Source: Kiritimatiellia bacterium (GTDB taxonomy: Bacteria; Verrucomicrobiota; Kiritimatiellia; RFP12; UBA1067). Taken from it: a stretch of 43,563 nt of DNA. Each line of letters begins with the position of its first letter. Position 1 is the stretch's first letter. The position numbers and the translations under genes are program-made. The notes under the pieces are model-generated. The model did no database searches. It was given only the letters and a program-made list of their open reading frames with translations, and was not told the DNA's origin. The DNA lies in NCBI GenBank assembly GCA_017525225.1, contig JAFXTB010000136.1:1-43563 (forward strand), read 5' to 3'. Below, in pieces: positions 1 to 43,563 of this stretch.

Positions 1-157
1 CGCCAAAAATCTTCTCCGCGGCGGCGACCGTTCCTCTGTTCTCCACCTTCCAACCGGAAAGTCCCTCCTTGAAATCGGCCGTAAACACCGTGGCCGCCTC
101 CACACCAGCAGCAAGGAGGATTGCGGCAGACGCTCCAACAAGACATGACACCTTCAT
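1..157 (-). CDS. Exported protein, N-terminal fragment (runs off the left edge)
   Basis: The frame opens with ATG at 157 and stays open to the window edge, giving 52 visible residues. The first 21 or so (MKVSCLVGASAAILLAAGVEA) form a typical Sec signal peptide: one basic residue, a hydrophobic core and an AxA-like end. The mature start (ATVFTADFKEGLSGW) resembles the beginning of a beta-sandwich or carbohydrate-binding module, but too little is visible to name a family. The ATG overlaps the TGA stop of the upstream 1449-residue gene in an ATGA junction, so the two are almost certainly cotranscribed and translationally coupled. No function is claimed beyond an exported partner of that gene. 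Confidence 0.7.
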   Translation of the reverse strand, partial: MKVSCLVGASAAILLAAGVEAATVFTADFKEGLSGWKVENRGTVAAAEKIFG

Positions 158-3100
158 TGGGCTGCCCCTTTCTCACGTTCCGTTTTTCTGTAAAGTTCGA
201 TCTGGTCGAAGAAAACGGCCTTTATGCAGGGATTTTCGCCATCAACCACCTTGCCGTTGCCTATCCACAGCTTTTCGCTGCCAGCCGGGCTCCAGGTCCC
301 CTCCACATCATACCAGGCGTAGCCGTTGCCCGCGACCTTCTTCATGCCGACATGGAAGTTCCGTATGTCGCGCTTGGAGTATTTGACGATGTCGCAGGTG
401 CCAACCGAGAACGCCGTACCCTTCTCCACACCTGTCTTCTCGACCCTCGCGTGTACACGTACCCCGATCTTCACCCCGGGCTCCTTCAGGAAGGAGTCCT
501 CATGGAACGAGAGGCAGTGGTGCATCGCGCCCGGCGCGGCAGCGCCCATACGAATCGCCTTGCCGCCTGCCGCGAGCGGATCTTTGACTCGTCTTGTCGC
601 AGTGCGGTCGTCGACTCGCAAATCGGCCGCCGGCACTACGATGCGGTCCGTGTTCCTGCCGGTTCCGGTCAAGTCCGCCATCGCCAACCCTTCTACGTGT
701 GCCCGCACCATCTCGCTGTCGCGGAACTTGTTGAGTCCCTCGACTCGGGCGAAGTCGGCAAGGACGCGCTCGGCCACCGGCTTAAGCGCCGCACGTTCGC
801 CCTTCGGGTCGTCCACGTTGCCAGGCAGCAGCGAATACTTTACCCCGAACTTCGACCTGACAAGCCTCACGAGGTCGACGTTGTGACGCGCCCAGTAGAC
901 GTTCTCGCGGCGTATGGGATCGTCCTTCACCAGCTCCAGCGCGGCCGTCCATTTCGCCGACCACTCGTCGAAGAAGTCGATTGGCTGGAAAGAATCGTCC
1001 AGCCTGGTGCCCCACATGACAAGCGGCTCCTTCTCCTCGTCACGATTTCTCTCCTGCGCGACAAGCGCATCGTAGTAGCCCCTTGCGACTTTGGAGGCCG
1101 CGCCGTAGTACCCTTTGAAGAACCGATCCAGCAGCGGCTCCAGCGGCTGTTCCGGATTCCAGAGGAGATGCCCGATGACCCATGTCTTCAGCGCTTCGTC
1201 CACACATTTGACTCCGTAGTGGTCGCCTTCCTCAAATACGCCAAACACGCCCATTTCCTTGAAGTACCGGAAATTCGCAGGCATCACGTGCGTGCACTCG
1301 AACGGCTGGAACAGATACTTGAAGTTCGCCGAATAGTCCCAGATGTATATCTTGTCGGTAAGCTCCTTCCACTTCCTGAAGTTCTCGACAAACTCCCGGC
1401 ACCCCTTCCAGCGCGACTCGCGGATCGGCTTGGAGAAATCGCAGGCATCGGTGCAGTAGCAGATCATGACGTTGGGATGCACCTTCATCGTCTTCGGGGG
1501 CTTAAGCGTGTACATGTAGGCGAACGTCAGGATGTTGACATCCGGATATTCACCCGACACGCGCTCCGCCACGTAGTTGGCCATGTGGACAAGCGAGGCC
1601 GAAGGCGAGCCCTCCCGTTCATCAAGCGCCTTGCAGTCCGCACACTGGCAATTATGCTTGAAGTCGTTCGGGTAGATCGAATAGTACTTGCAGCGGGGGT
1701 AGTTCTTGCGAAGGCGTTCCTTCATCTGCGCAACGAGGAAATCGAGAAAACCCGTGTTGGTGAGACAGCGCTGCGCGCGCATACCGCGCCGCTGGCCGCC
1801 AACCATGGCGAACCAATCGGGATGATCCTTGAAGTACTTTCCGGGCGGACAAAGGCTGTCGAAGATCGCACCGCCCGTCGTCGTGTCCTTCGCATGGTCG
1901 CGTCCACCCAGTTCCTCGGGATACTTGATGCGAAAACCGTTCACCTTCAGCTTGGCCGCAAACCCGACATTACGCAAGTGATCGGTCCAGTTGAGGTCGC
2001 GCAGCAGAAACGCCGGCCGCTGCACATCGTCAAGCGTCGACGAAACCTCTATGCTGTCGCGCGGCGGGACCACGTCAAGGTTGGGTGCAAGCCATTCACA
2101 CCCGCAATGGCGCTCTAGGAAATCATATACTCCGAAGAGCGTGCCATGTACGCCGCTCCCCTCGATACGGAAATGCGGCGGCGTTGCGACAAGGCGGAAT
2201 CCGTCGTTGCCCAGCTCCCTGGCTCCGCCACCGAGGAAGATTCCGCGTTCAGGCGCGATGTTCGTCGCTATCGGCAGAGTGACACCGGTCATCGCGCATA
2301 CGTATTTCTGGAGTTCCATCGCAGCGAACGCCTGCGATGGCGACGGGCCTTCGGGCAGGACGATGGTGTAGTTCGGCAGGCGGTCGCGCACGGCAAGCGT
2401 CAAGCGCCCGGTCTTTCCTGAATCGCATATCGTTTCCCTGACCCCGGTCAGCTGGCGCAGCTTCCATTCGAGATTCGCGCGGTCGCAGACGTAGCCCATC
2501 GTCGGCTCCCAGCCGAGCGCCGAGTCGAATTCCACGAGCGGCATCGCTTCGCGCACGTTGCGTTCTTCGTCGTCCAGCACCGCAAGCATCGCGGCGGAGT
2601 CCTTTGCGAGCCCCGCGCGATAGAACCGCTTGACGTTGGCCAGAGTCCGCACCGAGGCCAGATAGAACGCCCCCACGCCAAGATGCCGCCGCGCCACGTC
2701 GCGCTTCGCCTCTGGCACGAGCGGCATCGCCGCCGCCAGCTTGCGCACACCCTTCTCCAGCAGCGCGATCTCGCGTGCGCACGTGTCGATCTCGCCGTCC
2801 AGCGCCTCCTTCGGACGCACAAATTTCGGCATCATGTACTTCCATCCCGTGCCCTTCGACACGCCTTCGCTCTTCGCCAGGTTCGGATTGAGCGGAGGCG
2901 GCAGGCGTTCGCCCGGCAGGACGAGCGGATAGACCGGTCCCACGCGCAACGGTCCCCAGAAGTCCGCGTCGCCCGTAGAGTGCCACGCGAAGGCCTCGTC
3001 CCAATCCTTCCACGCGTCGAGCGCGGCCGGGGCGGCGGCGAGGCCGAAGTCACGCGCGGCGATCGCGGCAAGTGCGCGGTCGAAGTCTGCGTCCGTCGTC

Positions 3101-4503
3101 TCGGCGGTGAACGCGATCTTGGCGAGTTCGGAAATGAAATTCGGCTGGAAGCCGTAGTGGTGGCTTTCCATGAGCGCCTTGACGCCCCACATCTTCTGCG
3201 CGGCGCGAAGCGCATCGAAGCGGGTCTTCCAGCGTCCCGGCGCCGGCACGTACGGCGCTACGCCCGAATCCCACGTGCGTCCGCCGGTGTTCGATATCGT
3301 CATCACCGGGATCCCGCGTCGCACGGCGACGTCGGCCTCGCTACGGAAGACGGCGCTAGGCCCTGGCGCGGCGATCGAGTAGTCCGTCACGAAGAACTCC
3401 GCGTTGCCGCGCCGAACGGGCGGATCGCCGCGAACCCAAGTGACGAGCAGCGTGAGGTCGGTCGGGATCTTCTCCAGAAGCGGCAGACGCAGCTCGGCCG
3501 GTTTCTTGAACCAGTTGTACGTCCAGAACACCACCTCGAAATCCTTGTTGTGTTCGCGCGTGACGGATTTCACGAGATCAAGCCATTCCGGCCAGTCGCT
3601 CACGGGCCAGAAACCGTTGAGCTTCGTGCCTTTCTTCTGCCATCCCTCCTGCCACCAATAGCCGCCCATGCCGGGGTCGCGGGAAGGAAACGCGCATGAC
3701 TCGCCCACGCAGATGAGTCCCTTCAGTCCCGGCGCGTTCTTCACGATCGCGCCGTAGGTGGCGGCGTACCATTCGCGCGCGCCCGGGTCGAGCGGATGCA
3801 TCTTCGCCGCCTTTTCCGGGAAGCTCGCATACGCCCACACATCGATTCCGCGCTTCGCCGCGCGGGCGACAAGCGCGTTCATGTCGACCTTCCCCGCGCG
3901 CGTGACATCGGGCGGATCCTCGATGAACACCAGTATCGCGTCCATGCCGGAGTGGGCGAGCTGGTCGAGATATTCGTCGGGGAACGTCTCGACTGCGTAG
4001 CCGGAGTGCGTCATGCGCGGGGAAAAGAGGCGCGTATAGATGCGGCTTCCGCGCCTCACAGCGGGCCGTCCCCGCGTGCTCATCTCGTCCTCAAGCCGGA
4101 TACACCCCTGGTACGCCTCGCGCGCCGACGCACCCGTGACGCGAATCCTTCGCTCGCCAACCTCGATCTTCGATTGAAGTTCCTTCAGCGTCGGATCGAC
4201 GGCAATCTCGATGCTCCCGCCCGATACGCCGTCCTTTCCGCCTTCGACCTTCCATTTCCCAAGGTAGTCCTTGAGATCCTTCGCTGCATGCCGCACTACC
4301 GGCGTATCCGAAAGCGGCACCATCCGCCATGAAGCATCCACCGCGATTTCATCCGCCGCCAAAGGCATCGCGTCTAAAGCGACAACCCTCTCCGGGTGCA
4401 AGTCAAGAAGCCTCGCCCGAAAGGCATAGTTCGTCTCTCCCCACGCGGCAAGGCATGCGAACGAGAGCTCGAACATGAAAGCCAGTACGGTGCTTTTCGT
4501 CAT
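154..4503 (-). CDS. Large exported two-module hydrolase-like protein (GH-type barrel + DUF4838-like)
   Basis: 1449 residues. The start is ATG at 4503, chosen because it overlaps the stop of the regulator gene (ATGA) and is followed by a signal peptide (MTKSTVLAFMFELSFACLAA). The frame also stays open further upstream, but that part lies inside the regulator. Two similar halves are visible. Residues about 30-690 have an N-terminal fold typical of GH20b/GH67 N-domains (HAAKDLKDYL) and then a TIM-barrel-like stretch (GMDAILVFIEDPP, GLICVGESC). Residues about 695-1280 repeat such an N-domain (AAMELQKYVCAMTG) and continue as a DUF4838-like region with the CQCADC cluster near residue 954. The last 165 residues look like a beta-sandwich carbohydrate-binding module. 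Export and sequence style suggest action on polysaccharides. The substrate is unknown and catalytic residues are not assigned. Confidence 0.75.
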   Translation of the reverse strand: MTKSTVLAFMFELSFACLAAWGETNYAFRARLLDLHPERVVALDAMPLAADEIAVDASWRMVPLSDTPVVRHAAKDLKDYLGKWKVEGGKDGVSGGSIEIAVDPTLKELQSKIEVGERRIRVTGASAREAYQGCIRLEDEMSTRGRPAVRRGSRIYTRLFSPRMTHSGYAVETFPDEYLDQLAHSGMDAILVFIEDPPDVTRAGKVDMNALVARAAKRGIDVWAYASFPEKAAKMHPLDPGAREWYAATYGAIVKNAPGLKGLICVGESCAFPSRDPGMGGYWWQEGWQKKGTKLNGFWPVSDWPEWLDLVKSVTREHNKDFEVVFWTYNWFKKPAELRLPLLEKIPTDLTLLVTWVRGDPPVRRGNAEFFVTDYSIAAPGPSAVFRSEADVAVRRGIPVMTISNTGGRTWDSGVAPYVPAPGRWKTRFDALRAAQKMWGVKALMESHHYGFQPNFISELAKIAFTAETTDADFDRALAAIAARDFGLAAAPAALDAWKDWDEAFAWHSTGDADFWGPLRVGPVYPLVLPGERLPPPLNPNLAKSEGVSKGTGWKYMMPKFVRPKEALDGEIDTCAREIALLEKGVRKLAAAMPLVPEAKRDVARRHLGVGAFYLASVRTLANVKRFYRAGLAKDSAAMLAVLDDEERNVREAMPLVEFDSALGWEPTMGYVCDRANLEWKLRQLTGVRETICDSGKTGRLTLAVRDRLPNYTIVLPEGPSPSQAFAAMELQKYVCAMTGVTLPIATNIAPERGIFLGGGARELGNDGFRLVATPPHFRIEGSGVHGTLFGVYDFLERHCGCEWLAPNLDVVPPRDSIEVSSTLDDVQRPAFLLRDLNWTDHLRNVGFAAKLKVNGFRIKYPEELGGRDHAKDTTTGGAIFDSLCPPGKYFKDHPDWFAMVGGQRRGMRAQRCLTNTGFLDFLVAQMKERLRKNYPRCKYYSIYPNDFKHNCQCADCKALDEREGSPSASLVHMANYVAERVSGEYPDVNILTFAYMYTLKPPKTMKVHPNVMICYCTDACDFSKPIRESRWKGCREFVENFRKWKELTDKIYIWDYSANFKYLFQPFECTHVMPANFRYFKEMGVFGVFEEGDHYGVKCVDEALKTWVIGHLLWNPEQPLEPLLDRFFKGYYGAASKVARGYYDALVAQERNRDEEKEPLVMWGTRLDDSFQPIDFFDEWSAKWTAALELVKDDPIRRENVYWARHNVDLVRLVRSKFGVKYSLLPGNVDDPKGERAALKPVAERVLADFARVEGLNKFRDSEMVRAHVEGLAMADLTGTGRNTDRIVVPAADLRVDDRTATRRVKDPLAAGGKAIRMGAAAPGAMHHCLSFHEDSFLKEPGVKIGVRVHARVEKTGVEKGTAFSVGTCDIVKYSKRDIRNFHVGMKKVAGNGYAWYDVEGTWSPAGSEKLWIGNGKVVDGENPCIKAVFFDQIELYRKTEREKGAAQ

Positions 4504-5633
4504 TTCGCCCTCCGCTTTCGTGGCAGGACACGGACCGGGAACGTATCGCCCGTCACGTATTCCGGCGTAATCGCGACGTTGCTGCACGTGGTCCGCGACT
4601 CCAGCAGATCGACGATCCGCCGTGCAAACGCCTCGCCCTGGGCGAACCAGTTCCATTCGATTCGCGTCACCTCCTGCCACCAAACAGGCTCGAATCCTTT
4701 GGTCGCAAGGGAGACGAAACGTACGTCGTCCGGGAAGCGGATGCCGTGGCGCGCGAACGATATGAGCGCGCCGGAAGCAAGATAGTCGTCGGTGAAATAG
4801 ACGAGGTCGGGCAAGGCGCCCTTCCCCTTGGCCAGCAGCTTCTCGACAGCGGCAAGTCCCACCCGCTGGACATGGCCATAATGCCGGAACTCCACCGTCT
4901 CCTTCACGCGTAACGTGGACACGCCAATGCCTGAGCGCCTGAGTGCGGCGACAGCGGAGGCGTAACCCTTCTCGAAGCCAACCTCCATGACGCTGCGAAC
5001 GCCCGCAGCCTTGCAGTGCGCAGCGAAATCGGCAATGGCCGACCGGTAATCTGTTACGACGACGCCCCGGCACGAACCTGGCATCTTGCCGTTGTACGGC
5101 TTCGCGCCATCGTCTGCAACCACATAGTCAACACCCGCCCGCGCAACGGCGGCAAGCACCTCGGGCCGCGCATGCAAAAGCACGACCAGACTCGGTCGGG
5201 CGGCAAGCGCGGCGGAAAGGCGCGAGATGTCGGTTTCCTCTATGAAGCGCGACGGCATGTCAATCGACGCCAGGAGAAAACCTGCCGCCGTCATGCTCTC
5301 GCGCAGCGTCGCCGCAAGAACGCTCGCGTATGCCGAGACCGTACCGCCTGCGTTCACGAAGAGCACAGTTCCGCGCCACGCCGTTGATTTCCTCGGCACG
5401 ACAAAGCTTCCCGAATGCGGACGCGAACGAATCAGCCCTTCTCGTCCAAGCTGCTTCACGACGGCGGCGGAGACGATCATCGACACGCCGAACTCGTCGC
5501 ATATTTCGCGACACGTCGGGAAGTGTTCGCCTCCCGCGAGACGCCCGTCCGCAATGGCAGCCCTGTATCCGTCGCAAATCTGCTTCGTCAGCGACTTCGC
5601 CATCAACCTGTCTATGGTAAATAATCCTTGCAT
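4500..5633 (-). CDS. GntR-type transcriptional regulator with LacI-like sensor domain
   Basis: 377 residues from ATG 5633, chosen because AGGTGG lies 5 nt upstream. A GTG three codons earlier is possible. Residues about 10-80 form a winged helix of the GntR type (CREICDEFGVSMIVSAAVVK, then GLIRSRPHSGSFVVPR). The rest resembles a periplasmic-binding-protein fold as in LacI/GalR regulators (YFTDDYLASGALISFARHGI, FPDDVRFVSLATKG), so it probably senses a sugar. It is the first gene of an operon: its TGA overlaps the ATG of the large hydrolase gene, so it very likely controls that gene and itself. It has its own sigma70-like promoter at 5663-5691. The ligand and operator are not identifiable. Confidence 0.88.
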   Translation of the reverse strand: MQGLFTIDRLMAKSLTKQICDGYRAAIADGRLAGGEHFPTCREICDEFGVSMIVSAAVVKQLGREGLIRSRPHSGSFVVPRKSTAWRGTVLFVNAGGTVSAYASVLAATLRESMTAAGFLLASIDMPSRFIEETDISRLSAALAARPSLVVLLHARPEVLAAVARAGVDYVVADDGAKPYNGKMPGSCRGVVVTDYRSAIADFAAHCKAAGVRSVMEVGFEKGYASAVAALRRSGIGVSTLRVKETVEFRHYGHVQRVGLAAVEKLLAKGKGALPDLVYFTDDYLASGALISFARHGIRFPDDVRFVSLATKGFEPVWWQEVTRIEWNWFAQGEAFARRIVDLLESRTTCSNVAITPEYVTGDTFPVRVLPRKRRAK

Positions 5634-5662
5634 CAAATCCACCTGAAATGCCTATGCGCGGA

Positions 5663-5691
5663 ATTATATAAAATATGTATAATGAAGTCAA
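5663..5691 (-). promoter_or_regulatory. Sigma70-type promoter of the GntR regulator operon
   Basis: Reading the minus strand, TTGACT (5686-5691) and TATAAT (5663-5668) are separated by exactly 17 bp of AT-rich spacer. This is nearly the full consensus and the strongest promoter match in the window. The predicted transcript starts near 5656, leaving a leader of about 23 nt with AGGTGG before the ATG at 5633. Confidence 0.85.
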
Positions 5692-5788
5692 ACGCAAAAT
5701 TGCACAAACGAACTGGGCGGGTCGTGCAGGCGCGAGCTGACGAAAACCCTGCCCCGCTTAGCAGATCGGCAATGCCGCCTCCTTGGGG

Positions 5789-7132
5789 CTAAAGGCAATG
5801 TGCCATGTAGAATGGCAGATAGGTGATGTCGGCATCCGTTTCGTAATCGCCGGTACACACGACATACCTCGTACCCAGGTTTGTGGGATGATGTCTGACG
5901 AGCCAATCGAGAGACGCATGAACGCGATAGCCGGAGCTTTTCACCTCCACGGGACACACCTTGATTCCATTCCTGAAAAGGAAGTCCACCTCGACCCTAG
6001 GATTGGAACGCGAGTGGAAAAGGAGGTCGTATCCCCTGCTCACGAGCGCTTGCGCCATGTAATTCTCGAAAAACATTCCTTCGTTGACGCCAAGTTTGTC
6101 GTACAGCACGCCACGCAAAAGGCGACCATCCACATCGTGCGTCCCCACCATTGCCTGTGTCAGCAACAGTCCGGTATCAAGCGAGTAGCACTTGAATGTC
6201 GTCTCTTCCAGGTTCATTTCCAACCCCACATCCGGATTGGTGGAATTGTAGGCAATATTCGCTATCATGGCGTCGCTGAGCCAAAGAAAGGCATTCTCGT
6301 AACGCCGCATCCGGGCGTTGCGATCCAGATCGGTAAGATGGAATTTCTTTTCGCGCGTGTTTAGTGCCGAAGGGATATGTCTGAACAGAGCCCGCACCTT
6401 TGATGCGTAGCCCTTGGCGTATTTGCCGATATCGGCGTTGTACAGCGAGAGTATCTCGCGCTTCGCCACCTCGCACGCCTCCAGGCGGTGGTCGTCGCCC
6501 AGGCAATAGGCTTCTACGGATTGCGGCATTCCACCCACGACCATGTATTGCCTCGCCAGTCTTACCGTGTCGGCATGAAGCCATTCCATCGGCTTCTTTT
6601 CGATGAAACATTCGCGTATGCGGTCTGCCGTCCTGTCCGCACCAAGCGCCCAGAGGAACTCTTCGAAGTCAAGGGGGAACATTTTCATCTTGTGCTCTTC
6701 GCTTGGGATGACGATATCCTTGACGTTTTCGTGTATCCCCAAGAGCGAACCGGTTTCGATGTAATGGTACTTGCCGTATTCCATCAACTGCTTGATCGCT
6801 TCGCGCGCGACAGGAAAACGTTGTACTTCGTCGAATACGACGCAACTTCTGCCTGGGATCAAGGAGACGTGGTGTAGAGTCTGAAGCCTTTCCAGCGTAC
6901 CTTCGATGTCGTTCTCCTCCGTAAACGCCTTCTTGCTTTCTTGGACGAGCCGACCTTTGCGGGAGAAATCGATGAAGATTGATGTCTCGTACTCTTTCTG
7001 GACGAATTCCTGTACGAGATGGGTTTTGCCGACTCGTCTTGCACCCTCTATCAGCAAAGCGTATTTGTCGGCAAGTTTCTCCTTCCATTCCTTCATCTGT
7101 GAGTATGCTTTACGTTTGAAATTAACGCCCAT
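5789..7132 (-). CDS. AAA ATPase with DUF4143-type PD-(D/E)XK-like C-terminus
   Basis: 447 residues. ATG 7132 is preferred over in-frame GTG codons at 7135 and 7141 because AAAGGG sits 8 nt upstream. Walker A is GARRVGKT (residues 30-37) and Walker B is VVFDE (98-102), matching the AAA_14 family. The C-terminal part has the DUF4143 pattern, with D383 (VEVDFLF) and E396-x-K398 (VEVKSS) laid out like a PD-(D/E)XK nuclease core. Families of this kind are widespread, usually single-gene and patchily distributed; their physiological role is not established. By eye the region is near 50 percent GC against more than 60 percent in neighbours, suggesting horizontal acquisition. It stands alone, with its own promoter and an upstream repeat array. 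Confidence 0.88.
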   Translation of the reverse strand: MGVNFKRKAYSQMKEWKEKLADKYALLIEGARRVGKTHLVQEFVQKEYETSIFIDFSRKGRLVQESKKAFTEENDIEGTLERLQTLHHVSLIPGRSCVVFDEVQRFPVAREAIKQLMEYGKYHYIETGSLLGIHENVKDIVIPSEEHKMKMFPLDFEEFLWALGADRTADRIRECFIEKKPMEWLHADTVRLARQYMVVGGMPQSVEAYCLGDDHRLEACEVAKREILSLYNADIGKYAKGYASKVRALFRHIPSALNTREKKFHLTDLDRNARMRRYENAFLWLSDAMIANIAYNSTNPDVGLEMNLEETTFKCYSLDTGLLLTQAMVGTHDVDGRLLRGVLYDKLGVNEGMFFENYMAQALVSRGYDLLFHSRSNPRVEVDFLFRNGIKVCPVEVKSSGYRVHASLDWLVRHHPTNLGTRYVVCTGDYETDADITYLPFYMAHCL

Positions 7133-7164
7133 CACAATCACCCTTTCCTTGGTAGTTCAGGCGA

Positions 7165-7193
7165 ATTATTGCATATTATCTTCAGGATGTCAA
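7165..7193 (-). promoter_or_regulatory. Sigma70-type promoter of the AAA_14/DUF4143 ATPase
   Basis: TTGACA at 7188-7193 and AATAAT at 7165-7170 (minus strand) are separated by 17 bp. The -35 is a perfect consensus hexamer. Three direct repeats lie immediately upstream (7201-7284), which is where activator or operator sites would sit. Confidence 0.75.
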
Positions 7194-7200
7194 TATCAAT

Positions 7201-7284
7201 TGTCACCGTATCGCCAAAGTTAGATATTATAATTGTCACGATATCGCCAAAATTCAAAAGATTATCTGTCACGAAATAGCCAAT
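7201..7284. repeat. Three direct repeats with 33-bp period upstream of the ATPase promoter
   Basis: An 18-nt core, TGTCACGATATCGCCAAA in copy 2 (7234), recurs at 7201 with two mismatches and at 7267 with three. Copies begin exactly 33 bp apart, about three helical turns, so they lie on one face of the DNA. The array ends about 8 bp upstream of the -35 hexamer of the ATPase gene. The DNA between cores is AT-rich and not conserved. The array could be a regulator binding array. A 67-codon open frame crosses it on the minus strand and shows an 11-residue repeat, but only because 33 is a multiple of three. Confidence 0.8.
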
Positions 7285-7311
7285 ATTCCCCGCCGCCGCA
7301 ACCGAATAATG

Positions 7312-7341
7312 GTGATAAAAAAGTCCGACCTTTTTTATCAC
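7312..7341 (-). terminator. Perfect 12-bp hairpin, probable terminator of the serA/F-protein operon
   Basis: GTGATAAAAAAG (7312-7323) and CTTTTTTATCAC (7330-7341) are exact complements around a 6-nt loop. The hairpin lies 14 bp beyond the stop codon of the type II secretion F gene (7356). The A/T-rich stem provides T runs on both strands, so it could work in either direction. It also marks the border between GC-rich chromosomal sequence and the lower-GC ATPase island. Confidence 0.6.
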
Positions 7342-7355
7342 TCGTTAACTTTCCC

Positions 7356-8489
7356 CTACCCGATTGCCTTCGACATGTTAAATACCGCCATCAGGATGGC
7401 CACGGCCACGAAGCCGACGACGGCGGCGATGGTGACGATGAGGATCGGCTCGAGGGCGTTGGTGAACGCGGTGATGTTGCGGTCCATGTCCTTCTGGTAG
7501 CGTTTGCCGATGTTCTCCAGCGAGGACGCCATGTCGCCCGCCTGTTCGCCGACGGCGAGCATGTCCGTCATCATGCGCGGAAACGCGCCCGAGGCGGCAA
7601 GCGGCCCCGAGATGGTGGTACCGTCCGTCACGCGCTTTCGCGCCACGGATATGGCCTTGCCGATCACCGCGTTGCCGCAGGTCTCCTCTGCGATCTTGAG
7701 GGCGTTGAGTACGTTCACCCCGTTCGAGAGGAGCGTCTTGAGCGTGAAGGCGAGCGAGGCGTACACCCCGTTGGCTATGATCCCCTTGATGAGAGGGGCC
7801 TTCAGCTTCCAGCCATCCACCTTCAGGCGGCCTGAAGGCGTGGCGGCCCACTTGCGGAACCAGATGACGAGCGCCACGACGCCCGCAGCCATGAACCAGC
7901 CGTAGTGGATGAAGGCGTGGCTCGCGCCGATGAGGATCCGCGTCGGCAGGGGCAGCGCCGCCCCCATCGAGTCGAACACCTTCTGGAACTGCGGGATGAT
8001 CCAGACGAGCGCGGCTATGACCGCTATCACACCGAAGCACAGCACTACGCACGGATACGACAGGGCGCTCTTGATCTTGCCCTTCATCGAATCGTTGCGC
8101 TCGTAGTGGTCCACCAGCCGCCGCAGCACCTCGATCATGGCGCCAGACGATTCGCCGGCCTTGATCATGTTGCCGTAGAGCGGCTGGAAGGTCCTGGGGT
8201 GGTGCTTCACCGCGTCAGAGAACGCCTCGCCGTTGACGATGCGGTCGCAGAGGTCGCGGCAGATGACGCGCTGGGGGCTGGCCTCCTCGCCCTGGTTCGC
8301 GAGGCAGCTCAAGGCCTGGCCGAGCGTCATGCCCGCTTCAAGGAGGTCCGCAAGCTCGCTCGTGAAGAGCAGAACCTCGACCTCCTTCATCTGCGGCATC
8401 TTCGGCTCGGCCTTGCGGCGGCCGGCGGCGGCCTTGCGCGCCACCGGCTTCGCCACAACAGGCCTCTTCGCTGTCGTCCTTTCCTTCAC
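7356..8489 (-). CDS. Type II secretion/type IV pilus assembly protein, F (PilC/GspF) family
   Basis: 377 residues from GTG 8489, with AGAAGG 7 nt upstream. After a basic, Ala/Lys-rich N-terminus (about 30 residues) come the two repeated F domains of this family: the first starts at LLFTSELADLLEAGMTLGQA, the second at LAFTLKTLLSNGVNVLNALK. Each is followed by hydrophobic segments (LCFGVIAVIAALVWII, WFMAAGVVALVIWF and a C-terminal IVTIAAVVGFVAVAILM). It would be the inner-membrane platform of a pseudopilus or pilus machine. It follows serA after a 26-nt gap and no other secretion gene is in view, so the partner E and G proteins must lie elsewhere. The family assignment is firm; whether secretion or pilus is open. 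Confidence 0.9.
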   Translation of the reverse strand: MKERTTAKRPVVAKPVARKAAAGRRKAEPKMPQMKEVEVLLFTSELADLLEAGMTLGQALSCLANQGEEASPQRVICRDLCDRIVNGEAFSDAVKHHPRTFQPLYGNMIKAGESSGAMIEVLRRLVDHYERNDSMKGKIKSALSYPCVVLCFGVIAVIAALVWIIPQFQKVFDSMGAALPLPTRILIGASHAFIHYGWFMAAGVVALVIWFRKWAATPSGRLKVDGWKLKAPLIKGIIANGVYASLAFTLKTLLSNGVNVLNALKIAEETCGNAVIGKAISVARKRVTDGTTISGPLAASGAFPRMMTDMLAVGEQAGDMASSLENIGKRYQKDMDRNITAFTNALEPILIVTIAAVVGFVAVAILMAVFNMSKAIG

Positions 8490-8515
8490 CTTGCAGCCTT
8501 CTCGACTTCAGGACC

Positions 8516-9682
8516 TCACTTGATCACGCGCACGCGGATCACGGCGGGTGACGCCTTTAGCGCCTCCACGACGTCTGCCGGCACGGGCGAATCCACGTCG
8601 ATGAGCGTGTAGGCGAAGTCGCCCCTGCTCTTGTTGGCGATGGCGTCGATGTTCACCTTGGCGTTGCCGAGTATGGATGTGAACTGGCCGATCATGTTGG
8701 CCTCGTTCTTGTGGCAGATCGCGATGCGCCCGGCCCGGTTGCACGGCCCGAGCGAGCAGGCGGGGTAGTTCACCGAATTGACGATGTTGCCGTTCTCGAG
8801 GTAGTCGCGCATCTCCTTGACGGCCATCACCGCGCAGTTGTCCTCGGCCTCCTCGGTGGAGGCGCCGAGGTGCGGTATCACGAGGCAGCCCTTCTGCCCG
8901 GCCGTGGTGGCGTTGGGGAAGTCGGAGACATACTTGCGCACCTTGCCGTCGGCGATGGCGACGAGAAGGTCCTTCTCGTTCACGAGCGCATCGCGCGCGG
9001 CATTCACTATTATCACGCCGCGCTTCATCATCGCGATGGCCTCGGCGTTGATCATCCCCTTGGTGGAATCCAGCGCCGGCACGTGTATCGTGATGAAATC
9101 GCACGCGCGGTAGATGGCCTCCACGTTCTTGCAGTGCTTGACGGCGCGGCTCAGGTTCCAGGCGGCGTCGACCGAGAGATACGGATCGTATCCGAACACC
9201 TCCATGCCGAGCGCCACGGCGGCGTTGGCGACCTTCTGGCCGATCGCCCCGAGGCCGATTACGCCCAGCTTCTTTCCTTCGATCTCCGTTCCAGCAAATG
9301 CCTTTTTAGCCTTCTCGGCCGTCTTGTTAATGGCCGGGTCCGCCGCATTCTCACGCACCCACTCGATGCCGCCGACTATGTCGCGGCTCGCGAGCAGGAG
9401 CGCCGCTATCACAAGCTCCTTGACGCCGTTGGCGTTCGCGCCCGGCGTGTTGAACACGACTACGCCCTTCTTGGCGTATTCGGCATGGGGTATGTTGTTG
9501 ACCCCCGCCCCTGCGCGCGCCACGGCAAGCAGGTTGGCGCCGGGCGTCATCTCGTCCATCTTCGCGCTGCGCACGAAGACCGCATCGGCCTCGGCGAAGT
9601 TCTCGGTACGTTGGTAGGCGTCCGACAGTTTCCCTAGCCCCACCTCCGCGATGGGATTCAGACACGTGTATTTCCAGTTCAT
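8516..9682 (-). CDS. serA: D-3-phosphoglycerate dehydrogenase
   Basis: 388 residues from ATG 9682; the frame opens 16 codons earlier but that part is the untranslated leader. It oxidises 3-phosphoglycerate to 3-phosphohydroxypyruvate, the first step of serine synthesis. The NAD-binding motif GLGAIG is at residues 143-148. The substrate loop RAGAGVNNI and the catalytic-region segments NAARDALVNE and HLGASTEEAE are intact. A C-terminal ACT domain (about 316-388, ANMIGQFTSILGNAKVNIDA) gives the short SerA type without the extra intervening domain. It heads a two-gene unit with the F-family membrane protein. An extended -10 element at 9745-9753 is the likely promoter. Confidence 0.95.
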   Translation of the reverse strand: MNWKYTCLNPIAEVGLGKLSDAYQRTENFAEADAVFVRSAKMDEMTPGANLLAVARAGAGVNNIPHAEYAKKGVVVFNTPGANANGVKELVIAALLLASRDIVGGIEWVRENAADPAINKTAEKAKKAFAGTEIEGKKLGVIGLGAIGQKVANAAVALGMEVFGYDPYLSVDAAWNLSRAVKHCKNVEAIYRACDFITIHVPALDSTKGMINAEAIAMMKRGVIIVNAARDALVNEKDLLVAIADGKVRKYVSDFPNATTAGQKGCLVIPHLGASTEEAEDNCAVMAVKEMRDYLENGNIVNSVNYPACSLGPCNRAGRIAICHKNEANMIGQFTSILGNAKVNIDAIANKSRGDFAYTLIDVDSPVPADVVEALKASPAVIRVRVIK

Positions 9683-9744
9683 TCTCTGTTCTCTTTCATT
9701 ATAGAGTTTATCGTTGAAAGGCGGGCACACGCCCGGAAGCGCGT

Positions 9745-9753
9745 ATTATACCA
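9745..9753 (-). promoter_or_regulatory. serA: Extended -10 promoter element upstream of serA
   Basis: The minus strand reads TGGTATAAT, a full extended -10 motif, with no recognisable -35. A second TATAAT lies at 9698-9703, closer to the ATG, and is an alternative. The leader predicted from the first site contains a small hairpin, CGGGC/GCCCG at 9722-9735. Confidence 0.55.
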
Positions 9754-9797
9754 CAAATACGGCACCTGCGGCGCATTTTTCCCGAAGCGGTCCAGTG

Positions 9798-10916
9798 CTA
9801 GGGTATGCTCTTCGTGGCGGCGGATGACAGCTCGCGGTACGCCGAAAGCGTCGCCTCCGCCATTTTCTCGAAGGAGAACTTCTCCAGCGCCGGCCTGCGG
9901 AGGTCCCCGAACCTCATCCTCGACACGCGTACGATCGCCGCGGCGAACCCCTCCGCGCCAGACTTCGGATCCACCAGCGCACCGTTGACGCCGTCCTCGA
10001 CGATGTCAAGCGCGCCGCCGAACGCCGCCGCCACGACCGGACGATCCATCGCCAGCGCCTCCGCCATAGACCGTCCGAACGCCTCTGGCTTGCAGGTGTT
10101 TGCGCTCACGACCACGTCTGCCATCGAAAGGCACTCCGCCGCCAGCGACTGGTGCCCCGCGAACACGACGCGATCTTCAAGACCGAGATCGGCGACGAGA
10201 CGCCTGAGATCCCGCTCCACGTCCCTCCTGAGCCGTTCAGCCTCGCCCACGATGACGGTCTTGATGCCGGGGATGTCGCGCGCGGCCATCGCCGTGGCCC
10301 GGATGAGCGTATCGTACCCTTTGAGTTGGGTTATGCGGCCAAGCCCCATGACGACGTATCGGCCATCAAGTCCCCATTGCGCCCGCTTGTCCGCGATGAA
10401 CCCGCCATCGAGGCGCGACGGATCGAACCTGGCGCGGTCGATGGCGCGGGGAATCACGCGCAACCGCGATTCGTCAAGGCCGTATGCGCGCCTGAGATGG
10501 TCCGCGATGTATACGGAGGGCGTAACGACCAGATCGCCGAACGTCATCACCTTGGAATAGGGCGATACGGAATTCGCGCCATGAGGGAACGATATCCAGG
10601 GCAGATGCAGGGTGCGGTTCGCCCACAGGAAGAGCCATGCCGGCACGCGGGAGTGCGCACATACGACGTCAGGCCGCTCCCTTTCCAGAAGGCCGCGCAG
10701 CTTCGCCGCGCGCGAAAAGTATGTAAGAGGGTTCTTGGACTTCACATCCAGCGGCACATGCCGGCCGCCATCCGCCTCGATGCTGGCCGCCATTCTGCCG
10801 CCAGATGAGACCACCACGTTCTGCCAGCCAGCCCCTACGAGAATACGATTCACTTCGGCGACACCCCGCTCGACGCCGCCTTGCTCCATCGCTGGTACTA
10901 GCTGTAGAGTCTTCAA
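9798..10916 (-). CDS. GT4-family glycosyltransferase
   Basis: 372 residues. The proposed start is TTG at 10916, which gives the N-terminus LKTLQLVPAMEQGGVERGV typical of GT4 enzymes. The frame continues further upstream only inside the TPR gene, so the longer version is rejected. The donor-binding signature PEAFGRSMAEALAMDRPVVA and the preceding domain (VMGLGRITQLKGYDTLI) show a GT-B fold. It would transfer a sugar from a nucleotide donor, probably for lipopolysaccharide or another surface glycan. It is the third gene after pcnB and the TPR protein, with its start 4 bp beyond the TPR stop, so coupling is likely. The TTG start is unusual and no clear ribosome-binding site is seen. Confidence 0.85.
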   Translation of the reverse strand: MKTLQLVPAMEQGGVERGVAEVNRILVGAGWQNVVVSSGGRMAASIEADGGRHVPLDVKSKNPLTYFSRAAKLRGLLERERPDVVCAHSRVPAWLFLWANRTLHLPWISFPHGANSVSPYSKVMTFGDLVVTPSVYIADHLRRAYGLDESRLRVIPRAIDRARFDPSRLDGGFIADKRAQWGLDGRYVVMGLGRITQLKGYDTLIRATAMAARDIPGIKTVIVGEAERLRRDVERDLRRLVADLGLEDRVVFAGHQSLAAECLSMADVVVSANTCKPEAFGRSMAEALAMDRPVVAAAFGGALDIVEDGVNGALVDPKSGAEGFAAAIVRVSRMRFGDLRRPALEKFSFEKMAEATLSAYRELSSAATKSIP

Positions 10917-10920
10917 ACCG

Positions 10921-11775
10921 TCATTTGGCAGGCGCCGCAGGCTTCGCATCAGGAGTCTTAACGGCCTTAACGGCTTCAGCGGCCTTAGGAGCCTCAGGAG
11001 CCTTTGCAGGTGCAGCGGCCTTGGGCACCTCAGGAGCTTTAATGGCCTTATCGGCGTTAAGGGCCTTCTCGGCGGCATCCGCGGCATCGAACAGCGAGCG
11101 CTGGGCGCGACCGGGTTCATACCGCTTGACGGCATCGATGAGGCGATCGACGCGCGCTTCGGCCATTGCATCGTCCTTGAGCCCCGCCTTGATCGCCTCG
11201 AGCGCCTTTACCGCACCAGCCTTGTCGCCAGCAAGCGCCTGGCAGCGCGCCTTGCCGAGCTTTGCGGTGAGGGCGAGGAAGGAGTTGGTCTTGGAGCCGT
11301 CGTTGAATGCCGCGAACGCGTCGCCGGCCTCCTTGAACTTGCCGAGACCCTCCAGCGAGTACGCACGGCCGATCTCGGCCACGTCCGCGAACGCGGGGAT
11401 CTTGGCCGCCTTTGCGACAAGGCCCTCATAGGTGTCGAGGGCGTCCTGGTAGCGTTCGGCGTCGTAGTACGACTTCGCGAGGCGGAGCTTGAGCGCGGGA
11501 CCGACCTTCGAGGATCCGTAACTCGATACGGCCGCCTCCAGGTCGTCCGTTGAATATGCGTTTACAAGCGCCGCGTTCGCCGCCACATCGCGCGAACGGA
11601 AGTAGCCGCGTACCCCGTAGAACGCCGCGACCACCGCACCCGCGATCATCAGCATTGTCAGCGTGGACTTGCCTTCCTTGACCCACCAGTCCCAGAGCGG
11701 GAGCAGTTCCGGAGCCTTCTTGATGAAGTCCGGGATGTATTCAGGGACGTTTTCCTTTTTCGTTTCTTCGCTCAT
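10921..11775 (-). CDS. TPR-containing membrane-anchored protein
   Basis: 284 residues. A short charged N-terminus is followed by one membrane segment at about 39-56 (TLTMLMIAGAVVAAFYGV), then helical TPR-like repeats (LRLAKSYYDAERYQDALDTY, IGRAYSLEGLGKFKEAGDAF). From about residue 226 there is a low-complexity tail of Ala, Pro, Lys and Glu (APEVPKAAAPAKAPEAPKAA). The layout resembles YfgM/TPR_21-like proteins that assist envelope protein folding or assembly, but the match is only at fold level. The start ATG overlaps the pcnB stop in ATGA, indicating translational coupling. The repetitive tail could vary in length between strains. Confidence 0.7.
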   Translation of the reverse strand: MSEETKKENVPEYIPDFIKKAPELLPLWDWWVKEGKSTLTMLMIAGAVVAAFYGVRGYFRSRDVAANAALVNAYSTDDLEAAVSSYGSSKVGPALKLRLAKSYYDAERYQDALDTYEGLVAKAAKIPAFADVAEIGRAYSLEGLGKFKEAGDAFAAFNDGSKTNSFLALTAKLGKARCQALAGDKAGAVKALEAIKAGLKDDAMAEARVDRLIDAVKRYEPGRAQRSLFDAADAAEKALNADKAIKAPEVPKAAAPAKAPEAPKAAEAVKAVKTPDAKPAAPAK

Positions 11776-12965
11776 TTTTCATCACCTTGCTGGTTGTACA
11801 GATCGGCCCACTGGTCGAGCACCTGCTCGCTCAGGCCTTCGGCGCGCGCGACAATGCGGTTGTAGTCGAGCGCATCCGGGAAATCACGGTGTCCAACGAA
11901 CCTCCAGCGGCCGTCTGCAGGCTTCTGCCGGAAGCGTCTCGTCGAATCTATCATGAAGATGGCCGGGAAATATGTCGCCTTGGGGATCTTGAGGGAGGAT
12001 AGCATCGTGCCTAGCGCCTTGCGCGAGCCGATCTTGCGCGCCATGGCGGTGTAGAGCACCGCCGCGCGCAGCCCGTTCGGCACATCGTAGCCACGCTCGT
12101 GCATGGCCTTCTCGAAGCGGTCCAGCACCGACATGTACAGCCATGTCGACGAATCCTCGCCGCCGTCGCCGTCGATGAAATCGGAAAGGTCGGGCAGGAG
12201 GTCGTGCAAAAGCCCGTACCTGTACATCATCTTGAAGGCCTTCGTGCCTGCGCCGTACGAGAAAAGGCGGAACACCTCCTCGCAGACGCGCGGCGGCGCC
12301 GCGGTGGTGATGCATGAATGGAGCTTGCGTATCGCCTTTTCCGTATTCTTCTCGATCGTGAAGTCCAGCCTGGACGAGAACTTGATGGCGCGCATCATGC
12401 GCACAGGATCCTCGCGGAAGCGGATCATCGGGTCGCCGATTGACCGGATCACGCGCCGCTTGAGGTCCTCCAGACCGCCCACATAGTCGATCACGGCAAA
12501 CGTCTTTATATCGTAGAAAAGGCCGTTTACCGTGAAATCGCGCCGGTTGGCGTCCGTCTCCGGGGTGCCGTACGTATTGTCCTCCATCGGGCCTTCGGCG
12601 GCATGTGCGATGATGTCGCCCACACTCTGCGAACTGGCGCGGAAGGTCGCCGTCTCTATCACCTTCTGGCCGAAGCGCACATGCGCGAGACGGAACCGGC
12701 GGCCTATGAGGAAGCAGTTGCGGAAGGCCCGTCTCACCTCGTTCGGATGTGCGGAAGTGCCCACGTCGAAGTCCTTCGGCACACGGCCAAGCAGGAGATC
12801 CCGTACCCCGCCGCCGACAAGGTACGCCTCGTAGCCGAGGTCGGAAAGACGGTACAAAACACGCAAGGCGTCCGGATCAATGTTCTTGCGCGAAATGCAA
12901 TGATCCGGGCGCGCGCATACTATCGGCCCTTTCTTCGGCTTGTTTCGTCTGAAAAATTCAAACAT
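11772..12965 (-). CDS. pcnB: Poly(A) polymerase / tRNA nucleotidyltransferase family protein
   Basis: 397 residues. The class II nucleotidyltransferase head is complete: GGGVRDLLLG at 51-60, the metal-binding DFD at 65-67, and the RRDFTVNGLFYD and RFREDPVRMMRAIKF motifs of the neck region. A basic N-terminus (FFRRNKPKKGP) and the long C-terminal part resemble PcnB, which adds poly(A) tails that promote RNA decay. CCA-adding activity cannot be excluded from sequence alone. It is first in an operon with the TPR protein and the glycosyltransferase. A promoter at 12978-13006 leaves a very short leader with no Shine-Dalgarno sequence. Confidence 0.85.
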   Translation of the reverse strand: MFEFFRRNKPKKGPIVCARPDHCISRKNIDPDALRVLYRLSDLGYEAYLVGGGVRDLLLGRVPKDFDVGTSAHPNEVRRAFRNCFLIGRRFRLAHVRFGQKVIETATFRASSQSVGDIIAHAAEGPMEDNTYGTPETDANRRDFTVNGLFYDIKTFAVIDYVGGLEDLKRRVIRSIGDPMIRFREDPVRMMRAIKFSSRLDFTIEKNTEKAIRKLHSCITTAAPPRVCEEVFRLFSYGAGTKAFKMMYRYGLLHDLLPDLSDFIDGDGGEDSSTWLYMSVLDRFEKAMHERGYDVPNGLRAAVLYTAMARKIGSRKALGTMLSSLKIPKATYFPAIFMIDSTRRFRQKPADGRWRFVGHRDFPDALDYNRIVARAEGLSEQVLDQWADLYNQQGDEK

Positions 12966-12977
12966 GAATTGGGGGAT

Positions 12978-13006
12978 ATTATGCCAAAAAAACGTCCCGA
13001 AAGCAA
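12978..13006 (-). promoter_or_regulatory. pcnB: Sigma70-type promoter of pcnB
   Basis: TTGCTT (13001-13006) and CATAAT (12978-12983) on the minus strand are spaced by 17 bp, and TGG precedes the -10. The -10 ends 12 nt before the ATG, so the mRNA leader would be only about 5 nt. Confidence 0.7.
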
Positions 13007-13027
13007 GCGCGGAGAGGAATCAATCTC

Positions 13028-13864
13028 TCAACGGCCCATCCCGAGCGCGGAAAACATGGCAGAGATGTCAGGTTCCAGCCCCGTCCAGATGCGGAAAGCC
13101 GCCGCGCCCTGGTGGACGAGCATCCCCAGTCCTCCCACGGCTCGGGCCCCCGCCGCGCGAGCCGCCGCAAGGGTGGCCGTCTCGCGGCGCACCGGTATCA
13201 GATCGTACACCGTCTGCCCGGCATGCAGCAACTCCTGCGGCACGGCGGAGGGATCGTCGGGCTTAAGACCGAGCGGGGTCGCGTTGACTACCAGATCCGC
13301 CTCTTCCACCGCCCGGCATGTCTCGGGATCATCCACGCCGCCTAGATCCACCATCCGCGCCGCGCATTCCGTCCGGCGCAACTCGGCGACCAGCGACTCC
13401 GCCCTCGAACGCGTGCGGTTGGATACCGCCAGCTCGGCGCATCCGGCGTCGCGGCAGGCCACGGATACCGCCCGGGCCGCGCCTCCGGCGCCAAGCAGGA
13501 CTATACGCGCACCCGCGAACCGGAAGCCGCATTCCTCGAGCGACAGCCTGAACCCGGCGCCATCGGTGTTGTAGCCGGTCGTTGTGCCATCGGCGGCGAA
13601 AAGCACCGTGTTCGCCGCCGCGCAATGGACCGCGGAATCGTCAAGCCGGTCGAGAAGCGGCAGCACGGCCTCCTTGTGGGGAATGGTACAGTTGATTCCC
13701 CGGTAACCCTCGGCGGCGAAGCGCCTGAGCACCGAAGGCAGGTCCTGCGGGGTTACGTCGAAGGCGCCATACGTTCCGTCGAAACCGATCGCGCGGAAGC
13801 TCGCCGAATGCATCGCCGGCGAAAGGGAATGGCCGACGGGGTGCCCGATGACTGCGAATTTCAC
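13028..13864 (-). CDS. aroE: Shikimate dehydrogenase
   Basis: 278 residues from GTG 13864, supported by AAGGGG 9 nt upstream. It reduces 3-dehydroshikimate to shikimate with NADPH in aromatic amino-acid synthesis. The shikimate-binding start VIGHPVGHSLSPAMHS is present, with K64 in INCTIPHKEAV and D101 in YNTDGAGF. The dinucleotide motif is GAGGAAR (125-131), followed by SNRTRSRA, an NADP-type loop. The length is normal for the family. It follows the ACT-domain gene with a 6-nt gap, giving a two-gene unit of amino-acid synthesis functions. Confidence 0.95.
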   Translation of the reverse strand: MKFAVIGHPVGHSLSPAMHSASFRAIGFDGTYGAFDVTPQDLPSVLRRFAAEGYRGINCTIPHKEAVLPLLDRLDDSAVHCAAANTVLFAADGTTTGYNTDGAGFRLSLEECGFRFAGARIVLLGAGGAARAVSVACRDAGCAELAVSNRTRSRAESLVAELRRTECAARMVDLGGVDDPETCRAVEEADLVVNATPLGLKPDDPSAVPQELLHAGQTVYDLIPVRRETATLAAARAAGARAVGGLGMLVHQGAAAFRIWTGLEPDISAMFSALGMGR

Positions 13865-13870
13865 GGCGCT

Positions 13871-14131
13871 TCACCCCTTGCGGCGCGCAGTGACCTCTAT
13901 CACGTTGACCTGGTTCTGCAGCTGCACGATGATCTGGCGTATGACGCGGTCGTTGCCCAGAAGGTCGATCTTCATGCGCGACACCGTGCCATCCTCGGTC
14001 GGACCGACGGAGAGCGTCTGGATGTTGTAGCCTCGCCCCGATATCAGGCCCACTATGCGTGCCAGCACGCCGGGCTTGTTCTCGACGAAGCAGTTGAGCC
14101 GATGTAGTTCTTCTTTCATATACGACGCCAT
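13871..14131 (-). CDS. ilvN: Short acetolactate synthase regulatory subunit (single ACT domain)
   Basis: 86 residues. An ACT domain of the acetolactate synthase small-subunit type fills the protein (LNCFVENKPGVLARIVGLIS, then GYNIQTLSVGPTEDGTVSRM). Usual IlvN/IlvH proteins have about 160 residues with a second regulatory domain. This one stops after the first, at the length of the E. coli IlvM type. It probably pairs with IlvB, encoded at 26122-27858 about 12 kb away on the same strand. ATG 14131 is taken as the start; a second ATG four codons later is possible. Neither has a clear ribosome-binding site. Transcription probably starts from the extended -10 element at 14151-14159. Confidence 0.85.
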   Translation of the reverse strand: MASYMKEELHRLNCFVENKPGVLARIVGLISGRGYNIQTLSVGPTEDGTVSRMKIDLLGNDRVIRQIIVQLQNQVNVIEVTARRKG

Positions 14132-14150
14132 GCTTGGCTTTGAGGGCGAT

Positions 14151-14159
14151 AGTATACCA
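14151..14159 (-). promoter_or_regulatory. Extended -10 promoter element of the ilvN-aroE unit
   Basis: The minus strand reads TGGTATACT, an extended -10 element. The leader to the ATG at 14131 would be about 12 nt. No convincing -35 is seen, as expected for TGn-type promoters. Confidence 0.5.
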
Positions 14160-14185
14160 TAACTTCGCCCCCCTGTGTGGAAATT

Positions 14186-17100
14186 TCAGTTCTCCGGCGT
14201 GACGAATATCTCGCAGGCCCAGATGTTTCCCGGCGCGGAACCGTCAAGCGAAACGACATTGTCGCCGGACTTCAGCGCTGAAAGCGGGAACGTCCACTTC
14301 GCCGCCGCCGTGGATCTACGGGTGGGCCGTCTGGGAATCCACTTGTCGAGCTCCGTTTCGACCATGCCTTCCGGCGCGATGCCGTTCAGTCGCACCGATG
14401 CCTGTTCGGCGGCCGAGAGCGGACGGTCGCTGCCGACGGCCACCGCCACCGTCCCCTTCTCCGGCGGCGTGCCGGCAGGGATGTGCAGCGCGACGCGGCT
14501 TGAAAGCGCGCACGGAGTCTGCCTGGCCTGGAGCCGACTGGAGAGCGCGCTGTCGCAGAACGATACGGGGTATGCGCGCGCCTCGCGCGCGAAGCGCTCG
14601 CGCGTCCAGGCACCTTCGACGAGCGCACGGCCCATGTCCGTCATCCTATTCGGATAGCGCGCGATGTCGAAGTGGTTGAAGAAGTAGAATCCATCCGCGC
14701 CCTCGGCGAACATGCGTTCCAGCCATCCGCAGTATTCGGGATACGTGATCGCGCGGCGGCTATGGAAATGCCCTTCGTCCATGAACGCCTGGTCGCAGCC
14801 GGCGATCACCTTGACGCGCGGGTTCGCCGCCGCCACGATCTTGCGCCAATCGGCCATCGGCAGACCGAAGTCGATCGATTCCCAGAAGTTGCACATGATC
14901 AGCACGTCGATCAACCCCTCGCGCGCCCATGCCTCGAAATCCGTGCCGTAGGCGCGGGCGGCGTCTGGACGGCTCGTCACGCGCGCACCGATCTGCACGG
15001 GATGCCCGCGACGCCTGGCCACCTCGTCCACGAGCGCCTTCGTCCGGCGCATCACCTCCGTGAGGCAATGCGCCTGCTCGCGTTCCCTGCCCGGCGTGAG
15101 ATGGTTCGCGAAGCGCATCCAGTCAAGTTCGATGCCATCGGCGTCGTAGCGTTCAAGAGCCTCCTTGATGAATGCGAGCATCAGCTCGCGCACCTCCTTG
15201 TGCGAATAGTCCAGGGCGAATCTCGCCCAGTTGCCCTTGCCGTCCGGCACGGCCCCGGGACGACGCCAGAATTCAGGATGCCTGCGCGCGAAGAACGATG
15301 TCGCGCAGGTGTTGGTGTTGTCCGCGCCGTGTATGTCGTTCATGCGTATCGATATCCAGGGTATGACGCCCTTCTCGCGGGCCCGAGCGATCATCGCCGC
15401 GTTGTGGTCGAATCCGGATTTCGCCATCTTCTCCACAACGTCGATGAACCTGTCGTGCCGCGGATCCTTTTCACCCTCCCTGCATCCGCACAGGCGGTGC
15501 ACCTGCCACTGCTGGTCGAACACCTTAGAATCGTAGTACACCGTCTGTCCGTTGATGTTGACGAAGTAGTGCGTAACCGGTCCCTTGAGCCACTGGTCCA
15601 CGTATGTGTTCACGGTGGCCCTCGTTATCGGCGTATCGTAGCTGTTCTGCGTATGCCGCGCCATGAACTGGTTGCAATCCTCGTTGAGAACGACCCAGCG
15701 CGCAGGGTCCGGGGGTGGCGCTGGACGCCTGGCGGCGGCCGCGCCTGCGGCTAGAGCGGCGGGGCGGCGCTTCGCGGCGGCGGCCACATCCGGTGCCATC
15801 GCGGAAAGCGGACGCTTCTTGAAAGCGGCATGGACGGCGTCGATCTCCCGGTCGATCGCATCCTTCCTCCCAGGCCAGCCGGAGAAGTCGCCGGTGTCCA
15901 GCAGGCTGGAGATCTGGGACTCGACGATCCGGAACGTCTCCTCGGCGCAGCGGCGGATCGGCTCGTACACGTGGGCGCGGCAATACGGCGCATCGCCGTT
16001 CTCCTTGAGCGTCCGTTCGAAATCGGGGTTTGTCTCGTAGGATGCGCGCATCTTCGCGAGCGAGTCGTTCAGCGAGTATTCAGGCGAGCTCTCAAGCAGA
16101 TCCGCAAGACCGTGGAGAAGCTTCCGGAGATCGGCGGCCTGGCGGCGGATGCGCGCATCGAGCGCGGCGGCGCGGCGGCGGCCAAGGCGCGTGCGCTCGG
16201 CGAGGTCCAGCGCCAGGCGCGCGAGGCCGAGGTTCAAGAGGCGCGACTCGGCCGAACGCGCAAGGTCGATCGCGTCGCGCGTCGCGCGGCCGTCGGCCGT
16301 GGTCCAGTCGAAGGCGGAAAGATCCTCAAGCAGCGCGATGAGCCCTGCCTCGTGTGGTGAAAGCTGCTGCACGTTCCAGCGGTTCGCGCGCATGCGCTTG
16401 TCACCGAAGTCGCACAGCGTGGCGCCGCGAAGGTTGGCATACGGGGCTGGATAGTCTGCATAGAGCGGCTTGCTGCCGATGCACAGATGCCACGAATCCG
16501 CAGGGAGCGCGGGCAGGATGCGCCGCCAGAGGCCTTCCATGCGCGCGGCCTTGTCCACGCCATAGCGGCGACGGCAGAAACCGGCGAGGAAGCGGCCGAT
16601 GTCGGGATCGGATGGGTCCCAGGCCATCGCCGGAAAGTAGTCGAGCATGAGGATGTCGGAATGGGAGGTCTCCGGCCAGTAGAACAGGCCCTTGCACATT
16701 GGGTCCGCCGCTGCGATGGGTATGCGGCGCGCGAGCGTGGGATAGTTGCCGCGCAGATCGTTGTGCGCCTCGTAGGCGTGGAATATGCCGAACATCCACG
16801 GGAAACGGCCCACTACGCCCCAGTTGACGAAGTTGTTCTCGCGCGACTCCGGCAGGTCGGCTATATAGTCGAATATGATCGTGTTGGCGGGATCGAGCGT
16901 GTCCACGAGCTTGCGCACGTATTCCGGCTTCCACCAGCGGGAATCACGGAAATCCCACGTGCCCACGAGCAGCGGGGCGTTGGGATAGTGCTCGCGCAGC
17001 GTGGCGGAGATGCGCCGGTAGTTGTACCACTTGAGCTCGAAGTTGCGGCGGTGGTCGTTGCCGTAGTAGTTGCGCTCGCCCAGTGCGACGGTATGGAACA

Positions 17101-18136
17101 TGGCAGGACCGTCGTAGTTGTCCACCACGGCCTGCGATATCCGCCAGTATGCGTCCATCCACCTGTCCTGCCGGATGTCCCACACGAGTTCCTGCGGCTC
17201 GGTGTAGTGCTTGCAGAAGCTGTCGAGGAAGGCGGGCTTGAGGTTGTCCAGGAAGCTCTGGGGGGTGCGGCTGTACCAGTGCGTCATGGTGCCTGTGTCA
17301 ACGGGCTGCACCAGATCGCGCTCCTGCGCGTACCGTACGAGCTCCTTGCGCAGTTTGGCCCGCACCTTGAGCGGCCAGAACAGGGTACGGTCCTTGTGGC
17401 CTTTATTGGGGCCGCCGCCGAACGCATCGTACCCTTCCGGGTATGGCACGGCATCGGGGAACGCCAACTGGAAGAAATCGTCCTGCCCGATGCGCAGGAG
17501 GTAGAAGTTCAGGCGACGCTTCACGATCCAGTCGATCTCCTTCTTCCAGTCGTCAAGGTTCCAGTGCTCGGCCTGGAAGCGATGGAGGGAGCGATGGGCG
17601 AAATACCTGAGGCCGCGCCATTCGAAACGCGGCGATTCGGTGATGTCGAGCCCGGAAAGGTCAGGTGCCGGACCCTGCGGCACGCGGTCTTCGTCCCAGA
17701 ACCAGGCACAGTCGGCCCGAAGCTCGAAGAAGCGGTACACCGCGTACAGCAGCGCGCGGGGGCGGGCGTTCAGCAGGTACAGCACGGTGCGTCCATCCTC
17801 CTGGCGCGAAAGCAGCCGGTAGGCGTCGCTTCCATTGCGCAGACCATCCGCCGGCAGTTCGCCGGAGATCGTCCGCTCGAACGTATACCGGTTGAAGGGC
17901 GTCGAGCCGAACACCACGAGATCGCATCCGGCGGACGGCTTTTCCACGATCCTGGGTTCGGTGCCCGTGACCCGCTTCCACAGCCCGGCAAACGTCTCGG
18001 CGGAAAGCCTTGCGATGCGGGCGTCCCCCTGGACGACCAGTTCGACCGGACGCTCCGCCGCCACTGCCTGCACATGCGCAGCCAGTGCCAACGCGGCCAA
18101 CGCCACCTTCATCTTCCAATATGCCAGTTTCGTCAT
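14186..18136 (-). CDS. Large exported two-barrel hydrolase: NAGLU/GH89-like + GHL10-like
   Basis: 1316 residues with a signal peptide in the first 28 (core VALAALALAAHVQAVAA). A second ATG at residue 9 is an equally good start. Residues about 30-150 form an N-domain typical of GH20b/GH89 proteins (ALLYAVYRFFELRADCAWFW). Residues 165-650 resemble the alpha-N-acetylglucosaminidase barrel (WKKEIDWIVKRRLNFYLL, GLFYWPETSHSDILMLDYF), but distantly. A helical linker follows, then an Ala/Arg/Pro-rich hinge (about 780-805). A second TIM barrel follows at about 808-1170, of the glycosyl-hydrolase-like 10 type (DADGIELDWMRF). The C-terminal 120 residues look like a beta-sandwich binding module. It is the last gene of the seven-gene operon, 22 nt after the GHL10-like gene. 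Activity on amino-sugar-containing glycans is inference. Confidence 0.75.
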   Translation of the reverse strand: MTKLAYWKMKVALAALALAAHVQAVAAERPVELVVQGDARIARLSAETFAGLWKRVTGTEPRIVEKPSAGCDLVVFGSTPFNRYTFERTISGELPADGLRNGSDAYRLLSRQEDGRTVLYLLNARPRALLYAVYRFFELRADCAWFWDEDRVPQGPAPDLSGLDITESPRFEWRGLRYFAHRSLHRFQAEHWNLDDWKKEIDWIVKRRLNFYLLRIGQDDFFQLAFPDAVPYPEGYDAFGGGPNKGHKDRTLFWPLKVRAKLRKELVRYAQERDLVQPVDTGTMTHWYSRTPQSFLDNLKPAFLDSFCKHYTEPQELVWDIRQDRWMDAYWRISQAVVDNYDGPAMFHTVALGERNYYGNDHRRNFELKWYNYRRISATLREHYPNAPLLVGTWDFRDSRWWKPEYVRKLVDTLDPANTIIFDYIADLPESRENNFVNWGVVGRFPWMFGIFHAYEAHNDLRGNYPTLARRIPIAAADPMCKGLFYWPETSHSDILMLDYFPAMAWDPSDPDIGRFLAGFCRRRYGVDKAARMEGLWRRILPALPADSWHLCIGSKPLYADYPAPYANLRGATLCDFGDKRMRANRWNVQQLSPHEAGLIALLEDLSAFDWTTADGRATRDAIDLARSAESRLLNLGLARLALDLAERTRLGRRRAAALDARIRRQAADLRKLLHGLADLLESSPEYSLNDSLAKMRASYETNPDFERTLKENGDAPYCRAHVYEPIRRCAEETFRIVESQISSLLDTGDFSGWPGRKDAIDREIDAVHAAFKKRPLSAMAPDVAAAAKRRPAALAAGAAAARRPAPPPDPARWVVLNEDCNQFMARHTQNSYDTPITRATVNTYVDQWLKGPVTHYFVNINGQTVYYDSKVFDQQWQVHRLCGCREGEKDPRHDRFIDVVEKMAKSGFDHNAAMIARAREKGVIPWISIRMNDIHGADNTNTCATSFFARRHPEFWRRPGAVPDGKGNWARFALDYSHKEVRELMLAFIKEALERYDADGIELDWMRFANHLTPGREREQAHCLTEVMRRTKALVDEVARRRGHPVQIGARVTSRPDAARAYGTDFEAWAREGLIDVLIMCNFWESIDFGLPMADWRKIVAAANPRVKVIAGCDQAFMDEGHFHSRRAITYPEYCGWLERMFAEGADGFYFFNHFDIARYPNRMTDMGRALVEGAWTRERFAREARAYPVSFCDSALSSRLQARQTPCALSSRVALHIPAGTPPEKGTVAVAVGSDRPLSAAEQASVRLNGIAPEGMVETELDKWIPRRPTRRSTAAAKWTFPLSALKSGDNVVSLDGSAPGNIWACEIFVTPEN

Positions 18137-18158
18137 GATCTGTCTACAACAATCGTGT

Positions 18159-19784
18159 TCATTTGCCCGGAACCGGGGCGAGTGGTCCCTGCCTTAGCGC
18201 ATCGAGGGCCATGGGGGTGTATTCTTCCAGCCGGAAGAACGACAGATCCGGCAGCCCCGCGTCGCGCACGACCTGGATCTGCCGCGCGATTTCGTCGGGA
18301 TCGTTGAACGGGATCGCCCCGCTCGCGAAGCAGATCATCGGACAGAGCACGGTCTTCGAGCCGCGCATGAATTCCATCTCGTTCTTCACGTCGTTTGCGA
18401 GCATCTTGTGCGTTGTGCAGTAGCACATGGTGAAGAGCATGTCGAAGAGCCCCTCCTTGCACCAGCGCGGCAGATCCTGTCCGCGCGCCTCGGCGCCGCC
18501 GAGCGTGGCCGCCGTGGCCGACGCGAAGAGGATGTCCGGCGTCTTGCGCTTCATTTCGGCTCTCGCCCTGCGGAGGATGTCGGTGAGAACGCCCATCCTG
18601 AATTGCGACCACGCCTTCGCAAGGGCGGGATCCTTGCGCACGGCCTGGGGCCAGTCGTCGATCTTGCGTCCGATCGACTCCTCGAACCTGCCCCTGCAGC
18701 GCGGACAGAAACAGTAGTCCACGCCGGGATAGCGGAAGTAGTCGAGCAGGAGACCGTCCGCCCCGGCCTCGGCCAGCTCCATCATGCCGTCGATCTCCCG
18801 CTGCACGTTCCCGGGATGAGTGGGGCAGAACCAGTTGCCGCGCTTGCCTGCGAACGACACCTGCAACCGGCCTTCGGCCTCCAGACGGTTGAGCTCCTTC
18901 TCCGAATCGACCGTGTAGAGTTCCCAGCAGGAGCGCCACGGGATGCATCTGATCCCATGCTTGCGGCAGGCGGCGAGGCACGCCTTGAGCGCGTCGCCGC
19001 GCTTCGCGATGATTGGCGCGGGCGGCTCGATCCTGCTGTTGTAGTACGCCTTGCCGTCGTATGCCATGAGCGGAATGATATCCGTGATGCCGTAGCCCTT
19101 CAGCATGCGGCACGTCTTGTCCCAGTCGCCGTCGAGGCCCCACACGTGCGTGCCGAGGTAGCGCCGCTCGCCGCCTCTGGGCGCGAACGCCTTGGTGCGC
19201 TCGATGGCGGCCTTCTCCGCGGCGTCCGCGCGCTTGAGCGCGGCGGCGCATTCCGGGGAGCCGGACGAGACCGGCGAGAAATCGCGCACGCGCACGGAGG
19301 CGTCAGCGCTGGCGTGGTCGACCGCAAGGGAGAATACGATCTGGAAGCCCGTGACACGCCTCCAGTCGGGGAGATCGGCGGGGTTGGGCTCGGCGTGCAG
19401 CTCGTGGAGCGAGACGTGCGTGTTCCAGTGGTATAGGCGCACCTTGCTCCTAAGGGCGATGCAGCGGGTCCATTCGCCGGGGGCGGACGGCTTTTCGACG
19501 CGCGTGCGGTAGTATCCGTCCCCCGTGCGGAAGTACAGCCACGTGCCGGTGATCGCGTCTGGATCCTCGCACTTCATCCAGAACGCGACGCCCGCCGCGG
19601 ACGAAAGATCCCACGGTTCCTTCAGCGGCACCTCGAACCGCCGCATCTCGCATGCGTGGCGGAGAGTCCCCGCCGCCAGCGGCTTCGGAAGCCGCACTTC
19701 GATTCCGCCCGATGGGGCATCCGCCGCCAGGGCACACGCAAGCGCCATAAGCGCCGCCATTCCGGCGATTGTTTCAGTTTTCAT
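18159..19784 (-). CDS. Exported GHL10-like (family 10-like) glycosyl hydrolase
   Basis: 541 residues. ATG 19784 is preceded by AAGGA 5 nt upstream and followed by a signal peptide (MKTETIAGMAALMALACALA). Residues about 20-190 look like a beta-sandwich module. The rest is a TIM barrel with the pattern GADGLLLDYFRYPGVD near residue 346, typical of glycosyl-hydrolase-like 10 proteins, followed at once by a cysteine knuckle (CFCPRC). The start overlaps the stop of the upstream aminotransferase gene in ATGA, so the exported hydrolase and the aminotransferase are translationally coupled. Substrate unknown. The barrel is similar in style to the second barrel of the following 1316-residue protein. 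Confidence 0.8.
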   Translation of the reverse strand: MKTETIAGMAALMALACALAADAPSGGIEVRLPKPLAAGTLRHACEMRRFEVPLKEPWDLSSAAGVAFWMKCEDPDAITGTWLYFRTGDGYYRTRVEKPSAPGEWTRCIALRSKVRLYHWNTHVSLHELHAEPNPADLPDWRRVTGFQIVFSLAVDHASADASVRVRDFSPVSSGSPECAAALKRADAAEKAAIERTKAFAPRGGERRYLGTHVWGLDGDWDKTCRMLKGYGITDIIPLMAYDGKAYYNSRIEPPAPIIAKRGDALKACLAACRKHGIRCIPWRSCWELYTVDSEKELNRLEAEGRLQVSFAGKRGNWFCPTHPGNVQREIDGMMELAEAGADGLLLDYFRYPGVDYCFCPRCRGRFEESIGRKIDDWPQAVRKDPALAKAWSQFRMGVLTDILRRARAEMKRKTPDILFASATAATLGGAEARGQDLPRWCKEGLFDMLFTMCYCTTHKMLANDVKNEMEFMRGSKTVLCPMICFASGAIPFNDPDEIARQIQVVRDAGLPDLSFFRLEEYTPMALDALRQGPLAPVPGK

Positions 19785-21109
19785 TTTTTCCTTCTTGAAA
19801 GCGCCACTCCGCCAAGAACAGGTTCCGTGTCGTTGACAGGCAGAAGCTCCGCGGCGTTGGCGGCCACCTTGCGGAACGCTTCGATGTAGGGATCTATGCG
19901 GGCGTGGTCGTCGTGCTTGAACCACGGCTCGCCGAGCGTGCGCGAATTCGCCGCCTCGGCGGCGGGGAGCAGACCGTGCTCCTTGCGCAGATCGGTTCCC
20001 TCGGGCATGAACGCCGTCGCGGTGGGGCGTCCGTGCCCGTAGACGTCAACGTCGAAGAATACGCTCGAAAGATGCAGCGGCATGTTGCACCCGAACGAGA
20101 AGCCGCCGCCGCACTCGGCGTTGAGCGCATCGCAGAACGTGACGTTCGACACGCCGCAGAACGCACGGCTGTCGTAGATGAAGCGCGAAGCGTACCAGCC
20201 CGCCTTGTCGCTCCCTTCGTCGCGCGGGTAGATGACGCGAATCCCGGGGACGTCCTCCACGCCCTTCCAGAAATACTTCATGGCGCGGTCTATCTCGGCT
20301 ATCTCGGCGTCATGCTTCTTGAGCTGCTCCAGCCCGATGGCCGCGGAGACCTGGTGCATCCTGTTCTTGAGGCCACCGAACGGGACGTTCTTCGTGGCCT
20401 CCATCTCCTCCTCGGAGAAGACATCCGCGATGCGGTCGTAGTGGCCGAAGCGGATCGCGCGCCTGTAGATCTCGGCGTCGTCGGTGACAAGCATGCCGCC
20501 TTCACCTATGGCGAAGCTCTTGCAGCTCATGAGCGACATCGCCGCAACATCGCCGAACGTGCCCAGCATCCTGCCCTTGTAGTGGCCGCCCTGCGCGTGC
20601 GAAACGTCCTCTATGACCTTGATGCCGTGCCTGCGGGCGATGGACATTATTTCGTCCATCGGTGCCGGATGCGCCATGTAGTGCACCACCATCACGGCCT
20701 TCGTCCGTGGCGTTATGCGCGCCTCGAACGAGGCGGGGTCCATCTGAAGCGTGTTGGGGTCGATATCGCAGAAGACGACGCCCGCCCCGAGCGCGAGCGC
20801 GCCCGTGCAGCTGGCCCAGTACGTGAGGGACGTGCAGATCATCTCGTCGCCCGGCCCGAGACCGATGGCATGCATGGCGGCGTTGAGCGCGCTGGTGCCG
20901 TTGTTGTGCGAAAGGGCGTATTTCCGTTTCTGCCACGAGGCGAACGCCGCCTCGAAGCGCCGGGCGATGTCGGTGCCCGACATGTTCCCCGTCTCCAGCA
21001 CTTCAGCCTGCGCCTTGCGCATCGCATCGTTCACTATCGGCCAGTGGAAGAGCGATTCATCCGCCTTCTCGACAACCGGCCTGCCGCCTAGAAAAGCCAA
21101 ATTGGACAT
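19781..21109 (-). CDS. DegT/DnrJ/EryC1/StrS-family aminotransferase, no export signal
   Basis: 442 residues from ATG 21109, with AAAGGAG 9 nt upstream. It belongs to the PLP-dependent sugar aminotransferase family: NNGTSALNAAMHAIGLGPGD is the cofactor phosphate region, EDVSHAQGG holds the Asp that contacts the pyridine ring, and the Schiff-base lysine is in CKSFAIGEGG (about K196). Family members put an amino group on keto sugars or cyclitols. It is a close paralogue of the Tat-signalled DegT at 23093-24570, but this copy has no signal and should be cytoplasmic. It starts 33 nt after the Tat amidohydrolase and overlaps the GHL10-like gene. The substrate cannot be read from sequence. Confidence 0.92.
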   Translation of the reverse strand: MSNLAFLGGRPVVEKADESLFHWPIVNDAMRKAQAEVLETGNMSGTDIARRFEAAFASWQKRKYALSHNNGTSALNAAMHAIGLGPGDEMICTSLTYWASCTGALALGAGVVFCDIDPNTLQMDPASFEARITPRTKAVMVVHYMAHPAPMDEIMSIARRHGIKVIEDVSHAQGGHYKGRMLGTFGDVAAMSLMSCKSFAIGEGGMLVTDDAEIYRRAIRFGHYDRIADVFSEEEMEATKNVPFGGLKNRMHQVSAAIGLEQLKKHDAEIAEIDRAMKYFWKGVEDVPGIRVIYPRDEGSDKAGWYASRFIYDSRAFCGVSNVTFCDALNAECGGGFSFGCNMPLHLSSVFFDVDVYGHGRPTATAFMPEGTDLRKEHGLLPAAEAANSRTLGEPWFKHDDHARIDPYIEAFRKVAANAAELLPVNDTEPVLGGVALSRRKK

Positions 21110-21142
21110 GTCTGCCGTCTCCTTTCTTTATCTCTGCCACCG

Positions 21143-22141
21143 CTACGCCAGCGCGAGCTCGCGCAGCTGGTTCTCCCGTGCGACCTTCCTGTATACCGAG
21201 GCGGTGATGCGTCCGGTGCGAAGAAGCGTCTTGAGGGTATCCGCCAGCGGCGACACGTACCTGTCCGGCGCGCAGATGTCGAGGCCGAACATTATGCGGT
21301 CCTGGAACTCCGTGAGGAACCTGCCGGCATAGTCGAGGTCGCGGGCGAGCGAATTGTTGCCGCTGCCCGCCGAGAGGTCACCGTAGAGGTTGGGGTACTT
21401 GCGCATCAGCTGCGCGAGACGGCCTTCCTCCACCGGGCCCGTCGGATAGCCTGCGCGCTCGTCCCACGTCCTATACCTGCCGATCTCGCACCAGAAGCTC
21501 TGCGAATGCCCGAAGAACCTGAGGCGGGGAAAGCGCTGCAGGCATATCTCAAGCTCGGGCAGACCCTTCTCGTCGACAAGCCCGTACAGCCAGTCCTCGT
21601 CGGCGGCGAGGTGGAACGTCAGCGGCAGCCCTGCGGCCTCGCAGCCCTTGAAGTAGTTCTGCATGATCGGATCGAGGAAGTGCAGATTGGCGCACACCTC
21701 GCCGCAGACCCGGCATCCCTTGTCGCGGTAGTACTTGAACACGCGCTCGAAGTCGCCGAAGGCGTTGTTGCCGAGGGCGCGTGGATCGATGCCGACAGAT
21801 GGGATGAAGCGGTCCGGGGCCTGCGCGCAGGTGCGAAGTATCTGCTCGGTCGTCATGCCGCCGATGAAGTTCTCGGGGTTGCAGAGCGAGAGGATCACGC
21901 CCTTCTCCACGCCGATGCGGTCGTAGTGCGCCACGAGGTCCTCCGCTATGCAGAGCGGACGCGCCGTCTTGATGTACACGGGCGGCATCGGGAACTCGGT
22001 GCAGTGGGCGTGGATGTCAATGAACCTCGTGGCGGCGATCACGGACTCCACGTCGTCCGCCACCATCGCGGGACATGCGGCACCGGTCGCCACCGTGGCG
22101 GCGCCGCCTGCCTTGATGAAGCTTCTTCTGGATGTCTCCAT
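21143..22141 (-). CDS. Amidohydrolase_2-family metal hydrolase with Tat signal
   Basis: 332 residues. The N-terminus has a twin-arginine signal (TSRRSFIKAGGAATVATGAA), so the folded enzyme is probably exported. The metal site of the PF04909 family is visible: HxH at 44-46 (FIDIHAHC), TFHLAAD, FFGHSQSF and the late Asp in FGLDICAPD. Such enzymes hydrolyse or decarboxylate small cyclic or amide substrates. It is closely related along its length to the next upstream gene (22145-23050), which lacks the signal. Shared stretches include LEICLQRFPRLRFFGHSQ and LAQLMRKYPNLYGDLSAGSG. Only 3 nt separate the genes. Two tandem copies targeted to different compartments is unusual. Confidence 0.88.
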   Translation of the reverse strand: METSRRSFIKAGGAATVATGAACPAMVADDVESVIAATRFIDIHAHCTEFPMPPVYIKTARPLCIAEDLVAHYDRIGVEKGVILSLCNPENFIGGMTTEQILRTCAQAPDRFIPSVGIDPRALGNNAFGDFERVFKYYRDKGCRVCGEVCANLHFLDPIMQNYFKGCEAAGLPLTFHLAADEDWLYGLVDEKGLPELEICLQRFPRLRFFGHSQSFWCEIGRYRTWDERAGYPTGPVEEGRLAQLMRKYPNLYGDLSAGSGNNSLARDLDYAGRFLTEFQDRIMFGLDICAPDRYVSPLADTLKTLLRTGRITASVYRKVARENQLRELALA

Positions 22142-22144
22142 GGC

Positions 22145-23050
22145 CTACACCCCCAGGATGCGCATCGCGTTGCCGCGCGCGACCTTTTCGAAAACCGTCT
22201 CGGATATCTCGCCCTTGGCGAGCATGTCGCGTAGAAACGCGGAAAGCCCGTTGGGGTTGGACCGTTCTCGTTCCGGCGAGCAGATGTCCATGCCGAAAAG
22301 CAGACGGTCCTGGAACTCGGTGAGGAACTTCGCCGCGTAGCCCCGGTCGCGGGCGAGCGCGTTGCGTCCGCTGCCGGCGGAGAGGTCGCCGTAGAGGTTG
22401 GGATACTTGCGCATCAGCTGGGCTATGCGGCCTTCCTCCACCGGACCGTCAGGATAGCCGAAGCGGACATCCTGTCCGCGATACCTGCCGATCTCGCACC
22501 AGAACGCCTGCGAATGCCCGAAGAACCTGAGGCGCGGGAATCGCTGCAGGCATATCTCCAGGCCCGGCATGCCGGGCAGGTCCACGATCCCGTAGTTGTT
22601 CCCCGTGAACGGCGCCATGTGGAAGGTGACTGGGAATCCTACCTCCTCTGCGGCCTTGAAGAGCGCCTGGAGCCGCCCGTCGAGGATGGACAGGTTGCAG
22701 CATATCTCGCCCAGCCCCTTGCAGCCCTTGTCGCGATACCACTTCAGGCCGTCTGCGAAAGGCGACATGAAGTTGTTGTTGTAGTTGCGCGGATCGATGT
22801 TGCAGAACGGTATGAAGCGCCCGGGATGCATCTTCGCGATGTTGAGGACCTCTTCGTTCGATTGCGACTGGAACGTGTTCTCCGCGTTGCACAGGGGAAG
22901 TATCACCCCCTTCTCCACGCCGTGCCTGTCGTAGAATTCAAGCATCTCGCCGGGATCGGATATCTGGTGGATGTCCTTGCCGTGGCTGGGTGGATACGGC
23001 ACAAAGTGCTCCTGCACGCAGTGGCCGTGTATGTCGATGTATTGCGTCAT
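22145..23050 (-). CDS. Amidohydrolase_2-family metal hydrolase, cytoplasmic paralogue
   Basis: 301 residues from ATG 23050, with GGGAAAGGA a few bases upstream. The HxH metal motif is at H8 and H10 (YIDIHGHC), almost at the N-terminus, so there is no export signal. Other family motifs are TFHMAPF, FFGHSQAF and FGMDICSPE. It pairs with the Tat-signalled copy immediately downstream. A duplication followed by gain or loss of the signal is the simplest origin. In the operon it follows the frameshifted DegT gene after a 42-nt gap. The reaction is unknown; a role in processing an aminated or amidated sugar derivative is inferred only from the aminotransferase neighbours. Confidence 0.88.
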   Translation of the reverse strand: MTQYIDIHGHCVQEHFVPYPPSHGKDIHQISDPGEMLEFYDRHGVEKGVILPLCNAENTFQSQSNEEVLNIAKMHPGRFIPFCNIDPRNYNNNFMSPFADGLKWYRDKGCKGLGEICCNLSILDGRLQALFKAAEEVGFPVTFHMAPFTGNNYGIVDLPGMPGLEICLQRFPRLRFFGHSQAFWCEIGRYRGQDVRFGYPDGPVEEGRIAQLMRKYPNLYGDLSAGSGRNALARDRGYAAKFLTEFQDRLLFGMDICSPERERSNPNGLSAFLRDMLAKGEISETVFEKVARGNAMRILGV

Positions 23051-23092
23051 GGCGTCCTTTCCCTGTCTGTTCCCTGGAAGCGGCGCATGCCG

Positions 23093-24570
23093 TCAGGACC
23101 TCGAGCTCCAGCCCGTGAGCGCGGGCTTCGCCGGCGCAGCGGGCTTCCAGTCCCTGAGCGCATGGACGTTGGCCGCCACCTTGGCGACGGCCTCGGCATA
23201 CAGGGCGATCACGTCTGCGTCGCAATGCTTGAACCATGGCATCCCTATCAGCTTCGGCGCGATGGATTCGGAGACCGGCAGCCGGCCCGTGAGATCCCTT
23301 GGCGAAACGCCCGCAGGCAGGTTCCTAGTCGCCGGCGGCCTGCCGTTGCGGAACATGTCCTCGTCGAAGAACACCGACGACTGGTGCAGGGGGAAGTGCA
23401 GCCGTGGTTGAAGTCCCCGCGGCCGACCTCGGCGTTGAGCGCCGCGACGAAGCTCGCCACCGGCACCCCGCCAAACGCCTCGGCCGAGTAGTGCGCCCTC
23501 GCGTAGTACCAGCCGGCCTTGTCGCTCTGCGGATAGGACGGGAAGATGTTGGCAAGCCCTGCCACTCCAGCTATCTTCCCCCAGAAGCACTCGTGTGCGC
23601 GCGCTATCTCGGCGATCTCGGCGTCGTACTTCTTCAGCTGCTCGATCCCGATCGCCGCCGAACACTGGTTGAGGCGGTTCTTCACGCCGCCGAACGGCAG
23701 TATCTTCGTGGCCGCGTACTCCTCGGGCCGCCAGCATCGGGAGATGCGCTCGTACTGCCCCCAGCGCACCACGCGGCGGTAGAGCTCGGGATCGTCGGTA
23801 ACGAACATTCCACCCTCGCCTATCGCGAAACTCTTGCCGGTCATTAGCGACATCGCCCCGCAGTCGCCTATCGTCCCAAGCTTGCGGCCCTTGTAGCGGC
23901 CGCCCTGCGCGTGCGATACGTCCTCGACAACCTTTATGCCGTGCCTGCGGGCTATGGACATTATTGGATCCATGTCGCAGGGCTGGGCGTACGCATGCAC
24001 CACCACCACGGCCTTCGTGCGCGGAGTGATGTGCGCCTCGAACGAGGCGGGGTCCATCGTGCAGTCGTCGGCCTTGACATCGCAGAACACGACGTTCGCG
24101 CCAAGATGGATCGCACCCATGCAGCTGGCCCAGTAGGTAATGGATGGACAGATCAGCTCGTCGCCCGGCCCCAGGCCGATGGCGAAGAACGCCGCGTTGA
24201 GCGCAGCCGTGCCATTCGGGGCGGAGCTGGCGTACTTCGTGCCCTGCCATTCGGCGAACTTGCGCTCGAATTCCGCCGCGACGTCTATGCCCGACATCCT
24301 CCCTTCGCACAGGATGCTGTCGTTCACCCGCCTCATGGCCTCGTTTACGATCGGCCAGTGGAAGATCCGCTTGTTGGCCGCCGCCCTATCCCTGGATATG
24401 ACGGGCGTGCCGCCGAGAAGCGCAAGGCGGTCGGCCCCGCGTACTGCGGCGGCGCATGCGCAAGAACCTGCGGCCACGGCCGCGCCGCCGGCCTTGATGA
24501 ACGATCTCCTGTTGACCCCGACAGAGGAAGGACGTACGGATGCAGGCTGCGCATGGAGGGATGTATTCAT
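23093..24570 (-). CDS. Tat-signalled DegT-family aminotransferase, interrupted by a single-base frameshift
   Basis: The intact reading would be 492 residues from ATG 24570 (AGAGGG 7 nt upstream). A twin-arginine signal is at the N-terminus (NRRSFIKAGGAAVAAGSCA), then a DegT fold closely similar to the paralogue at 19781-21109: PNGTAALNAAFFAIGLGPGD, EDVSHAQGG, and the lysine in GKSFAIGEGG (about K244). In the first frame the alignment breaks after FNHGCTSP and the frame stops at 23248. The missing C-terminus (QSSVFFDEDMFRNGRP to TGWSSRS) continues in another frame to 23093. Adding one G to the five-G run at 23389-23393 restores GCTSPLHQSSVFFD against GCNMPLHLSSVFFD in the paralogue. This may be an assembly error, a real mutation or a variable switch. 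A periplasmic DegT enzyme would be unusual. Confidence 0.8.
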
Positions 24571-24607
24571 TTGCCGACCCTCTTTCTCGTGTGAAGCCCG
24601 CAGACGG

Positions 24608-25993
24608 TCAGGGCTGCGCCAGGATGGCGACCAGGAACGAGCGCGGCGGCAGTTCCGATGGAAATGGAACCGCGGCGTCGGTGCGGTCCTTGTCCGTGAT
24701 GCGGCACGCTGTCACGACGCGTCCCTGGAAATCGCAGGAGAGCGGGATCGCCTTGTCGGAATCATTGGCCAACATCAGTGCGGCATCCTTCTCGCCCTTG
24801 GCCGCCGTCGCCCAGAGATCCTTGCCGTCCGCCGTGCGCACGGCCACGGCGCTGCCGCGCTTGCGCAGCTCGTTGAACGCGGTGAAGGCGTAGTATGCCT
24901 TGTGCGGCTTGAAGGTGAGGGGGTTGAAGAGCGGGGAATAGTTGCCCACGCCGCAGCGCGCGTCGTAGATGCACGCCACATCGCACGGACCGTTCTGCAG
25001 TCCTATCAGCTCGGCGGCGATCCCGGCGGCCTGGATGGCCGAACCGAGGTTCTCGTGCTTGACGTACGGCAGCCACTCGTTGAATATCCGTTCACACCTG
25101 TCTGCCGTGAAACCGTAGCTGCAGAGGACCTCGTCCGCGAAGCGCACCTGCCGCATTGCCTCGGCCGGCACGGAGTAGGAATGGTAGGAGAAGAAGTCGA
25201 GCGGCCATCCGTTGTCGCGCACGGCCGCGAGGAACTTGTGGAAGCATTCCACGAAGTGCATCGTGCGCGGCGAGGAGTTTGCCGCCGGCACATGGTCGGA
25301 CCCCACGCCTGCGTAGAACCCGCATGCACCGTAGCCGCCGATCTTCAGATGCGGGAACTTAGCCTTCAGGTAGGGCGCCACCGTGCCGTACATGCGGATG
25401 TACTCGGAGAACGGCGCGCGCCACATTGGACTGCGCTCGATGTCGGGGTTGCTGTCAGGTTCGTTCCATATCTCCCAGTAGGTGATCTTGATCTTCATGC
25501 CGTCCGCCCAGCCTTCGGTGTAGTGGCGGATCACGTGCTCGCAGATGCGTTCCCACTTGGCGAAGTCCTTCGGCGGCATGGTACGCACCGGCGGCAGGCC
25601 CCACGCCGCGAAGTTCTCGATCGTCACGCCCAGGCGGAAGAACGGCTCAACTCCGTTCTTGTCGAGCGCCTGCAGGAGGGAATCCGTGTACGCGAAACGG
25701 TAGTTCTTCGGATCGTTCTCGTCGGCGTCGAAGTCGGGGAAGAGGTTGGGGATGTCCACGTACAGGCCGGTGCCGAGCCACCCGCCGACGTCATGCAGTC
25801 GCGAATAGGGGATACCCGCATCCTTGAGGTAGTGGAGCATCGTGTAGTTCCTCAGCTGCCCGATGAGAGGCGGCTGCCCGGCGCCATTGACACGCTTGAC
25901 AGGCCCCACGACCTTGTCGAAGTCAACCTTCACTTCCGCCGCGGTGGCGCAGAGCACGCCTGCGGCCAGCATCATCCAGATGTTTCGTTTCAT
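24608..25993 (-). CDS. Exported GH39-like glycoside hydrolase
   Basis: 461 residues from ATG 25993. The frame is open 21 codons further, but that part is the leader with a repeated Shine-Dalgarno. A signal peptide occupies the first 18-19 residues (MKRNIWMMLAAGVLCATAA). The GH39 pattern is clear: RLHDVGGW near the start, ITYWEIWNEPD as the acid/base site, and FNEWLPYV as a candidate nucleophile site. GH39 members include beta-xylosidases and alpha-L-iduronidases, retaining enzymes of the clan A barrel. It is the first gene of the seven-gene operon, with promoter 26045-26073. The exact substrate cannot be assigned. Confidence 0.85.
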   Translation of the reverse strand: MKRNIWMMLAAGVLCATAAEVKVDFDKVVGPVKRVNGAGQPPLIGQLRNYTMLHYLKDAGIPYSRLHDVGGWLGTGLYVDIPNLFPDFDADENDPKNYRFAYTDSLLQALDKNGVEPFFRLGVTIENFAAWGLPPVRTMPPKDFAKWERICEHVIRHYTEGWADGMKIKITYWEIWNEPDSNPDIERSPMWRAPFSEYIRMYGTVAPYLKAKFPHLKIGGYGACGFYAGVGSDHVPAANSSPRTMHFVECFHKFLAAVRDNGWPLDFFSYHSYSVPAEAMRQVRFADEVLCSYGFTADRCERIFNEWLPYVKHENLGSAIQAAGIAAELIGLQNGPCDVACIYDARCGVGNYSPLFNPLTFKPHKAYYAFTAFNELRKRGSAVAVRTADGKDLWATAAKGEKDAALMLANDSDKAIPLSCDFQGRVVTACRITDKDRTDAAVPFPSELPPRSFLVAILAQP

Positions 25994-26000
25994 CTTTTCT

Positions 26001-26036
26001 GGCACTCCTTCGTGTGTTCCTTGGCACTCCTTCGTG
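26001..26036 (-). repeat. Duplicated Shine-Dalgarno segment in the operon leader
   Basis: Two identical 14-bp copies, CACGAAGGAGTGCC on the minus strand, lie at 26001-26014 and 26023-26036 (period 22 bp). Each carries AAGGAG. The copy nearer the gene is 11 nt from ATG 25993; the far copy is about 33 nt away. The predicted transcript starts near 26038, so the leader consists almost wholly of these two units. Confidence 0.7.
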
Positions 26037-26044
26037 CTGCGACT

Positions 26045-26073
26045 AGTGTACCACATGGCGGCCGACTTCGCAA
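26045..26073 (-). promoter_or_regulatory. Promoter of the GH39-DegT-amidohydrolase operon
   Basis: TTGCGA at 26068-26073 and TACACT at 26045-26050 on the minus strand are spaced by 17 bp, and TGG precedes the -10 (extended -10). No operator repeat was noticed around it. It is the only good promoter found ahead of the seven-gene run. Confidence 0.6.
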
Positions 26074-26121
26074 GAGCGCATTGATGCCGACAGGGGCACC
26101 ATTCCCGCGTGTCCTGCCGGG

Positions 26122-27858
26122 TCAGTCGAAGATCATACCCTCGACAGGCTGACCGCCGGGCTGCATCGGATAGACGTTCGCGCGCGGCTCGACGATCACC
26201 TCCACGAAGGTGGTCCTTTCGCTGCGGATCGCCTTGCGGATGGTCGGTTCGAGCTTCGCCGGGTCAATCACGCGGTATGCCTCGGCACCATGCGCCTGGG
26301 CGAGCTTCACGAAGTCCGGCAGATAGTCGTACTTCAGATCCTGGTCGAGATGTTCGTTCTTGCAGCGTCCCTTCACCGAAAGGATCGAATCGGCGTAGTT
26401 CCTGCCGTAGAAGAGCTCCTGCCACTGCCGCACCATGCCGAGGCATGCATTGTTCACCACCACGAATGTCACGGGCAGCTTGTGCTCGACAGCCACCACG
26501 ACCTCCTCGAACGTCATCTGCGCTCCGCCGTCGCCGCAGATGGCCACCACCTTGTGGTCGGGCTTGCCGATGGCCGCGCCGATCGCTGCAGGGATGCCGA
26601 AGCCCATCGTGCCCATGCCGCCGGAGGAGATGAAGTGCCGAGCGTGCGAGTGGCGGAAGAACTGCGCCGCCCACATCTGGTGCTGGCCGACATCCGTCAC
26701 AAGCACCGCCTCGCCCTTGGATGCGCGGTCAACGGCCTCGATCACGCTCTGCGGCATGATTACGCCCGGATGCATCGGCTTGTAGGAGACCGGCCTCTCA
26801 CGCCGCCATTCGTCGATCTGCCTGAGCCACGGCTCGTGCGTGGCCGCCTTCACGCGGGAGGAAACCGTGGTGAGAACGTCCTTCACGTCCGCCACGATGC
26901 CGAGGTTCACGCGCACATTCTTGCCGATGGAGGCGGGGTCGCAGTCCACATGCACTATCGTCGCGTTCCTGGCGTAGGCGGCGAGCTTGCCGGTGACACG
27001 GTCGGAGAACCTGGCCCCGAGGGCGATCAGCAGGTCGCAGCGGCTTATCGCATAGTTCGCGGCCGCGCCGCCATGCATCCCGGCCAGCCTGAGGGAGAGC
27101 GGATCGTTCTCCGGGAAGGACCCGAGGCCCATGAGCGTCGTGGCCACGGGGATCTGGGCCTTGCGCGCAAGCGCCGCCACGTCCTTCGTGGCCCCGGAGG
27201 CGATCACTCCGCCGCCGGCATAGATGACCGGCCGCTCGGCCCCGTTGATGAGCTTCGCCAGGCGCGAGAGCTGCGCCGATGTGGCTGTGGATTCCGGGTG
27301 GTACGCTCTCAATGACACGCGCTCGGGATATTGGGCGCAGGTGGAGGCCTTCTGCACGTTCTTCGGCATGTCTATAACCACGGGGCCCGGCTTGCCGTGC
27401 GTCGCTATGTAGAAGGCCTCGGCGACCGTCTCCGGTATTTCGTCCGCGCTCTGCACCAAGAAGCTGTGCTTCGAGACCGCGCGGCAGATGCCTGTCATGT
27501 CCGCCTCCTGGAATGCGTCGGTGCCGATCTGGCTCATGGGCACCTGGCCCGTTACGCATACGAGCGGGACGCCGTCCATGTTTGCGGTCGCGAGGCCGGT
27601 GATGGTGTTGGTGGCGCCGGGACCGGATGTGACGATGCATACGCCGGGCTTGCCGGTAGCGCGCGCATAGCCGTCGGCCATGTGAACGCATCCCTGTTCG
27701 TGGCGCCCGAGGATGAACTGGAAAGGTGCATCGGTCAGGCGGTCGAAAACATCGAGGATGGAACCTCCCGGATAGCCGAACGCCACCTCGGTGCCGGCCT
27801 TGACGAGCGAATCCACCAGCGCCTGGGCGCCGGTCACGGGCTGGTTCAATCTTTTCAT
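26122..27858 (-). CDS. ilvB: Acetolactate synthase large subunit
   Basis: 578 residues from ATG 27858. An ATG at 27873 and a GTG at 27864 (GGAAGG 9 nt upstream) are alternative starts. It makes acetolactate or acetohydroxybutyrate from pyruvate, the first common step of branched-chain amino-acid synthesis. Visible features are the catalytic Glu54 in LGRHEQGCVHMADGYARATG, the thiamine diphosphate motif beginning GDGGAQMTFEE near residue 437 and closing with VVNNACLGM, and FAD/TPP segments such as VTSGPGATNTITGLATANMD. The small subunit is not adjacent; the only candidate in the window is the 86-residue ACT protein at 13871-14131. It is divergent from the second AAA ATPase gene. Confidence 0.95.
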   Translation of the reverse strand: MKRLNQPVTGAQALVDSLVKAGTEVAFGYPGGSILDVFDRLTDAPFQFILGRHEQGCVHMADGYARATGKPGVCIVTSGPGATNTITGLATANMDGVPLVCVTGQVPMSQIGTDAFQEADMTGICRAVSKHSFLVQSADEIPETVAEAFYIATHGKPGPVVIDMPKNVQKASTCAQYPERVSLRAYHPESTATSAQLSRLAKLINGAERPVIYAGGGVIASGATKDVAALARKAQIPVATTLMGLGSFPENDPLSLRLAGMHGGAAANYAISRCDLLIALGARFSDRVTGKLAAYARNATIVHVDCDPASIGKNVRVNLGIVADVKDVLTTVSSRVKAATHEPWLRQIDEWRRERPVSYKPMHPGVIMPQSVIEAVDRASKGEAVLVTDVGQHQMWAAQFFRHSHARHFISSGGMGTMGFGIPAAIGAAIGKPDHKVVAICGDGGAQMTFEEVVVAVEHKLPVTFVVVNNACLGMVRQWQELFYGRNYADSILSVKGRCKNEHLDQDLKYDYLPDFVKLAQAHGAEAYRVIDPAKLEPTIRKAIRSERTTFVEVIVEPRANVYPMQPGGQPVEGMIFD

Positions 27859-27878
27859 CTTCACTTTTTGCATCCTTC

Positions 27879-27892
27879 CGGGCTTGCGCCCG
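27879..27892 (-). other. GNRA-type hairpin in the ilvB leader
   Basis: On the minus strand CGGGC-GCAA-GCCCG forms a five-pair stem with a GNRA tetraloop directly upstream of GGAAGG, near the ilvB start region. It may stabilise or structure the short leader. No peptide or attenuator rich in branched-chain codons is visible. Confidence 0.45.
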
Positions 27893-27922
27893 ACACCTTC
27901 CTTGCCTGTTGAAAGAAGCGAT

Positions 27923-27951
27923 ATTATACCACAGGCACACCCTGCCGTCAC
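27923..27951 (-). promoter_or_regulatory. ilvB: Promoter of ilvB (extended -10)
   Basis: TATAAT at 27923-27928 is preceded by TGG (27929-27931), forming TGGTATAAT. GTGACG at 27946-27951 lies 17 bp upstream as a weak -35. The leader would be about 58 nt. Confidence 0.6.
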
Positions 27952-28030
27952 GCGAATCATCACCAAGAATTTGGAGTTAACAGGTTACCGCGAGCTTGGG
28001 GCGAAATCGCCATCTTCTGCGCCCAACCAT

Positions 28031-28070
28031 TTCGGGCGTGAAATTGCCGTATTGCATTTTCACGCCCGAA
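28031..28070. promoter_or_regulatory. Perfect 13-bp inverted repeat over the promoter of the DUF234 ATPase
   Basis: TTCGGGCGTGAAA (28031-28043) and its exact reverse complement TTTCACGCCCGAA (28058-28070) are separated by 14 nt. The right arm fills the first 13 bp of the -35/-10 spacer and the left arm lies just upstream of the -35. This is the geometry of a dimeric repressor operator. No regulator gene is adjacent, so either the ATPase itself or a distant protein binds here. Confidence 0.8.
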
Positions 28071-28081
28071 TGTGATATACT
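28052..28081 (+). promoter_or_regulatory. Sigma70-type promoter of the DUF234 ATPase
   Basis: TTGCAT (28052-28057) and TATACT (28076-28081) are separated by 18 bp. Transcription would start near 28088, giving a leader of about 25 nt that includes AAAGGAT before ATG 28113. Confidence 0.7.
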
Positions 28082-28112
28082 CTCCGCCAGGCACAGAAAG
28101 GATATCCGCATC

Positions 28113-29540
28113 ATGTTTGTTGGACGCGAAACCGAACTTAAAGACCTCGCCGCACTCTGGCGCAAAGGTACAGCCTCGCTAGTTGCCTGCCGTGGTCGTC
28201 GCCGCATCGGTAAAAGCCGCCTCGTCAACGAGTTCTCCAGGCACACCGGCGGTGCCTATATCGAGCTCGTCGGACTGCCCCCGCGTCCCGACATGACGAA
28301 CGAAAAGCAGCTGGAGGCCTTTGCGGCTGGGCTCGCCAGGGCAACGCGCCGGCCAGTCGCCACGCCCGAAAACTGGTTCCGGGCCTTTGAGCTTCTCGAC
28401 AAGGCCATCGACAACCGCCACCGCACGGTCGTACTGCTGGACGAAATCTCCTGGATGGGCGGATACGATCCTGACTTCCCCGGCTATCTCAAAACGGCCT
28501 GGGACACGATGTTCAGCCGCCACGACAAGCTCGTCCTCGTGCTCTGCGGCAGCGTCAACGCCTGGATCAAGAAGAACATCCTCGACTCCACGGGGTTCGT
28601 CGGACGCTTCTCTCGCGATTATGTCCTCGGCGAACTGACGCTTGCCGAGTCCGTAAAGTTCTGGAAGTCCGCCGCCGACCGCCTCGCCCCGCGCGAGATT
28701 TTCGACGTTCTCGCCATTACGGGCGGCATTCCGCGATACCTGGAGGAAATCGACCCCGGACTCTCGGCGGACGAGAACATCCGCCGCCTCTGCTTCTCGC
28801 CGAGCGGGACGCTCTTCAAGGATTTCAACGAGATATTCTCGGCCGTCTTTGGCGATGAGGCCGTCCTGAAGCGCAGAATCCTCGCACTTCTGGCCGACGG
28901 GCCACAGACGGGCGAAGAGCTTTCCAAAAGGCTCAAATGCGGCAACAACGGACACTTCGCCGGGCATCTGGACGCATTGTCTCTCGCAGGCTTCATTTCC
29001 GCCGAACGCGGCATCAATCCGGCCACGGGCAAACGCGCCCGTACAGGACGCTATCGCATACGCGACAACTACACGCGATTCTATCTCAAATACATCGAGC
29101 CTCACATCGTCGAAATCGAGGACGGCTCCTATCGTTTCACCTCGCTGGAGACGCTGCCCGACTGGCACGCGACTATGGGACTCCAGTTCGAGAACCTGAT
29201 AGTCAACCACTTCCGCGAGATCATCCCGCATTTGCATATCGGCAACAGCATCGTCGTTTCCGCCGCGCCCTACCGTAACCGGCGAAATTCGAGAGGCGGA
29301 GGATGCCAGATCGACCTTCTGATCCAGACCGCCCGCACAGCGTACGTCGTCGAGACCAAGCGGCAGCTTGAAATCGGGCGCAATGTCGAGGACCAGGTCG
29401 CCAGAGAGATGAAGAGACTCCACATCCGTGCCGGCATGTCCGTCCGTCCCGTGCTGGTATATCTCGGACAACTTGACGGCAGCGTTGAAGGCGACGGCTT
29501 CTTCGACGCAATAATTCCTGCGCAAGAACTGCTGAAATAA
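28113..29540 (+). CDS. AAA ATPase (ATPase_2) with C-terminal DUF234 nuclease-like domain
   Basis: 475 residues. ATG 28113 has AAAGGAT 9 nt upstream and gives MFVGRETELKDLAALW, the usual start of the family; the longer open frame is rejected because it would cross the promoter. Walker A is GRRRIGKS and Walker B is VVLLDEISWM, with GSVNAWIKKNIL as the following sensor region. A winged-helix segment follows (RRILALLADGPQTGEELSKR). The C-terminal DUF234 part has E, D and ExK spaced like a PD-(D/E)XK nuclease (GLQFENLIVNHF, QIDLLIQTARTAYVVETKR). Function is unknown for the family. It is one of only two plus-strand protein genes and is divergent from ilvB. Its architecture parallels the unrelated-looking AAA_14/DUF4143 gene at 5789-7132. 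Confidence 0.88.
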   Translation: MFVGRETELKDLAALWRKGTASLVACRGRRRIGKSRLVNEFSRHTGGAYIELVGLPPRPDMTNEKQLEAFAAGLARATRRPVATPENWFRAFELLDKAIDNRHRTVVLLDEISWMGGYDPDFPGYLKTAWDTMFSRHDKLVLVLCGSVNAWIKKNILDSTGFVGRFSRDYVLGELTLAESVKFWKSAADRLAPREIFDVLAITGGIPRYLEEIDPGLSADENIRRLCFSPSGTLFKDFNEIFSAVFGDEAVLKRRILALLADGPQTGEELSKRLKCGNNGHFAGHLDALSLAGFISAERGINPATGKRARTGRYRIRDNYTRFYLKYIEPHIVEIEDGSYRFTSLETLPDWHATMGLQFENLIVNHFREIIPHLHIGNSIVVSAAPYRNRRNSRGGGCQIDLLIQTARTAYVVETKRQLEIGRNVEDQVAREMKRLHIRAGMSVRPVLVYLGQLDGSVEGDGFFDAIIPAQELLK

Positions 29541-29550
29541 ATCGTTGCGA

Positions 29551-29556
29551 TAGAAT
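29551..29556 (+). promoter_or_regulatory. trhP: Possible -10 element for a leaderless trhP transcript
   Basis: TAGAAT ends 7 nt before the ATG at 29564, where transcription would begin at or next to the start codon. No Shine-Dalgarno and no good -35 are visible. Cotranscription with the ATPase gene, 23 nt upstream, is the alternative. Confidence 0.35.
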
Positions 29557-29563
29557 ACCCGCC

Positions 29564-30817
29564 ATGAACAGACCAGAAATACTTGCCCCGGCCGGATCGA
29601 TGACAGCCCTGCAGGCCGCGCTCGACGCCGGGGCGGACGCCGTGTACATCGGGCTGGACGCCTTCAACATGCGTGCGCGCGCATCCGCCAACTTCACCCG
29701 GGACGAACTTCCCGAGGCGGCCAGCCGTTGCCGTGCCAGGGGCGTGAGGCTCTACCTCACGCTGAACTCCATCGTCTTCGAGGGCGAACTCGCCGCCGCG
29801 GAGGACATGATCGTCTTCGCGCAACCGTTCATCGACGCCTTCATCGTCTCCGACTGGGGCGTGATCTCCCTCTGCCGCAGGCATCGCGTGCCCTTCCACG
29901 TGTCCACGCAGATGAGCTGCTCCAACTCCGCCGCAGCCCGGTTCCTTAAGGAGCAAGGCGCTTCACGCGTCGTACTCGCCCGCGAGTGTACGCTCGACGA
30001 AGCCGCCATCATAGCCCGCACGGCAGGCATCGAGGTGGAGACCTTCGTGCACGGCGCGCAGTGCGTGGCCGAATCCGGACGATGTCTCCTGTCGCACGAC
30101 GCCTACGGATGCAGCGCAAACCGCGGCGAGTGCCACCAGCCATGCCGCCGCCGCTTCCTCATAAAGGCGATCGACCGCTTCACCGACGAAAACGGCGAGC
30201 CGCTGCACGATTCCGAAGCCGAATTCGAGGTGACGCCGCACACGGTGCTTTCCGCCAAGGATCTCTGCTCGCTGCCGTTCATCGACAGGCTCGTCGCCGC
30301 AGGCATAGCATCCTTCAAGATCGAAGGCCGCGCCAGGAACGCTGAATATGTCAAGACCGTGGTCGCCGCATACCGCGAAGCGGTGGACGCCGTCCTGCGA
30401 GGCGACTTCACGCAGGAGCTCGCATCCCGTCTCGTCGAGCGCACAAAGACCGTCTTCCACCGGGAATTCGCGACCGGGCTGTTCTTCGGCAGGCCCGGCG
30501 CCGGACAGTACACCGATACCGAGGACTCCGTATCCACGATGGTGAAATGCCACGCCGGCCGCGTCATCGACTACTTCCTCAAGGCGAAGATCGCGCAGGT
30601 GAAGATCGAGGACCACCCTCTGCGCGTGGGCGATCTAGTGCAAATTCACGGCCCGACCACGGGCGTGCAGGAATTCACGGTGGAATCGCTGCGACGCGAC
30701 GACGAGACGCCGTCCATCGCCGAAAAGGGCACGTGGGTGACATTCCCCGCCCCGCGCTGCCGCGTGGGCGACAAGGTGTTCCTCATCGAACGGCGCGATC
30801 CGTCGAAGCGCCGCTGA
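29564..30817 (+). CDS. trhP: U32 family protein, TrhP-type tRNA hydroxylation protein
   Basis: 417 residues, normal for TrhP (YegQ/YrrO). The protein begins PEILAPAGSMTALQAALDAG and carries the family cysteine cluster (HGAQCVAESGRCLLSHDAYG, then NRGECHQPCRR), which may hold an iron-sulfur centre. The conserved FKIEGRARNAEYV and the barrel-like C-terminal domain are present. In characterised bacteria TrhP takes part in prephenate-dependent hydroxylation of uridine 34 in tRNA; that role is taken from the family and was not seen here. The gene is convergent with the lipoprotein isomerase gene, the two stop codons being 7 bp apart, and no terminator is visible between them. Confidence 0.88.
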   Translation: MNRPEILAPAGSMTALQAALDAGADAVYIGLDAFNMRARASANFTRDELPEAASRCRARGVRLYLTLNSIVFEGELAAAEDMIVFAQPFIDAFIVSDWGVISLCRRHRVPFHVSTQMSCSNSAAARFLKEQGASRVVLARECTLDEAAIIARTAGIEVETFVHGAQCVAESGRCLLSHDAYGCSANRGECHQPCRRRFLIKAIDRFTDENGEPLHDSEAEFEVTPHTVLSAKDLCSLPFIDRLVAAGIASFKIEGRARNAEYVKTVVAAYREAVDAVLRGDFTQELASRLVERTKTVFHREFATGLFFGRPGAGQYTDTEDSVSTMVKCHAGRVIDYFLKAKIAQVKIEDHPLRVGDLVQIHGPTTGVQEFTVESLRRDDETPSIAEKGTWVTFPAPRCRVGDKVFLIERRDPSKRR

Positions 30818-30824
30818 AGGCAGG

Positions 30825-31727
30825 TCAGAGCGCCTTCATCCTGGCAAGCGCCGTGGCGAGGGTCTCCTGCGGCGAACCGCTCTGGAGGGTCTTGCTGAAC
30901 ACCTCTACGGACAGCCACGAGGAGGCGCCTATGGAGTCGAGCGCGCCAAGGATCTCCGGCCAGGGCGCGATGCCGTCGCCCGGCCACACGCGGTCCGCAT
31001 CGGTCAGCTGCGTGCGCGGCGGAGTGGCGGGGTAGTCGTTCACATGCAGCACCGGCACCCACGACGCATCGAAGCGGCGGAACGTTTCAAACGAGCCGCC
31101 GCCGCGGTAGGTGTGGTACACGTCGGGCAGGATGCCTACGTCGGGGCGGCCCGTGGCGCGTACGACGGATATCGCGTGCTCCGGACGGAACAGCTGGATC
31201 GAATGCCCCCAGTATTCAAGCAGCGGACGCACGCCATGCTGGCGGCCGATGTTGAGAACGGCCACATATCTCTCGGCCACCTCGTCGCGGGTGACGCGCG
31301 GCGAGCCAGGTTTGTGCAGGCCGAACATCGATGCCGCGATGCACGGGCATCCCAGCTCCGCCAGCACCGCCATGTCGCGCCGGGTCTCCTCCAGGCCCTC
31401 GCGGCGGATGGATGCGTCGGGATGGGCCCACTTGCCGAACGCAATGCCGTTGACGAACGAGAAGCCGGCATCTTCGGCCATCTTGCGTATGCCGTCCAGT
31501 TCACCGGCCGCCTTCGCGGCATGGACATCCTTGAGCCAGGGCTCGATGCCATCGAAGCCGGCCTCTATGGCCAGGCGCACCTGTTCCTTGAGAGGAAGCC
31601 CGAACTCCCGAATGGAGGCGGTGTTCACCGACAGCCTGCGCCGCTTGCCCATTCCAAGCGAAGCGCATCCGGAAGCCAGCGCGGCCATGCCGCCGCAGAA
31701 GAACCGTCTTGTCAGTCTGGCGCTCAT
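30825..31727 (-). CDS. Sugar phosphate isomerase/epimerase-like TIM barrel, probable lipoprotein
   Basis: 300 residues. The N-terminus carries twin arginines (TRRFFCGGMAA) and a lipobox, LASGC, so it is probably processed as a lipoprotein with Cys20 at the mature end. The barrel is of the xylose-isomerase-like AP endonuclease 2 family: LAIEAGFDGIEPWLKDVHAA, LLEYWGHSIQLF, GILPDVYHTYRGGG, VPVLHVNDYPATP and a late SVEVF. Its ATG overlaps the dnaJ stop in ATGA, so it is translationally coupled to a chaperone gene, an odd partner. Possible activities are isomerisation or epimerisation of a keto sugar or inosose; the substrate is unknown. Confidence 0.8.
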   Translation of the reverse strand: MSARLTRRFFCGGMAALASGCASLGMGKRRRLSVNTASIREFGLPLKEQVRLAIEAGFDGIEPWLKDVHAAKAAGELDGIRKMAEDAGFSFVNGIAFGKWAHPDASIRREGLEETRRDMAVLAELGCPCIAASMFGLHKPGSPRVTRDEVAERYVAVLNIGRQHGVRPLLEYWGHSIQLFRPEHAISVVRATGRPDVGILPDVYHTYRGGGSFETFRRFDASWVPVLHVNDYPATPPRTQLTDADRVWPGDGIAPWPEILGALDSIGASSWLSVEVFSKTLQSGSPQETLATALARMKAL

Positions 31728-32902
31728 TTTCCCTTTAGCTTTTCCTTGTGTGAATAGAATGTCCTGACCTTCTCCGCAAAAGCCTTCGAATCCGGGAAGT
31801 TGGATCCGTCAAGCGACTTCGACAGTTCCTCCATCATCGACCGCTGCCTGCCTGTCAGCCGCTGCGGTACCTCGAATACTATGCGCGCAATGAGGTCGCC
31901 TTGCGGGCCGCCCCGCAGGTCCGGCGCGCCCTTCCCGCGCAGGCGCATCAGCTTTCCGTTCGGGGTTCCCGCCGCTAGATGGAGCTGCGCGGTGCCGTCT
32001 GGCGTGGGCACGTCCACCGTGCCGCCGAGCGCCGCCAGCAGCGGCGACACCGGCACGTCCACCGCAAGATCCACGCCATCGCGTTCGAAGATGTCGGAAT
32101 CGCGCACGCGCAGGACCACGTACAGGTCGCCCGGCTCACCGCCGCGAAGTCCGCCGCCGCCCTTGCCGGCAAGCCGCAGCCGCGAACCGGTATCCACGCC
32201 ACGCGGAATGCGGACAGCGAGCTTGCTCGGCTTGCGTACGAGCCCGGCGCCTCTGCAGGTGCGGCATGGCCTTTCGATCACCGATCCCGTGCCGCCGCAC
32301 TTTGGACATGTCTGGCGGACCTGGAAGAAGCCGTTGCCGCCGATGACCTGGCCATGTCCGCCGCATGTGGGGCACGTCACGCGCTTCGCGCCATCGGCGG
32401 CACCGGTGCCGTGGCAGTCGGGACAGGTGGCGGGCAGCGACAGATCGAGCGTACGCTCGCTTCCGAAAAGCGCCTCGTCGAAGTCGACATCCAGCTCCAT
32501 CGTCATGTCGTCGCCACGTGCAGGCGCGTTCGGATCCACTCTCCGGCGGCGGCCGAAGCCACCACCGAACATATCCGCGAAGCCGCCTCCGAGTATCGAG
32601 CCAAGGATGTCGCCCAGATCGACATCCTGGAAATGCGAGAAGTCGCGCCCGAAGTCGAACCCGCCTGGACCGAAGTTCACGCCCTCATGGCCGAACTGGT
32701 CGTAGCGCTGGCGCTTTTCGGGGTTGGACAGCACCTCGTACGCCTCGGACGCCTCCTGGAACTTCTCCTTGGCGGAGTTGTCGCCAGGGTTGCGGTCCGG
32801 ATGGTACTTCATCGCCAGCTTGCGGTAGGCGCTCTTGATCTGGTCTGCGGTGGCGTCCTTGGCGACGCCCAGCACCTCGTAGTAGTCTCTCTTGTCCGCC
32901 AT
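31724..32902 (-). CDS. dnaJ: Chaperone protein DnaJ
   Basis: 392 residues with all parts of a type I DnaJ. The J domain starts at DYYEVLGV and has HPD at 34-36. A Gly/Phe-rich linker follows. Four zinc-binding repeats are at about 157-212 (CPDCHGTG, CPTCGGHG, CPKCGGTG, CRTCRGAG). The C-terminal substrate-binding domains follow (VDLAVDVPVSPLLAALGGTV). It stimulates DnaK ATPase and delivers unfolded clients. It follows grpE by 4 nt; dnaK is not in the window. No CIRCE element was found upstream of the operon, so heat control, if any, is by another mechanism. Confidence 0.97.
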   Translation of the reverse strand: MADKRDYYEVLGVAKDATADQIKSAYRKLAMKYHPDRNPGDNSAKEKFQEASEAYEVLSNPEKRQRYDQFGHEGVNFGPGGFDFGRDFSHFQDVDLGDILGSILGGGFADMFGGGFGRRRRVDPNAPARGDDMTMELDVDFDEALFGSERTLDLSLPATCPDCHGTGAADGAKRVTCPTCGGHGQVIGGNGFFQVRQTCPKCGGTGSVIERPCRTCRGAGLVRKPSKLAVRIPRGVDTGSRLRLAGKGGGGLRGGEPGDLYVVLRVRDSDIFERDGVDLAVDVPVSPLLAALGGTVDVPTPDGTAQLHLAAGTPNGKLMRLRGKGAPDLRGGPQGDLIARIVFEVPQRLTGRQRSMMEELSKSLDGSNFPDSKAFAEKVRTFYSHKEKLKGK

Positions 32903-32906
32903 GGCC

Positions 32907-33644
32907 TCACTCGCCCTTTCCCGACGACACCACGACCTTCGCCTCGCGCAGCACCTTGCCGTTGAGCATCCACCCGCGCGTCACTTCGTTCATCACGTGG
33001 CCCTCCGGAACATCCGGCGAAGGAAGCGTGGCGATGGCCTCGTGGAAACCCGTATCCAGCGGCTCCCCCAGCGAATCGATCGGCGTGGCACCGTGGCTTG
33101 CGAGCATCTTCACGAGATTGTCATAGACGAGCTGCACGCCCTTCACGAACGGATCATCCCTGTCCACGGCCTCGCCCAGCGCGCGAGAGAGGTCGTCCAC
33201 GGTGGGCAGGATATCCTTCAGCACATCGCGGGCGGCGGACTTGAAAAGCTCCTCCCTATCGCGCGCCATGCGCTTGCGGTAGTTGTCGAAGTCCGCCATC
33301 GTGCGGGCGTACATCCCCTTCCAGTCAGGCTCCTGCGGAGGCGCCTCCGCGGCGGCATCTTCTTCCGTCGAAGGCACCTCGGATGTTTCTTCCGCCGCCG
33401 CGGCATCTTCGCCATCTGCGGCACTGGCGGCATCTTCGCCCGCAGCGGCCGAATCTTCCGCTCCATCCGCCTCTGTGTCGGCTTCCGCTTCCATGGCGGC
33501 GCCATCCCCGGCCATGGTGCCGGATCCGGCAGCGTCGCCGGCGGCTTCGGCCATGTCGGCAGCGGCCGCGCTATCTTGGCTGTCGGCCGCCAACCCCTCG
33601 GTACGGGGCATGTCTTGAGTATCTTTTTTCTCCTGGTTGTCCAT
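32907..33644 (-). CDS. grpE: GrpE nucleotide exchange factor with long acidic N-terminus
   Basis: 245 residues from ATG 33644, chosen because AAAGG lies 9 nt upstream; ATG 33653 is less well placed. Residues about 105-240 are the GrpE coiled coil and beta domain (YARTMADFDNYRKRMARDRE, LVKMLASHGATPIDSLGEP, GHVMNEVTRGWMLNGKVLRE). It releases ADP from DnaK. The first 100 residues are a low-complexity run of Ala, Glu, Asp and Gly, longer than the usual acidic extension of 30-60 residues. It is the first gene of grpE-dnaJ-isomerase, with promoter 33675-33703. Confidence 0.93.
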   Translation of the reverse strand: MDNQEKKDTQDMPRTEGLAADSQDSAAAADMAEAAGDAAGSGTMAGDGAAMEAEADTEADGAEDSAAAGEDAASAADGEDAAAAEETSEVPSTEEDAAAEAPPQEPDWKGMYARTMADFDNYRKRMARDREELFKSAARDVLKDILPTVDDLSRALGEAVDRDDPFVKGVQLVYDNLVKMLASHGATPIDSLGEPLDTGFHEAIATLPSPDVPEGHVMNEVTRGWMLNGKVLREAKVVVSSGKGE

Positions 33645-33674
33645 TAGTTCCATCCTTTGCAAAAGGCGAATGGA

Positions 33675-33703
33675 TATTTAACCACACATTCGCCGTCTAG
33701 TCA
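33675..33703 (-). promoter_or_regulatory. Promoter of the grpE-dnaJ unit
   Basis: TTGACT (33698-33703) and TTAAAT (33675-33680) on the minus strand are spaced by 17 bp. This is a housekeeping-type promoter; no heat-shock sigma or CIRCE signature was recognised. Confidence 0.6.
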
Positions 33704-33716
33704 ACTGTCCGATTGG

Positions 33717-34499
33717 CTACTTGCCAAGAATGCCTTTCGCGAGCAGACCGGCTCCATGGAGCGTGAGGGTCGGGTCGATCGTGAAATCCATTCCGGAATC
33801 CTTCAGCACCCACTTCGCGAAGCCGCCCGTGGCGACAAGCCGGAAATCGGCCTTCAGGTTCCTCGCGAGAGTCGAAACGATCTCGCGCACCATGCCTCGG
33901 TAGCCCACCAGCGCGCCGATTCGCATCGCGTCCTCGGTGGACCGGCCGATCTTCGGCACCTTGCCGCCGAGCTTCATCTGCGGCAGCTTGGCGGTACGCT
34001 CGAAGAGGTAGTCGCGCATGAGAGGGAACCCCGGCGCTATCACACCGCCGCGCCAGACGCGATCGGCGGTGATGGCCGCCGCCGTGAAGGCCGTGCCGAA
34101 GTCGCAGACTATGACCGGCGCGCCATAGCGGTCCACCGCCGCCGCCGCGTCCGCCAGGCGGTCCGCTCCGATCGTCTCCGGCTTCGGGTAGTCCAGCCTC
34201 AACCCCTGCGGCGGACGCCGTCCATCCGCGAACACGCGGTACGAGATCGGCGCGAACCTGAGGCCGAGATCCTTCACCGTGAAGCGTTTCCATGCGGCGT
34301 CGGCCCTGGGCACGACGCTCAGGTAGGCGATGCCGTCGATGCAGCCCGCGCCGCGCGCGAGTATCCAGGCGGCATTGCGCGCAGGGGCGCGGTCGACGGG
34401 GCGGTGCCCATCGAAATGCGACACGTGCGACACGCGGCCGTCAGACCAGAGTCCGACGACGGTAGAGGTATTGCCTACGTCTACGACGATGAACTTCAT
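33717..34499 (-). CDS. coaX: Type III pantothenate kinase
   Basis: 260 residues, normal length. It phosphorylates pantothenate in the first step of coenzyme A synthesis. Family features are the phosphate-binding DVGNTSTVVGLW at the N-terminus, GADRLADAAAAV, VCDFGTAFTAAAI with its catalytic-site Asp, and LVATGGFAKWV. It begins 9 nt after the stop of the GH20 gene, so the two are probably cotranscribed. No clear ribosome-binding site precedes its ATG, which fits coupling to the upstream gene. Confidence 0.93.
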   Translation of the reverse strand: MKFIVVDVGNTSTVVGLWSDGRVSHVSHFDGHRPVDRAPARNAAWILARGAGCIDGIAYLSVVPRADAAWKRFTVKDLGLRFAPISYRVFADGRRPPQGLRLDYPKPETIGADRLADAAAAVDRYGAPVIVCDFGTAFTAAAITADRVWRGGVIAPGFPLMRDYLFERTAKLPQMKLGGKVPKIGRSTEDAMRIGALVGYRGMVREIVSTLARNLKADFRLVATGGFAKWVLKDSGMDFTIDPTLTLHGAGLLAKGILGK

Positions 34500-34508
34500 G
34501 TTCGGGGG

Positions 34509-36038
34509 CTACTTCATGGGACCGCAACTTATCCCCATGCCGATAAGGCGGCGGCGCTCCGCGGCGGCGCGCTTCGAGAATTCCGCGAAGTCGCGGTTGG
34601 CGGGCGCGGACCAGAGTATCTCGGACATCGCGAACGCGCGCGGCCACATCCGCCATGCGAGATCGTATCCGTTCCAGAGATATTCGCCCCAGAGGCAGCA
34701 CTGTCCGCCGAGAATGTGCTTGCGGGCCTCCTCGGGCACTCCGCTCGCTGGGTCGAAGGTGTATGCCTTCTCGAGTGAGAGTCCCTTGCCATTGCGCGGG
34801 AAAAGCTCCTCCTCAAGCCCCTGGTGGTTGCTGTAGTAGGTGAGCACATGCGGCGACATCACCATGTCGTACCCCTTCACGGCGCCATCCGCGCCCGAGA
34901 CGTGCTCCGTGCCGGCGCCTTCACGTCCGCCAAGCCTCCAGCTCTGGCCGATGGCCGTCTTGGGGACGTCGCCGCCGAGGATTTCGTCCCACCCCATCAC
35001 GCGCCGACCCTTCTTCGCGAGACGCTCGGCCATGTGGCGCGTGAGCCAAGCCTGCAGGTCGCCGGACTTCTTCAACCCCTCCGCCTTCATGCGCGCCTGG
35101 CACTTGGGGCACTCCTCCCAGCGTATCCGCGGGCACTCGTCGCCGCCGATGTGTATGACGGGCGAGGGGAAGAGTTCGCAGACGTAGTCGATCACGTGCT
35201 CGAGGAAGCGGATGGTGGCATCGTTGCCGATGCAGTAGACATCGGGGAAAATGCCCCAGTCGTCGGCGGCGGCTCCTGCGGGGATGCGCTCCGGGAAGCA
35301 GGCGAACTCAGGATACGAGCCCAGGGCCGACATCGCATGGCCAGGCATCTCGATCTCGGGCACGACCTGTATGTGGCGCTCCTTCGCGTAGGCGAGTATC
35401 TCCCGCACATCGGCCGCAGTGTAGAAGAAAGGTCCGTACTGCTCGGTCGTCATCTCCGTGCTGGCGTACGAGAAACGCTCCTTGCCCCTCTTGAGCGTGG
35501 CGCCGTGCGCGGGCGAGCGGCGGCGCATCGCCCCGCACTGCGTCAGCTTCGGATAGCCCGGTATCTCGAGCCTCCAGCCCTGGTCCTCGGTCAGATGCCA
35601 GTGGAACACGTTGAACTTGTACCGCGCCATCAGGTCGAGAAGCTTGCGTACCGTCTCCTTGCCGAAGAAGTGGCGGCCTTCATCCAGCAGCACCCCGCGC
35701 CAGCTGTACTGCGGATGGTCCACGATCTCCACGCACGGGTAGCGCCATCCTTCGCCCGCTTTCTCGGCGAGCTGCCTCAGCGTCTGCCGGGCGTAGAAGG
35801 CGCCTGCGGGATCCGACGAAGCGACGGATATCCCGGTCTGCGAGATCACGAGCCGGTAGCCCTCCTTCGGAATGGATGCGTCGGTCGAGAAGCTCGCCTT
35901 GACGCCATCGGCGTCTTCGGCGGCGGTGAAGAACCCGTCTCTCTGGACCACCTCGCGAGGCGCGGGCAGGAGCGACAATCCGCCGAACGCCGCGGCGGAT
36001 ACTACGGAAACGATGCAGAGTGAAACTAATCTTTTCAT
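34509..36038 (-). CDS. Exported GH20 beta-N-acetylhexosaminidase
   Basis: 509 residues with a signal peptide (LVSLCIVSVVSAAAFGG). A GH20b N-domain spans about 20-105 (FYARQTLRQLAEKAGEGWRY). The catalytic barrel begins YSWRGVLLDEGRHFFGKE, has HWHLTEDQGWRLEIPGYP and EIEMPGHA, and carries the catalytic pair Asp-Glu in HIGGDEC near residues 299-300. The typical ECPKCQ insert follows. It removes terminal GlcNAc or GalNAc from glycans by substrate-assisted catalysis. A promoter with an extended -10 at 36048-36056 lies directly upstream, leaving almost no leader. Likely cotranscribed with coaX. Confidence 0.95.
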   Translation of the reverse strand: MKRLVSLCIVSVVSAAAFGGLSLLPAPREVVQRDGFFTAAEDADGVKASFSTDASIPKEGYRLVISQTGISVASSDPAGAFYARQTLRQLAEKAGEGWRYPCVEIVDHPQYSWRGVLLDEGRHFFGKETVRKLLDLMARYKFNVFHWHLTEDQGWRLEIPGYPKLTQCGAMRRRSPAHGATLKRGKERFSYASTEMTTEQYGPFFYTAADVREILAYAKERHIQVVPEIEMPGHAMSALGSYPEFACFPERIPAGAAADDWGIFPDVYCIGNDATIRFLEHVIDYVCELFPSPVIHIGGDECPRIRWEECPKCQARMKAEGLKKSGDLQAWLTRHMAERLAKKGRRVMGWDEILGGDVPKTAIGQSWRLGGREGAGTEHVSGADGAVKGYDMVMSPHVLTYYSNHQGLEEELFPRNGKGLSLEKAYTFDPASGVPEEARKHILGGQCCLWGEYLWNGYDLAWRMWPRAFAMSEILWSAPANRDFAEFSKRAAAERRRLIGMGISCGPMK

Positions 36039-36047
36039 GGTGCGGAC

Positions 36048-36056
36048 ATTATACCA
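36048..36056 (-). promoter_or_regulatory. Extended -10 promoter of the GH20 gene
   Basis: The minus strand reads TGGTATAAT. The -10 ends 9 nt before the ATG at 36038, so the transcript would be leaderless or nearly so, and no Shine-Dalgarno is present. Confidence 0.6.
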
Positions 36057-36076
36057 AAAGATGCCGTTTCATGCGA

Positions 36077-37402
36077 CTATCTTCTGGGGGAGAACTCGTG
36101 GCGACCGGCGACGCGCCCGTGCCATACGTCCCACACCTCCACGACGAGCTTTCCGCCTTCCGCGCGCACATCCGTCACCGTAGGGAAATATCCGGGGTTC
36201 ACGATGGTCTTCGCGCCGAAGCGGCGCTCGCCGAGCTCGAAGCCGCCGCCCTCGATCTGCGCCCAGCTGCGCGTGCCGTCCGGCGGATTGAACCTGTATT
36301 CGTGCATGTGGCCGACGATCACGGCCTGCGCACCGGCAGCAGTGAGCAGCGGTCCCCAGTTCCTGAGGCCGTATTCGGTCCACCACATCGGATTGTCCTT
36401 TTCGCTCGCGCGCGGCAGGAGCGGTATGTGGCACGAGGCGAGGATGTACGGGGCGGAGGCGATCTCGGGCCGGGCGAGTACATCCTTGAGCCACGGAGTC
36501 TGGGCTTCGCGGTAGGGCTGGAAGTTGGAGAGCCCCGCGCTCATGGGGTGGTCGTCGGCGCGGTCGTCGCCCGTGTCGAGGCCGATAAGCGCGATGTCGC
36601 CTATGCGCACGGCGAAGTTCCTTCCAAGCTCCCAGTCGCGCGGGGAACGCTCCGTGGGTAGGCGCTTCATGAGGATCTGGTCGAGGTATCTCGCCCACAC
36701 GCCCCTGTTCTCATGGTTGCCGTTGTTGAAGAGAACCGGCGTTTTGGAGGCATACCCAGGCGCGGGCTGCAGGAGAAGCGCCTCCACGGCCGTCTCTACG
36801 GTCTCACAGGCGTTGAGCGCGTCGCCGTTCCAGAGGATGGCAGAAGGTTTCAGCTCTGCGAGCTTCGCCATCACCATGCCCAGGGCGGGACGGTTCATGT
36901 GCGTGTCGTTGATCACGCAGAAATGCGAAGGCGTACGTGGGCCGAGCGTCATGAATGAATGTACTGAGCTTTCCTCCGTCTCGTAGCGCATGCGCTTGTT
37001 GCGGCGGTAGTCGATACGCTCGGCCCTTATGCGGTACCAGTATCGCGTCGATGGCTTAAGGCCCGTGAGCCGCACTTGGAGGACACGCTCGTGGAAACCC
37101 GTGAGCCCGTATCCACCGCACGTGAAACGTCTGGCATTGGACATATCGGGCGACTCCGACACGTCCACCCAACCGTTCGCCATCGCGGTGACGCTCCACA
37201 CGATGCCCATCGAAGTCTCAGCCGGGGCCTGGAGCATCGGCATGGACTCTATGAGTCCGCTCGTCTGCTGCCGCCTGAACGCGACCGCGTCCGCGGCCAC
37301 GGCCGCCTTCGCCGCCTCTTCAGCCGTAGATGCGGCGGCGGCCCGCACGAGGCCCGCCGCCGCAAAAAGCGCGGACCCTCCTATGAAATCGCGTCTGTTC
37401 AT
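36077..37402 (-). CDS. Tat-exported metallophosphoesterase with Fn3-like N-domain
   Basis: 441 residues. A twin-arginine signal (MNRRDFIGGSALFAAAGLV) opens the protein. Residues about 60-155 resemble the fibronectin-like N-domain of purple acid phosphatases (VRLTGLKPSTRYWYRIRAER). The calcineurin-like metal motifs follow in order: INDTHMN, WNGDALN, NNGNHENRG, ASCHIPLL and VGHMHEYR. It should be a periplasmic phosphatase or phosphodiesterase. GGGG-containing sequence about 10 nt upstream of ATG 37402 serves as a ribosome-binding site. It is separated from deoC by 144 bp containing a palindrome, and from the GH20 gene by 38 bp with its own -10. Confidence 0.9.
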   Translation of the reverse strand: MNRRDFIGGSALFAAAGLVRAAAASTAEEAAKAAVAADAVAFRRQQTSGLIESMPMLQAPAETSMGIVWSVTAMANGWVDVSESPDMSNARRFTCGGYGLTGFHERVLQVRLTGLKPSTRYWYRIRAERIDYRRNKRMRYETEESSVHSFMTLGPRTPSHFCVINDTHMNRPALGMVMAKLAELKPSAILWNGDALNACETVETAVEALLLQPAPGYASKTPVLFNNGNHENRGVWARYLDQILMKRLPTERSPRDWELGRNFAVRIGDIALIGLDTGDDRADDHPMSAGLSNFQPYREAQTPWLKDVLARPEIASAPYILASCHIPLLPRASEKDNPMWWTEYGLRNWGPLLTAAGAQAVIVGHMHEYRFNPPDGTRSWAQIEGGGFELGERRFGAKTIVNPGYFPTVTDVRAEGGKLVVEVWDVWHGRVAGRHEFSPRR

Positions 37403-37474
37403 ACGTTTCCCCTTTCCTTACCCATGATTCTACCGGCATCAAAGCTCCCGCCATCCGTCAACGACACTGGGCGC

Positions 37475-37496
37475 GAAATTGGAAAATTCCAAATTC
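37475..37496. promoter_or_regulatory. Imperfect palindrome between deoC and the metallophosphoesterase gene
   Basis: GAAATTGGAA and TTCCAAATTC flank a 2-nt centre, with one mismatched pair across the 22 bp. The AT-rich block stands out in GC-rich surroundings and could be an operator. The hairpin loop would be too tight for a classical terminator. Confidence 0.4.
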
Positions 37497-37546
37497 GAGC
37501 CCACAAGGCGTTTGTGCGACTTTGGCGGGGGTATGTATCCGAACCG

Positions 37547-38239
37547 TCAAACCTTCGTCCGGGCGAATTCGGCCAGTATCTCCACTCCGGCAGAGCAGCC
37601 CAGACGCGTGGCACCGGCCTCAAGGAGCGCAAGGGCGACCGCAAGCGTGCGTATGCCACCGGCAGCCTTGACGCCCATCTCCGGCCCCACCACTCGGCGC
37701 ATGAGCCTTACATCGTGCACGGTTGCCCCGCCCGTACCGAAACCGGTGGAGGTCTTCACGAAATCGAATCCGGCCGCCTTGGCCATCCGGCACGCCTTCT
37801 CCTTCTCGCGGTCGGTGAGATAGCAGCATTCTATTATCAGCTTGGACACCGCCCCCTTCCGCGCGCGGCAGATGGCAGCCCATCCTGACAGGTCGCGTCG
37901 CAGCTGCCGGGCATCGCCATGCCTGAGCCTCTGCACATCGATCACGAAGTCGATGTCAAGCGCGCCTGCGGCGAGCGCAGCCTCGGCCTCTGCGACAGCC
38001 GCCGCTACGGTCCCCTGGCCAAGAGGGAAGTTGACAACCGTGCCCACGCGCACGCGGCTTCGTGCCAGCAACCGCACGGCCAGCGGCACCTGGCACGGGT
38101 TCACCATGGCGCATGCGAAGCGATGTCGCCGGGCCTGGGCACACAGCTTCTCCACCGCATCGGCCGGACCGGTCGCCTTCAGGAACGTATGGTCGATCAT
38201 CGCCGCAAGGCCGGCCTTGTCCAGCTTCGCCAGGTCCAT
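37547..38239 (-). CDS. deoC: Deoxyribose-phosphate aldolase
   Basis: 230 residues. ATG 38239 has GGGAG 8 nt upstream. It cleaves 2-deoxyribose 5-phosphate to glyceraldehyde 3-phosphate and acetaldehyde. Family motifs are MIDHTFLKATGPADAVEKLC, CAMVNPCQVPLA, GTVVNFPLGQG, the Schiff-base lysine in DFVKTSTGFGTGGAT (about residue 160) and VKAAGGIRT. It follows ribokinase by 21 nt and is last in the operon that begins with the Gfo/Idh/MocA gene. With the kinase it forms a plausible pentose entry into glycolysis. Confidence 0.93.
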   Translation of the reverse strand: MDLAKLDKAGLAAMIDHTFLKATGPADAVEKLCAQARRHRFACAMVNPCQVPLAVRLLARSRVRVGTVVNFPLGQGTVAAAVAEAEAALAAGALDIDFVIDVQRLRHGDARQLRRDLSGWAAICRARKGAVSKLIIECCYLTDREKEKACRMAKAAGFDFVKTSTGFGTGGATVHDVRLMRRVVGPEMGVKAAGGIRTLAVALALLEAGATRLGCSAGVEILAEFARTKV

Positions 38240-38260
38240 GTGGTCCGCTCCCTTCCTTCG

Positions 38261-39160
38261 TCAGACCACTTCGCGGCGGAACGGCACCGAGGACTGCGCT
38301 CCAGGGCGGGTGACGGATATCGCCGCGGCCTTCTGCGCGAACTCCACGGCCTCGTCGCACGGCAGGCCTTCCGCCAGCGCCACGGCGAAAGCACCGTTGA
38401 ACGTGTCGCCGGCGGCAACGGCATCGACGGCCTTCACCTTGCGGCAGGGGAACAGACAGTCAGAGTCGCCGCACCAGCAGCCCCGGGCCCCCATCGTCAC
38501 AAGCACGTGCCTGACGCCCTTTCGCATCAACGCCGCCGTCGCACGGCGGGCCGAGGCGGCATCCACTACCTGCACGCCTGTGAGCAGGCCGGCCTCCGTC
38601 TCGTTGGGGGTGATCCAGTCGACAAGCCGAAGCAGAGCCGGGGGCAGACGACGGGCGGGCGCCGGGTTGAGTATCACGGGTACGCCCGCGTCATGCGCGG
38701 TCTTGGCCGCCCACAGCACCGTTTCGACGGGCGTCTCAAGCTGCATCAGCAGGGCGGCGGCGGAGCGGATGTCGCCGGCGAACGGTTCAACATCTGCGGG
38801 GGAAAGCGTACCGTTGGCGCCAAGCGCCACGGAGATGCAGTTCTGTCCATGCCGATCCACAAGGATCAGCGCCGTACCGGACGGTTCGCGGGCGTCCACC
38901 ACCAGGCGGGCATCGATGCCATCCTTGCGCATCCTGGCGGCGCAATCGCGTCCGAAGAGATCATTTCCCACCTTTGCGATGAACACGCAGGAGCGACGCC
39001 TCGCGGAGAGGCGCGCCACGGCCACGGCCTGGTTCGCGCCCTTGCCGCCGGGATTCATCATGAAGGTCCCTCCTGAGACCGTCTCGCCGGGCACGGGGAT
39101 CTTGCTTCCGGTGATCACCATGTCCGTGTTGGTGGAACCAAGTACCACTATCTTCTTCAT
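38261..39160 (-). CDS. rbsK: Ribokinase-type PfkB sugar kinase
   Basis: 299 residues. ATG 39160 has GGAGG 6 nt upstream, one of the best ribosome-binding sites in the window. PfkB signatures are NPGGKGANQAVAVARL (about 36-51) and DAVAAGDTFNGAFAVAL, with the catalytic Asp near 248. The ribokinase start LGSTNTDMVITGSKIPVPGE is conserved, which favours ribose or deoxyribose over fructose or adenosine. Ribokinase next to deoxyribose-phosphate aldolase fits use of pentoses released from nucleosides or glycosides. It lies 32 nt after the DUF1080 gene. Confidence 0.92.
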   Translation of the reverse strand: MKKIVVLGSTNTDMVITGSKIPVPGETVSGGTFMMNPGGKGANQAVAVARLSARRRSCVFIAKVGNDLFGRDCAARMRKDGIDARLVVDAREPSGTALILVDRHGQNCISVALGANGTLSPADVEPFAGDIRSAAALLMQLETPVETVLWAAKTAHDAGVPVILNPAPARRLPPALLRLVDWITPNETEAGLLTGVQVVDAASARRATAALMRKGVRHVLVTMGARGCWCGDSDCLFPCRKVKAVDAVAAGDTFNGAFAVALAEGLPCDEAVEFAQKAAAISVTRPGAQSSVPFRREVV

Positions 39161-39192
39161 CTCTAGCCTCCTGCCGGCTGCGATCCTTCACT

Positions 39193-41049
39193 TCAATTTC
39201 TGATGCGGATGTTGCGGAACTCCACCTTCATGGGCTTTCCCTGGTGGAGCTGGAGCGCAATATGCCCCTTCGCCGGGAAGAATTCCATGCGCGGATCTTC
39301 CACGGAGGTGGTGCGAACACCGTTGATCCACACTGTGATCGTGCGTCCTTCAACCTTCACGCGGATGTCGTTCCATTGTTCTACGCGGTAGAGCCGCTGG
39401 AGGGCCTTGCCGTCCGCAAAGCGCGCGACCTTCTTCTTTCCGGAGGAGTCGATCGCCACATCCGTCCCGCGTTCGCCCACGAGGTGCTGGCGGGGGTGAT
39501 AGAGGAATCCCACGATACTGCCGCCACCGTCCATGTCCGCCTGGTAGCCATTGTCCCTGACGAGCTGCACCGGACAGCGCAACTGGATGCCGCTGTTGGC
39601 CCCCTTCGAAAGACGGAACTCGGCGCGAAGCTCGAAGTCGGAAAGCTCCTCGGCAGTGTAGACGAGATGGTGGTTGGGCTTGCAGGGATGCTCCGCCGTG
39701 GACTCACCCACGATCGCACCGTCGCGCACGGAGAAGAAACCGTCCTGCTGGCTCCAGCCTGCGAGGTCGCGGCCGTTGAATATCGGACGAAACAGCACGG
39801 CCTCGGCGCCTGGCACAGAGCCGCGGCGCTCGAGAGTGTCGAGTATGCGCACCAGCGCCACCCGCTCATCGCCTGTCGCCGCCTGCGCGGCGGCCACAAG
39901 CGACTTCGCCAGCGTTTCCGGCAGGCGCGACGACACGAGGTGCACCTCGTCGTTCTCACGGGTGATTGTGGACATCTCCGGACCATCGCCTATCCGGTAC
40001 GTGAGATGCAGTTCCTTATACTTCCCGGGGGCGGGATCGCGCGCGAAGCCGCCGTGCCCTGCCAGGCGGTTGCCCGCCATTATCGAGCGCGAGCCGCCCG
40101 CCACGAGCGAGCGCACCATGTCCAGCACATCGGCGAAAGGACGCGCAATCGGCTTGCCGTCGGCCCCGGTGACGACATCGTTGCCGTAGTACCCGTACTC
40201 CGCCCTGATCACGGTCACGGCCGCATCGTCCGCCTCGAACATGCGCGTGGCGAGACGGATGATGGAACCGGCGAGACGATCCTCGCGAGGGAACTCCTTC
40301 AGCAAAGCAAGCAGAGCGGAGATATCTTCGGGATCGCAGAGCGTGGCAAGGGATTTGAACACCTCGGTGCGCAACCCGGCGTCCTTCGTCGTACGCGCCA
40401 GCGCGAGGAAACGCGGCAGCAGGGAACGTACGCGCCTGTCGCCTAGTACGCCCACGGCCAGACGCGCCTTCTTCGGGTCGGGACCGTCGACAAACGCGAG
40501 CAGACGCTCCACGATGCCGTCGTTCGGGAAGCCGACAAGCTGGCGACGGGCGAACGTGGCCTCGAAGCCCGTCCCAAGGGCCGCATCCACGAGCGCCGGC
40601 ACGGTGGACAGGTCGCCCATCTGCACGGCGGTCTTCGGGGGAAACGCGGTGATCGCCGCGGCGGCGCCGGCATAGCCTGGCATTACAGGCTCCTTGCGTA
40701 TGCGCAGGGAGGTATCCAGAGCGGCGCGACGCGACGCGTCCTTCACTGACTCGCGCGCTGCGGCGAGCGCGGCCTCGGCCTCTGGACCTGGGATGTTCTG
40801 CAATCCGTAGCGCGCAGCATGGAAGAGCGGCGGCTCGGTAGCGTCTGCGAGCAGCGCGGCCAGCGTCGGCACGCACGCCGCAGTTCCCTTGTGGCATAGC
40901 TCCTGGCAGGCCGTGACCTTGTCGTTGAGGCCGTTCTCCTTCAACACCGCCAGCAGTTCCTGCTCTGTCATGCGGAACGCAGGATGCTTCAGCTCGGCGG
41001 CAAACACCCCCAGGACGGCCAGACAACAAACCATAAATGCTTTCTTCAT
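39193..41049 (-). CDS. HEAT-repeat protein with C-terminal DUF1080 (3-keto-glycoside hydrolase-like) domain
   Basis: 618 residues from ATG 41049, preceded by GAAGGGTGAAGAG and followed by a signal peptide (MKKAFMVCCLAVLGVFAA). Residues about 25-330 are alpha-helical HEAT-like repeats (VPTLAALLADATEPPLFHAA, LRTEVFKSLATLCDPEDISA). Residues about 425-618 are the DUF1080 beta-sandwich, starting LFRPIFNGRDLAGWSQQDG and continuing HHLVYTAEELSDFELRAEFR and WNDIRVKVEGRTITVWING. DUF1080 proteins include hydrolases or lyases that cleave 3-keto-glycosides. The upstream gene encodes a Tat-exported Gfo/Idh/MocA oxidoreductase, the type of enzyme that could make the keto sugar, so the two may work in sequence outside the cytoplasm. 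Confidence 0.85.
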   Translation of the reverse strand: MKKAFMVCCLAVLGVFAAELKHPAFRMTEQELLAVLKENGLNDKVTACQELCHKGTAACVPTLAALLADATEPPLFHAARYGLQNIPGPEAEAALAAARESVKDASRRAALDTSLRIRKEPVMPGYAGAAAAITAFPPKTAVQMGDLSTVPALVDAALGTGFEATFARRQLVGFPNDGIVERLLAFVDGPDPKKARLAVGVLGDRRVRSLLPRFLALARTTKDAGLRTEVFKSLATLCDPEDISALLALLKEFPREDRLAGSIIRLATRMFEADDAAVTVIRAEYGYYGNDVVTGADGKPIARPFADVLDMVRSLVAGGSRSIMAGNRLAGHGGFARDPAPGKYKELHLTYRIGDGPEMSTITRENDEVHLVSSRLPETLAKSLVAAAQAATGDERVALVRILDTLERRGSVPGAEAVLFRPIFNGRDLAGWSQQDGFFSVRDGAIVGESTAEHPCKPNHHLVYTAEELSDFELRAEFRLSKGANSGIQLRCPVQLVRDNGYQADMDGGGSIVGFLYHPRQHLVGERGTDVAIDSSGKKKVARFADGKALQRLYRVEQWNDIRVKVEGRTITVWINGVRTTSVEDPRMEFFPAKGHIALQLHQGKPMKVEFRNIRIRN

Positions 41050-41067
41050 CTCTTCACCCTTCACCTG

Positions 41068-41099
41068 ACTATTCACTATTCACTATCACCTATTCACTA
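41068..41099. repeat. Short tandem repeats between the oxidoreductase stop and the DUF1080 gene
   Basis: On the minus strand GTGAATA occurs three times, with a related GTGATA unit between. The array starts at the TAG stop of the oxidoreductase and ends just before the ribosome-binding site of the next gene. It contains stop codons in more than one frame. Replication slippage here could alter spacing. Confidence 0.5.
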
Positions 41100-42419
41100 G
41101 ATTATCTGCCAGCCTTCGCGCTGGGCGCGGGAGAGCATGCGGTTGGCCTCGGGATCGCCGACGAATTCCTCCTTCACGGGATCCCAGGTCATGTCGCGAC
41201 CGAGCCACTGGGCGATGTTGGCGCAATGGACGGTCGTCATCGAACGGTGCATCATCACCGGGTTGGCGATGGTCTTTGTGCGCGATTTCACCGAATTGAG
41301 GAACTGGCGCAAGTGATTCTGGCCGGTATAGCCCGTCCGCACGCAGTAGTCGGCAAGGATCTTCTGGTAGTCGGCAAGCAGGGACGGCCGCGAAACCTCT
41401 GGCATCGTGTAGCCATCCGCGCACGAGACCCACCCCTCGCTGCCCACGTAGCGGACGCCGCACGTGCCGCGCCATCCACGCTGCACCGTCACCATCTCCA
41501 CGCCGTTCGCAAAGCGCATGCGAAGGCCATCGGGAACGGGAGTGCGCAAGCTTGGATAGAACACGGGCGACGTGTCTTCCATGCCAAGGGCGTCATGGCA
41601 CTGGGCGAACGTGTGCGAGCCCCATTCGCCTATGATGCCGGTATAGAGGTCGTGGTCACGGTGCCAGGCGCCGCGCAGATATGAACTGTTGTACGGACGC
41701 CACGCGCATGGACCGAGCCAGGCGTCCCAATCCACCTCCTCACGCGGCGGCTGAGGCTCGGCCGGCAGCCATTGGCGCGACAGGTTGACGTTGCCGCCGG
41801 GCGCAAGGTGGGCGTAGACGGTCTTGACCTCGCCAAGTCGACCGAGGCGGACAAGTTCGTTGCAGACGACGAAGTTCGGCTCGCTGAGGCGCTGCATGCC
41901 CGCCTGATAGACGCGTCCGAACCTCCGCGCCGTGGCGACCACGGCCTGTCCTTCGCGCACGGTCATGGACGCCGGCTTCTCGGTATACACATCCTTCCCT
42001 GCACGCATGGAAAGGATGGCGACACCGGCATGCCAACGGTCGCCGGTAGCGGTGAGGATGGCATCGATGTCCGGCCGCGCCAGCACCTCCTTCATATCGA
42101 TGTACTGAGCGCAGTCCCTGGTGCCATAGTGCTTGTCGACGAGGTCCTTGACCGCATCGCGGCGCTCCTTGCGCACATCGCAGATGGCTACGAACTGGAC
42201 ATCTCTCTCCGGCAATACCCAGCCGCGCAGATCGCTGATCCCGCGTCTTCCAATACCGATGGCGGCCATGACGATACGGTTCGAGGGTGCGACGGTACCA
42301 TCGAGTCCCAGCGCGGAGGCGGGCACGAGCCATGGCAGCGCAAGCGCATCGCCCGCGCCGCCTAGAAACGAACGGCGGGACACCCCAGACCGTAAGGATT
42401 TAGAGACCTTGTTTTCCAT
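41097..42419 (-). CDS. Tat-exported Gfo/Idh/MocA-family oxidoreductase
   Basis: 440 residues from ATG 42419; an ATG at 42428 is in frame but overlaps the -10 element. A frame open far upstream crosses the tRNA genes and is not coding. The Tat signal is SRRSFLGGAGDALALPWLVP. The Rossmann part is MAAIGIGRRGISDLRGW, then ICDVRKERRDAV, and the family catalytic-region motif YTEKPAS is near residue 148. The C-terminal alpha/beta domain contains WDAWLGPCAWRPYNSSYLRG, common in exported PVC members. It probably oxidises or reduces a sugar hydroxyl with bound NAD(P). It is first in the operon with DUF1080, ribokinase and deoC. Confidence 0.9.
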   Translation of the reverse strand: MENKVSKSLRSGVSRRSFLGGAGDALALPWLVPASALGLDGTVAPSNRIVMAAIGIGRRGISDLRGWVLPERDVQFVAICDVRKERRDAVKDLVDKHYGTRDCAQYIDMKEVLARPDIDAILTATGDRWHAGVAILSMRAGKDVYTEKPASMTVREGQAVVATARRFGRVYQAGMQRLSEPNFVVCNELVRLGRLGEVKTVYAHLAPGGNVNLSRQWLPAEPQPPREEVDWDAWLGPCAWRPYNSSYLRGAWHRDHDLYTGIIGEWGSHTFAQCHDALGMEDTSPVFYPSLRTPVPDGLRMRFANGVEMVTVQRGWRGTCGVRYVGSEGWVSCADGYTMPEVSRPSLLADYQKILADYCVRTGYTGQNHLRQFLNSVKSRTKTIANPVMMHRSMTTVHCANIAQWLGRDMTWDPVKEEFVGDPEANRMLSRAQREGWQII

Positions 42420-42426
42420 GCGCACC

Positions 42427-42432
42427 ATTATA
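42427..42432 (-). promoter_or_regulatory. -10 element giving a leaderless Gfo/Idh/MocA transcript
   Basis: A perfect TATAAT on the minus strand ends 7 nt before the ATG at 42419, so transcription would begin at or beside the start codon. No Shine-Dalgarno precedes that ATG and the -35 is weak. Confidence 0.55.
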
Positions 42433-42478
42433 CAACATATCAACGCGTAATGGGAGAAATACTTTTTCATTTTCCCTC

Positions 42479-42507
42479 TTGCGTGTCCACTGAAGTTATG
42501 ATATACT
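42479..42507 (+). promoter_or_regulatory. Promoter of the tRNA cluster
   Basis: TTGCGT (42479-42484) and TATACT (42502-42507) are spaced by 17 bp and lie 22 bp before tRNA-Gly. No GC-rich discriminator judgement is made. Confidence 0.65.
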
Positions 42508-42529
42508 TGTCGCCGTTTTCGACCAACAG

Positions 42530-42605
42530 GCGAGCTTAACTCAGTTGGTAGAGTGCCACCTTGCCAAGGTGGTTGTCGAGGGTTCGAGTCCCTTAGCTCG
42601 CTCCA
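42530..42605 (+). tRNA. tRNA-Gly(GCC)
   Basis: The cloverleaf is complete. The acceptor stem pairs GCGAGCT with AGCTCGC. The anticodon stem CCACC/GGTGG holds the loop TTGCCAA with anticodon GCC, and the T arm is GAGGG-TTCGAGT-CCCTT. The discriminator is T at 42602, typical of tRNA-Gly, and CCA is encoded at 42603-42605. First of three tRNAs. Confidence 0.96.
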
Positions 42606-42620
42606 GTCGGGACGGTGAAT

Positions 42621-42696
42621 GGGGGCGTAGCTCAGCTGGTAGAGCAAGTGACTCTTAATCACTGGGTCCAGGGTTCGAATCCCTGCGCCCCTACCA
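42621..42696 (+). tRNA. tRNA-Lys(CTT)
   Basis: Acceptor GGGGGCG pairs with CGCCCCT, the first pair being G-U. The anticodon stem AGTGA/TCACT holds loop CTCTTAA with anticodon CTT, reading AAG. The T arm is CAGGG-TTCGAAT-CCCTG. Encoded CCA at 42694-42696. Confidence 0.96.
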
Positions 42697-42715
42697 TTCA
42701 CGGTTGCTGCAACGT

Positions 42716-42791
<76 letters not shown>

Positions 42792-42802
42792 AATACTATC
42801 GA

Positions 42803-42832
42803 AATCGGAGAGAACTCCGATTTTTTCTTTTT
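42803..42832 (+). terminator. Rho-independent terminator after the tRNA cluster
   Basis: AATCGGAG and CTCCGATT pair perfectly around the tetraloop AGAA, followed by a T-rich tract (TTTTTTCTTTTT). This is the clearest terminator in the window. Confidence 0.88.
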
Positions 42833-43171
42833 CATAGATTCGCGTATAAAGCCCAATACACGGGGCTGTTTTGCTTTTGGCGAGTTCTCTGCCGTGTGTG
42901 GCGGAAACCACGCTGCGGGGCTTTACCGGGGCTTTTTCGCCCCTTTTGTATCTCCGCCGCGTGACTTTAGTCAACACGACGTTTTCGAGGGAAAACGCCC
43001 GTTTCTCCGATTCCCTATGCAAACTTCAAGTCTGGTATGCGCACATTCTTTCATAGACCGATTTTGGGCGCAAAGAGAACTTTATGTCGGGAATGTGTGC
43101 AAATGCACACGAGACAGAAACGGCATGGCCGAAAGACCATGCCGCAGGAAGCATTGGATGACGTGAATCGG
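42833..43171. other. Intergenic stretch between the tRNA cluster and the helix-turn-helix gene
   Basis: No convincing gene was found. Open frames across it and the tRNAs give peptides known as tRNA read-through artefacts. It holds a small GGGGC/GCCCC hairpin followed by TTTT at 42928-42947 and two further hairpins at 43095-43144. Short GGGGCTTT-like words recur. It may be the junction between chromosome and an integrated element. Confidence 0.5.
43095..43144. other. Two adjacent perfect hairpins downstream of the helix-turn-helix gene
   Basis: GTGTGC-AAAT-GCACAC (43095-43110) and CGGCATGG/CCATGCCG with an 8-nt loop (43121-43144) lie within 50 bp. Seen from the minus-strand gene they are just past its stop and could end its transcript, though no strong T tract follows. 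They could also be recombination or protein-binding sites. Confidence 0.45.
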
Positions 43172-43561
43172 CTATGCGAGGCCTATCTCCCTCTCCTGTT
43201 CGCTCCAGAGGTCGCTCTTGATGTTGAAGAGCCGCTCGGTCGAGAAATCGTTCGGGAGTTCCTTGGCTATGACCGCACGGAGTATCTTCGGCGAAAGATT
43301 GGCGAGGCGGAGGACGCGAACCACGTATGGTCGGTCCATCTTCAACCCCTCCGCAAGCTCCTTCACGTCGGCGAACGCCCCGCTTTCGAGAAGCCGTGTC
43401 CATTCCCGTGAGCGGGCGAACAATCGTATGAGCGTCCCCGATTCGTCAAGGTCGATGTCGTTCACCTCGCCTTGCCCGACGACGACGAGCCGCCGGCGTC
43501 CGCAGACGGTCTGAAAGCGGATCGGAATCGATACTAGGACGTTCCCGTCTTCAGTTTCCAT
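43172..43561 (-). CDS. Small helix-turn-helix protein of the serine-recombinase-associated type
   Basis: 129 residues from ATG 43561, close to the right edge. The N-terminal strand-rich part (VLVSIPIRFQTVCGRRRLVV) is followed by LARSREWTRLLESG-like sequence and a helix-turn-helix (ADVKELAEGLKMDRPYVVRV). The end is FNIKSDLWSEQEREIGL. Proteins with this layout, often mislabelled as LacI-type regulators or phage-related proteins, commonly lie directly beside a large serine recombinase in phage and mobile elements. By that precedent the recombinase gene should lie just beyond the right edge, upstream on the minus strand. Exact role unknown; DNA binding is likely. Confidence 0.75.
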   Translation of the reverse strand: METEDGNVLVSIPIRFQTVCGRRRLVVVGQGEVNDIDLDESGTLIRLFARSREWTRLLESGAFADVKELAEGLKMDRPYVVRVLRLANLSPKILRAVIAKELPNDFSTERLFNIKSDLWSEQEREIGLA

Positions 43562-43563
43562 GA

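Follow-up and report, generated by a model that had tools for sequence, protein, structure and literature searches.

The window analyzed here, the whole 43,563-nucleotide stretch of contig JAFXTB010000136.1 from a gut Kiritimatiellia bacterium, contains a gene for a Gfo/Idh/MocA oxidoreductase followed by genes for a DUF1080 protein, a ribokinase (rbsK), and a deoxyribose-phosphate aldolase (deoC), and it raises the question of whether these four genes serve one pathway. The first-pass annotation had read them as a single operon in which oxidation to a 3-keto sugar and DUF1080 cleavage might feed pentoses from nucleosides or pentosides to the two downstream enzymes. Our preferred reading, to which we assign a probability of about 0.6, is that the first two genes encode an extracytoplasmic oxidation and elimination/hydration pair for glycosides and that rbsK and deoC do not define its substrate.

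Layout of the locus

The order of the four genes, their common strand, and the gaps of 47, 32, and 21 nt between them are all as first described (Table 1). Downstream of deoC are a metallophosphoesterase gene and a GH20 gene, six more genes in the same direction follow the four-gene stretch, and a TIM-barrel gene of the AP_endonuc_2 family is located some 7.5 kb past the DUF1080 gene. No transporter gene was found inside the four-gene stretch. Elsewhere in the same directon, functionally unrelated neighbors are just as close (a 9-nt gap between coaX and the GH20 gene and a 4-nt overlap between dnaJ and a TIM-barrel gene), so tight spacing alone is weak evidence here. An AGGAGG of its own precedes the rbsK start. 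A simple scan of positions 37547 to 42419 returned one minus-strand terminator-like site (37785-37771) and one promoter-like site (38223-38196), both inside deoC and both of a kind that the scan found at about the same frequency in shuffled sequence.

TABLE 1 Features of the Gfo/Idh-DUF1080-rbsK-deoC stretch, in window coordinates
Feature	Coordinates	Strand	Basis
Gfo/Idh/MocA oxidoreductase with Tat-type signal, probable glycoside 3-dehydrogenase	41097..42419	-	PF01408, PF19051, RR motif, AL3 fold match
SRRSFL twin-arginine motif	42363..42380	-	Sequence, alignment
Exported-looking multidomain HEAT / DNAJC11-C-like / DUF1080 protein, Gfo/Idh partner	39193..41049	-	Domains, fold, HEAT homologue behind Gfo in relatives
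HEAT_2 stretch (PF13646)	40270..40509	-	Profile match
Middle domain resembling PF11875 (DnaJ-like_C11_C)	39934..40227	-	Below cut-off here, above in relative L042
DUF1080 / 3keto-disac_hyd domain (PF06439)	39199..39792	-	Profile and fold match
Ribokinase gene rbsK, judged outside the conserved module	38261..39160	-	TIGR02152 and PRK11142 over cut-off; PDB
deoC, deoxyribose-phosphate aldolase, judged outside the conserved module	37547..38239	-	TIGR00126 over cut-off; PDB

A dehydrogenase and its multidomain partner

The Gfo/Idh protein matched the Pfam NAD-binding domain at 58.9 bits (cut-off, 24) and the Gfo/Idh C-terminal domain at 69.9 bits (cut-off, 23.3), and its twin-arginine pair (R15-R16) was invariant in all 15 aligned sequences, the window's included. 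The best fold match to its model, which is of modest confidence (pLDDT 69.5), was the Alistipes glucoside-3-dehydrogenase AL3 (8tdf/8tdh). The protein scored 122.9 bits against the NCBIfam BT_2158 glycoside 3-dehydrogenase equivalog, far short of the cut-off of 750 bits, with the best stretch at residues 14 to 282. Gfo/Idh matches are numerous in the source genome (G000), which has 54.

The DUF1080 protein is multidomain, a feature overlooked in the first reading: a HEAT_2 stretch and a DNAJC11-C-like middle domain precede the C-terminal DUF1080 domain. The last of these matched PF06439 at 128.3 bits (cut-off, 26.8) over profile positions 2 to 187 of 187. In fold searches, residues 415 to 618 aligned with 9fbe (Z 19.3, rmsd 2.5, 172 residues aligned), 8v31 (Z 18.6, rmsd 2.3, 167 residues aligned), and 4jqt (Z 22.0), and the binding module CBM66 was also close (Z 17.0). 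Across the fold searches, the eliminase/hydratases matched were 9fbe, 8rr2, 8v31, and 8tda. Among the papers listed in literature searches, none was by title about the residues of the eliminase/hydratases, and those on DUF1080 yielded nothing specific to this system. The DUF1080 domain thus resembles 3-keto-glycoside eliminase/hydratases in predicted fold, a likeness that does not by itself establish function. Toxin and lectin chains also appeared in the fold search, as generic beta-sandwich matches.

HEAT_2 was the HEAT family searched across G000, and at an E value of ≤0.001 it gave one match, adjoining this Gfo gene. The middle domain scored 17.8 bits against PF11875 (E = 0.003), below the gathering cut-off of 27.1, and the family was absent from the whole-protein Pfam list at E = 0.001; PF11875 was nevertheless the top family for all eight fragments chosen, exceeding the cut-off only in locus L042 (42.7 bits). 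Among the papers listed in a literature search on this domain in bacteria, none was by title about a bacterial exported protein.

The Gfo-HEAT pair in related loci

We compared the 80 best-matching related Gfo loci out of at least 578; 51 of these 80 have 4 kb or more of downstream sequence. The comparison was made using HEAT queries taken from 10 of the 80 loci and from the N-terminus of P0002, with self-matches of loci removed. Among these best 80, 76 loci extend 600 nt or more past the Gfo gene, and 73 of those 76 have a HEAT-repeat homologue that begins no farther than 1.5 kb behind it (the count is 75 when all 80 loci are included); at one locus, L192, a second Gfo gene stands between the two. 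By record titles, the 80 loci come from Kiritimatiellae, other Verrucomicrobiota, Lentisphaerae, Planctomycetota, Hydrogenedentota, and a few others, and Pfam HEAT_2 was present in all 10 downstream proteins picked for scanning. The Gfo/Idh-HEAT pair is therefore the better-supported unit of this locus. No such pair was found in a limited search of the literature by title or abstract start.

A DUF1080 profile match lies near 26 of these best 80 loci, which come from several phyla. It forms a single protein with the HEAT part in L149-L160, L162, L164, L165, L200, and some others, and in L181 it is a separate open reading frame 9 nt behind the HEAT protein. The locus with the closest Gfo among the best 80 (L149, 88%) is followed, in place of rbsK and deoC, by a 160-amino-acid open reading frame, a GH106 gene, and another of GH5 type; glycoside hydrolase genes were seen near the pair in both L149 and L148. 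Neighbor Pfam scans covered chosen proteins, and the neighbor gene calls came from a crude caller that missed or mis-stranded some genes.

The remaining 54 of the best 80 loci, some on short contigs, have no DUF1080 match nearby, so the Gfo protein may serve another role. It is conceivable, though we think it unlikely, that the pair is not a 3-keto-glycosidase at all and that a Gfo-HEAT core serves to modify or sense sugars on the cell surface or outside the cell, with DUF1080 binding sugar, as its closeness to CBM66 would allow, or acting as an ordinary glycanase. DUF1080 need not imply 3-keto chemistry, because PMC9007349 names a single-domain DUF1080 protein described as an endo-xanthanase/lichenase and reports ten DUF1080 genes in Pedobacter, none of them with a lactose phenotype. 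Against this stand the enzymes of the oxidative glycan route among the best fold matches, the joining of DUF1080 to the same pair in several phyla, and the nearby glycoside hydrolase genes.

Comparison with known oxidative routes

The closest known system is the Alistipes/Bacteroides oxidative glycan route (AL3, 8tdf/8tdh; AL2, 8v31; BT2157, 3osd; hydratase, 8tda; eliminase/hydratase, 9fbe/8rr2; enzyme names as in the PDB titles), the enzymes of which are reportedly treated in a 2024 study. Like the window, it combines a Gfo/Idh glucoside-3-dehydrogenase with a DUF1080-fold eliminase/hydratase; identity is low, however, at about 20%, and the window's DUF1080 domain is the last part of a fusion protein, preceded by HEAT repeats and a DNAJC11-C-like domain. 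Operons of the Bacteroides/Alistipes type also have further adjacent enzymes, a second Gfo or a TIM barrel, for later steps, whereas neither adjoins the window's pair.

The LacABC enzyme of Caulobacter is a membrane-bound dehydrogenase and not a Gfo/Idh protein. The LacABC-DUF1080 route proposed for Caulobacter, as set out in PMC9007349, resembles the window in placing periplasmic C3 oxidation before a DUF1080 protein and differs in that its substrate is lactose. The levoglucosan route (LgdA-LgdB1-LgdB2-LgdC) follows the same order of oxidation, elimination, and hydration but uses four enzymes on an anhydrosugar, and the abstract of PMC7676230 does not mention a HEAT-DUF1080 fusion.

On these likenesses, the Tat-exported Gfo/Idh protein, presumably with bound NAD(H), would oxidize a glycoside at C3, and the DUF1080 domain would release the aglycone by elimination and then add water to the resulting glycal. 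The HEAT region, which regularly accompanies this Gfo/Idh subfamily, probably docks to the dehydrogenase, and relatives from rumen Kiritimatiellae have the DUF1080 enzyme fused to this HEAT platform. More tentatively, and with less than even confidence, we suggest that the Tat-exported Gfo/Idh and HEAT proteins form a previously undescribed extracytoplasmic complex found in several, mostly PVC, phyla; that HEAT is a docking platform able to carry a fused enzyme; that the rumen Kiritimatiellae version, carrying a DUF1080 eliminase/hydratase, is a two-subunit oxidative glycosidase in which the 3-keto intermediate could be passed on directly; and that the middle domain is related to the C-terminal domain of mitochondrial DNAJC11. 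If both proteins bind each other, this would offer a testable account of the way in which exported Gfo/Idh enzymes are organized relative to those acting on their 3-keto products.

rbsK and deoC in relatives

RbsK scored 334.5 bits against TIGR02152 (equivalog cut-off, 299.65), and its top PDB matches were the ribokinases 1gqt and 1rkd; a deoxyribokinase was considered, and by NCBIfam and PDB comparison the sequence fits ribokinase best, though the enzyme might also act on deoxyribose. DeoC scored 224.8 bits against TIGR00126 (equivalog cut-off, 117.3), with 5dbu as the best PDB match. Neither gene was found at any of the related Gfo loci compared (the best 80 among 578 or more). Among 19 relatives with the Gfo gene at E ≤ 1e-100, 15 have rbsK, none on the Gfo contig, and G026 is the single case in which deoC shares the Gfo contig (its copy is 37% identical and lies some 14 kb from the Gfo gene); as these are draft genomes, absence from the same contig is weaker than absence of linkage.

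The ribokinases of relatives are 53 to 78% identical to the window's RbsK. A permease gene adjoins rbsK in 15 of 21 loci of relatives, and four of the relatives' loci have a clear IU-type nucleoside hydrolase with rbsK, the permease and hydrolase queries having been drawn from one of those rbsK loci. This neighborhood suggests a classical hydrolytic route. The window's rbsK, a member of the same ribokinase family, lacks these neighbors and sits behind the oxidative pair instead; two IU-type hydrolase matches and a permease are encoded on other contigs of G000. Of the four nearest relatives of deoC, three lie among unrelated genes, and the fourth, in same-genus G001, abuts a Tat-type Gfo/Idh gene (L129), which we regard as a different enzyme from the window's because its best G000 match (51% identical) is on another contig, C40.

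The arrangement of the pair with rbsK-deoC was thus seen in this genome only, among the relatives compared. The claim that the four genes form one unit was not supported, since only the first two are conserved together. Oxidation followed by DUF1080 cleavage gained support from homology and fold for the first two proteins, and the use of rbsK and deoC as a clue to the substrate did not; the tempting but weak claim that neighboring pentose genes reveal the substrate of the oxidative glycosidase is hereby removed. Given the lack of linkage across the 80 loci, the other neighbors in relatives, and the hydrolases and permease elsewhere in G000, the placement of rbsK-deoC behind the pair looks private to this lineage and is probably incidental. 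The two would then be ordinary cytoplasmic salvage enzymes, perhaps sharing a transcript with the pair.

With a 32-nt gap, cotranscription is indeed quite possible. That the four genes are truly coregulated without common chemistry, for instance to handle plant or microbial debris that yields both glycans and nucleic acids, seems to us improbable: the short gaps, the AGGAGG in front of rbsK, and the lack of a minus-strand terminator-like site between the genes fit a single transcript, but the equally tight unrelated neighbors and the restriction of the arrangement to one genome speak against it. Still less likely is the original proposal that the pair carries out oxidative cleavage of nucleosides or pentosides, releasing a (deoxy)pentose for use by RbsK and DeoC. 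3'-Keto-nucleosides lose their base easily, the two enzymes fit their own families, the genes are closely spaced on one strand, and the G001 deoC beside another Tat-type Gfo/Idh gene is a hint in this direction; the absence of rbsK and deoC from the 80 best-matching loci (out of at least 578), the permease and nucleoside hydrolase company of rbsK in relatives, the nucleoside hydrolase matches and permease of G000, and the absence of a transporter gene from the stretch weigh against it. An artefactual join between the pair and rbsK is hardly credible even in a draft of 180 contigs with an arrangement unseen elsewhere, as open frames and spacing are intact and G+C is even around the junction (0.632, 0.655, and 0.647 in 2-kb bins).

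Farther downstream, the metallophosphoesterase had matches at E = 1e-60 in 16 of 37 genomes (36 relatives and G000), and the copies elsewhere are 42 to 50% identical to the window's.

Conserved unit of Gfo/Idh and HEAT-repeat genes

Relatives' loci were collected by a contig scan with a Gfo alignment, which gave at least 578 relatives; the 80 best were taken, with rumen Kiritimatiellae ranking first, followed, as labelled, by other Verrucomicrobiota, Lentisphaerae, Planctomycetota, Hydrogenedentota, and a few others. Behind the Gfo gene, 73 of the 76 loci in this set of 80 with at least 600 nt of downstream sequence show a HEAT-repeat homologue that begins less than 1.5 kb away (tblastn, E 1e-4); the exceptions are L217, L218, and L227, and a second Gfo gene lies between the two in L192. 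Pfam HEAT_2 was present in all 10 downstream proteins chosen for scanning. A profile search near the same best 80 Gfo loci found the middle domain of the window's HEAT protein in 35, DUF1080 in 26, and both in 22; a tally based on gene calls across the whole locus gave DUF1080 in 29/80. DUF1080 can be fused to the HEAT protein or encoded directly behind it (L181). From these counts, the core is Gfo plus HEAT, with DUF1080 as a frequent addition, and this pair is a more interesting unit than the four-gene stretch. By profile search, the window's own genome (G000) holds 54 Gfo/Idh matches versus one HEAT_2 match, which adjoins the window Gfo gene.

Features discussed, with coordinates
Feature	Sequence	Position	Strand
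Tat-type Gfo/Idh gene	window	41097-42419	-
HEAT/DUF1080 gene	window	39193-41049	-
Middle domain	window	39934-40227	-
rbsK	window	38261-39160	-
deoC	window	37547-38239	-
AP_endonuc_2 gene	window	30825-31727	
Aminotransferase/amidohydrolase cluster	window	19784-26056	
Tat-type aminotransferase gene	window	23251-24570	
1316-aa protein	window	14189-18136	
Gfo/Idh-DUF1080 cluster	L255 (G000:C75)	1627-6266	
deoC-Gfo/Idh	L129 (G001)	6856-8908	

Position of rbsK and deoC

The first-pass annotation had read the pair, rbsK, and deoC as one operon, possibly an oxidative route for nucleosides or pentosides. Its gene families were upheld by curated family models, and its shared strand and gaps of 47, 32, and 21 nt are correct; the pentose or nucleoside inference is unsupported, as RbsK and DeoC each matched in none of the 80 related Gfo loci taken as the best from at least 578 (0/80 at both E 1e-8 and E 1e-5). 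Downstream sequence reaches 4 kb or more in 51 of these 80, and 13 of the 51 carry a Gfo at least 70% identical. In the closest of these 80 (L149; Gfo, 88%), the downstream space holds a 160-aa open reading frame that no Pfam family matches, along with a gene for GH106 and one of GH5 type, and a NIF3, PTS EIIA, or acyltransferase gene directly follows the pair in three family relatives examined. Among 19 relatives having Gfo (E ≤ 1e-100), 15 have rbsK (E ≤ 1e-60), never on the Gfo contig; deoC is matched in every one of the 19 (E ≤ 1e-20), sharing the Gfo contig solely in G026 (37%, about 14 kb away).

The directon continues through metallophosphoesterase (starting 144 nt past deoC), GH20, coaX, grpE, dnaJ, and TIM-barrel genes. 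Because unrelated genes in it are spaced no more widely than the pair and rbsK (coaX-GH20, 9 nt; dnaJ-TIM barrel, 4-nt overlap), spacing is weak evidence of common function here. A given gene would fall in the two slots behind a Gfo/Idh or DUF1080 gene with a roughly estimated chance of about 3%, taking the genome as roughly 3,800 genes, of which 54 are Gfo/Idh and about 10 DUF1080, and ignoring strand and rbsK-deoC adjacency; a private juxtaposition of the pair with rbsK-deoC is unremarkable. The TIM-barrel protein overlapping dnaJ is of the AP_endonuc_2 type, with an RR-type N-terminus; such folds include sugar epimerases.

Using permease and nucleoside hydrolase queries that both came from L136 (the longer stretch of L051), we found a permease (Pfam Ureide_permease/Sugar_transport) adjoining rbsK in 15 of 21 relative loci; some contigs among the other six end near the gene. 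A clear IU-type nucleoside hydrolase occurs at four of the 21 (L048, L051, L052, and L053), with weaker matches at L064, L065, and L144 (a longer stretch of L058). A classical route is present in G000, since its other contigs carry a match to the permease (63%) and two matches to IU-type hydrolases that exceed the cut-off; one of the two shares 64.5% identity with the hydrolase of the relatives. In three of the four genomes with the closest deoC relatives, deoC neighbors a CorC-like gene (G005), HisRS (G027), or, about 1 kb off, YidC (G006). In the fourth, same-genus G001, it directly adjoins, or overlaps, the end of another Tat-type Gfo/Idh gene (28% identical to the window Gfo; best G000 match on another contig), a hint of a deoC-oxidoreductase link.

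Predicted chemistry of the pair

The twin-arginine motif of the Gfo/Idh protein is invariant in 15/15 aligned sequences. Alistipes glucoside-3-dehydrogenase AL3 (8tdf, 8tdh) is both the top fold match of its model (pLDDT 69.5) and the top PDB sequence match; the NCBIfam BT_2158 equivalog cut-off was not reached (122.9 versus 750 bits). In the second protein (pLDDT 87.3), HEAT repeats and the middle domain accompany a DUF1080 part (residues 415-618) that matches BT3469 (4jqt; Z 22.0) and the 3-keto-glycoside eliminase/hydratases 9fbe, 8rr2, 8v31, and 8tda (Z 18.0-19.3). Because the CBM66 fold is also close (Z 17.0), fold alone does not prove catalysis by this part. From the matches to AL3 and the eliminase/hydratases, the oxidation and DUF1080 cleavage first proposed for the two proteins are likely right in outline. 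Excerpts of PMC7676230 back the order oxidation, elimination, hydration, reduction, and those of PMC9007349 describe BT2157 as a 3-ketotrehalose hydrolase and propose a DUF1080 3'-ketolactose hydrolase next to LacABC; the latter also name a DUF1080 endo-xanthanase/lichenase, which speaks against taking all DUF1080 domains as 3-keto-specific.

The middle domain of this exported-looking bacterial protein and its orthologues resembles the mitochondrial DNAJC11 C-terminal domain: PF11875 was the best match of all eight chosen fragments, with the window copy below the cut-off of 27.1 (17.8 bits) and a relative's copy (L042, 42.7) the sole one above it.

Other clusters

A more typical 3-keto-glycoside cluster is present in G000 itself at L255, where directly behind another Gfo/Idh gene come one encoding a protein matched twice by DUF1080 and a 474-aa, putatively transporter-like gene. 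A further window cluster comprises two DegT/DnrJ-type PLP aminotransferase, two Amidohydro_2, and one GH39 gene; one aminotransferase and one Amidohydro_2 gene carry a Tat-type signal, and a putatively exported PLP enzyme would be unusual. The 1316-aa protein has NAGLU-type and GHL10-type barrel matches.
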